Source: Pyropia yezoensis | Lineage: Eukaryota > Rhodophyta > Bangiophyceae > Bangiales > Bangiaceae | Assembly: GCA_009829735.1 (NCBI GenBank) | Contig: CM020619.1 | Coordinates: 19,969,816 to 20,033,815 of the forward strand | Reading direction: 5' to 3' | DNA: 64,000 bases | Part shown: one piece after another, positions 1-64,000 of the stretch | Layout of the letters: every line of letters starts with the position of its first letter | Position numbering within the stretch: the first letter of the stretch is position 1 | The notes under the pieces: generated by a model | Databases searched by the model: none | What the model was told of the DNA's origin: nothing | What the model saw: the letters and a program-made list of their open reading frames with translations, nothing else | Position numbers and translations under genes: made by a program

Positions 1-1
1 T

Positions 2-1423
2 ATCCAGGACGCTGACACGGAGATCGTCAACGAGGTCTTCCGGTCGGTTCTTACTCCGGAACGTTATCGTTTGGAGGACCGCTCTACCACCGTATCGGAA
101 TCGATGCGTAGTACGTCGCATCGGTCGATCCGCTCTATGCAGACCCTTATGAAGGGAGTCCCTATGTTCGGGGGGCCGAACGGACGCCCGTTGGCAGTCA
201 TCGGCTTCTTGACCAGCTTCAAGGCAGCCGCAGACAAGGCGCTCGTTAACGAGGGGCTGGCCCTGGAGATCCTCCCGTTCTTTGTTGATGAACGGGTGCG
301 AGGCATTCTTCGCCAGGCATCCCCGATGCCGGGAATGAGGGTCGCGGCCACCCCCATGGATTACCGTGGGATATTGAAGGAGCTGCTGAGCAGCTACCTC
401 AGTGAGGACAAGTGCGAGGACCACTATCGGGCCCTTCGCACTGCCACCGCCCAGTCCTGGGAGGATGAGGAGATGTTTGGACGCCGGATCCAAGAGCTCG
501 ACTACGAGCTGGGGAAGCTCCTCGGAGAAGGGGAGCTACGGGCCATCCTGTTCGCAGGAGTACCCAACTACGTGCGGATATCCGCACGGGGCGCCAACAC
601 GGCACGGACGAACTTCAGTCGACTGATGCATATGTGCAAGTCCCTAGGGGACGCCTACCGGGTTCTACACCCGGAGTGTGCCTTGGCCCCGAAGCCCAAG
701 GGTGAGGGAGGCAAGCCCAGTCTTACCCCGGTACCGAGGCAAGAGAAGGTGGAACGTAAGGCCGCACCAGTACTGGTGGCGACCGAACATACCCCTATTG
801 GTGAGGGTGACCCTCTAGTCGACCAACAGGGCCACCTGTTGCTACCGGCGACGCCGGTGATTGATGAACATGGTACGGTAGCGTACATCGCCCCGGCTGG
901 AACCCAGTTCCAGGTCAACGAAGGAACGGGACGGCGCGTCCCGTATGTGCGGACTACGGGGTACTCCCCGGTGACGGGTAACCCTCACCAACCCTTGCCA
1001 ACATGGGCGGTGCGCACGGAGGCACCCCCGCAGATTGCGGGCCGACCCAACCGGTTGGGGGAGTCCATGTTCCGGTTGACCCAAGGACCCAAGGCCTACC
1101 AGGGAGCAGGCACTCGGGCGCCCGAGGGAGGCAACCGCAGCTACGGGGCTACCCCGATGCGACCTCAAGGGGGGACCGGCACGTCCGGATGTATGTTGTG
1201 TGGGGATCCCCAGCACTGGGTGTCTTCCTGCCCACTCATCCCCGAGGAGTCTCGGCGGACAGCGGCGCAACGCAAGGCATCCACCGGGGGGTATCCCCCC
1301 CGATCACCCGGACCCGCACCGGGTAGGCAGCCAGCTCCAGGTGGAGTACTGGCCGTCGAGGGGGCACCTCCTCAGCCGGATGTCCCGGCGGACAGCACCC
1401 TACCAAGGGCGGGAAACGAGTAA
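2..1423 (+). CDS. gag: gag (capsid/nucleocapsid) of copy A, partial at 5' end
   Basis: The frame is open from the window edge to the stop at 1421-1423. The N-terminal third is helical and Leu-rich (capsid-like), followed by a Pro/Gly-rich linker. A CCHC zinc knuckle of form C-x2-C-x4-H-x4-C (core CMLCGDPQHWVSSC) lies near 1190-1232, as expected for a nucleocapsid that binds the element's RNA in virus-like particles. Pol lies just downstream in another frame, and Ty3/gypsy elements commonly express pol by ribosomal frameshifting; whether this one does cannot be seen. The first part of gag lies outside the window; copy B shows that about 760 bp of gag precede position 1. Confidence 0.9.
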   Translation: MQDADTEIVNEVFRSVLTPERYRLEDRSTTVSESMRSTSHRSIRSMQTLMKGVPMFGGPNGRPLAVIGFLTSFKAAADKALVNEGLALEILPFFVDERVRGILRQASPMPGMRVAATPMDYRGILKELLSSYLSEDKCEDHYRALRTATAQSWEDEEMFGRRIQELDYELGKLLGEGELRAILFAGVPNYVRISARGANTARTNFSRLMHMCKSLGDAYRVLHPECALAPKPKGEGGKPSLTPVPRQEKVERKAAPVLVATEHTPIGEGDPLVDQQGHLLLPATPVIDEHGTVAYIAPAGTQFQVNEGTGRRVPYVRTTGYSPVTGNPHQPLPTWAVRTEAPPQIAGRPNRLGESMFRLTQGPKAYQGAGTRAPEGGNRSYGATPMRPQGGTGTSGCMLCGDPQHWVSSCPLIPEESRRTAAQRKASTGGYPPRSPGPAPGRQPAPGGVLAVEGAPPQPDVPADSTLPRAGNE

Positions 1424-1431
1424 GAGGAAGG

Positions 1432-4400
1432 ATGACCGGGGGGCGCTGGGGTCACCCAAGCAAGCCACCCCGGAGTACCGCGGGGAAAGCCCCACGGAGA
1501 GCGCGGTTGAGCCGACGCCGCATCAACCCCCGGGTACACCTTCCGGCCCCGACGACACGGCGTCAGGGGATTGACGACCAACCTCCGAGGTTGGGAGGAG
1601 AGGACGGGAAGCCCCTTCACGTTGAACCAGACAAGGGCCCTGTTCAGGATGCCCGAGCTACACCGGATATCGGTGTAGGACATGTGTTGTTTACCTTGGA
1701 GAACTTCAAGGTATCAGCCACACTGGGGGTTGACCCCCAGTCGACACGATCGTACTACCCTGTACTGGACACAGGGGCTGGACCCAACCTTATCCGGAAG
1801 GATACCCTCCCGGACAAGTGGCTTCCACGAGTCAGAGTGACTCGGGGACCCACCATCAAGGACGCGAATGGTCGACTCATTCGTACGACCGCAGCGATGT
1901 CGCTGCAGGTTACCATCGGGGATCTCACCACGGAAGTTGACTTCCTGGTATGTGAGACCCTATCGGTGCCCTGCATACTGGGGTGCACCTTCATCAACGT
2001 TCACGTTGATGCAATCCGGCCAGGCCGGAGGACCGTCGAGCTTCAAGAAGCCGACGGGACGAAGCGAGGACACACGGCTATCGTCAGGGACCTGACGCTA
2101 CAAGGGAGCCACGTTAACGTGGCTGAGGTGTACGCAAGCGTCGAGCCGAAGACACTTCGGTTGGCCAAGCGAACTCGCTTTGAGCCGTTGTCAGAGACAG
2201 TCCTCCCGGTTAACTGCGACCTCGCAGGCATCTGCAGAGTCCAGTCCAACCTACGGACGTACAAGCGCCATGGGTTGACCATGGCCAACGGTCTCATAGA
2301 CCTCCCAGCAGGAGGGTCGTCCCTCCTAGTGATGGCGAACTACCGCCGTAAGGCAGTCACCCTCCCGAAGGGAACTATCCTCGGGATTGCCGAACTCTAC
2401 GAAGGAGATATCCTTACCCCTGATAAGGAAGGTCAAGTGGAACCACTTGAAGTACTGGCGGTCGCCGAGACCACCGAGCGACAGCAACCCGATGACGGGA
2501 AGCCTAACCCATCGGCGGCTCCGGCGGACCTGCCGCCAAAGGACCAAGAGGCCTTGAAGGCACTGGCCGAGGCTGACCTCGACCACCTTCCCCCTTCGGT
2601 AGCCGAAGGGGTACGACGGATGCTAAGAAAGCATGACGTTATGTGGACAGGCGGGGCCTTGGGGACCACTGGGGCAACCCAACATCGTATAGACCTGGTA
2701 CCAGGCGCACGACCCGCCCGCTCACAACCGCACCGAGCGGGACCTATGCAACGAGAGATCGTTGATGGAGAAGTGAAGAGGATGAGCGAAGCTAAGGTGA
2801 TCCGACCTTCGATGTCGGAATGGGGTGCCCCAGTCGTTATTGTGCCGAAGAAGGATCAAACCCCTCGGTTTTGCATCGATTATCGACGCCTCAACTTGGT
2901 TACCAAGAAGGACTCATACCCTTTACCAAGGATGGATGAATGCATCGACTCCCTGGGGGAGGCTACGGTGTTTACCACCATCGACTGCAATGCCGGATAC
3001 TGGCAGATCCCGGTGGCGGACGAGGATATCCCCAAGACGGCATTCGTCTGTCACAGTGGAGTGTACGAGTTCCTAAGGATGCCCTTCGGATTGTCCAACG
3101 CCCCCGCTACATTCCAGCGGGCTATCGACATCATACTGTCTGGGGTGAAGTGGCGTAACTGCCTAGTGTACCTCGATGACGTCATCGTCTTCTCGCGTAA
3201 CATGGATGACCATGTACAACATGTTGACGAGGTACTTACCCTCTTGAGGAACGCCGGGGTAACCCTGCGTCTGAAGAAGTGCGCCTTCTTCCAACAGACG
3301 GTCGAATATCTGGGCCACCAGATAACCCCTGGTAAACTAGGGGTACTCGAAGCCAATACCCGGGCACTCCGGGATGCCCGGTTCCCTAACACCCAGACGC
3401 AGCTCAAGAGCTTCCTGGGAATGTGCAATGTATACCGACGGTTCGTCAAGGACTTCGCTCGGATAGCTAAACCGTTAACGGTTCTTACGAGCAGTACCTT
3501 ACCCAAGGTACTCCAACCCCCTTCGCCTAGCGAAGAGGAGGCATTCGAGTCGCTGAAGCGAGCCCTACTAGCCCCACCCGTCCTTGCGTTACCGCATAGA
3601 CGGGGTACCTTCGTCATCGATGTCGATGCATGTGATACACAAGTGGGATGCACCCTGTTACAGGGAGAGACGTTGATCGGTACCGATAACGTTATCCCGG
3701 ACCTACGTCCGGTAGGGTACTTCAGCCGGACACTCAACCCGGCTGAGCGGAACTATAGTGCCACCGAGCGTGAATGCCTCGGAGTTATATGGGCAGTGCA
3801 ACTGCTCCGTCCATACCTGGAGGGCTCCAGGTTCATCGTGAGGTCCGACCACGAACCCCTACGATGGCTCCTCAACCTTGGTGACAAGGATTCCGATAGC
3901 CATGGGAGGCTAGCCCGATGGAGGCTGAAGATGGCCGAGCACGACTACCGCACGGTGTATAAGGCTGGGTCAACCCACCACCTCGGAGACGCGTTGTCTC
4001 GACTCGACACCCCGAGCGGGGATACCCGCCCGGTGGACGAGGACATCCCGGTGGTACCGGTGTGCATGGTGGGTAATGCTACCCAGGGTATGGCTGACCA
4101 TACCATGGCACACCTTGCGTGCCCATTGACCCTCGCGGACTTCCGCGAGGCACAGGCCAACGACGATGACTGTAGACGTCATCGTGCTGACCTCCTGGCC
4201 GGTACGGCCGGCATCTTCTCCGAGAACGAAGACGGACTCATATACCGGCGGGCACCCGCCGATGGACGACATCAAGTCGTGGTTCCCGTGTCCTTACGGC
4301 AAGCCGTCATGGAACGAGAACATGAGAACCCTACAGCCGGACACCCGGGGGGTTCACGTATGTTCGCAGCAATGCGAAGGTTCTTCTACTGGCCAGCAAT

Positions 4401-5598
4401 GGCCGTCGACGTGGTCGACCACGTACGGGGATGCCACCCCTGTGCACGTAACCGCATGAGTCTACATAGGCGGGCGTCTGCCATGAAGCTATTCCCACCT
4501 GATGGGCCCAGCGAGCAAGTCGCTATCGACATACTCGGGCCACTTCCGATAACGGAAGAAGGGAACAGGTACATCCTGGTCATGTCTGACCGCTTCACTA
4601 AGCTGTCAAGAGCGGCAGCCATCCCGAATGATACGGCATATACCATCATGAACGCAGTGGTTGACCACTGGATCAGTGCATACGGAGTCATGAAGCAACT
4701 CCTCTCCGATAACGGAGCAAACCTTACGTCGGCATTCTGCACTAAGGTCCTGGGCATGTTCGGTATCGAACCACGTCGGGCATCCGACTACCACCCGCAG
4801 TCCAACGGGCAGGCGGAGCGGTTCAACCGCACCATCGTCAAGATGCTACAGTGCTACGTGGCAGAGCACACGAACACTTGGGACAGGCTTCTGTCCGTAC
4901 TCACCCTGGCATACAATGCCAGGCCACATCGGAGTACCAACATCGCCCCACTGGAATGGGTCATGCCACTAGGCGTCGGTAACCTGACGCTGCCGCCAGG
5001 CAGGTGCACTCGGTATGATACACCGAAGGGCCGACCCGCCGAACGCATCCACCTAGCTTGGTTGGCCAAGCTATCGTGGATGATTCCTAAGCTCAAGGGT
5101 GCCCTTGACAGAACACAACTTCGATACAAGAAGAACTTCGACGCCCGACTACGGGTGCGCAACGCAACCCTGGTAACAGGTGACTGGGTCTATATCAGAC
5201 ACCAGAAGTTCCGAGGGAACAAGCTTATGCAACCGGTCAAGGGACCGTACCAGATCCTCCACAGAGATGACCACTCTGTTATCTTACACTCCGATACGGA
5301 GATCCAACGCATCAGTATGAATGATGTCACACCTGCTCCGAAGCCGGAACAGCCTCAGCCGGTACCGGCTGGGTTGCTACATGAAGCTCTTACAACCCAC
5401 CGGTCGGATGACCCGGTGGGACCGGATGGGATTCCATACCAAGTAGAGAGCGTGGTCGGACACACCGACCCGAACATACCAGGACCCTGGTACGTCAAGG
5501 TTATGTGGGTCGGATACGACTCACCCACCTGGGAACAGGCGGCGAATATACCCCGCCAACTCCTCATGCCGTACATGCGGCGACGACGCCTACTGTAA
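1432..5598 (+). CDS. pol: pol polyprotein of copy A: protease, RT, RNase H, integrase, chromodomain
   Basis: A single frame of about 1,388 codons; the true N-terminus is probably made from gag by frameshift rather than at 1432. Domains in order: aspartic protease with DTGAG near 1769; reverse transcriptase with FCIDYRRLN, the FGLSNAP block and YLDD near 3169; RNase H with a VDACD start near 3625 and the TERE motif; integrase with an HHCC zinc finger (about 4320-4455) and the D,D,E core (DILGP near 4528, DNGAN near 4708, AERFNR near 4813); and a C-terminal chromodomain ending YDSPTWEQ (about 5440-5595). This order and the chromodomain place it in the chromovirus branch of Ty3/gypsy. The chromodomain is expected to steer integration to modified histones. 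It ends in a short GC-rich hairpin just after the stop. Confidence 0.96.
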   Translation: MTGGRWGHPSKPPRSTAGKAPRRARLSRRRINPRVHLPAPTTRRQGIDDQPPRLGGEDGKPLHVEPDKGPVQDARATPDIGVGHVLFTLENFKVSATLGVDPQSTRSYYPVLDTGAGPNLIRKDTLPDKWLPRVRVTRGPTIKDANGRLIRTTAAMSLQVTIGDLTTEVDFLVCETLSVPCILGCTFINVHVDAIRPGRRTVELQEADGTKRGHTAIVRDLTLQGSHVNVAEVYASVEPKTLRLAKRTRFEPLSETVLPVNCDLAGICRVQSNLRTYKRHGLTMANGLIDLPAGGSSLLVMANYRRKAVTLPKGTILGIAELYEGDILTPDKEGQVEPLEVLAVAETTERQQPDDGKPNPSAAPADLPPKDQEALKALAEADLDHLPPSVAEGVRRMLRKHDVMWTGGALGTTGATQHRIDLVPGARPARSQPHRAGPMQREIVDGEVKRMSEAKVIRPSMSEWGAPVVIVPKKDQTPRFCIDYRRLNLVTKKDSYPLPRMDECIDSLGEATVFTTIDCNAGYWQIPVADEDIPKTAFVCHSGVYEFLRMPFGLSNAPATFQRAIDIILSGVKWRNCLVYLDDVIVFSRNMDDHVQHVDEVLTLLRNAGVTLRLKKCAFFQQTVEYLGHQITPGKLGVLEANTRALRDARFPNTQTQLKSFLGMCNVYRRFVKDFARIAKPLTVLTSSTLPKVLQPPSPSEEEAFESLKRALLAPPVLALPHRRGTFVIDVDACDTQVGCTLLQGETLIGTDNVIPDLRPVGYFSRTLNPAERNYSATERECLGVIWAVQLLRPYLEGSRFIVRSDHEPLRWLLNLGDKDSDSHGRLARWRLKMAEHDYRTVYKAGSTHHLGDALSRLDTPSGDTRPVDEDIPVVPVCMVGNATQGMADHTMAHLACPLTLADFREAQANDDDCRRHRADLLAGTAGIFSENEDGLIYRRAPADGRHQVVVPVSLRQAVMEREHENPTAGHPGGSRMFAAMRRFFYWPAMAVDVVDHVRGCHPCARNRMSLHRRASAMKLFPPDGPSEQVAIDILGPLPITEEGNRYILVMSDRFTKLSRAAAIPNDTAYTIMNAVVDHWISAYGVMKQLLSDNGANLTSAFCTKVLGMFGIEPRRASDYHPQSNGQAERFNRTIVKMLQCYVAEHTNTWDRLLSVLTLAYNARPHRSTNIAPLEWVMPLGVGNLTLPPGRCTRYDTPKGRPAERIHLAWLAKLSWMIPKLKGALDRTQLRYKKNFDARLRVRNATLVTGDWVYIRHQKFRGNKLMQPVKGPYQILHRDDHSVILHSDTEIQRISMNDVTPAPKPEQPQPVPAGLLHEALTTHRSDDPVGPDGIPYQVESVVGHTDPNIPGPWYVKVMWVGYDSPTWEQAANIPRQLLMPYMRRRRLL

Positions 5599-6078
5599 CA
5601 ACCCAACCGACACCGACTTCGGCTGTTGGGGGGTGAGGCTTATACCTACTAAGTAGGGTGTGACATGGTTACGGCAGACTTAGGTTTCTAAGTCAAATCA
5701 GACTTAGGTTTCTAAGTCGAACCAAGCTTAGGTAACTAAGTAGAGCTAAGCTTAGGTAACTAAGTAAAAACCTGAACCTTAATAAGTTAACTTAAAGGTA
5801 AAGGCTAACTCCGATAATATCGAAGTAACTAGGGAGCTTACACGGGAGGATGACCTCCCCAAGCCAAGACACAAAGTGAGGGAGGATAACCTCCCTAAGC
5901 ATGAACCAACCGGAAGAAGTTGGGCGGGAGGCAAGGCACCACTGAGCCAGAAGGGGTACTCCCCAGGGCAGCAAACAGAGGCAAGCAATGCCCCCAGCGG
6001 GGGATGAGTTTATACTCACTACTACCCGGCTACCATAAGGGTTGCCGGGGCCCTCTCCCGCACAAACAATAGCACTCC
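5599..6078. other. Convergent intergenic region between pol and antisense ORF, copy A
   Basis: About 480 bp separate the stop of pol (+) from the stop of the antisense ORF (-). It starts with a hairpin (CCCAAC...GTTGGG arms around 5601-5631), then the palindrome array at 5677-5766, then a TAAGTTAACTTA palindrome near 5783. It is more AT-rich than both genes. Overlapping 3' ends and poly(A) sites of two convergent transcripts are expected here; no coding potential was recognised. Confidence 0.6.
5677..5766. repeat. Four 24-bp tandem palindromes, copy A
   Basis: Units begin at about 5677, 5701, 5725 and 5749, an exact 24-bp period. Each unit is a near-perfect 18-nt palindrome: GACTTAGGTTTCTAAGTC in the first two, and AGCTTAGGTAACTAAGTA in the last two. 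They lie between the convergent pol and antisense genes. The array is kept in copy B and decayed in copy C. The regular spacing of palindromes suggests a site for a dimeric DNA- or RNA-binding factor, or a bidirectional 3'-end signal; that role is inference. Confidence 0.85.
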
Positions 6079-8526
6079 TCAGTGGGTAGACCCACTGCTC
6101 GAGGGAGGCCACTCACGCGTAAGCGCGTATACCTCCGTGCTCCACCGGTCGGCAATGTCACGACGGTCGACCACCCGAGTTACCTCGGTGCATAGCTGGA
6201 CGAGGGTGCTGCGGCCAGCCTCCACGTCCTCCAGAGCTTTCTGGAGGCGGTCCAGCACGCCACCGAAGCAACGCGCTGACCCAACCAGCGCAGCACCTGG
6301 GGGGATATCCCCCCAGCTAACAGAGAGACCCCCACGCATTGCGCGGGTAACAAGGGCGTCAACGCCCTCATACCAGAGACGGGGACCCCCGTCAGGTAGG
6401 ACAGGGGCGGGAGGTGACACTGGCGCAGCCAGAGGAGCCACAGGAGCCGACACGGCTACCACCGGAGCCGGTGGCACCTGATACGAGGCCCGGTAGGACC
6501 CTACCGAAGGGGCTCCACCGTAACCACGGCGGTACTCCGCCCGACGACGGGACACCTCACGCTCCCCACCCACAGAGCCCCACTCTCGGGGACGACGGCC
6601 AACCGCCGCCGGCATCGGGTTACCGAACCACGGAGCAAGGACCTGAAGAGGGTCATGGATAACCATGGGAATACTCAGGTCAGGAACGGCCTCGGTGGAC
6701 GCCCACCCATGGCAACTAGGCTCACCCGGCTGAGTACGCCGGACACGCAACGAGTGACGAGGCAAGGGGGAAGCCCCAGCCTGCGGGTCCCGGTACGGGG
6801 GAAGGGCCAACACCCCAGCCCAGTTCACGGCATCGTGAACAGCCAGCAGGGCTTCGAACTCCCGGGCCAACCCGGTCTTGGCAGCTATCAGATCCACGCC
6901 CAACTGCGCGATGTGCCGACGGACACCCGTCGGAAGATGAAACAGACGACCCTGCCGGCGGACGGACAGCAAGAAGGATGAAGCCTGCCCGAGGGTAACC
7001 TCAAGGGTGAAGGTACCCTGCAACGGGTGGACCGGCCGGGAGGCCAACACACTCCCGAAGTATCGGAGGCAGGAGCCGGTGTCAAACCGGAAAGCAGGGG
7101 CGGGTTCCCACCCCTCCTGCCATAGCGGCGGGCGCACGGGAGTGTATACCGGAGCACGACCGTTGCCGGTCTGCAACGCACACGTTATATCCGTGCGGAA
7201 CGCATCCGCCATGACACCATGGTTACGTCGCCAACTCGACGCCGACTTCAACCCCGCCATGGGCGGGTAGGGAGCCGTCAACGACAGATACGGGGGTACC
7301 CCCGGGTAATAGTCAAAGTCGGGATACCGACCGGTACGGCTCACCGTCTCCCCAAACGCAACCGGCTCCGCCGCCGCCGCAATCCCCCGAGCACTAGCCG
7401 GGTAGTCAATCTCCCGCGGCAACGCGGGGGCAATCAAGTCGCAGACCCCGAAGTTGGGGTCGAGGTAGACCTCACCCCGTCCCACCCGGGTGCGCCAGAG
7501 CTGCGCATGCCGGTCGTCCGGCTGACTCAGGATCCAATGGTGTTCCACCCGGACCGCGTTCGGCTGGTTGACCAGCCGCACCAACTCCCGCTCCCAGCAT
7601 GGGTCCACCTTAACGCGCCGGGAGGATTCTCCACGGGGATGCACCAGGTGGAAGTCCACCCGCATACGCCCATCGGACTCCATCGACTCTTGCACCGTGA
7701 GGCCTCGAACCCGAGCCACCAAGTCGGACACCGACATGGCGGGTTGACCCGCCGCCACGGCGACGCCGCCACCCAACGGGGCAACCCGGGCAGGACCAGG
7801 AAGAATCGGGGGCGCCGGGGGACGCACCACCGGCAGAGGGGCCGACGTCGGAGATGGACGAGGCCGAGGAGGAAGAAGAAGGGCGGGCGCCCGCCCGGAG
7901 TAACTCCCGGTGTCAACCGCCATGGGAGAAGGAGCGTCTTGACTGCTCGACACCCGCGGCACCGCAGGTATGGTACCGGCGCCGGCACCACCCGTCGGCG
8001 TAGCCCCCGCCTAGGAAGTGGAAGGCACTTGGACAGCCTCCGGAGCCGGAGCCCCGGCCGTGCGGACACCCGCACCGTCTTGACCCACCGCACCGGGTGT
8101 CGCACCGCCACCACCACCCGCGTCAACGTCGGGACCGCCTCGAGGAGTCACCGCCCGGACCCCCGGACCACCTTGACCAGCCGGAGTCGGCTGCGGGTCG
8201 CCACCTCCGCCGCAGGGCGGACCATCTTGAGGTACCTGCGGCGAGCCGGCACCGGCACCAGGCTCCATCCGGGCAGCCGGCAGAGAGGGGGTAGAAGCCG
8301 CCACGCGCGGTTGACCGCCGGGTTGACCTCCGGCCGACGGCACCGTCGTGCCGCTGCACACGGACGACAGTCCTCCGGCCGACAGACGGACGGACACCGC
8401 AGGCCCGTCGTCGTCAGACGAGCTCACCCCGTAACGCGCGGCGTCGGGACCGACAGGCGCGTCGTCCTCCATCTCCTCCCCGATCAGGAGGTCTTCCTCC
8501 TCTTCAAGCACCTGGGGATAGGACAT
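6079..8526 (-). pseudogene. Antisense accessory ORF region (aORF) of copy A
   Basis: A long open region on the strand opposite gag-pol, from a likely start MSYPQV at 8526 to a stop at 6079; it has about one break. The deduced product has a Ser/Asp/Glu-rich acidic N-terminus, a long Pro/Ala/Gly-rich low-complexity part, and then a conserved globular part. That part carries the blocks FHLVHPRGES, WERELVRLVNQPNAVRVEHHW, LRYFGSVLASRP, RRQGRLFHLPTG and a C-terminal VVDRRDIADRWSTEVYALTREW-like stretch. No transmembrane segment or known enzyme motif is visible. Copies B and C hold the same gene at the same place and orientation, and elements D and E hold diverged relatives. Transcription would have to start in or near the 3' LTR. 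Function unknown. Confidence 0.8.
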
Positions 8527-9113
8527 GATAACGGGTGCGGAGTCCCCCGCGCCCACAAGCCGTCGACGGCTACAACCCGGTACGGTGGGATAACCGGGAC
8601 GAGCCAGGGAAGCGCGGACACCCGCGCTTATGACCACAAACGGCCACGAGAAGCGCCGCAGGCACGCGGGTCGACCCGCGCCCCACGGGGCTACGACCGC
8701 GCTCCACCCAGGCACCTGGGCGGGACGGGGCCACACCCACACACGGGGTAAGTAAGGGGGGTCACCCCCAACCGCCCCCACGCAACGCGGGCAGCCCCCG
8801 CCCCCCACTCAATCGTCCACACGAGAGGGGCCCCCCTACCACCAGGCACCTGGTGGCGGATCCGCTTGCACCACCCCTCGGAAAGGGGGGGCGTGAACAG
8901 CAACCCGCATCGGGAATTTAACGGTCCGGAAAACGGATCGTGTGTGTGTACCACGCAAAGGGGGGCACCCCCCTGAGACAACCTCGAAAAGGGGTGTCTG
9001 TCGCGACGGGGCGCAAAGCCCCACCCGACGGGTAAACGGTCACGCGACCCACTTACATTCGGTACCCCGAATGCAACTCGACCCGAGGACGGGCCGAATC
9101 TAAGGGGGGGATA
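8527..9113 (-). promoter_or_regulatory. Leader/promoter region of the antisense gene and polypurine tract, copy A
   Basis: This sequence between the antisense start and the 3' LTR is conserved with copy B. It holds short palindromes (CATTCGG...CCGAATG near 9056-9073) and ends with the polypurine tract AAGGGGGGG at 9102-9110, three bases before the LTR, which primes plus-strand DNA synthesis. Short antisense peptide-like stretches occur (for example HDPFSGPLNSRCG) whose counterpart in copy C is in frame with the aORF, so the antisense protein might start further upstream than assumed. Confidence 0.55.
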
Positions 9114-9476
9114 TGTAGCAATATGGTTGTCCGTATTGTGACCCTAATATCAGGGGGGCTACTTCTAACCCTTAACTTTCAATTTGATAGTTCGTACTGG
9201 TCACGGTATCTATAAGTTACGTATGACCAGAGGGACTTGCATCTTGGGGTGGAGGGTAGTTAGTAGTGTCTCCGAGGGTTTATAACGAGGGGGCCGGTGG
9301 CGAATCCACCGCCGGCCAAGGTAGAACAACAAACCCCTCCCATTTGGGCTCCCATCTTGGTCCCGTGGCTTGCGCTCCAAGGACAGCAACCTTGGCCTCC
9401 CGGTGACGTTGGTGCCGATCCCCCTTGGTGAGTGTTCCCTGAGAGTGGACGTGCGACGGATTCCTATTGTGCTACA
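9114..9476 (+). repeat. 3' LTR of copy A (363 bp)
   Basis: Begins TGTAGCA and ends TGCTACA, giving the usual TG...CA ends with a 7-bp terminal inverted repeat. It contains the inverted pair TGGTCA...TGACCA around a CTATAAG TATA-like box near 9210 and a second TTTATAACG box near 9280. It matches the LTRs of copies B and C along its whole length. Confidence 0.95.
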
Positions 9477-10292
9477 CGCCGGCGCCATCGCCCCACCGAC
9501 TCCCGGTGGAGCGCCCGAGGCCGGCCGCAGCTTCGTCACACCTCCTTCTGCAGCTGTAGGGGCGTTGGCCCGCGGCGGCCTCACCGCGCATCCGTAACCG
9601 GTAGTACCGGGCGTGGCCCATAAAATAGCTGCAGCAACCTCGTCTTCAACAGTCGCCGCGCTGGCCGGCGTCAGTCTCGTCGCCCCGCCACCTTCTGCTG
9701 CCGCGGCATAAGTGTCGTCAGAAGCGGAGATGTCATCCGACCGCTGCCCGTTGTGGCGCAGATGCAACCGGCCGCTACCTGCCGACCCACTACTCCAAAA
9801 AGGCTCGTCATCGGTCGCTGCGAAGGTCTTCCTGCTGGTGTACTCGAATGGAACAGTCATATCGTCCGCAGCACCGGCAGGGAGAGTATGCTCTGCCGAC
9901 GCCGATCCATCGTTCGCAACACGGGGTTGAGGAGGTGTCGCTGCCGAGGTCGCGACCTTTGCGCCACCAGCGTCAGACGTCGGTCGTACGCGACGGCTTT
10001 GAACCGTCTCTACTAGCATCTCATCAGAAGAAGTCCCGAATACGTCCGCTTGGTCGTCTCCACTACCACGGGAGTGTTCAACGGCCTGCCCAGACGATAT
10101 TAGGCTCGAACCCGACCTCCGCGTCCCGTGCTGGGGCGTGAAGGATACTTCCTTGCTCACTGCTTGTCGCCTACTTCGCATGCTTCGGCATATGGGGGGC
10201 GCGGGTTCGTGCGAGGACGAGACGCCGTCGGCAGTGGATGGCGCGTCCTTTGAGACGCGCGCCGACTGCTTTTCAGATTTGGAGGAAGTCAT
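9477..10292 (-). pseudogene. N-terminal part of an unknown gene cut by the copy A insertion
   Basis: A - strand frame opens at ATG 10292 and stays open for about 272 codons until it runs into the 3' LTR of copy A at 9476. The product begins MTSSKSEKQSARV, is rich in Ser, Ala, Gly and charged residues, and includes two imperfect repeats of the form AEGG-ATRLTPASAA / AEGG-VTKLRPASGA. No family was recognised. The likely reading is a pre-existing gene, or an ORF of an older element, interrupted by the retrotransposon; its other part would lie left of the window. It could also be a chance open frame in GC-rich DNA. Confidence 0.4.
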
Positions 10293-10353
10293 CTGTGTAT
10301 CTCAATCTATCAAGTGCATGAACAAAGCATTCACCACAGACACAGGACATTCC

Positions 10354-10716
10354 TGTAGCAATATGGTTGGCCGTATTGTGACCCTAATGTTAGGGGGGCT
10401 ACCTCTAATCCTTTGCTTTCCATTTGAGAGTCCGTACTGGTCACGGTATCTATAAGTTACGTATGACCAGAGGGACTTGCATCTTGGGGTGGAGGGTAGT
10501 TAGTAGTGTCTCCGAAAGTTTATAACGAGGGGGCCGGCGGCTTATCCACCGCCGGCCAAGGCAGAACAACAAACCCCTCCCATTTGGGCTCCCATCTTGG
10601 TCCCGTGGCTTGCGCTCCAAGGACAGCAACCTTGGCCTCCCGGTGACGTTGGTGCCGATCACCCTTGGTGAGTTTTCCTTGAGAGTGGACGTGCGACGGA
10701 TTCCTATTGTGCTACA
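10354..10716 (+). repeat. 5' LTR of copy B (363 bp)
   Basis: TGTAGCA...TGCTACA ends. It holds CTGGTCA and TGACCAG, a perfect 7-bp inverted pair, on either side of a CTATAAG box near 10449, and a second TATAAC near 10521. U3 promoter elements are expected here, but no transcription start can be fixed from sequence. Confidence 0.95.
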
Positions 10717-10717
10717 T

Positions 10718-10735
10718 TGGTGGAGCAGCAGGAGA
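10718..10735 (+). promoter_or_regulatory. tRNA primer-binding site, copy B
   Basis: TGGTGGAGCAGCAGGAGA begins one base after the LTR. TGG is the complement of the CCA end of a tRNA. Nearly the same 18 nt is used by copy C and by elements D and E. The primer would be a tRNA ending ...CTGCTGCTCCACCA, with a GGAGCAG acceptor 5' strand; its identity was not assigned. Confidence 0.85.
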
Positions 10736-10941
10736 CGGGTTTCCGTCACCCTTGTGGTGACGCCGTCTTCGGCCCTGGCACACGGATAGGGATCCGGTCC
10801 TTTTCTTGTACTCGTGGTGTTGCGACCTGATCGATTGTGTTGAGTTTTTACCTCTGACTGTGATCTACTGTTACTCTTTCCAATCTACCCCCTCGCTCTC
10901 TTATTCGTGGTGATCGTTGCGTCGGTGGACTGATTGTGACT

Positions 10942-13154
10942 ATGTCTACCCAAGAGACGGGGAACGTTCAAGATGACGGATCGGCGTCGACGCCGACTCC
11001 GGAGGTGACTACGGGAACCGGGATCGGGAACCCGATCGACAACATTGAGACGCCAATGCTTTCCGGTGCCGGATCGACGTTTGGTACGGCTCGGACGGCA
11101 GGAGGCGGGGGCCCGCCGCAACTGTCATCGACCGACCTCACTCCGCCGCCTCCTTCACCAGGGGATTCCCTGATGGCATCACTGGCCCGCATCGAGGCCC
11201 GGTTTTCCGGACTCGACGCTCGTCAAGAGCGGACGGAGGATGCAATGGCAGTGTTGATGTCAACACGCCACACGACGGGACCCCGTCGTGTCCCTCCCAC
11301 ACCGGTACAGTTTGAACCGGCCGACTACTTTCGGAGTCCACCGGGGTCGACCCCGGCGCAGCAACTCCCGGACAACCCCCGGACACAATGGGGTATGGAT
11401 CCGACTCGTCGGCAGAGTCGGAACGGAGTCACACGGAGCGATACGCTCGGAGCACCCGAAGCGGACTCCGCGGACACGACCCGGCGGATACTTACGCCGG
11501 TGGAGAATCGGTTATTGGGGGAGGAGGTACCCTCTCACAGTATCCCCACGACGAAGGAGGCCAGGCAACTCGGGTTCCCGAGGTGCCGACGCCTGAAGTA
11601 CTATCTTCAGTGGTGAAAGCTACGACCGCGCAGGTAACTGCGAGCCTACTGAAGCGGATGGAGTCCGATGAGTTTGCTCATCAACTGGCTAAGCGACTGG
11701 ATATCCAGGACGCTGACACGGAGATCGTTAACGAGGTCTTCCGGTCGGTTCTTACTCCAGAACGTTATCGTTTGGAGGACCGCTCTACCACCGTATCGGA
11801 ATCGATGCGTAATACGTCGCATCGGGCGATCCGCTCTATGCAGACCCTTATGAAGGGAGTCCCTATGTTCGGGGGGCCGAGCGGACGCCCGTTGGCAGTC
11901 ATCGGCTTCTTGACTAGCTTCAAGGCAGCCGCGGACAAGGCGCTCGTTAACGAGGGGCTGGCCCTGGAGATCCTCCCGTTCTTTGTTGATGAACGGGTGC
12001 GAGGCATTCTTCGCCAGGCATCCCCGATGCCGGGAATGAGGGTCGCGGCCACCCCCATGGATTACCGTGGGATATTGAAGGAGCTGCTGAGCAGCTACCT
12101 CAGTGAGGACAAGTGCGAGGACCACTACCGGGCCCTGCGCACTGCCACCGCCCAGAGCTGGGAGGATGAAGAGATGTTCGGACGACGGATTCAAGAGCTC
12201 GACGACGAGCTGGGGAAGCTCCTCGGAGAAGGGGAGCTACGGGCCATCCTGTACGCAGAAGTGCCCAACTACGTGCGGATATCCGCACGGGGCGCCAATA
12301 CGGCACGGACGAACTTCAGTCGACTGATGCATATGTGCAAGTCCCTGGGGGACGCCTACCGGATGCTTCACCCGGAGTGTGCTCTTGCCTCAAAGCCCAA
12401 GGGTGAGGGGAGCAAGCTCAATCTTACCCCGGTACCGAGGCAAGACAAGATGGAACGAAAGGCCGCACCGGTACTGGTGGCTACCGATTACGCCCCCACG
12501 GGCGAGGAGGAACCCCTGGTTGACCAGCAGGGCCACCTGCTGTTACCGGCTACGCCGGTGATTGATGAGCAAGGTACGGTTGCGTACATCGCTCCGGCGG
12601 GGACCCAGTTCCAGGTCAGCGAGGGCACGGGACGTCGCGTCCCGTACGTACAGACTACGGGGTACGCCCCGGTGACGGGTAACCCTCACCAACCCTTGCC
12701 AACATGGGCGGTGCGCACGGAGGCACCTCCGCAGATTGCGGGCCGACCCAACCGGTTGGGGGAGTCCATGTTCCGGTTGACCCAAGGACCCAAGGCCTAC
12801 CAGGGAGCAGGCACTCGGGCGCCCGAGGGAGGCAACCGCAGCTACGGGGCCACCCCGATGCGAACTCAAGGGGGGACCGGCACGTCCGGATGTATGTTGT
12901 GTGGGGATCCCCAGCACTGGGTGTCTTCCTGCCCACTCATCCCCGAGGAGTCTCGGCGGGCAGCGGCGCAACGCAAGGCATCCACCGGGGGGGACCCCGC
13001 CAGAGCACCCGGACCCACACCGGGCAGGCAGCCAGCTCCAGGTCGAGTACTGGCCGTCGAGAGGCACCTCCTCAGCCGGATATCCCGGAAGATAGTACCC
13101 GGCCGAGTACGGGAAACGAGTAAGAGGAAGGACGACCCGGGGTCGCTGGGGTAA
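10942..13154 (+). pseudogene. gag: gag region of copy B
   Basis: Starts at ATG 10942 (MSTQETGNVQDD), about 225 bp after the LTR. A Pro/Ser/Gly-rich N-terminal region is followed by the same capsid-like region as in copy A and a CCHC knuckle (CMLCGDPQHW) near 12891-12932. It supplies the gag N-terminus missing from copy A. The region as a whole is broken in about one place. Confidence 0.88.
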
Positions 13155-13206
13155 CCCAAGCAGGCCACCCCGGAGTACCGCGGGGAAAGCCCCACGGCGA
13201 GCGCGT

Positions 13207-16200
13207 TTGAGCCGGCGCCGCATCAACCCCCGGGTACACCTTCCGGCCCGGACGACGCGGAGTCAGGGGAATAATGAGAATCCCCCGATAAAGGGAGGAG
13301 AGGACGGGAAGCCCCGGCACATGGAACCAGACAAGGGCCCTGTTCAGGATGCCCGAGCTACACCGGATATCGGTGTAGGCCACGTACTGTTCACCTTGGA
13401 GAACTTCAAGGTATCAGCCACACTGGGGGTTGACCCCCAGTCGACCCGATCGTACTACCCTGTACTGGATACAGGGGCTGGACCTAACTTGATCCGGAAG
13501 GATACCCTCCCGGACAAGTAGCTCCCGCGAGTTCGAGTTGCTCGGGGACCCACGATCAAGGATGCGAATGGTCGTCTCATTCGTACGACCGCAGCGATGT
13601 CGCTGCGGGTTACCATCGGGGAACTCACCACGGAAGTCGACTTCCTGGTGTGTGAGACCCTATCGGTGCCCTGCATACTGGGGTGCACCTTCATCAACAT
13701 TCACGTTGATGCAATCCGGCCAGGCCGGAGGACCGTCGAGCTTCAAGAAGCAGACGGGACGAAGCGAGGACACACGGCTATCGTCAGGGACCTGACGCTA
13801 CAAGGGAGCCACGTTAACGTGGCTGAGGTGTACGCAAGCGTCGAGCCGAAGACACTTCGGTTGGCCAAGCGAACTCGCTTTGAGCCGTTGTCGGAGACCG
13901 TCCTCCCGGTTAACTGTAACCTCGCAGGCATCTGCAGAGTCCGGTCCAACCTACGGACGTACAAGCGCCATGGGTTGACCATGGCCAACGGTCTCATAGA
14001 CCTCCCAGCAGGAGGGTCGTCCCTCCTAGTGATGGCGAACTATTGCCGTAAGGCAGTCACCCTCCCGAAGGGAACTATCCTCGGGATTGCCGAGCTCTAC
14101 GAAGGAGACATCCTTACCCCTGACAAGGAAGGTCAAGTGGAACCACTTGAGGTGCTGGCGGTCGCCGAGACCACCGAGCGACAGCAACCCGATGACGGGA
14201 AGCCTAACCCATCGGCGGCTCCGGCGGACATGCCGCCAAAGGACCAAGCAGCCTTGAAGGCACTGGCCGAGGCTGACCTCGACCACCTTCCCCCTTCGGT
14301 AGCCGAAGGGGTACGACGGATGCTAAGAAAGCATGACGTCATGTGGACAGGCGGGGCGTTGAGTACCATTGGGGCAACCCAACATCGTATAGACCTGGTA
14401 CCAGGCGCACGACCCGCCCGGTCACAACCGCACCGAGCGGGACCTATGCAACGAGAGATCGTTGATGGAGAAGTGAATAGGATGAGCGAAGCTAAGGTGA
14501 TCCGACCTTCGATGTCGGAGTGGAGCGCCCCAGTCGTTATCGTACCGAAGAAGGATCAAAACCCTCGGTTTTGCATCGATTATCGACGCCTCAACTTGGT
14601 TACCAAGAAAGACTCATACCCCTTACCAAGGATGGATGAATGCATCGACTCCCTGGGAGAAGCTACGGTGTTTACCAGCATCGACTGCAATGCCGGATAC
14701 TGGCAGATCCCAGTGGCGGACGAGGACATCCCCAAGACGGCATTCGTCTGTCACAGTGGAGTGTACGAGTTCCTAAGGATGCTTTTCGGATTGTCCAACG
14801 CCCCCGCTACATTCCAGCGGGCTATCGACATCATACTGTCGGGAGTGAAGTGGCGTAACTGCCTAGTGTACCTCGATGACGTCATCGTCTTGTTGGGTAA
14901 CATGGATGACCATGTGCAACATGTCGACGAGGTACTCACACTCTTGAGGAACGCCGGGGTAACCCTGCGTCTGAAGAAGTGCGCCTTCTTCCAACAGACA
15001 GTCGAGTATCTGGGCCACCAGATAGCCCCTGGTAAACTAGGGGTACACGAAGCCAATACCCGGGCACTCCGGGATGCCCGGTTCGCTAACACCCAGACAC
15101 AGCTCAAGAGCTTCCTGGGAATGTGCAACGTATACCGACGGTTCGTCAAGGACTTCGCTGGGATAGCTAAACCGTTAACGGTTCTTACGAGCAGTACCTT
15201 GCCCAAGATACTCCAACCTCTTTCGCCTAGCGAAGAGGAGACATTCGAGTCGCTGAAGCGAGCCCTACTGTCCCCACCCGTCCTTGCGTTACCGCACAGA
15301 TGGGGTACCTTCGTCATCGATGTCGATGCGTGCGACACCCAAGTGGGATGCACCCTGCTACAGGGACTGACGTTGATCGGTTCCGATAACGTTATCCCGG
15401 ACCTACGTCCGGTAGGGTACTTCAGCTGGACGCTCAACCCGGCTGAGCGTAACTATAGTGCCACCGAGCGTGAATGCCTCGGAGTTATATGGGCAGTGCA
15501 ACTGCTCCGTCCATACCTGGAGGGCTCCAGGCTCATCGTGAGGTCCGACCACGAACCCCTACGATGGCTCCTCAACCTTGGTGACAAGCACTCCGATAGC
15601 CATGGGAGGCTAGCCCGATGGAGGCTGAAGATGGCCGAGCACGACTACCGCACCGTGTATAAGGCTGGGTCAACCCACCACCTCGGAGACGCGTTGTCTC
15701 GACTCGACACCCCGAGCGGGGATACCTGCCCGGTGGACGAAGACATCCCGGTGGTACCGGTGTGCATGGTGGGTAATGCTACCCAGGGTATGGCTGACCA
15801 TACCATGGCACACCTTGCGTGCCCATTGACCCTCGCGGACTTCCGCGAGGCACAGGCCAATGACGATGACTGCAAACGCCATCGTGCTAACCTCCTGGCC
15901 GGCACGGCCGGCATCTTCTCCGAGAATGAGGACGGACTCCTATACCGGCGGGCACCCGCCGATGGACGACATCAAGTCGTGGTTCCCGTGTCCTTACGGC
16001 AAGCCGTCATGGAACGAGAACACGAGAACCCTACAGCCGTACACCCGGGGGGTTCGCGCATCTTCGCAGCAATGCGAAGGTTCTTCTACTGGCCAGCAAT
16101 GGCCGTCGACGTGGTCGACCACGTAAGGGGATGCCACCCCTGTGCACGTAACCGCATGAGTCTACATAGGCAGGCGTCTGCCATGAAGCTGTTCCCACCT

Positions 16201-17298
16201 GATGGGCCCAACGAGCAAGTCGCTATCGACATACTCGGGCCACTTCCGGTAACGGAAGAAGGGAACAGGTACATCCTAGTCATGTCAGACCGATTCACTA
16301 AGCTGTCACGAGCGGCAGCCATCCCGAATGATACGGCATATACCATCATGAACGCAGTGGTTGACCACTGGATCAGTGCATACGGAGTCATGAAGCAACT
16401 CCTTTCCGACAACGGAGCAAACCTCACGTCAGCATTCTGCACTAAGGTCCTGGGCATGTATGGTATCGAACCCCGTCGGGCATCCGACTACCACCCTCAA
16501 ACCAACGGGCAGGTGGAGCGGTTCAACCGCACCATCGTCAAGATGCTAAAGTGCTACGTGGCCGAGCACACGAACACTTGGGACAGGCTTCTGTCCGTGC
16601 TCACCCTGGCATATAATGCCAGGCCACATCGGAGCACGAACATCGCTCCACTGGAGTGGGTCATGCCACTAGGCGTCGGTAACCTGACGCTGCCGCCAGG
16701 CAGGTGCACTCGGTATGATACACCGAAAGGCCGACCGGCCGAACGTATACACCTAGCTTCGTTGGCCAAGCTATCGTGGATGATACCGAAACTCAAGGGC
16801 GCCCTTGACCGTACACAACTTCGATACAAGAAGAATTTCGACGCCCGACTACGGGTACGCAACGCTACCCTGAGGACAGGTGACTGGGTCTACATCAGAC
16901 ACCAGAAGTTCCGGCGGAACAAGCTCATGCAACCGGTCAGGAGACGGTACCAGATTCTTTACAGAGATGACCACTCTGTTATCTTACACTCCGATACGGA
17001 GATCCAACGCATCAGTGTGAATGATGTCACACCTGCTCCGAAGCCGGAAGAGCCTCAGCCGGTACCGGCTGGGTTGCTACATGAAGCTCTTACAACCCAC
17101 CGGTCAGATGACCCGGTGGGACCGGATGGTATTCCATACCAAGTAGAGAGCGTGGTCGGACACACCGACCCAGACCTAACAGGACCCTGGTACGTCAAGG
17201 TTATGTGGGTCGGATACGACTCACCCACCTGGGAACAGGCGGCGAATATACCCCGCCAACTCCTCATGCCTTACATGAGGCGACGACGCCTACTGTAA
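13207..17298 (+). pseudogene. pol: pol region of copy B
   Basis: Collinear with pol of copy A and highly similar: protease, RT (YLDDVIV near 14869), RNase H, integrase with HHCC and DDE core, and a C-terminal chromodomain ending at 17298. More than 1,200 codons are open in one stretch. About one break in all; treated as a fossil of an element that was active recently. Confidence 0.93.
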
Positions 17299-17772
17299 CA
17301 ACCCAGCCGACACCGACTTCGCCTGTTGGGGGGTAAGGCTTATACCTACTAAGTAGGGTGTGACATGGTTACGGCAGACTTAGGTTTTCTAAGTCAAATC
17401 AGACTTAGGCTTCTAAGTCGAACCAAGCTTAGGTAACTAAGTAGAGTCAAGCTTAGGTAACTAAGTAAACCAGAACCTTAATAAGTTGACTTAAAGGTAA
17501 AAGCGAACTCCGATAATATCGAAGTAACCAGGGGGCTTACAAGGGAGGATTACCTCTCCAAGCCAAGACACAAAGTGAGGGAGGATGACCTTCCCAAGCA
17601 TGAACCAACCGGAAGAAGTTGGACGGGAGGCAAGGCACCACTGAGCCAGAAGGGGTACTCCCAAGGGCAGCGAACAGAGGCAAGCAATGCCCCCAAAGGA
17701 GATGAGTTTATACTCACTAATACCCGGCCACCATAAGGTTCACCGGGTCCCTCAATCTCACTCCCACAACCA
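17299..17772. repeat. Convergent intergenic region with palindrome array (17377-17467), copy B
   Basis: Same layout as in copy A: a hairpin after the pol stop, then four palindromic units of the GACTTAG...CTAAGTC and AGCTTAG...CTAAGTA types with about 24-bp spacing, then the end of the antisense ORF. Its conservation beside two coding regions argues for a function. Confidence 0.8.
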
Positions 17773-20306
17773 TCAGAAGGGGTTACCCCCGCCAGCAGAA
17801 GGGGGCCAGTCACGCGTCGTCCCGTACACTTCCGTACTCCAACGGTCGGCTATCTCACGCCGGTTGAGCGCCTGAGCTACCTCAGCGCTAAGACGCACCA
17901 GAGTGCTGTCACCAGCCTCCACAGCATCCAGAGCCATCTGTAGGCGGTTGAGCACCCAACCGAGGCAACGCGCGGTACCGACCAGCGCAGCAGCTGGGGG
18001 GATGTCCCCCCAGCTGACCGGAGGCGCCTCCGTGAACTCACAAGAGAGAAGGGCGTTAACGCCCTCATACCACAAGCGAGGACCCCCGTCGGGCATGACG
18101 GGAGCCGGCGATGCCACCGGAGGGACCGGAGTCACAGCCGGAGGAGTGGACACCGCCACCGCCGGAGACGGCAGTAGCTGGTAAGGAGCACGGTATGACC
18201 GTGAAGGAGGACCAGACTCCTGGGCAGAACGCCCACCGGGAACCCAGTGGAACTCCCCACGACGACGATACGTCTCGCGGACCCCACCAGTGGCGTCCCA
18301 CTCACGGCGACGGCGACCCGTCCCCATAGGAGTCGGGTTACCGAACCAGGGGGTTCCCACCTGGAGAGGGTCGGGCAGGACCACGGGAATACCCAGGCCG
18401 GGTACCGACTCGGTGGATGCCCACCCCTGGTATCCATCCTCACCCGAGATAACTCGGCGGATACGTAGCGAGTGACGAGGCAACGGGAGCGTTCCCGGTT
18501 GCGCGTCGCGGAACGGCGGCAAGGTCGCCACCGCCGACCAGTTCACGGCATCGTGAACGGCCACGAGCGCAGTCAGCTCACGGGTTGACCCCGTCCCAGT
18601 TGCAATGGCGGTAACGCCTAGCTCCCCAAGGCGCCGACGGACACCCGTCGGAAGATGGAAGAGCCGGCCCTGTCGGCGGGCCGACAACAGGAAGGAAGAA
18701 ACCTGCCCGAGGGTAACCTCGAGGGTGAAGACACCCTGCAGCACATGCGTGGGCCGAGCGGCCAGCACACTGCTGAAGTAGCGCAGGCAAGGACCGGTGT
18801 CAAACCGGAAAGCTGGGGCGGGCTCCCACCCCTCTTGCCACCCAGGCGGGCGCAACAGAGTGTATACGGGCGCACGACCGTTACCGGTCTGCAACGCGCA
18901 CGTTACATCCGTGCGGAATGGGTCCGCCATGACACCATGGTTTCGACGCCAGCTGGACGCCGACTTCAGGCCACCCATGGTCGGAAAGGGCGGCGTCAGC
19001 CACAGATACGGGGGATCCCCCGGGTAGTAGTCCAAACCGGGATACCGGTTGGTACCAGGCACGAGCTGCCCGAAGGCCACAGGGGTCTGGGTAGCAGCCA
19101 CCCCGCGGGCACCCGCAGGGAAATCCACCTCCCGCGGCAGCGCCGGGGCAACCAAGTCGCACACCCCAAAGGCGGGGTGGAGGGCAGCCTCAGGCCGCCC
19201 GACCCGGGCACGCCAGAGTTGAGCATGCCGGTCGTCCGGCTGGCTGAGTATCCAATGATGCTCGGCGCGAAACCGCGTCAGGCTGGGCAACCAGCCGAGA
19301 CAACTCCCGCTCCCAACAGGGGTCCAACGGGACCGAACGGGAGGTACCTCCGCGGCGACCCGACGGGTGGAAGTCCACCCGCATCCGACCACCCGAATCC
19401 ATGGGCTCTTGCACGGTCAAGCTGCGCACCCGGGCCACCAGCTCGGAGACCGACAACGGGGGATGTCCCACAGTAGAGGCGTCGCCGCCACTCGCGAAGG
19501 CGGTACCGCCAACCGCAGAGGCGACGCCGCCACCGACCAAGCCAACGCGGCCACCCAACGGGGCAACCCGGGCCGGCCCAGGAAGAAGCGCCGGCGCCGG
19601 CGGAAGCCCAACGGGTAGGTGCACCGGCGCCGGAGCATGGGGACGAGGAGGAAGAAGTAGGGCGGGCACCCGCCCGGAGTAGCTCCCGGTGTCAACCGCT
19701 ATGGGGGAAGGAGCGTCTTGACCGCTCGACGCCCGCGGCACCGCGAATAGGGTACCGGCGCCGGCCCCACCCGTCGACGTCGCCCCCGCCTCGGAATGGG
19801 GAGGCACTTGGACAGCCTCGGGAGCCTGAGCACAAGCCGTGCGGGCACCCGCACCGTCTTGACCGGCCACCCCGGGTGTCGCGCCACCACCACCACCCAC
19901 GTCAACATCGGGGTCGCGTTGAGGATGCACCGTCCGGACTCCCGGACCACCTTGCCCAGCCGGAGTCGGCCGGGGATCGCCACTTCCGCCGTAGGGCGGG
20001 CCATCTTGGGGTAGCTGCGGCGAGCCGGCACCGGCACCAGGCTCCATCTGGGCAGCCGGCAGAGAGGGGGTAGAAGCCGCCACGAGCGGTTGACCGCCGG
20101 GTTGACCCCCGACCGACGGCACCGTCGTGCCGCTGCACACGGACGACAGTCCTCCGGCCGCCAGACGGACGGACACCGCAGGCTCGTCGTCTTCAGACGA
20201 GCTCACCCCGTAACGCGCGGCGTCAGGACCGACAGGCGCGTCGTCCTCCATCTCCACCCCGATCAGGAGGTCTTTCTCCTCCCCAAGCACCTGGGGATAG
20301 GAAATG
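17773..20306 (-). pseudogene. Antisense accessory ORF region of copy B
   Basis: The counterpart of the copy A antisense gene, convergent to pol. Conserved blocks include LRYFSSVLAARP, RRQGRLFHLPTG and LVAVHDAVNW. The product differs from that of copy A at many residues but keeps the framework residues, most clearly across the FG...RQG...HL region. About one to two breaks. The N-terminal acidic SSSEDDE-type stretch and the Pro/Gly-rich linker are present. Function unknown. Confidence 0.78.
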
Positions 20307-20890
20307 ATAACGGGTGGCAGAGTCCCCCGCGCCCACAAGCCGTCGACGGCTACGACCCGGTACGGTGGGACATACGGGACGAGCCAGGGAAGCGCGGGCA
20401 CCCGCGCTTATGACCACAAACAGCCACGAGAAGCGCCGCAGGCACGCGGGTCGACCCGCGCCAGCCGAGCTACGAGGGCGCTCCACCCACCCACCTGGAC
20501 CGGAGCCACGCCCCCCCCACACGGGGTAGGCAAGGGGGGTCGCCCCCAACCGCCCCCACTCAACGCGGGCAGCCCCCGCCTCCCACTCAATCGTCCACAC
20601 GAGAGGGGCTCCCCCTACCACCGGACACCTGGTGGCAGATCCGCTTCCACCACCCCTCGGAAAGGGGGGTCGTGAACAGAAACCCGCATCGGGAATTTAA
20701 CTGTCCGGAAAACGGATCGTGTGTGTACCACACAAAGGGGGGCACCCCCCTCAAACAACCTCGAAAAGGGGTGTCTGTCGCGACAGGGCGCAAAGCCCCA
20801 CCCGACTTGTAAACGGTCACGCGACCCACTTACATTCGGTAACCCGAATGCAACTCGACCCGAAGACAGGCCGAATCTAAGGGGGGGATA
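20307..20890 (-). promoter_or_regulatory. Antisense leader and polypurine tract, copy B
   Basis: Conserved with copy A over its length, including the palindrome TGTCGCGACA, the CATTCGG...CCGAATG pair, and the polypurine tract AAGGGGGGG (20879-20887) just before the LTR. Confidence 0.55.
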
Positions 20891-21243
20891 TGTAGCAATA
20901 TGGTTGGCCGTATTGTGACCCTAATGTTAGGGGGGCTACCTCTAATCCTTTGCTTTCCATTTGAGAGTCCGTACTGGTCACGGTATCTATAAGTTACGTA
21001 TGACCAGAGGGACTTGCATCTTGGGGTGGAGGGTAGTTAGTAGTGTCTCCGATGGTTTATAACGAGGGGGCCGGCGGCGAATCCACCGCCGGCCAAGGCA
21101 GAACAACAAACCCCTCCCATTTGGGCTCCCATCTTGGTCCCGTGGCTTGCGCTCCAAGGACAGCAACCTTGGCCTCCCGGTGACGTTGGTGCCGATCCCC
21201 CTTGGTGAGTGTTCCCTGAGAGTGGACGTGCGACGGATTCCTA
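20891..21243 (+). repeat. 3' LTR of copy B (outer tip lost)
   Basis: Matches the 5' LTR from TGTAGCA onward with about eight differences. Similarity stops near 21243, about ten bases before the expected TGCTACA end, and unrelated AT-richer DNA follows. Confidence 0.9.
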
Positions 21244-21249
21244 CTACGA

Positions 21250-21915
21250 TTGCGCAAGCTCTCATTTTCAGAGCATGTCCGCAACGATGGTTTACACATT
21301 CAAAAGCAACGACTCTTCGAAAAAAAACGCCGCAGGGAGGACTCAAAGACGCGCAAGCGCAAGCTCAAGGTGGGGAAAGAATCAAAGAAGAGCACGAGTA
21401 AGCAGGAAGGAAAAGAAAGAGCAGGCAGATATGCAGGGTGCAAGTGCGTACCTCGCAAGGAGGAAGATACAAGAATGTGGCCAACACGGCACAAGCCGCT
21501 CACGCAAGAGAGTCCCACAATCGGCGTGCTCACCGAGTGCCGGGAGAGAGCAGCTCAACGGTCGCGACGAGGCGGTGGAAGTCTCTGGCGCAGAGTTGCG
21601 GGCGCTACATGCCACCAGAGTGGCTGCTGCCAAAACATACCAAATCATGTACCAATGACGCAACAAGTGCACATTCTTTATCAAGGATCGCACAATCATG
21701 AAGTCACTTTCAAATATTCAGAATGCTCCAGTCAGAGGGAAAACTTGGAAATCCAGCGTATTCAATCATTACAAGGACCGAGAGAGCGAGCAGTGCGTTG
21801 GGCATTGTCAAGTCTCAATTCCGAGACTTCTGATTGTCATGATCGGTTAAGAAGACCTAGCGCGAGTCACGCGCCTCCGACCTCCACACGAATCCGAGCT
21901 GATCCTCGTTTGTGA
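21250..21915 (+). pseudogene. Possible WRKY/GCM1-type zinc-finger ORF remnant
   Basis: An open frame of about 220 codons in the spacer between copies B and C; its first codons overlap the degraded LTR end and no convincing start exists (first internal ATG near 21475). A Lys/Arg-rich N-terminal part is followed by TCHQSGC (near 21607) and, about 25 residues later, LYQGSHNHE (near 21675). A Cys pair followed by a Tyr-Gly-His-x-His end is the pattern of WRKY/GCM1/FAR1-type zinc clusters, which also occur at the N-terminus of Mutator-like transposases. The match is short and could be chance. No transposase core is visible. Confidence 0.3.
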
Positions 21916-22514
21916 CGCCCATACTGATCCTTCCCCGCCTTCGTCGTTGAGCGTGCAAGCATGTGCCACAGATAGAATTCCCGCGACAGTCCTGGTGCCA
22001 AAAAAGACATCGCCCTGAATCACAGAAGGCCTCGGACGTTCACGACTGGCCTTTCTGTGCTTGCCATGGCACTATTGTCAGACGTTTGGACACCCAACAA
22101 GCAATTGCTTACATGACGCAGTCCGTGCACGCTGTCGTGCGACACGCTTCTGAATGATTGACGGGGGTTAGTCTGAAGGACCGCAGCGCGTATGGTGTGA
22201 AGACGTTATATACCATGTATACATTTTCAACGAGTGTATTTGAGTAAGTGCTGGTTCCGATTCCTTGCATCTCATGAGAACTTCGAGCGACTATGTCAGA
22301 TGGACTTGTCCTGCTCAGATAGTGTACATGCCTGCTGTACATCATACATCTATAGTAATGTGGCAAGCGCGCTTGATCAAGCATGTTGTTGACGTGACCG
22401 ACAGGTCCTCACGTCCGGAACTCAGCAGATCTTTGGGCCATTCAGTAGAACCTCTCTGGAAAAGTGTGCTTCGGTAGAATCCGGTCTCTGACGCGCGGCT
22501 GATAAGCAATCAAC
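21916..22514. other. Spacer without recognisable gene
   Basis: Roughly 600 bp of lower-GC sequence. Only short frames (up to 91 codons) and no recognised motif. Confidence 0.5.
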
Positions 22515-23129
22515 ATGCCGTGCACTGACAGCGAGACTAAGAAGCTGATCGTCTTACCGGACGGCGAAGCTTTAGAGGACAACCAGTCCCACGAGCGGCA
22601 TTGCGACACGGCTTCTTCTGACGATCGGGGCCTGGGAGGCCCCGATTTCGTATCTGGCAAGGATGTGGCCAGGCTTGCGCACAGTAAGATGCTTCGTGAT
22701 AGTCTTCTCGACTCGTTGGCGCGCCATCTTTGGCAAGACGGGCTTCCTGCTCGTGCTGTGCCCAACACGCATGTTTTCTGCAGCGTTTTCTTCCGCAGGC
22801 TCTTCAAAGAAGGTCCTGAAGCTGTGGAGGCAGTGGCGAAGCGCACGAACATTTTCTCGGCGTGAAGGTGGATATTCTTCATTTGCCATGAGCAGCACTG
22901 GCTCCTGGCTGTGATTGATGGCGTAACTGCCATCAAAGCACGCATTGCTGCAACGAGTTGGTGCGGCCACGAGCCGCCGGCTTCAATTGCCACCCTTGCC
23001 GTTCTCAACTCAGCACCTGGCGCTGGGTGAGCGGCGGCTGTCGTCTCGGTGCAGCAGAACTGGGTAGAGGCCGTCGCGATTGCCGAGGGACTCGGTGTGA
23101 GCATGAAACAGGCGGCCGCACGAAAGTGG
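22515..23129 (+). pseudogene. Ulp1/C48-type cysteine peptidase, N-terminal half, split by element C
   Basis: Starts at ATG 22515 (MPCTDSETKKL). The frame carries the typical C48 entry block FCSVFFRRLF...IFS (about 22770-22860) and then CHEQHWLLAVIDG (about 22884-22922), where the His at 22896 corresponds to the catalytic His of the His-Asp-Cys triad. A clear catalytic Asp (usually DS about 17 residues on) is not seen. In-frame TGA codons at 22863 and about 23028 show that it is a pseudogene, unless splicing removes them. The frame runs into the 5' LTR of element C at 23129, and the matching C-terminal half resumes at 33910. C48 peptidases cleave SUMO-like conjugates; many copies in plants and algae are carried by Mutator-like transposons, so it may be a host gene or a transposon passenger. 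Confidence 0.75.
23125..23129. repeat. Target-site duplication AGTGG, left copy (element C)
   Basis: AGTGG directly precedes the 5' LTR and is found again at 33905-33909 directly after the 3' LTR. Five bases is the usual duplication for Ty3/gypsy integration. Confidence 0.9.
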
Positions 23130-23491
23130 TGTAGCAATATGGATGACCGTATTGTGACCCTAGTATAGGGGGGTTACTTCTAACCCTTAACTTTCAATTT
23201 GGATGTCCGTATTGGTCACGGTATCTATAAGTTACGTATGACCAGAGGGACTTGCATCTTGGGGTGGAGGGTAGTTAGTAGTGTCTCCGAGGGTTTATAA
23301 CGAGGGGGCCGGCGGCGAATCCACCGCCAGCCAAGGTAGAACAACAAACCCCTCCCATTTGGGCTCCCATCTTGGTCCCGTGGCTTGCGCTCCAAGGACA
23401 GCAACCTTGGCCTCCCTGTGACGTTGGTGCCGATCCCCTTTGGTGAGTGTTCCCTGAGAGTGGACGTGCAGCGGATCCCTATTGTGCTACA
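23130..23491 (+). repeat. 5' LTR of copy C (362 bp)
   Basis: TGTAGCA...TGCTACA ends, with the same TGGTCA/TGACCA pair around the CTATAAG box as in the other copies. Confidence 0.95.
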
Positions 23492-23492
23492 T

Positions 23493-23510
23493 TGGTGGAG
23501 CAGCAGGGGA
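23493..23510 (+). promoter_or_regulatory. tRNA primer-binding site, copy C
   Basis: TGGTGGAGCAGCAGGGGA, one base after the LTR; identical to the site of element D over all 18 nt. Confidence 0.88.
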
Positions 23511-23716
23511 CGGGTTTCCGTCACCCTTGTGGTGACGCCGTCTTCGGCCCTGGCACACGGATAGGGATCCGGTCCTTTTCTTGTACTCGTGCTGCTGCGA
23601 TCTGGTTGATTGTTTTGCGTGGTTGCGTTTGACTGCGATCTACCTTTACTCTTCCCCAACCACCCCCTCGCTCTCTTATTCGTGATGACTGTTACGTCGG
23701 TTGACTGAATGTGACT

Positions 23717-25894
23717 ATGTCTACCCAAGAGACGGGGAACGTTCAAGATGACGGATCGGCGTCGACGCCGACCCCGGAGCTGAACCTGGCAAGCGGGATC
23801 GGTGACTAGATCGACAACATTGAGACGCCGAGGCTCTCCCGTGCCAAATCGACGTTTGGTACGGCGCGGACGGCCGGGGGCGGCGGACCGCCTCAACCGT
23901 CTTCTGCCGACCTCACTCCGCCGCCAAATTCAACAGGGGACTCCCTGATGGCATCATTGGCTCGCATCGAGACCCGGCTCATCGGACTCGACGCCTGTCA
24001 AGAGCGTACGGAGGATGCAATGGCTGTGCTGCTGTCAACAAGCCACACGGCGGTACCCCGTCGTGTTCCTCCTACACCGGTACGGTTCGAACCGGCCGGA
24101 CTACTTTCGGAGTCCACCAGGGTCAACCCCGGTGTTGCTACTCCTGGACAACCCCCGGACACGGCGGGTTATGGATCCGACTCGTCAGCCAAGTTTGAAC
24201 GTAGCCATACGGAGCGCTACGCCCGGAGCACCCAGAGCGGGCTTTGTGGACATGATTCGGCGGATATTTACGCCGGAACAGAGTCGGCGATGTGGGGAGG
24301 CGGTACCGTCTCCCAGTATCCCATCAACGACGGAAGCCAAGCAACGCGGGTACCCGAGGCGCCGACGCCGGAAGTTCCAGCGTCACTTGTGCAAGCGATG
24401 ACAGCGCAGGTTACTGCGAGCTGACTGAAGCGGATGGAGTCCGTTGAGTTTACTCATCAACTGGCCAAGCGACTGGACATCCAGGACGCGGACACGGAGA
24501 TTGTCAACGAAGTCTTCAGGTCGGCACTGACTCCTGAACGTTATCTTTTGGAGGACCGATCCACTACCGTATCGGAATCGATGCGAACTACCTCGCACCG
24601 AGCCGTCCGCTCTATGCAGACCCTTATGAATGGAGTCCCGATGTTCGGGGGCCCGAACGGACGCCCGTTGGCAGTCATTGGCTTCTTGACTAGCTTCAAG
24701 GCAGCCGCGGACAAGGCACTTGTCAACGAGGGGCTGGCGCTGGGGATCCCCCCGTCCTTCGTTAATGGACGGGTACGAGGCGTCCTCCGCCAGGCATCCC
24801 CGATGCCGGGAATGAGTGTCGCAGCCACCCCCATGGATTACCGTGGTATACTGAAGGAGCTGCTTAGCAGCTACCTCAGTGAGGACAAGTGCGAAGACCA
24901 CTATCCGGCCCTTCGCACCGCCACCGCCTAGTCCTGGGAGGATGAGGAGGTGTTTGGACGCCGGATCCAAGAGCTCGACGACGAGCTGGGGAAGCTCCTC
25001 GACGAAGGGGAGCTACGGGCCATCCTGTTCGCAGGAACACCCAACTATGTGCGGATATCCGCACGGGGAGCCAATACGGCTCGGACGAACTTCAGTCGAC
25101 TGATGCACATGTGCAAGTCCCTAGGGGACGCCTACCGGGTGCAACACCCGGAATGTGCTTTGGCCCCGAAGCCCAAGGGTGAGGGGAACAAGCCCAGTCT
25201 TACCCCGGTACCGAGGCAAGAGAAGGTGGAGCGTAAGGCCGCACCAGTACTGGTGGCGACCTACCATACCCCTACGGATGAGCATGAACCTCTGGTCGAC
25301 CGACAGGGCCACCTGCTGCTACCGGCGACGCCGCTGATTGATGAGCATGGCACGGTAGGGTACGTCGCCCCGGCTGGGACCCAGTTCCAGGTCAACAAGG
25401 GAGCGGGACGGCGCGTCCCGTACGTGCGGACTACGGGGTACGCCCCGGTTACGGGCAACCCCCACCAAGCCCTGTCGACATGGGCAGTGCGTACGGAGGC
25501 ACCTTCGCACATCGCTGGTAGAACCAACCGGCTGGGGAAGTCCATGTTCCGGTTGGCACCGGGACCCAAGGCCTACCAAGGGGCAGGCACTCGGGCGCCC
25601 GAAGCAGGCAACCGGACATATGGAGCCAATTCGACGCGGACGCCCGAGACGGCCGGCACGTCCGGGTGTATGTTGTGCGGAGACCCCCAACACTGGGTGT
25701 CCGCATGCCCGCTCATCTCGGAGGAGTCTTGACGTGCTGCGGCGCAACGAAAGGAATTCATGGGGGAATATCCCGCCAGAGGCCCGGCACCGGGTAGGCA
25801 GCAAGCTCCAGGAGGAGGACTGGCAGTCGAGGAGGCACCTCCTCTCCCGGATATCCCGGAAGATAGTACCCGGCCGAGTACGGGAAACGAGTAA
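23717..25894 (+). pseudogene. gag: gag region of copy C
   Basis: Begins at ATG 23717 with the same MSTQETGNVQDD start as copy B. The capsid-like region and the CCHC knuckle (CMLCGDPQHWVSACP, about 25667-25711) are recognisable. Several breaks; fossil. Confidence 0.85.
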
Positions 25895-25977
25895 GAGGAA
25901 GGACGACCCGGGGTCGCTGGGGCAGCCCGAGCAAGCCACCCCGGACTGCCGCGGGGAAAGCCCCGCGGAGAGCGCGG

Positions 25978-28900
25978 TTGAGCCGACGCCGCATCAACCC
26001 CCGGGTACTTCTTCCGGCCCCGACGACACGGCGGCAGGGGAATAATGAGAATCCCCCGATAAAGGGAGGAGAGGACGGGAAGCCCCGTCACATGGAACCA
26101 GACAAGGGCCCTGTTCAGGATGCCCGAGCTACACCGGATATCGTTATAGGCCACGTACTGATCACCTCGGAGAACTTCAAGGTATCAGCAACACTGGGGG
26201 TTGACCCCCAGTCGACCCGATTGTACTACCCGGTACTGGATACAGGGGCTGGACCGAACCTGATCCGGAAGGACACACTCCCGGACAAGTGGCTCCCGCG
26301 AGTCAGAGTCACTCGGGGACCCACGATCAAGGATGCGAATGGTCGTCTCATTCGTACGACCGCAGCGATGTCGCTGCGGGCTACCATCGGGGAACTTACC
26401 ACGGAAGTCGACTTCCTGGTGTGTGAGACTCTATCTGTGCCCTGCATACTGGAATGCACCTTCATCAACGTTCACGTTGATGCAGTCCGGCCGGGCCGGA
26501 GGACCGTCGAGCTACAAGAGGCCGACGGGACGAAGAGAGGACAGACCGCTATCGTCAGGGACCTGACGCTTTAAGGGAGCCACGTGAACGTGGCTGCGGT
26601 ATACTCAAGCGTAGAACCGAAGACACTCCGGCTGGCTAAGCGGACTCGCTTTGAGCCGTTATCGGAGACCGTCCTCCCGGTTGACTGTGACCTCGCAGGC
26701 ATCCGCAGAGTCCAGTCCAACCTACGGACCTACAAGAGCCATGGGTTGACCACGTCCAACGGTATCGTAGACCTCCCAGCGGGGGGTTCATCACTGCTCG
26801 TGATGGCAAACTATCGCCGTAAGGCAGTCACCCTTCCGAAAGGAACTATCCCCGGGATTGCCGAGCTCTACGAAGGAGACATCCTTACCCCTGACAAGGA
26901 AGGTCAAGTGGAACCACTTGAGGTGCTGGCGGTCGCCGAGACCACCGAGCGACAGCAACCCGATGACGGGAAGCCTCACCCGTGACCAGCTCCGGCGGAC
27001 ATTCCGCGAAAGGACCAAGAAGCCTTGAAGGCACTGGCCGAGGCTGCCCTCGACCATCTTCCCCCTCCGGTAGCTGAAGGGGTACGACGAATGCTGCGAA
27101 AGCATGACGTCATGTGGACCGGCGTGGCTCTGGATACCATTGGGGCAACTTAACACCGTATAGACCTGGTACCAGGTGCCAGATCAGCGCGGTCGCAACC
27201 GCATCGCGCGGGACCTATGCAACGAGAGATCGTTGATGGAGAAGTGAAGAGGATGAGCGAAGCTAAGGTGATACGACCCTCGATGTCGGAGTGGGGCGCC
27301 CCAGGCGTTATCGTACCGAAGAAGGATCCAACCCCTCGGTTTTGCAACGATTATCGACGCCTCAACTTGGTTACCAAGAAAGACTCATACCCCTTACCAA
27401 GGATGGATGAATGCATCGACTCCCTGGGGGAAGCCACAGTGTTTACCACCATCGACTGCAATGCCGGGTCCTGGCAGATCCCAGTGGCGGACGAGGACAT
27501 CCCCAAGACGGCATTCGTCTGTCACAGTGGAGTGTACGAGTTCCTAAGGATGCCCTTAGGATTGTCCAACGCCCCCGCTACATTCCAGCGGGCTATCGAC
27601 ATTATACTGTCGGGAGTGAAGTGGCGTAACTTCCTAGTGTACCTCGATGACGTCATCGTCTTGTTGGGTAACATGGATCACCATGTGCAACATGTCGACG
27701 AGGTACTCACCCTCTTGAGGAACGCCGGGGTAACCCTGCGTCTCAAGAAGTGCGCATTCTTCCAACAGACGGTTGAGTATCTGGGTCACCAGATAACCCC
27801 TGGTAAACTAGGGGTACTCGAAGCTAATACCCGGGCACTCCGGGATGCCCGGTTCGCTAACACCCAGACGCAGCTCAAGAGCTTCCTGGGAATGTGCAAC
27901 GTATACCGACGGTTCGTCAAGGACTTCGCTGGGATAGCTAAACCGTTAACGGTTCTTACGAGCAGTACCTTGCCCAAGATACTCCAACCCCTTTCGCCTA
28001 GCGAAGAGGAGACATTCGAGTCGCTGAAGCGAGCCCTACTGTCCCCACCCGTCCGTGCGTTGCCGCATAGACGGGGGACCTTCGTCACCGATGTCGATGC
28101 GTGCTGTACACAAGTGGGATGCACTCGGTTACAGGGAGAGCCGTTGATCGGTACCGATAACGTTATCCCGGACCTACGTCCGGTAGGGTACTTCAGCTGG
28201 ACACTCAAACCAGCTGAACGTAACTATAGTGCCACCGAGCGTGAATGCCTCGGAGCTATATGGGCAGTGCAACTGCTCCGTCCATACCTGGAGGGCTCCA
28301 GGCTCATCGTGAGGTCCGACCACGAACCCCTACGATGGCTCCTCAACCTTGGTGACGAGGATTCCGACAGCCATTGGAGGCTAGCCCGATGGAGACTGAA
28401 GATGGCCGAGCACGACTACCGTACCGTGTATAAGGCTGGGTCAACCCACCACCTCGGAGACGCATTGTCTCGACTCGACACACCGAGCGGGGATATCCGC
28501 TCGGTGGACGAAGACATCCCGGTGGAACCGGTTTGCATGGTAGGTACCGCCACCCAAGGTGTGGTTGACCATACCATGGCACACCTTGCATGCCCACTGA
28601 CTCTCGCGGACTTCCGCGAGGCACAGGCCAATGACGATGACTGCAAACGCCATCGTGCTAACCTCCTGGCCGGCACGGCCGGCATCTTCTCCGAGAATGA
28701 GGACGGACTCCTATACCGGCGGGCACCCGCCGATGGACGACATCAAGTCGTGGTTCCCGTGTCCTTACGGCAAGCCGTCATGGAACGAGAACACGAGAAC
28801 CCTACAGCCGTACACCCGGGGGGTTCGCGCATCTTCGCAGCAATGCGAAGGTTCTTCTACTGGCCAGCAATGGCCGTCGACGTGGTCGACCACGTAAGGG

Positions 28901-30068
28901 GATGCCACCCCTGTGCACGTAACCGCATGAGGCTTCATAGGCGGGCATCCGCTATGAAACTGTTCCCCCCAGATGGGCCCAACGAGCAAGTCGCTATCGA
29001 CATACTCGGGCCACTTCCGGTAACGGAAGAAGGGAACAGGTACATCCTGGTCATGTCTGACCGCTCCAGTAAGCTGTCACGAGCGGCAGCTATCCCGGAT
29101 GATACAGCATACACGACCATAAACGAAGTGGTTGACCACTGGATCAGTGCATACGGAGTCATGAAGCAACTCCTCTCCGACAACGGAGCAAACCTCACGT
29201 CAGCATTCTGCACTAAGGTCCTGGGCATGTATGGTATCGAACCCCGTCGGGCATCCGACTACCACCCGCAATCCAACGGGCAGGCGGAGCGGTTCAACCG
29301 CAACATCGTCAAGATGCTACAGTGCTACGTGGCCGAGCACACGAACATTTGGGACAGGCTCCTGTCCGTACTGACCCTGGCATACAATGCCAGGCCACAT
29401 CGGAGCACGAACATTGCCCCACTGGAGTGGGTCATGCCCATGGGCGTCGGTAACCTGACGCTGCCACCAGGCAGGTGTACTCGGTATGGCACACCGAAAG
29501 GCCGACCGGCCGAACGAATCCACCTTGCTTGGTTGGCCAAGCTATCATGGATGATACCTGGGCTCAAGGGTGCCCTTGACCGTACACAACTTCAATACAA
29601 GAAGAATTTCGACGCCCGGCTACGGGTACGCAACGCAACCCTGGTAACAGGTGACTGGGTCTACATCAGCACCAGAAGTTCCGAGGGAACAAGCTTATGC
29701 AACCGGTCAAGGGACGGTACCAGATCTTACACAGAGATGATCACTCGGTCATCCTGCACTCCGATAGGGAAATACAACGAGTCAATCTGAATGATGTGAC
29801 ACCTGCTCCGAAGCCGGAACAGCCTCTGCCGGTACCGCCTGGGTTGCTACATGAAGCTCTTACAACCCACCCGTCAGATGACCCGGTGGGACCGGATGGG
29901 ATTCCATACCAAGTAGAGAGCGTGGTCGGACACACCGACCCAGACCTAACAGGACCCTGGTACGTCAAGGTGATGTGTGTCGGATACGACTCACCGACCT
30001 GGGAACAGGCAGCGAACATACCCCGCCCACTTCTCATGCCTGACATGAGGCGACGACGCCTACTGTAA
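25978..30068 (+). pseudogene. pol: pol region of copy C
   Basis: Same domain order as copy A: protease (DTGAG near 26240), RT (YLDDVIV near 27640), RNase H, integrase, and a C-terminal chromodomain ending at 30068. The RT to integrase part is one long open stretch of about 850 codons. A few breaks in all. Confidence 0.92.
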
Positions 30069-30517
30069 CAACCCAACCGACACCGACTTCGGCGGTTGGG
30101 GGGTGAGGCTTATACCGACTAAGTAGGGTGTCACATGGATTCGGCAAGACTTAGGCTCACTCAGGTGGAGCGGACTTAGTCAAACTAAGTAAGCTACTGA
30201 CTTTTACAAACTTACTTGAAGGAGATGACTAAGTCCGATAATTTCAAAGTAACCTGAGGCTTACACCAATGTAAGCCCTTATCCATAGGGCAAGTGACGG
30301 ACCAAGGAAGGTTGACCTTCATGAGTGTTAACCAACCAGGATGGGCTGGGGCGCGAGAAAGAACCGAGGGAAGCAACGGCTAAGTCAAACGGGGTACTCC
30401 ACAAAGGCAAGCATTGGTATCATGCAAACGCCCCAGCGGGGGATGAGTTTATACTCACTACTACCCGGCAACCATAAGGGTCACCGGGTCCCTCTCCCTC
30501 ACAAACAAGAGCACTCC
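30069..30517. other. Convergent intergenic region, copy C
   Basis: The pol-end hairpin is kept. The palindrome array is decayed: scattered GACTTAG and CTAAGT halves remain around 30147-30232 without the regular 24-bp period. The second half resembles copy A again up to the antisense stop. Confidence 0.6.
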
Positions 30518-32887
30518 TCAGTGGGTAGACCCGCTGCCCGATGGAGGCCACTCACGCGTAGACGCGTACACCTCCATGCTCCACCGGTCGGCAATCTCGC
30601 GACGGTCAATCCCCCGAGTTATCTTGGTGCATAGGTGGACGAGGGTACTGCGGCCAGCCTCCACGGCCTCCAGAGCTGTCTGGAGGCGGTCCAACACGCC
30701 ACCGAAGCAGCGCGCGGACCCAATAAGCGCAGCACCTGGGGGGTTATCCCCCCAGCTAACAGAGAGACCCTCCCGCATCTCGCGGGCGATGAGGGCGTCA
30801 ACGCCCTCATACCATAGACGGGGACCCCCGTCACGCATCACAGGGGCGGAAGGTGACATTGGCGCAGCCCGAGGAGCCACGGGAGCCGACACGACCACCA
30901 CCGGAGCCGGTGGCGCCTGATACGAGGCCCGGTAGCACCCCACTGAACGTGCCACACCGTAAACCCGGCGGGGCTCCGCCCGACGACGGGACACCTCACG
31001 CTACCCACCCGCAGAGTCCCACTCTCAGGGACGACGGCCAACCGCCGACGGTATCTGGTTACCGAACCACGGGGCGACGATCTGAAGAGGGTCATGGATA
31101 ACCATGAGAATACCCAGGTCAGGAACAGCCTCGGTGGACGCCCACCAACGGCAGTTAGGCTCACCCGGCTGAGTACGCCGGATGCGCAATGAGTGACGAG
31201 GCAAGGGGGCAGCCCCAGCCTGCGGATCCAGGTACGGGGGAAGGGTCAACACCCCAGCCCAGTTCACGGCATCGTGAACGGCCAGCAGGGCCTCGAACTC
31301 CCGGGCCAACCCGGGCTTGGCAGCTATCATGTCCACACCCAGCTGCCCGATATGCCGACGGACACCCGTCGGAAGATGAAACAGGCGCCCCTGCCGGCGG
31401 ACGGACAGCAAGAAGGAGGAAGCCTGCCCGAAGGTAACCTCAAGGGTGAAGGTCCCTTGCAACGGGTGGACCGGCCGGGAGGCCAACACGCTCCCGAAGT
31501 ATCGAAGACAGGAGCCGGTGTCAAACCGGACAGCAGGGGCGGGTTTCCACCTCTCCTGCCAAAGAGGCGGGCGCACGGGAGTGTACACCGGCGCACGACC
31601 GTTACCGGTCTGCAACGCACACGTTTTATCGGTGCGGAACGCACCCGCCATGACACCAAGGTTGCGTCGCCAGCTCGACGCCGACTTCAACCCCGCCATG
31701 GGCGGGTACGGAGCCGTCAACGTCAGATACGGGGATACTTCCGGGAAGTACTCAAACCCAGGATACCGGCCGGTGTCGCCCACCGTCGACGCAAACGCGA
31801 CGGGCTCCGCCGCGGACGCAACCCCCCGAGCACTAGCCGGGTAGTCAACCTCTTGCGGCAACGCGGGGGCAACCAAGTCGCAGACCCCGAAGGCGAAGTC
31901 GAGAAAGACGTCACCCCGCCCCACCCGGGTGCGCCAGAGCTGCGCATGCCAGTCGTCCGGCTGACGCAGGATCCAGTGATGTTCCACCCGGACCGCATTC
32001 GGCTGGTTGACCAGCCGCACCAACTCCCGCTCCCAACTCGGGTCCACCCTGACGCGCCGGAAGGATGCTCCACGGTGACGCGGCTGGTGGAAGTCCACCC
32101 GCATCCGCCCAGCGGAGTCCATGGACTCCTGCACCGTTAGGCCTCGAACCCGAGCCACCAAGTCGGACACCGACACGGCAGGTTGACCCGCCGCCAAGGC
32201 GACGCCGCCACCTAGCGGGGCAACCCGGGCGGGCCCAGGAAGAATCGAAGGCGCCCGGGGAAGCCCCACCGGCAGATTGGCAGGTGCCGTAGGCGCACGG
32301 GGCCGAGGAGGAAAAAGAAACGCGGGCGCCCGCCCGGAGCAACTTCCGGAGTCCACCGCCATCGGGGAAGACACATATTGACCACCAGTCGCCCGCGGCA
32401 CCGCGGGCAGAGCATCGCCGCCACCCGGGCCCGACGTGGGCACCACGGGGAGGGAGGGGGTAGACCCGTTGCCTGCCACCACGGACACACCACCACACGA
32501 GCGGGCACCCGCACCGTCTTGACTCGCCGCCTTGGCCGGGGCGCCACCACGACCGCCCGACACACAGGCTGCGCCGTCTTGTGGTAGAGCCGCGCCGGCA
32601 CCGGCGACAGGGGCCATCCGGGTCGCCGGAGGAGTAGGGGTAGGAGCAGCCGCTGCACGCAGTTGACCGCCACCCGACGGAGCCGTCGTGCCGCTGCACA
32701 CGGACGACAACCCGCCCGGAGCGCCTTCCGGGGCCACACGGACGGTTACCCGGTCGTCGTCTTCGTCCGACGAGCTCGATAAGAAGCACTGGGCAGCGGT
32801 GGCGGAGACGGGAACGTCGTCTTGCATCACCTCCTCCCCCTCACCCAAGGGGTCGTCCTCGCCCCCGGGTACCTGGGGGTCCGACAT
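30518..32887 (-). pseudogene. Antisense accessory ORF region of copy C
   Basis: Likely start MSDPQVPGGEDDPL at 32887; the longest open stretch of the three copies lies here, more than 600 codons. The acidic run SSSSDEDDDR, the Ala/Pro/Gly-rich linker and the conserved part (blocks WERELVRLVNQPNAVRVEHHW, LRYFGSVLASRP, RRQGRLFHLPTG, LLAVHDAVNW) follow in the same order as in copy A. The open frame continues upstream of the Met to about 33319 (MWYTHDPVSGSL), so the true start is uncertain. About one break. That such a frame stays open in a copy whose gag is badly decayed fits past selection on it, but GC-rich DNA favours open frames. Confidence 0.8.
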
Positions 32888-33543
32888 GGTGGAGCCGGGG
32901 GAGCAGGGGCGCCCCGAGCCAAAAAAGCCGCAGCCGGCTCGATCTGGTACGAGGAACGCTCGCGGACGAGCCAGAGAAGCGTGGGCGCCCACGCTTATAA
33001 CCACACAGCTCGGCACGAGCGATATGGCAGCGCGGGACGACCCGCGCCAACCGAGCCACGAGGACGCTCCACCCAGGCACCTGGATCGGGGCCACGCCCC
33101 CCCCAATACGGGATAATCAAGCGGGGTCACCCCCAACGGCCCCCACGCAACGTGGGCAGCCCCCGACCGACACTCAATCGTCCACACGAGAGGGGCCCCC
33201 CTACCACCAGACGCCTGGTGGCGGATCCGCTTGTACCACCCCTCGGAAAGGGGCGTCGTGAACAAAAACCCGCATCGAAAATTCAACGATCCGGAAACCG
33301 GATCGTGTGTGTACCACACAAAGGGGGGGCAACCCCCTCAGACAACCTCGAAAAGGGGTGTCTGTCGCGACAGGACGCAGAGCCCCACCCGACTGCGCTT
33401 CTCCCCCAGCCGGCAAGATCCTGTAGCGGGGGGTGCGGCGGCGGCTGCGACTGCGATGCGCCCACCGCCGCCGCCGCAAAAGGCCACCTCGACTCCCCCC
33501 ACCCCGGACGCCATGCGCGCGGAAGTAATCGAGGCAGGCACGC
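32888..33543 (-). promoter_or_regulatory. Antisense leader of copy C with a replaced 3' segment
   Basis: Similar to copies A and B down to about 33395. After that a CCG/GCC-rich segment of about 145 bp takes the place of their palindrome and polypurine tract, and no purine-rich tract adjoins the 3' LTR. Confidence 0.6.
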
Positions 33544-33904
33544 TGTAGCAATATGGCTGACCGTACTGTGACCCGATTACAGGGGGACTACTAATAACCC
33601 TTAACTTTCAATTGGGAGTCCGTATTGGTCACGGTATCTATAAGTTACGTATGACCAGAGGGACTTGCATCTTGGGGTGGAGGGTAGTTAGTAGTGTCTC
33701 CGAGGGTTTACAACGAGGGGGCCCGCGGCGAATCCACCGCCGTCCAAGGTAGAACAACAAACCCCTCCCATTTGGGCTCTCATCTTGGTCCCGTGGCTCG
33801 CGCTCCAAGGACAGCGACCTTGGCCTCCCGGTGACGTTGGTGCCGATCCCCCTTGGTGAGTGTTCCCTGAGAGTGGACGTGCAGCGGTTACCTATTGTGC
33901 TACA
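33544..33904 (+). repeat. 3' LTR of copy C (361 bp)
   Basis: TGTAGCA...TGCTACA ends; followed directly by the AGTGG duplication (33905-33909). Confidence 0.95.
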
Positions 33905-33909
33905 AGTGG

Positions 33910-34095
33910 GTGAAGACATACTTTAGGCAAGCGTCTCCTCCTGTTTCTCGTCAGGGTGCGGGCTCCAACGACTGTAGCGTGTTTGTTTTGGCATTTTTCT
34001 CGTGCCTGTTGGCCAGGAACGATGCACGCGGCAAGATGTTGCTATCGAGCGGGTCTGACGCAAGGGCGACCTGGGCAACGGTCTGGAAGGAGTAA
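33910..34095 (+). pseudogene. Ulp1/C48-type peptidase, C-terminal catalytic part, split by element C
   Basis: Directly after the AGTGG duplication the frame reads VKTYFRQASPPVSRQGAG, then SNDCSVFVLAFFSCLL. The Cys at 33973-33975, in a GSNDC-x-VFV context preceded by a conserved Gln, is the C48 catalytic Cys block. With the duplication counted once, the left and right halves are in the same frame across the insertion, which supports one gene split by element C. The frame ends about 40 codons later; whether by intron or decay is unknown. Confidence 0.75.
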
Positions 34096-34403
34096 ACACT
34101 GTCGGAGCTGGCGGACATGTGCGTCTCTCTTGAGCCTGCTCCAACCCGCGCGCGGTCGTTGACAGCTAATCACTGTGTCAAGCCCCGGCGCCCGCGCGTC
34201 TGCGAGGGCATCGTCCAAGGTCATTGACTGCTCCTGCGTAGTCTTCAATTGTGCACAATGCTGATCTACTAGACGCTCTAAGGGAGCTGTCACGCACTCC
34301 GCCGCGCTCAGACGCACCGCTCGGTGACGCTATTGACTGTTTGAGGGCCTCTGCCGCCCCGACTGAACCTAAGGGTGAGTTGTGAAAGCCCGCTGCGACC
34401 CCT
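34096..34403. other. Degenerate segment downstream of the C48 catalytic block
   Basis: About 300 bp with only short frames; it may hold an intron or decayed coding sequence of the split peptidase gene. Confidence 0.4.
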
Positions 34404-34670
34404 CATGATGACCATTCAAATGCTACTTACGATGCAGCTCTGCCTCATGTCGACGATGTCAATGCCTCTGCTAACGAGGCTCATCCTCATGGTGACTCTT
34501 TTGAGGCTACTGCTGACCCGGCTCTACTTCCAGGTGATTATTCGAAGGGTGCTACCGAAGGGGCTCTACCTCATGATGACAATGGACAGCCATCTGCTGA
34601 CCTGGCTCTACCTCATGATGGCAATCGCAAGCCATCTGCCGACGCGGCTCAGCCGCGTGAAAATTCTTTC
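34404..34670 (+). repeat. Degenerate tandem repeat encoding about six 13-residue units
   Basis: In the frame starting at 34404 the sequence encodes repeated units of the form ALPHDDNGQPSAD, with variants PHVDDVNASANEA, PHGDSFEATADPA and PHDGNRKPSADAA. The DNA period is about 39 bp, with the recurring cores CTACCTCATGATG and GCTGAC. Units differ from each other, so this is an old array. It ends at a TAG at 34671, and the same frame is open again from there to 35198. Probably part of the C48 gene product or of the transposon that carried it. Confidence 0.6.
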
Positions 34671-34673
34671 TAG

Positions 34674-35515
34674 GCCCCCCCCGGCACGCTCATCACTGAA
34701 ACGGACACTCCTGCAGAAGCTCAAGGGGGTCCAGATCGGTTCTGTGCCGGTGCCGAGGCTGCTGTCGCAGATCCGCGCCACACACTGGTGGACCGAGGCG
34801 TCCCGCGTTCTGCAAATGACGCGTCGCCCTCCCTCGAAGGTACTGGTCTCAGGTTAGGCCGACCAGGCATTCTCAATCGGACCAAGCGATTGGCCTCAGC
34901 CGACTGTTGTCTGAAGGGCCCAAAGAGGGCTCGTCGTGGGCGACCTTTGTGCTCCTTTACTCTTCCCAACGGTCATTTCCCGTCAAGCAAGCCCATGCTG
35001 GAAAGGCGGGAGGCTGAGGCTGCCACACGGCGCCGCTTCCCAAGCCAGTGCGATGTCGATTTCGAGCACGAGGTCAGCGCCCGAGTGCTGGCCTTTCTCA
35101 CCGGGAGCGACGTTCTCTACCCCTCAACTGTTGCTTATCATCCGCGCGATATTGCACAAGTGCGCCCTTCCGCGACGCGTGGTCGGCTTGAATCGTGATT
35201 CTCGAATGTTCTCCGCACGGCCAGCCTGTCCCTGTCGAGAGATGCCGACCCATCTCTTGTTGGCGCATTGCATGCTCGTTTTTGGGCCCTTTTCTACTTT
35301 GCGTACAGGCACTACGGGCGAGATCTCCCCGTAGGGGCGCGGTAGCATCGATAGGTTTTTGCATTTTTCATTATTTCACGGAGCGTGCATGCCTACCATC
35401 CGCGATCTTCTGGCTCTGATCCTGACTTGTATGCCCATTTAATGCCTCCGTCTGGGTTGTTGAGAGCGGCCGGGCCTTTTGTCTTCATGCATGTCATGCG
35501 CCCATTGAACGAATA
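34674..35515 (+). pseudogene. Decayed coding frame of unknown function
   Basis: The same frame as the 13-residue repeats continues as TLITETDTPAEAQGG..., open to a stop at 35198, and stays protein-like beyond it (a stretch with ADPSLVGALHARFWALFYFAYRH near 35244-35315 and a PSGLLRAAGPFVFMHVMRP end near 35450-35508), with a few stop codons between. Likely the degraded 3' part of the split C48-type gene. No domain recognised. Confidence 0.35.
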
Positions 35516-36264
35516 ACTCACACCGAAGACCCATCTTCGCCGCTGCCGACCTCAGCTCTCGCGCCATCTGCGGTAACAGGCACGAGCACCTTGTCCGTTG
35601 CATCACGCACGCAAGCGGCTCCCGCGACCCTGTCCCTGCGGCCGGCCGTCGCTCCTGCCAGTTGGCGTGACCGCCACCCAAGAGGCGAGTCCCATCCCAG
35701 CGAGCTCTCCTGTTCCGCGTCGTCCCCGCATGGCTGCACGCCGGCTCGCCGCAGAGCCCAAGAGTTGCCATACGGCGCAATGCTGGTAGTCCTGGCGGCT
35801 GCAAAAAAAATATCCGTGTATGTTGGCGGGAGGGCAGGACCATGTTGGAAGCTGGGTGAGGAGGTGTTCGTGGGAAGTGCGCAGGCACAGCAAAATCAGC
35901 GAGTTGTCGTGAAAACCCTCTTCGCGGCAGAAGCACGCGCATGAGCAACAGGACCGCTGAAAATGCCTTTGGTGTCACCATTGACTCAGAAAAAGCCTCA
36001 CTCATTGACTCGGAAGAAGCCTCACCATCAACCGCATGCGGACTGCAGGGGGCTGCTATTGAACCATCTTGCATGTATTGCAGTCGTTCTAGGCAGTGAT
36101 ATTAGCGCCACAGATTGTATCATGACCGTGTAATGCAGGCGGAACGACCGATTTGTGACAGGTATACAATATTAAAGAAATCACAGAGAATATGTCTCCA
36201 GTGCTGCTATGGATGTCCGCGCACTTGCCTCAGAAAGAACGTGAAGTGGTGGTTGTGCGTACGT
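35516..36264. other. Region without secure gene
   Basis: A - strand frame of 211 codons (35439-36074) and a + strand frame of 117 codons (35591-35944) overlap; neither has a recognisable motif and both may be chance. The last 150 bp are AT-richer. Confidence 0.4.
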
Positions 36265-36269
36265 GCAAG
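36265..36269. repeat. Target-site duplication GCAAG, left copy (element E)
   Basis: GCAAG lies directly before the outer LTR of element E and again at 51374-51378 directly after the partial LTR at the other end. Confidence 0.85.
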
Positions 36270-36737
36270 TGTGACAAAAACGACTCGCACACGCTGCTCC
36301 CAAGTTGGGGCGGTGCGCAACGGCTGCCTCCCGTGTCGGGGGATCCGGAAGAAGTGCATGTCGCACACACGCTGTCCCTGTTGTGAGGCAATCCCCCCAC
36401 TAACAAACAAGAAGGTGGTGTGTGGGCCAACAGTGTCTTGGTCGGGACCGGGAAGCGAGGCCAAGCCCCGCTGTCCCTCCCCATATCCCCCCAGTGTCCC
36501 TTCAGAATCTCGCCACTCAGAATCTCCCACCCCAGCACCTGCCCACAGGGCCACACGAAAATTCAAGACGATAAAATGCAGAACACCCTTGAATCCACGT
36601 TGGATTTACTACTAAGCTAACTATCCCTTACTTAGGGAATATGGACCCAAACGCATGGGGAGAAAAGGGTCAGGCTAGCTGCCTGCCGCCACTTGCATGG
36701 CACGTGTTGCCCCCTACCTGGGGTCATTGCTGCCACA
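36270..36737 (-). repeat. LTR of element E, left full copy (468 bp)
   Basis: + strand ends TGTGACA...TGCCACA. It is followed on the right by CTCCCCTCTCCTC (36738-36750), which on the - strand is the purine tract preceding a 3' LTR. A full-length match lies at 50363-50830. Confidence 0.88.
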
Positions 36738-36945
36738 CTCCCCTCTCCTCAGTTCCGACCGACCCGGTCGGCCCTGCGAGGGGGCATAAATACGCACATC
36801 GCGGCGTTGGGGGCGCGACTTGCTGTCCCCCCGGTACGTCATGCGGACGTGAAGGCGATAACGTTGACCACCCCCCTCCTCAAGCTTGCCCACTTGGCAT
36901 CTTGCTCTTATCAGTGCTCACCTTACCATCACCAACACACCCTTT
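36738..36945 (-). promoter_or_regulatory. Polypurine tract and start of internal region of element E
   Basis: The purine tract (36738-36750, read on -) is followed by sequence matching 50831-51040. This is the region from which the antisense ORF of element E would be transcribed. Element D is inserted at its right end. Confidence 0.7.
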
Positions 36946-37645
36946 TGTAGCGTTATGGCCCTTCTGGCCCACGGTCCACACACACAGAAAAGCACAGCGG
37001 GGTCAGGAGGGAACGGGTAAAGGTCCCAGCGTCATTCACTTGCCCGCCCCTTCAAAGGCAAGGGTAAAAGGACAAAAGCTCGAGGGAGCAAGGACCCAAA
37101 GAACCGTTGATTTTACAAGTTGGTTCCGGGGAGACCCCGGAGCACCCCTCAAGAGCCTCCCCCTTGGCCCCTCCAGGGGCCTAGAGCGGGGCCCCCAGAG
37201 GGCGCCCCTGGCGGGTCGAGCGCCAGCAAGGCGTCTGACCTCCACCAGGTCCTCCAACGCATCCCCTACAACGGGGTTACGCTGGGGCGCCGAGGGTCAC
37301 CAATCAACCTCCGGTCGCCAACCACAAGCGAAAAGCAAGCGAAAATCCCCCCACCCACAGATGCCAATCCCCGAAAAAAACCCAGTGGGAAAAAGGGGAA
37401 AGACACGAAAACATGCAGTGAAAACAAATACAAAACAAATGGCCACAATGGCCAGTAAGGCCACCTCCACCGGCCAAATCCGCCTTCCTGGGTGGGACCA
37501 ATCAGGATCCCGGTTGTGTCGCCACGGTCCCGAGTCACTGACAGAGGGGTCCCCGGAAAGAGAAGGGCTCCACGTAGGATAGCCTGCCGGGTCTCAAGTC
37601 ACCTCCCCAAGGGCCCGCTTGTCCCCAAAGCCTCAGAACGCTACA
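36946..37645 (-). repeat. 3' LTR of element D (700 bp)
   Basis: + strand ends TGTAGCG...CGCTACA, close to the TGTAGCA/TGCTACA tips of family 1 although the rest is unrelated. On its right TGGCCCCCTCAC forms the purine tract when read on the - strand. Confidence 0.92.
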
Positions 37646-38309
37646 TGGCCCCCTCACAAAGGCCGAGCGTCCCGCCGGCCAACAAGGTACAGGATTCGAG
37701 CGGGCCGAGGGGAAGAACCGATAAGTCCGGGGAGTGAGGACCGCACACAACGACTCGCTGGGCCAGTGTCTCCGACAGCGGTCGCCTTCTAGGAGAGGCG
37801 TGGTCCACGGGTGTCGGAGAGAGTCCGCCGAGAGGGGTCACAACGGGGGCCACACGCGCTGGAGAGAGGGAGGGGCAGGGCGCGGGAGAGAGAGAGGGGG
37901 GGAATGCTCGGCAGGGCACCCCTACGGCATGCTTGACCCCATCCCTCTCTGCCTCAGAGCGTCAGGGGAGTGGTCGAGCGCTATCGTACGGGAGGGGGGT
38001 GGGTTCAAGCCTGCCGTGGCCATGCCGCCGGGTCCGCCTCCTGTCTGGGAGAGAGACCCGGACATCAGCGGGCCCCCTCGGGTCCCTGCGATCGTATCCA
38101 CCCTGGCCACCCGACTCACTCATACCCAGCGCGGGCCCTCGGACCCACGCACGCCATCGCGTCGGCCGCCACCACCACCATACTCATCGGTCCCTCACCT
38201 GGCCTGCTACCTTGCGGATCCCCTGGCCCCTTCACCTCCTCTCTTACCTTCGGTCCCCCGGTTTTCAAGGGGCCCTCACGTTCCCGACGCGGCGGCGTCG
38301 CGGACCACG
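37646..38309 (+). promoter_or_regulatory. Polypurine tract and leader of the antisense gene, element D
   Basis: The purine tract (read on -) adjoins the LTR. The following GC-rich sequence is open in the antisense-gene frame from about 37734, with ATGs at 37930 and 38310; it is Pro/Ser-rich, and I cannot say whether it is translated. Confidence 0.45.
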
Positions 38310-39939
38310 ATGGACGTGTACAGCGGAGCGGTTCCTGATGGGCCCCATGGTAAAGATGGGCCTAACAACCACGGTGAAATAGAGGAGCCGGGGGCGGGCA
38401 AGCTGTTCAACGACATCATCGGCAGGTTTCTGGAGCAGTTTGGGCCCAAAGGCCGCGTTGCGTGGGACCGCGAGAGGGCCAGGGGTTGGGTCACATCCAC
38501 AAGGGCTCAAGAAACCCTGCGCTTCATCGACGGGCCCTGTACTGGCTACTCCTTCTTCCGCCAGATGGTCACCATTCCCGAGGCCCGTGTTCCACTGCGG
38601 ACCGACCGGTCCGAGTCGATCATTGTGGTCCGTCATGTGGACGAGGTGGGCTACGTGGTCCGCTTCAAGGAGGAGCGGGCCAAGGCGCTTGCCGGGTCCA
38701 CGTCGTTGCCGGCGGCCTCATCGGGCCAGTATGTCATCAAGGTCCCTTCGGTTCTGGGTCACGACGGGCTCAAGCCGGACCGTCAGTACCTGGTGACCAG
38801 CCGGCACCACCGGGACAAGCATCGGATCTTCGTGGACTGGCATCAACAAGAGTGCCCAAGTTGTCCCGCCATGGACCGTGGGGCCCACTGTGTCGGGGTC
38901 CCTCAGTGGTGGGTTGGTGTCGGGGTCCCTTTTGGAGCCATCACGCAGCTGCCACCGGTCCTTTGTTACTTCGGGGCCCTACTGCGGGCCAACGATTTTT
39001 CCACCTGTGCCCTGTTTCGGTCCGAGTGGGCCGTGCACGCGGGGGTCCTTCTGCTCCGTACGGCCCGGCTATCCTGCCAGTTGTGGCTCTTCTTCCGGAC
39101 CGTTCGAGCCTAAATCCGTCGTATAGGGATCAAGGTGATCTGTCGCACCCAGTCGGGTATGGACTCCGTGGCCGAGCGGGACCTTGAGCTTCTTCTGGAC
39201 CTGCTTGACAAGGTGGCCCCGGTTCCCGGTTTAGTGGCCCGTCTTCACAAGGTGAGCTCGAAGGACCGTATGCGAATTTCCTGGGTCCATGTGCGGTTCG
39301 AGCCGACGGACGGGATCTGAGGGGTCCGTGTCGATGAGGGCCAGGCCCCGTTGGACCCACCTTATTCCTCCGACGTGTTGGAGAGTCAGGAAATCGCTGG
39401 GGACCGAGGGGCCGAGGGTGCCGCTTCTCAAGGCGCTGCTCTTCCCGCTCCGGTCGTGGCCCGCGTCAGCCGGTTCCACGGGTCATCGCCGAGGGCCCTC
39501 CTCCGGTCCGGCCATCCTCGTCGCCAACCTCATGGGCCACCCAGACGTCCCTGACTCCGAGCTGCCCCAGTTGGAAGGTGGTACCTCACCGCAAGTCGTC
39601 GGGGCCCTTCGCGGCGTGGTTGAAGGCCCTATGGACAACCTGGAGGGGGCCTATGTTGGACCTCTCCTCGCGGGTTGTCTCCATACGATGGTGAACCTTG
39701 GCACTCGTGCAGCCGAGTGGGCCCAGGGCCAAGTGGGCTCGGAGATCCCTGACTACAAGCGGCTCCTGGATCTCGTGGACCGGCATGGGATCCGCCAGGA
39801 CCTTGGGAAGGAGTTGGTCTTTGCGACCCGGAAGGCTCAGCGGGAATGGGGGACCACATCGGGGTCGCGGGTCCGAGGGCGGTCCGATGTGGACAACGAA
39901 GAGGAGGACCTTCGGGCCGAGAGTCGGGCCCGATACTGA
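38310..39939 (+). pseudogene. Antisense accessory ORF region of element D
   Basis: Lies opposite to gag-pol, between the end of pol and the 3' LTR, like the antisense gene of family 1. It starts MDVYSGAVPDGPHG. Recognisable blocks in order: QYLVTSRHH (near 38785), WWVGVGVPFG, LCYFGALLRAND (near 38960), VLLLRTARL, ERDLELLLDLLDKV, and a C-terminal LLDLVDRHGIR...RKAQREW (near 39757-39849). It ends with an acidic DNEEEDLRAESRARY tail. These blocks match the family 1 product in order and spacing (YFGSVLA, REFEALLAVHDAVNW, VVDRRDIAD...TREW). About one to two breaks. Function unknown. Confidence 0.7.
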
Positions 39940-40598
39940 GTCAACTTGGGGATGTTGTTAGATTGAGGGTTGGCCTTTCTCTTTTAGTAGGGCCCATGTT
40001 GTCCACCATAAACCTGTGTTTGCTCGTCACCCGGGGGATGGGAGCAGTTCAAGTCCAGCGGAGACAGAGCCCCAACAGAGCGAAGACACTACAGGGGGCC
40101 AAAAAGAAGGGTAGGTATATGGAAGAGGGAACATAAGCCCCATATCAGAAGTTAACCCCCCTCTCTTCCCTTTTTGGGTTCCTCACCATTATGGGTCCTT
40201 AGTTTTCCCTGGTATCCGGTACAGTGCTAGTATCCAAATTAACTGACACTTGTGGCCCGCCCGACACTGCACGAGTCCAAGGGATAAACCCCTGCTTAGT
40301 CAGGCATAAGACCCATAGTCTGTGGCAGTGTGGGCCCATACTCTCCACCGTTGTCTCACGGACCATGGGCCTAGTCAAGGCCAGAAGGTGGGTCACAAGG
40401 GACTGGGCAAGAGCATCGAGGGCCAGGGTACTCCAGCGGTCCACCACGAGGGCACATATCCGCCCCTGGTTCCAGACACCAGGGCCAAACAGAGTAGATG
40501 GCTTTCAATGGTTCCAGTAAAGCTAGGGCCCGCTCCTCCAGCATGGGGGGCTCGGTCCGAACTCGGAAACAATACTATGTCACCTTGCGCCGGTCGAA
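39940..40598. other. Convergent intergenic region, element D
   Basis: About 660 bp between the antisense ORF stop and the end of pol. No array like the 24-bp palindromes of family 1 was seen. No coding potential recognised. Confidence 0.5.
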
Positions 40599-43500
40599 CT
40601 AGTACCAGGGTTCCCAAGTGTCCTCGCTGGGGGCGTACACCCACCAACGTACCTTGAGCCAGAGGTCCCCATCATTATCACGGTCCCAAGCGACAAAGCG
40701 TTCCCAAACCAACTGCTTCCCAGTGTCCTCATGGTCCAGTGGGACAACGGGTTCCTTCGGGCCATGAAGCATTGTTGAGGAGTCCATCTCTCCCGCTGGG
40801 GTCGGGGCTCGGGCCACATGGTCACTGCTGACTCTGTCAGCGAATCCCTTGGCCATCACCGTGAAGGTGTTGCCATCGCGTCTTAGGATCCGGTAGGGCC
40901 CTTCAACAATCTGATCCAACTTCTTGCGCTCCTTGTCGGGAGTGTCCACATGGACACGGTCGCCGGACTTTAGGGTCTCGTTGACCGTATTGACCCGACG
41001 ATCATAGCTCTTCCTGTATCTCTTCTGGGCCAGCTCAAGGTTGTTACGGACCTGCAAGGCCAGGTCACGGAGATGGGCCCGTCGAGCCACACGCATTGTC
41101 TAAGCGGACCCAGGGAGCTTCTTGGGATACAAAGAGCTCGGCAGCTGGTCCAAAGCATATGACCGGACCCTCTATGGGACCACGAACTCCAACGGGGGGC
41201 CACGCCTGTGCTCTGCTGAGGCCTCGAGTTGTAGGCCACCGTCAACACGAGTACAAGCCCGTCCCATCGGTCCTGATGGTCCTCGATGTAGGTCCTCAAC
41301 TGGGCCACGATGGTCCGGTTGTAACGCTGAACCTGGCCCTGGGTCTGTGGGTAATATGTGGTCGATGTAAGATGCTTGATACCAATCATACTACACACGG
41401 CCCGGAAGTGAGTTGAGGTAAGCTGGGGCCCATTGTCGGTCAGCAAAGTGTCAGGGGGATCATAGGAAGCTACCCAAGAGATCAAAACGGCCGACGCTAC
41501 GGACTCAGCGTCTTCATGGTCCACAGGGACAACACGGGTCAGTTTTGTAAAACGGTCCACCATGGCCACCAGATACTTGTGCCATTAATGGTCTCCGTTA
41601 AGGGGCCCAGCAGGTCAAGACACACATCGGTAAACGGTTCAGTGGCCGGGAAGAGCCGGAGTGGGTTGGTCCGTCGGCGCCCTTGAACACTGCGTTTTGC
41701 ACAGGCGGAGCATCGGGACACAAAAGCGTACACGTCAGTGATCATAGAGTCCCAGTGAAGGGACCGACGGAGCGACGTGTACATCTCATTGACTCCAGGG
41801 TGTCCCGCGTGGCCCAGCTTATGTTCGAGCATAAGGATCTCCATCTGTAGGCTCTTCGGGACCAGTATCTGCACCGCACGGTCCAAGGGGGCCAGGCAAA
41901 CAAGCAGGCCATCGGGCGTCTCCCCAAACCGAGGGTTGGTATTCTGGTCCAATTTGGTCCCTTATCTCCTTGCATCGGGGGTCCTTGGCTTGGGCCTAAA
42001 AAATCCTCCGAACCGTCATGGGCGGGTACCGCTTGTCGCTCTTGAGGCTCGGTTGGACCCAGCCCCTTGCGAAGTTGGCTAGGGTCAGTAGGGCCGCAGT
42101 CTCTTCCGGTATGGGACCGCGGTCCGCGCCCAACGTGGCCAGTCGCGACATAACGTCCGCCGCGTGGTGGTGCTGACCGGGCCTTGACTCCACCGTATAA
42201 TTGAACTCAGCAAGCCTTAAGCGCCAGCGGGCCAGACGTCCATGAGCCCCATCTATATGTAGCATCCACTTGAGGGCCGTGTGGTCCGTGCGGACAATAA
42301 AGCGGGTCACTTGAAGATAGGGCCTCAGTAAAAACACGGCCCACACGACGGCCAGGCATTCCCGCTCCGTCGTGCTGTACTTCCTCTCTGCCGCCGTCAA
42401 GACCCGACTCGAGAATCCAACGGGCCGGTAGGACCCGTCCTCTTGCTCCTGAAGCAAAACGCACCCAATTTGGGCTGCTCTAGCATCGGTATCAACGATG
42501 TCCTGGCCCTTGCGTTTCGGTAGGGCCAGAAAGGGAGTGTGAGTCAGGCGGTACTTGAGGTCCTCAAACGCGTCCATCTGTTCCAGGGTAAAAGATGGCA
42601 AGGGGTCAGGGACCTTAGTACTCGTCAGGGCCAAAAGGGGACGAGCGACCTTGGCGTTGTCCCTTACGAACCGACAGTACACGCTGCACATACCAAGGAA
42701 ACTTCGTAGGTCCTTCTTGGTCCTTGGGGCCTTGGCTTGACGAAGCCCGACCAGGTTCTTCTTATTGACCCGAAGCTGGCCCTTGCCAACGATGTGGCCC
42801 AAGTACTGGACTCATCCTGGAACAGGTGACACTTCATCGCTTTCAGGGACACAACAGCGTTAGATAGCAACTCAAAAACCTCTTCAAGGTGGGCCAGATG
42901 CTCCTCATGGGACCTAGTGAAAACAATCACGTCATCGAAGTAAAGCAAGCACGTCTTCCACTTGACTCCAGAAAGGGTCATATCAATGGCCCGTTGGAAC
43001 GTAGCGGGCGCCATAATGAGACCAAACTGGAGCCGTACGTACTTGTAGGTCCCTTTGTGACCGGTGCATGTCGTCTTGTCCTGGTCCTCAAGGGCCACAG
43101 GGATTTGCCAATGTCCGGCGTTGGCACTAAACATAGAGAAAACGGTCGCCTTCTCTAGGAAGTCAATACAATCGTCCATCCGGGGGAGGGGGTAAGTGAC
43201 CTTGACCGTGAGGTCGTTGAGCCGACGGTAATCAACACAGAATCGGGGGGTCCCATCAGACTTTGGGACCAAAACGACAGGAAAGGACCATTCGGCTTGC
43301 GACGGCTCGATAACTTGGAGCTTCAGCTGCTTCTTGACTTGCTCCCTAATGAGGTCCCGATGGTGGAGCCCAGTACGATACGGTTGGGACCTTATGGGCC
43401 GTGCCCCCTCCTTCAGCGTGATGCAATGAGGGGTTATATCCAAACGGCCCAGCTGGCCATCCCACAGTCCCTTGTATCGGTGCAGCAGTTCTCGTACCGC

Positions 43501-43650
43501 GCCGTGTAGGGCCGCAGGGATCAGTTCATAGGCCACCCGCGGCAAAAGCTCCGGACCAACATTGTCGACCTTAAGCCTCTCAATCGGGGGGACAGGGTCA
43601 ACGGTCTGAACCATCTTGGCCCACGATTCCGTCTGTTTCGCCACCTGCAA
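40599..43650 (-). pseudogene. pol: pol region of element D: RT, RNase H, integrase, chromodomain
   Basis: From right to left: RT (FCVDYRRLND; YFDDVIVF near 42930), RNase H (VDTDARAAQIGC, STTEREC), integrase zinc finger (HAGHPGV...CSACAKR), catalytic core (LDLLGP, TDNGPQL, QGQVQRYNR), and a chromodomain ending YAPSEDTWEPWY next to the stop at 40599. It differs from family 1 pol through most positions outside motifs, so it is a separate family. Several breaks. Confidence 0.92.
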
Positions 43651-43671
43651 CGAGGCTCCTTCAGCGGGCCC

Positions 43672-45585
43672 CTACGTGGCGAACGGGTTGGCCCCCTCAC
43701 AGGGCTCTGGCAACTCCTCGAGCGGGATCTCTTGAACTGGACCATCGTATGAGACCGCGAGGCCCACTGCCAAGTTCTTGGGCAGGTTCACGGGCATCTT
43801 GGACAGATTCGTCAGGTACAGTCGGAAATCCTTTCGAGTCTTGACATGGGCCAAAGCATTGTGCCGCCCCCCCTTACTCTTGTCCCAGGGGCTTTGGGTC
43901 CTCAGGGCCATCGTTCTCGGGATCATCACGGTCCGCCTCGTCGTCCGAGAGGTTGATCCCCTCGCACAGCGCCTGGACCATAGCGATCCGAGTCTTACGA
44001 TGGAACTCATGGTCCGCCATAGAATGGACCTCGGTAGACTGACTTTGGCCCCGTGTGGCTCCAAGGAAATTATCTCGGGCCTTCTGGACCATCTTGCGTT
44101 GCGCCTCCGTCAGGGTGGGACATTGGTGGGCCATGTGGCCCGTCTCCCAACAGAGGTAGCACCGATGGGAGTCGACTGTCCAGAGTTCGGCCCCTGACAT
44201 ACGGAACTGTGGGGGCCTTGAACCCATACGTCCTGCCAGGGTCAATCCCGTCCATTTCCATGCCCACGGGCCGCTGCAGAACCGTCGAAGGGCCCGTCGA
44301 GTCCACATTCAGCAGCGGTTCAGAATCAGTGGGCTTCCGGGGCTTGAAATCAACGGGCCGACGTGTGGCCCCAGATGGCGAGCCCCGCGAAGAAGACGCT
44401 TGGCCCTGGGCCATCTTTATCACGTCGGTGGCCGCCTTGTGCTTCCCAGAAGCAAAGGTACCGAGCTGCTGATAGGTCCGTTTCGGACCGTTAAAGACGT
44501 ACGCATCGGTCCGCAGGAAATCCGTGAGCCCTTGGATCAGTTGCTGCTTCATGGTCTCTTCCGAGTGGATGTTTCCAACCGACTTGGTGAGCCCACGGAG
44601 CCGCAGAGCAAAGGCCTCAATAGTCTCTTCCGGTTCCTTTGTGGCCCTGCTAAACTTTTCCTGGGCCACAGCGAGCGCATGGGGTTCCGCATATGTCTCC
44701 AGGAACCAATTGAGGCCTCTGGGTAACTAGTGATCAACGCGCCCCCCGAAGCGCTTGTGGAATCAGGTAGGGCCCGTAACTACCGCAGTTCCGCGTCGCC
44801 CGAGAGGAACTGAGGGATCACATGAAGCGCCATACCCTCAGAGACCCCATTGTCGTTACAGGACTTCACCAGCTTACGGAGCCAGGTAAACACTTTAAGC
44901 CCATCCTTACCAGAGAAGTTCGGATAACCGGCAAAAGAGTGTCTCATGTTACGGGCCACACGGCCCATCTTCTTCGCTTCACGGGTCCTATACGTGTTCT
45001 TCTTGTTCAGGAGTCGATAGGTGCGATAGTCTAGGACCTTGAAGAAGCGATCATCTGAACAGCTAAGGATCTCGGGGCCAGGTCGCTCGCAGTCCTGCGC
45101 GCCGGTGGACTCCGCACTAGAGGAAGAGGACCCAGAGGTCCCGGAAGAGGATGAGGAGCCCGATGAACGGCGACATCGGGACCGACGGCGACGACAACTA
45201 GTACTATTGGACCGTCGGGAACCAGGGGATCGTTCGGGACCTACGGACCCACCCTGACCAGCGGGGCTCTGGCTCAGGGCCTGCGATACTGTGGCCAAGA
45301 TCTCGTCACGGAAAGTCTCAAGGACCGAATGAAGCTCTGTCGGCCCGGAATCATCTGCGGAACCGGGGATACGGGTTCCACCTCGACCCCAGTCCCTTTG
45401 TCTCGACGCGAATTAGAACGAATCACAGCCGGCGGCGTCTGACGCCGGCGCGGAATACCAGAGAGCCCGCCTCCGCCGTGAATCTCAGGACCACTAGGGG
45501 CCCCACGACCACGACCAGCGGGTGTCACCATCGATGCGTCCGAGGGCGCACCGCGGCCCCGCCCACCAGGGGGAAGGTCCGCCAT
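43672..45585 (-). pseudogene. gag: gag region of element D
   Basis: Likely start MADLPPGGRGRGAP at 45585. An Arg/Gly- and Ser-rich N-terminal part is followed by a capsid-like region (GYPNFSGKDGLKVFTWLRKL; EETIEAFALRLRGL) and a CCHC zinc knuckle CYLCWETGHMAHQC near 44120-44161. A segment with NLPKNLAVGLAVSYD leads into pol. A few breaks. Confidence 0.85.
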
Positions 45586-45708
45586 GTTGGCCCTGCGGCA
45601 ATCGACCTGAACCAAAGGGTACCTCGAACAGGGTCAAGGGACCAAAAGAACCACAGCGCCACCAAGGGTAGGAGAAGGCCTTCCCGATACGGGAGAAGAA
45701 TATGGCCC

Positions 45709-45726
45709 TCCCCTGCTGCTCCACCA
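45709..45726 (-). promoter_or_regulatory. tRNA primer-binding site, element D
   Basis: On the - strand TGGTGGAGCAGCAGGGGA, separated from the LTR by AAAA/TTTT; identical to copy C over 18 nt. Confidence 0.88.
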
Positions 45727-45730
45727 AAAA

Positions 45731-46428
45731 TGTAGCGTTATGGCCCTTCTGGCCCAGGGTCCACACACACAAAAAAGCACAACGGGGTCAGGAGGCAACG
45801 GGTAAAGTTCCCAGCGTGATCCACTTGCCCGCCCCTTGAGAGGCAAGGGTAAAAAGTCAAAATCTCGAGGGAGCAAGGACCCAAAGAACCGTTGATTTTA
45901 CAAGTTGGTTCCGGGGAGACCCCGGAGCCCCTCAAGAGCCTCCCCCTTGGCCCCTCCAGGGGCCTAGAGCGGGGCCCCCAGAGGGCGCCCCTGGCGGGTC
46001 GAGCGCCAGCAAGGCGTCTGACCTCCACCAGGTCCTCCAACGCATCCCCTACAACGGGGTTACGCTGGGGCGCCGAGGGTCACCAATCAACCTCCGGTCG
46101 CCAACCACAAGCGAAAAGCAAGCGAAAATCCCCCCACCCACAGATGCCAATCCCCGAAAAAAACCCAGTGGGAAAAAGGGGAAAGACACGAAAACATGCA
46201 GTGAAAACAAATACAAAACAAATGGCCACAATGGCCAGTAAGGCCACCTCCACCGGCCAAATCCGCCTTCCTGGGTGGGACCAATCAGGATCCCGGTTGT
46301 GTCGCCACGGTCCCGAGTCACTGACAGAGGAGGCCCCGGAAAGAGAAGGGCTCCACGTAGGATAGCCTGCCGGGTCTCAAATCACCTCCCCAAGGGCCAG
46401 CCTGTCCTAAAAGGCTCAGAACGCCACA
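45731..46428 (-). repeat. 5' LTR of element D (698 bp)
   Basis: Pairs with 36946-37645. The central 440 bp or so are almost identical between the two LTRs, while most differences are in the outer 125 and 100 bp. Confidence 0.92.
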
Positions 46429-46559
46429 CCCTTCACCTTACCCTGGGCCGCCCCACGCTGGGGCAGCCACCCGTCTGCCCGCGATCCGAGCCCCCCTCAA
46501 CTCGAGGCGGGTCTCGTGCAGCTGCAGCCGAGTCGTCTCATCCTAACTTGGGGAGAGCC

Positions 46560-48362
46560 ATGGTGACCCCGGGGGTGGAGACAGCCTCCTTGGACGAACG
46601 GATGGAGGATACTTCTTACGATGTAGTGGCCGCCGGGACTTTCGTCGGGGGCTGCGCGGTCGCTCCGAGGGATGGGATGCCCGCGTCACCCGGCTTTGGG
46701 TTGGTCGCAGGATCTCCCCGGGAGGTAGGCCCCGTTGTTCCTCGGGATGCCTTGGGGAGGTGGTTCTACCTCGCTTGGCCCCTGTATGAGGAGGGGTTGA
46801 CGGTTATCCGCTGTGCCGACTTGGCAGAACGATGAGTCGCGTCTGGGACCGCCTACGGGAGAATTTCCCCCGTGGAGTCAAGTTTCCTGCCGGCTACGAG
46901 ACAGACCATCTTGCCTTCCTGGATGAGGTTGAGGTCGAAGACGTGCAGCGGGCCAAGATCCTGTTGGCCCGCGGGGGTACTATCGCCGGCACCGGCAACG
47001 TGCCGACCTTCACTTGGGACGCGGTGGCAACTCGCCCCCCGTACCTACGTGACTTCGATCCGCACAGTCATCACTTTGACGTGCAAATGGAGAAGGACTG
47101 CTGGCGAGGTCCCTACTTGGTGACCTCGTCCCAACTCGAGTGTCCACAGCAGTCACCTGCTAGCAAGGAGCAATACTACCCCAAGAAGCCCGAGTAGTGG
47201 CCTCAATTCGAGGTCCCCTATGGGTTCCCGGCGCTACTGCCACGGTTGCTCGACCACTTCGGCTCCGTCATGTTGACGGCTAGCCCAGACTACCTGGTGT
47301 TTGCCATGTTGGCAACCCACGGGGTCCTTGAGGTCATTTCGACCTGGGTGTCTTGTGTACAGCGGCAGGGGATGTTCTGGCATCTATCCTCCCGGCTTAT
47401 CCAATGTTTGGAGCAGCTCACCCCTCAGCTAGTTGCTGAGGGGTGCCCGTCGGGACAGCTCACTCTAGTCGAGGAGATGCTGCGTCTCCACAAGCTCATC
47501 GAGTGGGAGAGCATCGAGCACAAGTTGCGCCGATCTTCCCGCGGGCCCATGGACGATGGTACACTTCGCCAGTTCGTCTGGGTCGCCCGCGAACTTCACG
47601 ACGGCCGCGTGGTACTCAAGGAGGGGTAGGGCATCGGCGCCTACCCGTATGCCCCGGGGGGGGAACGCCACACTGCGCCTCCCCCGGACAAGGCAATCGT
47701 GGTGGCCGTGGCCTCCCACGGTGACTACATGACTCAACCCACTGCGGGGGCCCCGAGTAGGGGTCGCAGCTACTCTCGGGCTCCGCCTATTCGGCGAGCC
47801 CTTATCTTCCGAGATGATGAGCACCACGTTGGTGCGCACTATTTCTTCATCGGCCGCGTCGGCAGCAACACTCCAAGTATCGGAGACTCCTCAACTTTAG
47901 GAGCGCGTTCGTACTGTTGTGGCGACCGCGAGTTGCAAGTCGGTAGCGGAGTTCATGACGACCGAGTTGGCTCATACCCGGTCGATTGTGCCCCGGTCGG
48001 CCCCACTTGGGCGCGGCAAGCGTCGAGCAAGCCGGGCATACTCGCCTCCTCGCCGTCGTCGCCGTAACTCGAGGCGGTCTTCCTCCGTGTCGGACGAAGA
48101 GCTGTCTTATTCCGTCTCGGAGTCCTCTACCCCGTCGGAGACGGAGTCTGTCCGGCGTCTGCGTCGCCAAATTGCGCGCAAGGCCAAGCAGAAGAATAGC
48201 CACGGTCGTCGCCACTTGAGCGACCGTGAGGGGCGCGACGGTTCCGACTCGGAGCCGCCGCCCCCGCCGACGGGTGCGGAACGTTATTGGCGTGGGTCTC
48301 GCCGCTCACCTCCGCGTGAGGGCGAGGGCCGTGGTTTTGGGGAGTCTAGCATGCGTGCCTAG
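46560..48362 (+). pseudogene. Antisense accessory ORF region of element E
   Basis: Lies opposite to pol of E, between pol and the 3' LTR. It starts at ATG 46560 (MVTPGVETASLDER). Blocks in order: GPYLVTSSQLE (near 47109), FEVPYGFPALL, LLDHFGSVML (near 47250), VQRQGMFWHLSSR (near 47358), MLRLHKLIEW, then VRTVVATASCKSVAEFMTTE (near 47910) and a basic, Ser/Arg-rich and then acidic tail (RGKRRASRAYSPPRRRRRN; SDEELSYS). The FG, RQG...HL and VV...TE blocks line up with those of family 1. A few breaks. The tail suggests a nuclear or RNA-binding protein, which is inference only. Confidence 0.7.
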
Positions 48363-48509
48363 TTGCCAGCTGCCTTTGTTGTGCGAGTATGTGGGTTCGG
48401 GCTGTAGTTAATAGCCACTCTGCGTACCACTTCGACTTGAAGCACTCTCTTGGCACTGTCACTTGGCCTTCCCTCGCGTTGAGGGAGAGCAGTTAGGGTC
48501 GATATCATT
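48363..48509. other. Convergent intergenic region, element E
   Basis: Only about 150 bp between the antisense stop and the stop of pol; no motif recognised. Confidence 0.4.
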
Positions 48510-50342
48510 TCAGGCGCAGTACGCCCGGACCTTCTCAGCAGGAAGATCCTCCACGTATTCCCACGTATAATCTCTTGCCTTATAGCCGAACCAAGCCACC
48601 CTCAAGATGAGGCGGTAAGTGTCCTCATCCCACCCGTAGTCGATGAACTTGTCGAACACGTTCTCCTGCGGGCCCTGTTCGGTCGCAGGTAGCGAAGGCA
48701 GGCGCCACGCTTTCAGCGCGCGCCCAAACCGGGTCGCCTGCCGGAGGTGGTGCAACTTTTACCACGTCCTCTCCGTTTACTGTGCGGACCCCATCTTCAC
48801 TATCGATGGTAAACCGTCGTCCATCCGTACTCAGGACTTGGTATGGCCCCTTCGTTTGGAACACCAACTTACCCCCTGTTTGGGTATGTGAGTGTGCCAG
48901 CACCCAGCCACCCTGCTCGGGGACGTGCTTGGCATTGTGCACCTTCTTGTCAAAAGTACGTTTGAAGCGCTTTTGCGCTTTGTCCATCTCAGCCCTGACT
49001 TTCGAGATGCGCTTCTCGAGCCTAGCAGCGAACTCCACCTTACTGTCAGTGGGAGTCGGGGTACTGCCATCGGCCTCCCTAGTTTGAATCGGGCGCCGTA
49101 CGGCAATAGACCGCACGCGACGTTGGGTCACAAAAGCGAGGTCTACTTCCCCGGTAGATGAGTGAACCTGGGAGTTGTAGGCGGTCGTCAGAATAGAAAT
49201 GTATTGATCCCACGTTTTCACGTGCTCACTCAGGTAGTGGCGCAGCTGTCGAACAATAGTTTTGTTGAAGCGCTCCACCTGCCCATTAGTTCTTTGGTGG
49301 TAGGGGGTGGCATACTTTGTCTGAACCCCCAACATATCCAGCACTCCCTGACACAGTACGGACGCAAACTGCGGTCCGTTCTCCGACAGTGTACTGTCCG
49401 GGATGCCATAAGCGGCAACCGAGTGATCTAGGCAGGCTGACACGACCGAAATGGCCGTGATCTCTGCCAGAGAAATCGCTCGCGTAAGCTTCGTGAAGCG
49501 ATCGCAGATGACCAGGAGGTACTGGTTGCCATCCTCTGTCACTGGCAGGGGCCCGAGGATTTCCATTGCCAACGCGGCAAAGGGCTCCTTGGCCGGGAAC
49601 AGTAACATAGCCGTAGTAGGCCGCCGTTCCAGCAGACGGTTCTGCGCACAGCTTGTGCAGTCAGCCACCCAACTGTAGAAGTCCACCACCATGGACGGCC
49701 AGTAGTACCTGGTCCTCAGGGTCTGGTATAGTTTACTAGACCCCAGGTGTCTACCTGTGGGAGCGTTATGCTTCCTCTCAAGGATACTGTCCTTGAGGGA
49801 TGCGGGGACGACAAGTTGTTCAGTCACTTGAATTACCCCCCTCCTCAAGGGGAGGCCATCGTCTCCGACGAAGAATCTCGTTTCCGCCACCGTATCCAGC
49901 GTATCCCTCTGCAACTTGCAGAAGGAGTCTTCGGCTTGTGCCTTCACCACGTCGTCCATGGACAGGGGCAGGTACTTCTTGTTCCCCGGCACCTCGGGGT
50001 TCAACGCCTGACCCGAGCGCGTGACTACCCCCACGATGGGGATGCCATCATCGACTGGATTAGTGCCAGCCCCTCGGTTGGTACCCGAGAGAGACCGTCG
50101 GCTAGGGCATTTTGCCTGCCGGGACGGTACTCAATATCAAAGTTGAAGGGTGCCAGTCGCACCCTCCACCTGTTGAGGCGGGTGTTGGTGCAATCCGTCT
50201 TACAGATGAACTGCAACGCGCGGTGGTCACAGCGAATGAGGAACTTCTCACCCTGCAGGTAGTGACGAAGTGACGTCACCGCCCACACCACTGCGAGTCC
50301 TTCCAACTCGGTGACTCCATAGTTCTTCTCAGCCGTGTTCAG
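48510..50342 (-). pseudogene. pol: 3' part of pol of element E: RNase H, integrase, chromodomain
   Basis: From right to left: RNase H (ELEGLAVVWAVTSLRHYL, IRCDHRALQF, YRPGRQNALADGLSR); integrase zinc finger (ERKHNAPTGRH...CTSCAQNR), core (MEILGPLPV, SENGPQF, NGQVERFNK); and a chromodomain (FDKFIDYGW...YTWEYVEDLP) ending at 48510. Most of the integrase part is one open stretch of about 470 codons. The visible pol starts at RNase H, next to the PBS. Confidence 0.9.
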
Positions 50343-50360
50343 TCCCCTGCTGCTCCGCCA
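50343..50360 (-). promoter_or_regulatory. tRNA primer-binding site, element E
   Basis: On the - strand TGGCGGAGCAGCAGGGGA, one base different from the site in C and D. Confidence 0.82.
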
Positions 50361-50362
50361 AA

Positions 50363-50830
50363 AGTGGCACATACAACTCGCACACGCGGCGCCCAAGTTG
50401 GGGCGGTGCGCAACGGCTGCCTCCCGTGTCGGGGGATCCGGAAGAAGTGCATGTCGCACACACGCTGTCCCTGTTGTGAGGCAATCCCCCCACTAACAAA
50501 CAAGAAGATGGTGTGTGGGCCAACAGTGTCTTGGTCGGGACCGGGAAGCGAGGCCAAGCCCCGCTGTCCCTCCCCATATCCCCCCAGTGTCCCTTCAGAA
50601 TCTCGCCACTCAGAATCTCCCACCCCAGCACCTGCCCACAGGGCCACACGAAAATTCAAGACGATAAAATGCAGAACACCCTTGAATCCACGTTGGATTT
50701 ACTACTAAGCTAACTATCCCTTACTTAGGGAATATGGACCCAAACGCATGGGGAGAAAAGGGTCAGGCTAGCTGCCTGCCGCCCCTTGCATGGCACGTGT
50801 TGCCCCCTACCTGGGGTCATTACTGCCACA
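50363..50830 (-). repeat. LTR of element E, middle full copy (468 bp)
   Basis: Almost identical to 36270-36737; next to the PBS on its left and to a purine-tract copy (50831-50843, read on -) on its right, so it acts as both a 5' LTR and a 3' LTR. Confidence 0.88.
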
Positions 50831-51228
50831 CTCCCCTCTCCTCAGTTCCGACCGACCCGGTCGGCCCTGCGAGGGGGCATAAAAACGCACATCGCGGCGT
50901 TGGGGGCGCGACTTGCTGTCCCCCCGGTACGTCACGCGGACGTGAAGGCGATAACGTTGACCACCCCCCTCCTCAAGCTTGCCCACTTGACATCTTGCTC
51001 TTATCAGTGCTCACCTTACCACCACCAACACACCCCTCTACCTGACCCTGGGCCGCCCAACGCTGGGGAAGCCACCCGTCTACCCGCGATCCGAGCCCCC
51101 CTCAACTCGAGGCGGGTCTCGTGCAGCTGCAGCCAAGTCGTCTCTCCCTAACTTGGGGAGAGCCATGGTGACCCCGGGGGTGGAGAGTGACTCCTTGGAC
51201 GAACGGATGGAGGATACGTCTTACGATG
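50831..51228 (-). repeat. Second copy of the 3' internal region of element E
   Basis: Matches 36738-36945 plus 46429-46625, the purine tract, leader and first codons of the antisense ORF (ATGGTGACCCCGGGGG near 51164). It shows the target sequence of element D in the empty state. Confidence 0.85.
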
Positions 51229-51373
51229 TATCCACATTGGATTTACTACTAAGCTTCCTATCCCTAACTTAGGGAATATGGACCCAAATGCATGGGGAGG
51301 AACGGGTCAGGCTAGCTGCCTGCCGCTTCTTGTATGGCACGTGTTGCCCCAACCTGGGGTCAATACTGCCACA
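51229..51373 (-). repeat. Partial LTR of element E at the right end
   Basis: Matches the last 140 bp or so of the + strand LTR (for example 36596-36737), ends TGCCACA, and is followed by GCAAG (51374-51378), the partner of the left duplication. Confidence 0.85.
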
Positions 51374-51378
51374 GCAAG

Positions 51379-51654
51379 CAGAGTGACATGACGCCAAGCA
51401 AGATCTAAAAGCTATGGACACAAGCACGTCTCCTCTTACAGGTAGGATCACTCGCTCGGCTTCTTTCCCAGCGCAATGGAGAACGAGTACACATCATTGT
51501 ACACAAACTTCTTTCCAGACAGCTCATCTCTTTCCTTTTCGCTTCGAAGAAGTGCGCCGACAGGGATCCACCGGCCGCTCAAAGCAAACCCTTTTGTTAT
51601 GGCTCGCCTCTTGCACAGCATCGATGATAAGGCGCGAACAGACAGTTGCGACTT
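51379..51654. other. Region without secure gene
   Basis: Two overlapping + strand frames (51414-51698, 51476-51685), neither with a recognisable motif. Confidence 0.4.
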
Positions 51655-52446
51655 TCAAAGCTCAGTGCAAGCTTGCGACCATTGAACCAACGACTTGAAA
51701 GGCACTTGTTTTCGCGACGCGTCGCCTATCTCCCAGGTGTCTTCAAGGGCACGCACCATGTCCGCAAAGTCCGTAGAAAGCTTGCGAAGGTTGATAGTTT
51801 GAGTGAATACTGCGCCACGTTGCAGCCGCAAAGGCTTGGTTTGGTTTCCGTCCAGCAAGCTGGCTGGAGGCCCGTAAGCAGATGATGAGTTCCCTTCCGA
51901 GGAAGGGGACGCCGTTCTCCCATAAGACTCGTGGTTGGCCGTGGTGTCAGGGCAAGAGTCATTCGCCTTATCAGAAGCGATGCATGATGGTGGCTGAACA
52001 GCGGACTGTGATGAAGACCCGGCGCCAGCAGCTGCTGTAGACAGCACATGGGCAGACACCGTCATAACGCCCGGCAGGCACAAGCGGTTGGCGCCCCTCA
52101 TGTGTGCAGATGACAGGCTGAAAACACGAGCCTCAAGTTCCTCACGGAGCTCGAATGTCGTCGCCGTCGAGTTCTTGTGCCTGTTGCGCAGCAGCAGCGC
52201 GCTCAAAGGCACGAAGTAGCTTTCAAGAGATGCGGGTAAGAGTCGGAGAACCAGCGTACGATGAAACGGGCTGACGGTGGCTTCGAGGGGCATTCGATTC
52301 TCTCTCGGATCGAGATCCCTAGGTCGGGCTGGGCGAGGAACGGCAAAAGGGAGATTGACATGGGTGCAACCAGAAGGGGCAAAGCACTCGACCGACTGTT
52401 GATCCGTAGACGCAGCTGCATGGGCTAAACGCAGGACCCATTCCAT
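51655..52446 (-). CDS. Hypothetical protein, unknown family
   Basis: A - strand frame of 264 codons from ATG 52446 (MEWVLRLAHAAASTDQ); the frame remains open upstream to about 52779 without another good start. The protein has a folded-looking N-terminal half (ATVSPFHRTLVLRLLPASLE; SALLLRNRHKNSTATTFELR) and a Ser/Ala-rich low-complexity region. Divergent from the tyrosine-recombinase gene at 53032, so both could belong to one mobile element. Not recognised; may be chance. Confidence 0.35.
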   Translation of the reverse strand: MEWVLRLAHAAASTDQQSVECFAPSGCTHVNLPFAVPRPARPRDLDPRENRMPLEATVSPFHRTLVLRLLPASLESYFVPLSALLLRNRHKNSTATTFELREELEARVFSLSSAHMRGANRLCLPGVMTVSAHVLSTAAAGAGSSSQSAVQPPSCIASDKANDSCPDTTANHESYGRTASPSSEGNSSSAYGPPASLLDGNQTKPLRLQRGAVFTQTINLRKLSTDFADMVRALEDTWEIGDASRKQVPFKSLVQWSQACTEL

Positions 52447-53031
52447 ACCTAATGTCAGCGCGTCAACCGGGATGGTGTCGATGGGTTGCTTGTTAGGCAG
52501 CGCACTTGCGCAGCTTCGCTTCTCGGCCGAGGATGATCGAGGACGACGTCGGAACGTCCAAAGCAGATAGAGAAAAGACGCCTCCGCGCTTGCTACCCGG
52601 CTACTGCGCCACTTGGTGGACGCCCTGGAGGGACGTCTCGTCAATACATCGTGGACAAGTGCCTGATACCGAATGTAACATGAGGGTTGAACACTGTCTT
52701 TTTGATGAGCGGTGAGCACGTGGCATGTGCACCATATATGGGTACCACGATATGGGTCACGTAGCGCTTCTTGTAACAATAGCCGCTATGACAAAGATAG
52801 AGAAAGCGCGCACGAAAATGATCCATGCAACGTCATTCATTCTTCGGACGGCTACCGATTCACGTTCTTCATACATGACATTTTATTTACACGGTGCCAT
52901 ACATCAATGGCAGAGCTGCATGTGCCACACATTGCCATACACGTATGCGGCATCTTCGCGAAGCCTCGCAGCACCACTAAGCGTGGTGCCGTACCTCGAA
53001 CACTGCCCGATACTGAGCAGCGGGACCGCGA
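52447..53031. other. Spacer upstream of the recombinase gene
   Basis: Lower GC; possible promoter region between divergent genes. A + strand frame (52712-53227) overlaps it without a recognisable motif. Confidence 0.4.
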
Positions 53032-54414
53032 TTGTCCGCTTCATCCGTGTTGCTCTTTGGCGAAACCCATAATGCAGTCGTCTGCGAACTCTTACAAGCT
53101 GCGTGTTCCGAGTGCGCGTGGAGCGGAAGACAAACGCTCCAAAACGGCGCGATCAACGTCCGATCAAGCAGCAGTAAGAGAGCCCACCAGGGAATTTGGA
53201 ATGACTACATCGAAATCTGTGCGCTGACAGGCGTGGACCCCAAGCAGCTGTCCGTGTCCACTGCGGCGCATGTGGCCAAGCTCTACTTCTTTCGGACAAA
53301 GCAATTGGCGTTGAGCTTGTCTGTATCGAACCACACTTCAGCGGAGATGACCAGCATCTTTGCGAGCCTTGACCACCAGGGTCGCTGGACGACGGAGGTC
53401 GACGCCTCCCAAAACCCCATTTTCTTTGGAAGCCCTCACAACTTCGAGAATGTGGACAAGGCCAAAAAGGCGCACAAGATCAAGATAGCACATGACGGTC
53501 GCGTGACTCTTCTTGTTGACCCTGTAGAGTGCGCCTTCTGTGACCATCATCTTCGCGGCCAAGTCGACGCTTCTCCCGTCATGCTGGCATTGCACGCGGC
53601 CATGATGACTGCCATGTTCTGCTTATGCGGTTAGACGAGGTGTCCACCATTCGGTAGGTCATGCGTGTGTGCAGCATTCCTTCCTGCTTGCTGCTGGAGC
53701 TGGCACTGCTAGTGCCGTGTTTGCGACACGTGTCCTCACCGAACACTGCTGTCTGAGCACTTGACTTACTCTGTCTGAATGACACGCGCGCGAAGTTCTG
53801 CTCGTGAACTTTTCTGGTCGTCGGTTTTATGATTGAACAGGTGCGAGCATGTGACGCGGTCGACAGACTTGCTTGGTGACCTCGCCTTTAAGATAAATCT
53901 GTACGATCGGAGAAAAGCCTGTGAGGGAAGCTATCAATACTATCTGCAAGGTGCACCAGGAGTTGCGGGAGACCCGCGTGTCGACCCTGTTTTGGCATTG
54001 GGGACGTATCTTCTCGTTCGGGGTGAGGGAAGTGGGTATCTGTTTTGCCCGTTCAATGCCGCCGACGGAGGTCGCTTCGAGATGCGGCCCGACGTGCCAA
54101 TGAACGATGGCGCGTTCCTTGACGCATTTCGCCTCAGCTTTCAAGAAGCAGGCGTCGACACCTGCCGCATTTTCCGCACCCATTCCTTCAAGAAAGGAGG
54201 TGTGCCGCTCCTGAAGTCTCTGGGAGTGCCAGACTCAGAGATCAACGACCGCGGGTTTTGGGAGTCCGACGCTGCATAATTTGTTGCGTACCTCTCCACG
54301 GGCAGCCGCTTGGAGGCGCGTCATAAGTACTGCTCGCCATATGCAGTCATAGCTGACCTCGCTGCTTTAGGCAAGACACTGGACCCAGACATGCTCGCAA
54401 TGATGCTTGATTGA
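53032..54414 (+). pseudogene. Crypton-like tyrosine recombinase, degraded
   Basis: The N-terminal part (about 53150-53530) looks like a core-binding domain (SKRAHQGIWNDYIEICALTG...LYFFRTKQL). The catalytic part follows: the box I Arg/Glu block LMRLDEVSTIR near 53621-53653; then LAFKINLYDRR; then RTHSFKKGGVPLLKSLG with the His block near 54178 and INDRGFWES near 54241; and a possible active-site Tyr in FVAYLSTG near 54280. Tyrosine recombinases with these spacings occur in Crypton DNA transposons and in DIRS elements; no RT is seen nearby, so Crypton is favoured. A GT-AG intron at 53654-53840 keeps the frame across box I. About two breaks make it a pseudogene. Confidence 0.65.
53654..53840 (+). 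other. Probable spliceosomal intron in the recombinase gene (187 bp)
   Basis: Donor GTAGGT and acceptor TTGAACAG; joining the flanks continues the box I block as STIR-CEHVTRSTD in phase 2. The intron contains stops in this frame. Confidence 0.5.
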
Positions 54415-54514
54415 GGGTCTCAGGTGCTGCCTTCGTTGACTGCTGGCGTCTTTTGGTTTGATACATGTTCCACAAGGACGGAAGCTTATGGGTCTACATC
54501 GGATACTATCTGTC

Positions 54515-55360
54515 TCATTGCCGCACCTTTGGAGAGGCCACGGCCAGGTCGAGCGCCTTCGCCTCCCGTGCGTCCGATGGAATCTCCATCGGTGTCGACG
54601 CGTTGCCGCTTGTGGGGGGGGTTGACAAGGAATTCATAGCGTTGGGCCGGTGCGGCCACACGGTGGACAAGGGGCGCCTCAGATGGGTCCGAGGGCCAAG
54701 CTTCACCCGGGTCGCCCCCAAGGCCAACTTGAGCACCCATGCCGGCACTCGAGTGTCGTTGGACATGCGCCGCACCCGACCCACCGACGACTTTGGCAGA
54801 GGTGCGGCCCGCAGCGCAAGCTCAGTGTCCACCGCGCACATGAAGGCGCTTATGCGCAGCGTCGCCGGTCTCTGTTGCGGGGAGGGACCACCGTTGACCT
54901 CGGGCGACGCAGTACAGACCAAAGTGGAGACCGGAAGTGACGCGGGCTCTGCAGGGTGGCACTGAGGAGTCATTACGGGGGAGGGGAGCGTGAGGGTTGC
55001 CTCCGTCGCACAGACCACTTCCCCGTCCACTCCAATCACTGTTGGCACTGAGGGCGCTCGGCCTCTGCCTGCATTGCCATCCAAGCCATCATCCTCCAGC
55101 TGGTCCAAGACGGGGCCCAGCCACGACAGCGATGGTGCCAAAGACGGGGCCTCGTCTTCGCGCGTCACCGAGCATACGCAGCAGCGTTGAGGCTCTCCTC
55201 CAATAGCCTTTGAGCAGACGCAGGGGCACGTGCATAGAGCTAGCGCTTCAACACCCGCGTCGTACAGCTGGCTCTTGGCCGCGTTGGCCAGTCGAGAGAT
55301 GCTAGCCGCATAGCGACAGGTACAGGAGCACGCGGGCGGGCGGGGCGTGTTGCTCGGCAT
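54515..55360 (-). CDS. Hypothetical Cys-rich protein, unknown family
   Basis: ATG at 55360 (MPSNTPRPPACSCTC), 281 codons. The N-terminal third has repeated Cys pairs (CSCTC, CTCPCVCSKAIGG, RCCVCS) that could bind metal; the rest is Ala/Ser/Pro-rich. It converges on the recombinase gene. A + strand frame (54465-54965) overlaps; the - strand frame is longer and has an ATG. Not recognised; real coding is uncertain. Confidence 0.4.
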   Translation of the reverse strand: MPSNTPRPPACSCTCRYAASISRLANAAKSQLYDAGVEALALCTCPCVCSKAIGGEPQRCCVCSVTREDEAPSLAPSLSWLGPVLDQLEDDGLDGNAGRGRAPSVPTVIGVDGEVVCATEATLTLPSPVMTPQCHPAEPASLPVSTLVCTASPEVNGGPSPQQRPATLRISAFMCAVDTELALRAAPLPKSSVGRVRRMSNDTRVPAWVLKLALGATRVKLGPRTHLRRPLSTVWPHRPNAMNSLSTPPTSGNASTPMEIPSDAREAKALDLAVASPKVRQ

Positions 55361-56227
55361 AGCTGGTCACGGGAGTATGAGTGGCGGTGGTGGGTTGCGG
55401 TGGTGGGTGGGCAAGGAAGAAGGACGGCGGTGCAGCTGGTCGGGCCGTGCTGCCTGTACGTGGCTCTTTCATAGAACTCTGTCCTGAGTCCTGGCTGCCC
55501 GCCTGCGGCCGAGGCGCCCGTTGAGCGGGGAGCCTGGGGAGCTGTCCCGAACCCCGAAAACTGCATCTCTGGGGGTCCCCTTTTGATTGCATCGCCTGGG
55601 CACCGAGATTGGATGCACGGGTCTACTGTCACAAGAGGTGGGATGGATCGTGAGAGTGGGAATGGTTCCCGTTGAGAAATTGTGCGGATAAACTCCCCAG
55701 CCGCCCTTCCCAATGCAATGCACCAACCCAGTGCTCCCCTCTTTCAGCGCCATAATTGCTCTCAGGGCGTTTGGGAACTTGCAAAATTAGTTATCTAGAG
55801 TCTTGTGGCGGTTTGTAGTGCCCCCCCCACCGCCAGCTGCAGTTCCGCACCTTGTCGCCCGTGCTTTTCACCCTCCCCGCTCCCTCGCGTACATCACCCT
55901 CGCCGCGCCGCGCGCGCGTGCCGCGACCCGCCGTCGACCGACCCCGCCTGTCCGCCCTTGCCCGTCCCCGCCTGTCTGCCGTGTCTGGGGCCTTGGCTGT
56001 AGCCGCCGCTGCCGCCACCGTCGCGGTAGTTTGCCATCGCCGCCCCCACTGCCGGCGCCGGCTGGCGATGCCGCCCCCACCGCCGCTGCCGCGGCCGCGT
56101 CGGCGGCGCCCGTAGCGGTGTGGGCCGCCCTCCTCCCCCTTTCCCTCCTCGCTCAACCCCTCCCTCACCACGCCACTTTCCCCCTTGTTCCCACCTTTCT
56201 CGCCCGTCGACGTCCAACGCGCCGCCC
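55361..56227. other. Intergenic region and 5' flank of the MYB gene
   Basis: No secure gene. From about 55800 the GC content rises sharply and C-rich runs appear, consistent with a promoter/5' UTR for the gene at 56228. Confidence 0.5.
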
Positions 56228-59200
56228 ATGGGCATCGTCGATGACATTCTGGCAGCGGGCGGCTCGCCGCCGGCGTGCCGCCCGACAGCCGTGCCGCCAC
56301 CGCCTCCGCCACCGCGGCCACCACCGACAGTACCGCTCCCGCTCCCGCCGCCGCCGCCGCCGCCGCCGCTGCTGTGCCCGGCGGTGGAGGCGGGCGTGGC
56401 CGACGTCGGCGGCCTGCAGGGCGGGGCCGCTGCCGCCGCCTGTCGGCCGCCTGTCGGCGACGGCGGCGGCGGCAGCGGCCAACCCGCGGCGGCGGCAGCA
56501 GCGGTGGACCGCGTTGTTGCTGCGGCGGCGGCGCCTGTTGCTGCCCCCGCCGCCGCCGCTGCCGTGACCGCCGTCCCTGCCTCGGGCCTGGCGGCCGCCT
56601 GTCGGGAAGGGGGGGTGACCGCGGCCTCGCCCGCTCACTGCGATGCCCGCACAGCTGCCGCGGCCACGCCAAACGCTGACGTTGCCCACGCCGTCATCGT
56701 CGCCACCGCCACCACCATCGCCACCGCCGACGTTGCCGCTGTCCCCACCACTGCCGACGCCGCCGTCGCTGCCGCGTCTGCGGTATCCCCCCGAAGTGAT
56801 GACGGCGGCGGTGGCGGCAGCAGTGGCGACAGCGGCAGCAATGGCGGCAGTGGTGACGGCGGCGGGGGGTCCCCGTTGGGCCGCGAGACGATCGCGGCTG
56901 CAGCGGCCGCCGCCCCTTCCCCCCCCGCCTCGGCCGCGGCGGTTGCCCTCGCGCGCAACCGTGCGCTCGTCACCGTCCTCCGCTCGCAGCTCACGCGCGT
57001 GCGCACGTCGGTGGCTGAGGCGCGTGCGCTCGCTGCCATGCTCACCGCGTTTGTCCGCCCGCCGCCGGCGTCGCCGCCGCCGCCTCCGGCCGCGGCCAAT
57101 GTGGGCGGCTGGGGGCCGGCCGGCCAGCTGGCGGCGACGGGCACCGCCGCTGGTCCGCCTCGCTCGCCCACGGCCGCGTCCCCGACCGCGGGAAGTTCGC
57201 CACCAGCGGCGGCACCCGCGGCGCCTCCACCCGGTTACATTTCCGTGGCCGACGCGGTCGCCGCCGCGGCGGTACCACCGTTTTGGCTTGCCACGGCTGT
57301 GCCGCGGCCGCTGCCGACGCCGCGGCCAGCGGGGTCCCCTTCCGCCACGGGGGCACCGGTTCCCGCGGCGGCGGTGGAACCGCTGTACCACGCACCGCCC
57401 TTCCCGCTCCGCCCCTACCTGGCGTCTGTGTGCGGTCGCCCGTCACCGCCCCCAGGGGGGGGGGGGCGCGGCGGTGGCGGCGGTGGTGGTGGTGGTTCTG
57501 GTGCTGGTGTTGGTTCTGGTGCTGGTTCTCGTGGTGCTGGGCAGCGCGCGCGCCTCGCCTACGACGCGTACGACGCGCGGCGGGCGTGGGGCACCCACGA
57601 CACGGCGGCGCTGGTCGCTGCCGTGCGGGAGGTGCGCGTGATGCGGGCGGCTGACGCGGCGCTGGGGCATGCGGTCGCCGCCGGCGCCGGCGCTGGCGCC
57701 ACCGCCAATGGCGGGGGGGGCGGGGGGGCGAGGGGCGGTGGTGCTGCCGCAACCCCTGCTGCTGCGGCCGCTGCCGCCGCCGCCGCGGCGCGCGCGTCTG
57801 ACGGGCGGGCGGTGGCGGCTGACGCGGCCACCTGGGGGCGCGACGCGTGGGAGGAGGTGGCCGCCCTGTACACTCGCCACGTCGGCTGGGGTGCCCGTGG
57901 CGTGGGCGGCGGCGCCGGCGGCAGCGACAGCGTTGCTGGGGGCGTCGTCGACGCTGGCAGCGGCGGGGATGGGGGTAGCGGTGGGGGTGGCGGTGGCGGC
58001 ATGGCGGCAGCGGCGGCGGCAATGTCGCCTCGCCCGCCCCCCCGTACCGCCGCGGAGCTGCGATGCCTGTACCTTAATGCCGTCGGCGACGGCCTCGTTG
58101 TCGGCCCGTGGACGCCCGCCGAGGACACGGCGCTGGCGGCGGCGGTGGCCGCCCACGGCGGCCGCGACTGGCCGGCCGTTGCCGCCGCGGTGAACGGCCG
58201 GTCCCCCATTGAGTGCCTCCGCCGATGGACCGCCACCACCGGCCGGGGGGGGGGCGGAGGGGACCCGAGCCGCCTGTGGACGCCCGCCGAAGACGCGGTG
58301 CTGGTGCAGGCGGTGGCCAAGCTGGGTCAGGGGCGCTGGACGGCCGTCTCTGTTGCCGTGGCCGCCGCCGCCGCCGGTGCCGTCGCCGCGGGCCAGACCC
58401 CCGACGATGCCGATCCGGGCGGCCGTGCAGGCGCGGGCGGGTCACAACCCCCCCTCCTTCCTCCCCCGCGCCGCCTCCCCGCCGCGTGCATGCAGCGGTA
58501 CACGCGGGTGCTGTCGGCGCCGTCCCGGACGACGGGCGCATGGTCGGTTGCCGAGGCTGCGGCGCTGGCGGCGGCCGTGGCTGCTACGCCTGTGACCACA
58601 CCGGGCGGACGGTGGGCCGCCGTTGCTGCCGCCGTCGGCTCCCGCACCTCCACGCAGTGCCGGGAGCGGTGGGTAACAGTGGACGCGCCGGCGGCGGCTG
58701 CTGCCGCCACTGCCGCGGCCGCCGAGGCGGCACCCGTTGTGGACACTCCCGCCTCTGACGCGGATGGCAGCGACTGCGACGGCGGCGGTGGCGGCGGCGG
58801 CGGCGGTAGCAGCGGCGGCGGCAGCGGCGTCGTCGACGTCGGCGCCGCCTTTGCTAAACGCCCACCTCCCCCGTTCTCTCACTTTCCCCGCCGCCGCCCC
58901 CGCCCGTGGACGCCCGCCGAGGACGCGGTGGCGATGGCGGGCGCGGCCGCCGCCGCGGCGCGGCACGGCGGGTGGGAGGCGCTTGCCGCGCGCATCGGCC
59001 GCCCGTCCCGGTCGCTTCGCGCGCGGGTGGAGCGGCTGGCGTACATCGCGCGCCACGCGCGGCTGGTGGCGCACCTGGCGGCCATGGCGAGCGGGGGGGG
59101 GGGGGTGCGGTCCGTGCGAGAGGTGCTCGACGATGGCGCGCCGGCGGCGGGAGGGGGGGCGGCCGGCGCGGGTGTGGACCCCACTGAGGGACCACCTACA

Positions 59201-60190
59201 GCGCCTTCTGCCGGGGAGGGGGGCGCGTCGCTGCGAACCGCGGGGGTGGCCCCCCTGTCGCGGCCCGCCGTCATCGCGTCGGCAGCGGCGGCGGTGGCGG
59301 CTGCCTTGGCGGGCGTGCGGGTGGTAGAGGTGGGCAACGACGCCACGCCCGCCTCACCAGCCCGACGGCGAGTGGCAAGGAGAGGACTCGCCCCGCGGGG
59401 GGGGGCGCGGGGGGGGGGGGGGGGTGCGTCGACGGGCGACCCCAATGCGGACGGCGTATACGTGGCGGGCCCGGCGGCGGCGGCGGCGGCGGCGGGTGGG
59501 GCCGGCAGGGGTGTTCCGACGACCGCGACAGCCGCCACTGTGACAGCGGCTGTGGCATCGGCAGTGGCCGCGACGGCCGCGACGGCCGCCGGCCACGTCG
59601 GCCGAGCGGTGTGTTTGGACGAGCTGCTCGACGGCACGCCTGTCGGGGACGACTGTGACGGCGGCTGCGGCTGCGGTGACGGCGGCAGCGGCGACTGCGA
59701 CAGCGGCGGCGGCTTTGTCGACTGCCGGGAGGCGGGTGTCAGCACGGAAGATGAGGACGGCGGCGACGGCAGCCGGGACGGCGGCGGTGCAGCCAGCGGG
59801 GTGGTGGCGCTGCCGGGGGGTGCCGAGCCTGCGCCCAGCGGCGCTGCACCCACGGTGGTGGCCGGGCGGGTTGATAGCGGGAGCTGCCTGGCAGCCGGTG
59901 GCGGCGACAGCGCCGGGGAGGTGGCCACGGACACCGCCGGCAGCTGCGCCGGGGACGCGGCTTGCAGCAGCGCTGGGGGTGGCAGCGCCGAGGCCTACGG
60001 TGACGGCAACTCCCGTGCGAGTCGGCCGACGCCCGCCGCCGCCGCCGCCGCCGTCGCCTCCACCCCTGCCGCTGCCACCGCGCCCGCCACCCCTGCCGCC
60101 GCCCGCGCCGCTGCCACCGCCTCCGTGGCAGACCCGGTAGCGGTGCCCCACCGGCCGCGCCCGTTGCCACTGCCACCGCCGCCGCGGTGA
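56228..60190 (+). CDS. Multi-repeat MYB/SANT protein, SNAPC4 / 4R-MYB-like
   Basis: An uninterrupted frame; the first ATG at 56228 gives about 1,320 residues (MGIVDDILAAGG). Long Ala/Gly/Pro/Ser low-complexity regions surround four clear MYB repeats with the spaced Trp pattern: GPWTPAEDTALAAAV...DWPAVAAAVNGRSPIECLRRW (about 58100-58230), RLWTPAEDAVLVQAV...RWTAVS (about 58270-58500), GAWSVAEAAALAAAV...RWAAVAAAV...QCRERW (about 58540-58675), and RPWTPAEDAVAMAG...GWEALAARIG (about 58903-59040). A weaker repeat precedes them (AWGTHDTAALVAAV...WEEVAALY, about 57575-57875). Four repeats plus a preceding one is the layout of SNAPC4 (SNAP190), the subunit of the snRNA gene activator complex, and of plant 4R-MYB proteins; c-Myb-type proteins have three. 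Nuclear DNA binding is expected. The stop overlaps a GTGAGT donor-like sequence, so a further exon cannot be excluded. Confidence 0.8.
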   Translation: MGIVDDILAAGGSPPACRPTAVPPPPPPPRPPPTVPLPLPPPPPPPPLLCPAVEAGVADVGGLQGGAAAAACRPPVGDGGGGSGQPAAAAAAVDRVVAAAAAPVAAPAAAAAVTAVPASGLAAACREGGVTAASPAHCDARTAAAATPNADVAHAVIVATATTIATADVAAVPTTADAAVAAASAVSPRSDDGGGGGSSGDSGSNGGSGDGGGGSPLGRETIAAAAAAAPSPPASAAAVALARNRALVTVLRSQLTRVRTSVAEARALAAMLTAFVRPPPASPPPPPAAANVGGWGPAGQLAATGTAAGPPRSPTAASPTAGSSPPAAAPAAPPPGYISVADAVAAAAVPPFWLATAVPRPLPTPRPAGSPSATGAPVPAAAVEPLYHAPPFPLRPYLASVCGRPSPPPGGGGRGGGGGGGGGSGAGVGSGAGSRGAGQRARLAYDAYDARRAWGTHDTAALVAAVREVRVMRAADAALGHAVAAGAGAGATANGGGGGGARGGGAAATPAAAAAAAAAAARASDGRAVAADAATWGRDAWEEVAALYTRHVGWGARGVGGGAGGSDSVAGGVVDAGSGGDGGSGGGGGGGMAAAAAAMSPRPPPRTAAELRCLYLNAVGDGLVVGPWTPAEDTALAAAVAAHGGRDWPAVAAAVNGRSPIECLRRWTATTGRGGGGGDPSRLWTPAEDAVLVQAVAKLGQGRWTAVSVAVAAAAAGAVAAGQTPDDADPGGRAGAGGSQPPLLPPPRRLPAACMQRYTRVLSAPSRTTGAWSVAEAAALAAAVAATPVTTPGGRWAAVAAAVGSRTSTQCRERWVTVDAPAAAAAATAAAAEAAPVVDTPASDADGSDCDGGGGGGGGGSSGGGSGVVDVGAAFAKRPPPPFSHFPRRRPRPWTPAEDAVAMAGAAAAAARHGGWEALAARIGRPSRSLRARVERLAYIARHARLVAHLAAMASGGGGVRSVREVLDDGAPAAGGGAAGAGVDPTEGPPTAPSAGEGGASLRTAGVAPLSRPAVIASAAAAVAAALAGVRVVEVGNDATPASPARRRVARRGLAPRGGARGGGGGASTGDPNADGVYVAGPAAAAAAAGGAGRGVPTTATAATVTAAVASAVAATAATAAGHVGRAVCLDELLDGTPVGDDCDGGCGCGDGGSGDCDSGGGFVDCREAGVSTEDEDGGDGSRDGGGAASGVVALPGGAEPAPSGAAPTVVAGRVDSGSCLAAGGGDSAGEVATDTAGSCAGDAACSSAGGGSAEAYGDGNSRASRPTPAAAAAAVASTPAAATAPATPAAARAAATASVADPVAVPHRPRPLPLPPPPR

Positions 60191-60797
60191 GTAGTCGTGG
60201 CGTGACCGCCCCGGACTGGCGCCGCCGGCGCGCAGCGGCGGGGAGTGGGGCAGCGCCTGGCCGCGGCGATGAGGCGTCCGCCGCACCGGTCGCCGCCGCC
60301 GCCGCCGTCGCTGTGATGGGCGGTGGCGCTGGTGGGCGGCGGACCAGCCGGCGGCTGGCGTCGCTGCCATCGTCGCCGCCACCGCCGTCGTCGCCGCCGC
60401 CCCCGCCGTCGCCGCTGTCGCCACCGCCGTCGCCGTTGTCGTCGCCGCTGCGGTTGCCACCACCTCCGCCGTCGCCCGTGCTGGCGCCGACGCATGCAGT
60501 CCCTGTCACTGGCGACGTGTGGCGGCGACGGCGGTGTCCACGGGCGGCGACCGCCGACGCCATGCCGTCGTCCCACACAGGACGCACGTCGTCGGCTTGG
60601 GCGAGCGCCGACGGGGACCCCGTGGGGCGGCGGACGCGGCGGCGGCTGGCGTCGCCGCCACCGCCACCGCCGCCGCCGCCACCACCGCCGCCGCCGTCGC
60701 CGCGGCCGCGGCCGCTGCCGCCGCCGCCGCAGTCGCCACCTGCCGCCCCTGTCCGCCGGTCTGGCCGGTCCCGCCCGCCGCCACGGATGGCGGCAAT
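60191..60797. other. GC-rich region with CCG/GCC runs, 3' of the MYB gene
   Basis: Dense CCG/GCC trinucleotide runs keep several frames open on both strands; no motif supports any of them. Confidence 0.5.
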
Positions 60798-62618
60798 GCC
60801 CTTGAGACACGGTGATAAATTCGCATCTGGGGGTGTAAATTCGCACATTGAGTCGTCCGCCCCAGGTCTCTCGAGTAGACGGGACGCTCTTGGCACGGGA
60901 GCGGCACATCTTTGTGCTACATGCTGCACTTCGTTGTGCTCACCACATTATGTGCTCCTCATCTATGTGTCTTTTCTATAGGAAAAACATATATGGGCCA
61001 TGTGGTGGCCTCAGCCGTTGCCATTCATGGTACTCGCGGATCCGTCGGTTGCCCCGAGGTCCCATCGTCATCAGCTTCCTGTACGGAGAACTAACCATAG
61101 CAGCAGCTTCCACAACACACCTTCCTTTCATATGTGCAAAAAAAGCGGTGTGTTTATCTGGTTGGTAGCCCCAGAGAGCGTATTTTCTGTTGGTCTTGCT
61201 GGGAACAGCATTTGTCTTTGGGGAACGTCCCTCCTACTATGAAGAAAGGCGAACAATGAGCACTGCTGTGGTCCATGTTGTACCTCAGCATCCCTTTGTG
61301 CCTCTCAGAGTGCGTATGTGGTGCTCTCGGTGTTCCAGTACGTGGCCAGAGGCTCTCCCTGGGACACCCCGCCAACAGTACAAACCAGATGAAAACGGGA
61401 AGACCCGCATATGCACAAAGAGACCCTCTCTGTGTCATGGGCTTCCATGAAGTACCTGTGAGGCTCTGCGCTGAAAAACCGGTTGCCAACGGATGTATGG
61501 TGGGGAAAGCAGGGGCCACCGAAGAAGCGTATTGTTTAATGTGTCGTCTTTTTCGTTTGTAGGGGTCTGGGGCCGTTTGACTGCGCCTTCTTGGGACAAA
61601 ACGTGATGCAGTGTCAAGCCTGTAGTTTTATGAGGAAGCATGCATGGTGGTGGGTGCTCAACCCACACGAGTGCGACGCGGACTGCAAGAGCGATCGAAA
61701 GCCATGAGCTCTCTTTGTTGCAACGATGTGTTGCGACGAAAACGTGCTGTTCACAACAGCCCGCGAACGCCTGAAGCACAAAAGAGAGCCTCTGCGATGA
61801 GTGCCAAACAAGAAAGCGCGCTAACCGAGAAAGAAGCGGCCTGCAGAACACCTCGAGGAGAACCAATGCAAACCAAAACCTCATACCTTGCCGATGGCTC
61901 CTGCTGTGCCCACCATACATCCGTTGGCAACCGGTTTTTCAGCGCAGAGCCTCACAGGTACTTCATGGAAGCCCATGACACAGAGAGGGTCTCTTTGTGC
62001 ATATGCGGGTCTTCCCGTTTTCATCTGGTTTGTACTGTTGGCGGGGTGTCCCAGGGAGAGCCTCTGGCCACGTACTGGAACACCGAGAGCACCACATACG
62101 CACTCTGAGAGGCACAAAGGGATGCTGAGGTACAACATGGACCACAGCAGTGCTCATTGTTCGCCTTTCTTCATAGTAGGAGGGACGTTCCCCAAAGACA
62201 AATGCTGTTCCCAGCAAGACCAACAGAAAATACGCTCTCTGGGGCTACCAACCAGATAAACACACCGCTTTTTTTGCACATATGAAAGGAAGGTGTGTTG
62301 TGGAAGCTGCTGCTATGGTTAGTTCTCCGTACAGGAAGCTGATGACGATGGGACCTCGGGGCAACCGACGGATCCGCGAGTACCATGAATGGCAACGGCT
62401 GAGGCCACCACATGGCCCATATATGTTTTTCCTATAGAAAAGACACATAGATGAGGAGCACATAATGTGGTGAGCACAACGAAGTGCAGCATGTAGCACA
62501 AAGATGTGCCGCTCCCGTGCCAAGAGCGTCCCGTCTACTCGCGGAGAGACCTGGGGCGGACGACTCAATGTGCGAATTTACACCCCCAGATGCGAATTTA
62601 TCACCGTGTCTCAAGGGC
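60798..62618. mobile_element. 1.8-kb near-perfect inverted repeat (foldback-like element)
   Basis: Arms 60798-61521 and 61892-62618 are reverse complements. The outer tips read CCCTTGAGACACGG. The only clear difference through the first 700 bp is a 3-base length difference near 60872/62544; the inner 20 bp are diverged. A 370-bp spacer separates them. Arms are much lower in GC than the surrounding DNA, so this is an inserted unit, perhaps a non-autonomous DNA transposon with very long inverted repeats. The subterminal AAATTCGCA motif occurs twice per arm. Frames in the arms (for example 60848-61168) are mirrored and show no known motif. A clean target duplication was not found; GATGGCGG (60786) and GATGGCCG (62619) are a weak candidate. 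Confidence 0.85.
61522..61891. other. Loop of the inverted repeat
   Basis: Unpaired 370 bp; the only longer frame (- strand, 61435-61920) runs into both arms and has no recognisable motif. Confidence 0.5.
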
Positions 62619-63244
62619 GATGGCCGGACGACGTCCACGCTCAAGCGGCCTGCGGCTGCCGCGGTGGTGGTGGCGGCGGCGGCGGCACGGGACGGCAGGC
62701 GGCAACGTACAAAGAACTAAAAACGTGTCCATCGTCCTGGACATTCATTGTCTTCTGCGGCCGGGGTGCCGATGTGGGAAGCGCAGTCCTCAGCAGAAAC
62801 AATTGCTTTGTGTCCTTACGTTTGGGTGGGGGGGCAGACGACGGACTAACCCCGCCACGCGCGAAATTTTCAAAGATCCCGCCGCTCCCTCTGACGCCAG
62901 GGACCCATCAGGAAACGTCCAGACCTGGGGCTGGGCGGGGGGACCCCGCACGCGCTCTGACTTGCGGCCCGCGTGCAGGGCCGGGGTGTTCTGGCGGCGA
63001 CGAGCTGCTCTCCGGTGCCACTTCAGGGACCCGACTGGCCCGCCCTCCACTCGTGGCCCCAAAGAAAAGAGACCACGACCGGTCGGCGGCTGTGTCACTG
63101 CGCAACAGTGCTTATCCCCTGGCAAGATACAAGCCCGATTTGGGCCAGATCTCTGGCTTCGTTGAGCAAATTCATGCTCTTCTGGAGCACGAAAATGAAC
63201 GGCTCGAGCAGAACTTTGCATTTCTGATCGAGGGGATGGGCTGA
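62619..63244 (+). CDS. Possible coding exon with coiled-coil C-terminus
   Basis: A + strand frame, open from within the right arm of the inverted repeat to a stop at 63242-63244. Only the last part looks protein-like: KPDLGQISGFVEQIHALLEH followed by ENERLEQNFAFLIEGMG, with a heptad pattern that could form a coiled coil. The earlier part is Gly/Arg/Pro-rich and equally open in another frame. It could be the last exon of a gene whose 5' part was displaced by the inverted repeat. Weak. Confidence 0.3.
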
Positions 63245-64000
63245 CGCCAAAGAATCTCCCCCAGAATGACCGACACGACGGCCGCTGTCGGTGTTCTGTC
63301 AACCAATGACAACAGCGGTGGCGCTGCTGTTGGCTGGACGGAGCGTTCCATTGGTCAGAATTCACGTTGGAGATGTCGAGCAAGGCGGAGAGATTTTTCC
63401 GTGCGGACCTTCGAAAGCTGTCGTGGCGCAGGTTTTCGCTTAACCAGTGCGAGAGACTGCGCGATTTTTAAACGCGTTTGTTTAAACAATGCTCCCAAGC
63501 GTAGCGATGGTCGGTCGCTTCTTTGCGCTTCACGAGAGTGCTCTCCTGCCCCGAGCGCTTCCCGTCATACCAAGGGAGGTGGCGAACACCAATCGCCCGA
63601 GCTGTTATGGGCAGAAAGCAAGAAACGGGGGTAAAAGCGGTGTCTATGATGCCTTGAGGGGGGGTCGATGCAGGTTTTATGGAGGTTTTTGCTCGAGAAT
63701 TTCCCCTAAAAAGCAAGAAAATTTTGACAGGCGATAAGCTGTGCTGCGCTGTGTGATCCCCCCCTTTTCTTTAAACGGGCAACCGCCGCCGCCACGGCGA
63801 CCGCCATAGGTGGCCGCAGTGGCCGTCGGTGTCACCAACGTCCACACGGCAGTGGCCGCCGCCACCGCCACCGGCGGTGGCGGCGGCGATGGCCGTGGCG
63901 GCGATTGAATTCTGTGACGGCGGGCTGGCCATAGCGCAAGAGACGGCTGTTCGGTCGACGCGGAGCGTTCCACCCCCTCCTATCGTTTAGGTACCCCCCC
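63245..64000. other. Right end of window without secure gene
   Basis: Short frames only (63266-63634 is the longest, no motif). From 63778 to about 63910 GCCGCC/GGCGGC-rich DNA can fold back on itself (GCCGCCACGG...CCGTGGCGGC). Confidence 0.45.

Follow-up and report, generated by a model that had tools for sequence, protein, structure and literature searches.

The window, a 64,000-nucleotide stretch of Pyropia yezoensis DNA (assembly GCA_009829735.1, contig CM020619.1, positions 19,969,816 to 20,033,815), carries two LTR retrotransposons, D and E, and three copies (A to C) of a third family, F1. D has its sense strand on minus and is inserted within the 3' LTR of E, which is thereby cut in two. 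Each element has an ORF antisense to gag-pol; the window copies of the D and E antisense ORFs are interrupted. The features are as follows, with the strength of the profile match where there is one.

6079..8526, minus strand: antisense ORF of F1 copy A, in pieces 8526-8011 and 8010-6079 (profile match 8.2e-12 for 8010-6082)
17776..20407, minus strand: antisense ORF of F1 copy B, in pieces 20407-19193 and 19416-17776 (profile match 3.2e-9 for 19416-17776)
30518..32887, minus strand: antisense ORF of F1 copy C, ATG at 32887, in pieces 33337-31025 and 31000-30518 (profile match 2.1e-7 for 33337-31028)
36267..36942, minus strand: E 3' LTR, part 1, split off by the D insertion; 97.9% identical to 50362-51035 by self-BLAST
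36946..37645, minus strand: D 3' LTR, 96.7% identical to 45731-46428 by window self-BLAST
38310..39110, plus strand: D antisense ORF, piece 1, ATG at 38310, containing most of the conserved core (the frame 37725-39110 has a profile match of 4.2e-107)
39256..39936, plus strand: D antisense ORF, piece 2, the C-terminal half, separate from piece 1 (profile match 1.2e-52)
40602..45412, minus strand: D gag-pol pieces, with RT, RNase H and rve by Pfam, a region called gag-like by position, and a chromodomain-like tail
45731..46428, minus strand: D 5' LTR, by window self-BLAST
46425..46625, minus strand: E 3' LTR, part 2, 93.6% identical to 51029-51230, including the likely antisense ATG at 46560
46560..46832, plus strand: E antisense ORF, N-terminal piece, beginning within the LTR (profile match 4.8e-20 for 46242-46832)
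46790..47194, plus strand: E antisense ORF, piece 2 (profile match 3.1e-40)
47198..47626, plus strand: E antisense ORF, piece 3, the conserved core (profile match 6.5e-54)
47630-48064 and 47901-48359, plus strand: E antisense ORF, C-terminal pieces with the Arg/Ser-rich tail (profile matches 6e-7 and 1.6e-4, of biased composition)
48513..50130, minus strand: E integrase region, with H2C2 and rve by Pfam, and a chromodomain-like tail assigned by eye
50362..51230, minus strand: E 5' LTR, in which the opening codons of the antisense ORF occur a second time (ATG at 51165)

LTR and Pfam coordinates agree with the sequence-only reading of this DNA, which had placed the D and E ORFs antisense to gag-pol, in the gap separating pol from the 3' LTR; it had not mentioned that both are interrupted. 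Both D pieces sit on the plus strand in that interval, and the D domains found by Pfam all lie on minus (RT at 42667-43671, RNase H at 41999-42811, integrase at 40973-41584). The E pieces together cover 46560-48359 on the plus strand, opposite an integrase at 48628-50130 on minus, and the E antisense start codon is likely to fall within the 3' LTR. The pol order RT, RNase H, integrase is that of Ty3/Gypsy elements: F1 has the Pfam domains RVT_1, RT_RNaseH, Integrase_H2C2 and rve, D has RVT_1, RT_RNaseH and rve, and the E stretch that was scanned has integrase domains only. The gag-like region of D had no Pfam match, its label coming from position. The chromodomain PF00385 matched with an E-value of 0.029 in F1 and 0.28 in D, both below the Pfam cut-off, and had no Pfam match in E; the label 'chromovirus' relies on these sub-threshold, chromodomain-like tails.

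By profile comparison, the D, E and F1 ORFs opposite gag-pol are distant homologues, with a common core of about 210–250 residues. We searched 384 window ORFs with a profile built only on relatives that lie outside the window, leaving out F1 and the window's own copies. Every unrelated ORF ranked below the D and E pieces and below one ORF per F1 copy: the F1 copies matched at 8.2e-12, 3.2e-9 and 2.1e-7, versus 0.83 for the first unrelated ORF. The N-terminal part of copy B and the C-terminal piece of copy C are absent from the rows shown of this search. Alignment of F1 to the relatives by hhalign gave a score of 91.7 (P 1.5e-10). With an earlier profile, the F1 comparison scored 72.5, and none of 198 usable column shuffles exceeded 26.4; reversing the F1 profile gave 17.0 and 17.1 on two targets, and the five other frames of the F1 DNA reached at most 19.2. 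Against a profile of E and a further type, Y, F1 scored 58.1, with 34.0 for the reversed F1 profile and 25.0 for the best shuffle. The F1 profile, run on the window ORFs, recovered the E core at 3e-4; the D core was not recovered in that search. Profiles of D plus another type, X, and of E plus Y matched each other with P 7.6e-19. In single-sequence searches, the Y core matched X-type loci in the range of roughly 1e-34 to 1e-27 and E loci near 1e-15; the D sequence matched loci of types X and Y at roughly 1e-8 to 1e-4. The proposal that D, E and F1 have one antisense protein in common therefore holds for the core, which passes the profile test and the shuffle and frame controls and has the same antisense position.

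The motif matches from which that proposal started fared unequally. The sets aligned with LRYFGSVLA, RRQGRLFHL and LLAVHDAVNW of F1 are in register, whereas the YLVTS held to be common to D and E is not, since the E YLVTS lies opposite IFVDW in D. The claimed C-terminal match survives weakly between F1 and D and is absent in E: the F1 C-terminal part scored 26.2 against D plus Y (P 9e-4) and 16.8 against D alone (P 0.047), with 100 shuffles reaching at most 19.2.

The antisense core is 23.5% identical between D and E, 26.6% between E and Y, and 20.6–21.8% in comparisons with F1. Pol identity between the families, outside the tail, is 36–54%, and this difference fits the old, conserved antisense gene that had been suggested. 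Related proteins exist in a second species, Pyropia vietnamensis, to judge from P0004 and P0005, which are 36% and 42% identical to the first query sequence.

The protein is under purifying selection in D, E and F1. Across these families dN/dS was 0.18–0.45 in 12 of 14 pairs and above 0.7 in the other two, and two of the dS values exceeded 1 and are near saturation. Third codon positions had changed most in 13 of the 14 pairs, the exception being the decayed D copy in the window; because of this pattern, we take selection to act on the protein and not only on RNA complementarity. In E, 110 of 150 matches lie in frames of 700 amino acids or more, a count that covers the best 150 of 2416 candidates. 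In D, E, F1 and Y, pol and the antisense gene face each other tail to tail; at the Y locus L072, where pol is on the opposite strand, the gene's position was read relative to pol. Relatives of types X and Z match the antisense protein as well; no pol match was seen around them in the stretches read, and for these types the gene is at most a candidate part of a Gypsy element. Pol pieces were found on the opposite strand at 49 of 63 loci examined, with no pol match at 12 and same-strand pol or gag pieces at two.

The absence of a recognised domain, as first described, is upheld for Pfam: nine antisense proteins searched at an E-value of 1 gave only three sub-threshold, unrelated families, and P0002-P0007 gave none at 10. 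AlphaFold2 models had a mean pLDDT of 43.7 for a D-type protein and 29.1 for an F1-type protein, too poor to assign a fold; Foldseek returned 20 matches of the D-type model in the PDB at an E-value of 10 or better, the best at 2.7 and none at 0.001. A scan with the D-type alignment found no relatives in viral contigs or prokaryote genome contigs. An Arg/Ser-rich basic C-terminal tail was seen in E only, and the other families have at most short basic stretches.

Taken together, the reading that we favour, at a probability of roughly 60%, is that four distinct Ty3/Gypsy families carry a homologous protein gene opposite gag-pol, whose product is probably an accessory protein, predicted to act on the nucleic acid of its own element inside the nucleus. 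The conserved antisense gene itself is nearly certain, and a regulatory role in the nucleus is proposed tentatively. In the mechanism we envisage, an inward promoter in or beside the 3' LTR would drive the gene. The product, with its Arg/Ser-rich basic C-terminus in E, would then move into the nucleus and act in trans on the element's expression, RNA traffic or integration. The antisense RNA would also encounter the genomic RNA at the 3' end, with a possible damping effect.

The retroviral protein HBZ belongs to the bZIP class, and its spliced form starts in the LTR. The gene described here is likewise antisense to gag-pol, with a likely start in E that lies in the LTR as for spliced HBZ; unlike HBZ, its product has no Pfam domain that we could find. 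The portion of PMC11963269 devoted to HBZ of HTLV-1 describes a protein gene antisense to gag-pol and reports the product as nuclear. Plant Gypsy elements offer the closest parallel in layout. Grande (gene23), RIRE2 and Retand, the last with the Transposase_28 domain (PF04195), have antisense ORFs in the stretch from pol to the 3' LTR; in the parts of the articles that treat them, these ORFs persist in the majority of copies within a family or lineage, their function is given as unknown, and gene23 is reported to be nuclear (PMC7264820, PMC11963269). The red-algal gene has the same place and orientation as these ORFs (aORF-3R) and is likewise kept, in E in 110 of the best 150 of 2416 matches. 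In contrast to Retand, whose lineage is classed as non-chromovirus in the pertinent passage of PMC11963269, D and F1 show sub-threshold chromodomain-like tails, and the sequence differs as far as it has been compared. A PF04195 profile gave zero candidates at an E-value of 10 in a first-look search of this genome, and the Pfam scans returned no match to the family; membership in Transposase_28 is rejected by sequence, and a very distant kinship with the plant proteins, compared here by sequence profile, may exist. The gene is best read as a new family within the known class of antisense ORFs that lie between pol and 3' LTR.

Two further systems are alike by description only. CERV, encoded by a spliced mRNA of Cer1 in C. 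elegans, is presented in the relevant part of PMC10309623 as a nuclear accessory protein that this LTR retrotransposon requires to export its genomic RNA, and ours is a putative protein of that sort. Boty of Botrytis cinerea, cited in a passage of PMC7264820 as a non-plant element with an antisense extra ORF, resembles the red-algal elements in having such an ORF outside plants. Antisense genes in LTR elements are documented, in the portions of PMC7264820 and PMC11963269 that survey them, in retroviruses, in plant lineages and in a single fungal element that is cited; among the papers listed, judged by titles and the beginnings of abstracts, none reported one in red-algal LTR elements. The occurrence of the protein in several divergent Gypsy families, with relatives in a second species, together with purifying selection, suggests that it serves a need of the element, and the many near-identical intact E frames form a natural system for testing a class of unexplained genes.

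The strongest alternative, which we consider unlikely yet worth weighing, is a copy-number brake, in which the antisense protein or RNA inhibits its own element and so spares the host overload. In D, E, F1 and Y the gene overlaps the 3' portion of the genomic RNA in antisense, and a section of PMC7264820 discusses antisense-RNA regulation for the plant ORFs. However, the third-position pattern indicates selection on the protein and not on RNA complementarity alone, and the open E frames among the best-ranked matches suit a helper at least equally well.

Independent capture of a host gene, several times and by different elements, is improbable. It would draw on X-type copies, around which no pol match was seen in the stretches read; in two of the three stretches a GATA zinc-finger frame follows, some 3 kb downstream. 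Against it, D, E, F1 and Y agree in position and orientation, and the antisense similarities loosely parallel those of pol, with F1 the most distant in most pol comparisons of percent identity. X, moreover, appears to be a repeat of its own rather than a single host gene.

A speculative history, which we hold with as little assurance as the nuclear regulatory role, would place one antisense gene in the Gypsy ancestor of bangialean red algae, inherited since. All families would depend on the same nuclear protein, the start would have moved into the LTR in one lineage, and X would have lost gag-pol and persisted as its own repeat beside the GATA zinc-finger frame.

An envelope-like or particle protein for cell-to-cell spread is very improbable, and we rejected it. 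An additional ORF located between pol and the 3' LTR in sense orientation is frequently env-like in the account given in part of PMC7264820, but the ORF here is antisense. Across ten proteins the best 19-residue hydropathy ranged from 1.23 to 1.91 and exceeded 1.5 only in X (1.91, within the core, the one value that would suit an envelope) and in F1 copy C (1.73, upstream of the likely ATG); D, E, Y and the rest of F1 lie at 1.2–1.5.

Finally, that the frames are shadow ORFs of GC-rich DNA with merely compositional similarity, as the numerous overlapping long frames in the window and the reversed score of 34.0 against E plus Y might suggest, is rejected as scarcely credible by the shuffle, frame and profile controls: column shuffles and the other five frames stay at background, reversal lowers the score substantially in every comparison, dN/dS is well under 1 in most pairs, and the frame is open for more than 700 codons in many copies.

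The antisense frames form a new protein family within a known kind of gene arrangement, and the finding stands up and goes somewhat beyond what the sequence-only reading stated. In the three Ty3/Gypsy-type families of the window (family 1, with copies A–C, and the elements D and E), the frames are antisense to pol and lie in the interval that separates its end from the 3′ LTR, as had been claimed. Pol of copies A–C lies on the + strand, gag-pol of D and pol of E on the − strand.

LTRs and antisense frames in the window
36946-37645 and 45731-46428, − strand: D LTR pair, 96.7% identity
36267-36942 and 46425-46625, − strand: split E 3′ LTR (partner LTR 50362-51230)
38310-39110 and 39256-39936, + strand: D antisense open pieces, opposite pol
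46560 to 48359, + strand: E antisense pieces, opposite pol
8526-6079, − strand: family 1 copy A antisense pieces, opposite pol
20407-17776, − strand: family 1 copy B antisense pieces, opposite pol
32887-30518, − strand: family 1 copy C antisense pieces, opposite pol

The E 3′ LTR is in two parts because D (36946-46428) is nested inside it; the short overlap between the two E LTR matches points to a target-site duplication no longer than about 7 bases. Pfam matched RT, RNase H and integrase domains in family 1, RT, RNase H and the rve core in D, and integrase domains only in the stretch of E scanned. A chromodomain-like tail is hinted at (PF00385, E-value 0.029 in family 1 and 0.28 in D), and the Pfam scan of E gave no PF00385 match. 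By eye, the window copy of E lacks gag, protease and RT (48513-50492), its 5′ LTR leading into an RNase H-like frame.

The D and E antisense frames of the window are interrupted. Across the genome searched (107.5 Mb in 11 contigs, the window being C2:19969816-20033815), frames of at least 700 aa were found in 110 of the best 150 E core matches (2,416 candidates scored), 97 of them exactly 724 aa long. D has at least 145 genome matches, in identity tiers of about 80%, 50%, 40% and 28%. We oriented 63 loci on the antisense gene (L009-L071, including the window's own D and E): the best pol match was on the opposite strand in 49, 12 had no pol match, and in two the same strand carried pol or gag pieces belonging to another element; the opposite-strand match at L046 appears to come from a different element. 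Among further relative types from elsewhere in the genome, Y (L072) has RNase H, integrase and tail opposite the antisense gene, and Z gave no pol match in the 3.2 kb stretch read (L082). Pol is seen opposite in four Gypsy families (D, E, family 1 and Y); X and Z are relatives in which no pol was seen.

Homology between the families was already detected with shallow profiles (P = 2.5e-9 for D–E, 7.8e-6 for family 1–E and 6.8e-5 for family 1–D). Following up the weakest D matches gave X (L069) and Y (L070, L071), whose sequences were read from the genome; Z (L082, L084) and the Y-like L083 were found by searching with the Y core. In this single-sequence search, matches ranged from about 1e-34 to 1e-27 at X-type places and stood near 1e-15 at E places, which links E, X and Y without profiles. 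D+X against E+Y gave P = 7.6e-19. Family 1 alone showed no similarity to a single X or Y profile (P = 0.5 and 0.18), and against the combined relatives it scored 91.7 (P = 1.5e-10). An earlier version of that comparison scored 72.5, the best of 198 column shuffles reaching 26.4. The reversed family 1 profile gave 17.0 with the combined profile and 17.1 with D+X; against E+Y it reached 34.0, where the best shuffle gave 25.0 and the real score was 58.1. The other five frames of the family 1 DNA scored at most 19.2.

A profile built without family 1 and without the window's own copies was searched over all 384 window ORFs of at least 80 aa. The top ranks went to D and E pieces plus one ORF per family 1 copy (4e-107 to 6e-7), with two more E-derived frames at 1.6e-4 and 0.0019 and the best unrelated ORF at 0.83; the remaining family 1 pieces (the N-terminal part of B and the C-terminal piece of C) were absent among the matches listed. 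Conversely, the family 1 profile matched the E core at 3e-4 and did not match the D core.

The shared core spans about 210-250 residues, from a 'YYPG/PPYL'-like stretch to a 'LPYSSDVL/YPYAPGV'-like one, and contains a W-W-x-x-V-E-V-P-Y-G-like motif (changed in family 1) followed by a stretch that is helical in a weak D-type structure model. Core identity is 20.6-26.6% between D, E, Y and family 1, and 33.3% between X and Y. Three motif sets on which the sequence-only reading had relied (LRYFGSVLA, RRQGRLFHL and LLAVHDAVNW) are in register, and the proposed D/E 'YLVTS' match falls out of register. The C-terminal match proposed in that reading (VVDRRDIAD...TREW) survives weakly between family 1 and D+Y, scoring 26.2 (P = 9e-4) where none of 100 shuffles exceeded 19.2, and is not detectable in E.

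Of 14 pairs drawn from the D, E and family 1 sequences, 12 had a dN/dS of 0.18-0.45 by Nei–Gojobori counts; the pairs are not independent, and dS exceeds 1 in two of them. The exceptions were the window D copy, which is decayed, against L045 (0.98) and L010 against L012 (0.71). The likely E start is an ATG at 46560 within the 3′ LTR, copied at 51165 within the other LTR, so that about 22 codons are LTR-encoded; the first residue of a database relative, P0006, is a methionine matching this start. The ATG of D and that of family 1 copy A are about 590-670 bases inward of the LTR edge. The E protein ends in a basic tail rich in Arg/Ser. The best 19-residue hydropathy was 1.23-1.91 over ten proteins, exceeding 1.5 only in X (1.91) and in family 1 copy C upstream of its ATG (1.73). 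Z-type frames (L082, L084) open with a run of short 'PPLRAG/PPLWAG'-like peptide repeats, which precedes the likely start.

In plants, passages of PMC7264820 and PMC11963269 describe gene23, reported as nuclear, and the Retand antisense ORFs. This precedent, the E tail, the E start within the LTR and selection at the protein level make a predicted accessory nuclear protein the best-supported reading: an antisense transcript would start in or near the 3′ LTR and yield a protein that would act on the element within the nucleus. The main rival is copy-number control. Structure models were of too poor quality for use.

X-type copies occupy a repeat unit of their own, and the sequence read at three loci contained no pol match. 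About 23 places had an X-like score among the matches listed in the Y core search, and three were read.

X loci read
C2:12143500-12149500: L069/L073
C3:14714200-14718700: L074
C1:43414500-43418700: L075

In two of the three (L069/L073 and L074), the shared unit includes a GATA zinc-finger frame, which lies some 3 kb downstream of the X-type frame and points the same way; Pfam matched GATA at 8.1e-10 in one X locus.

Database searches (about 8,000 candidates scored in each) returned five protein relatives for D, one for E and one for family 1. Searching with the D type found none in viral or prokaryote contigs. Two of the D relatives belong to Pyropia vietnamensis and show 36% and 42% identity. 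P0005 (MMPV_002403, P. vietnamensis) had no match at E-value 10 in a Pfam scan; by eye, it joins a D-type domain to an N-terminal Copia-type gag-like stretch, for which either a fused gene model or a chimeric element may account.
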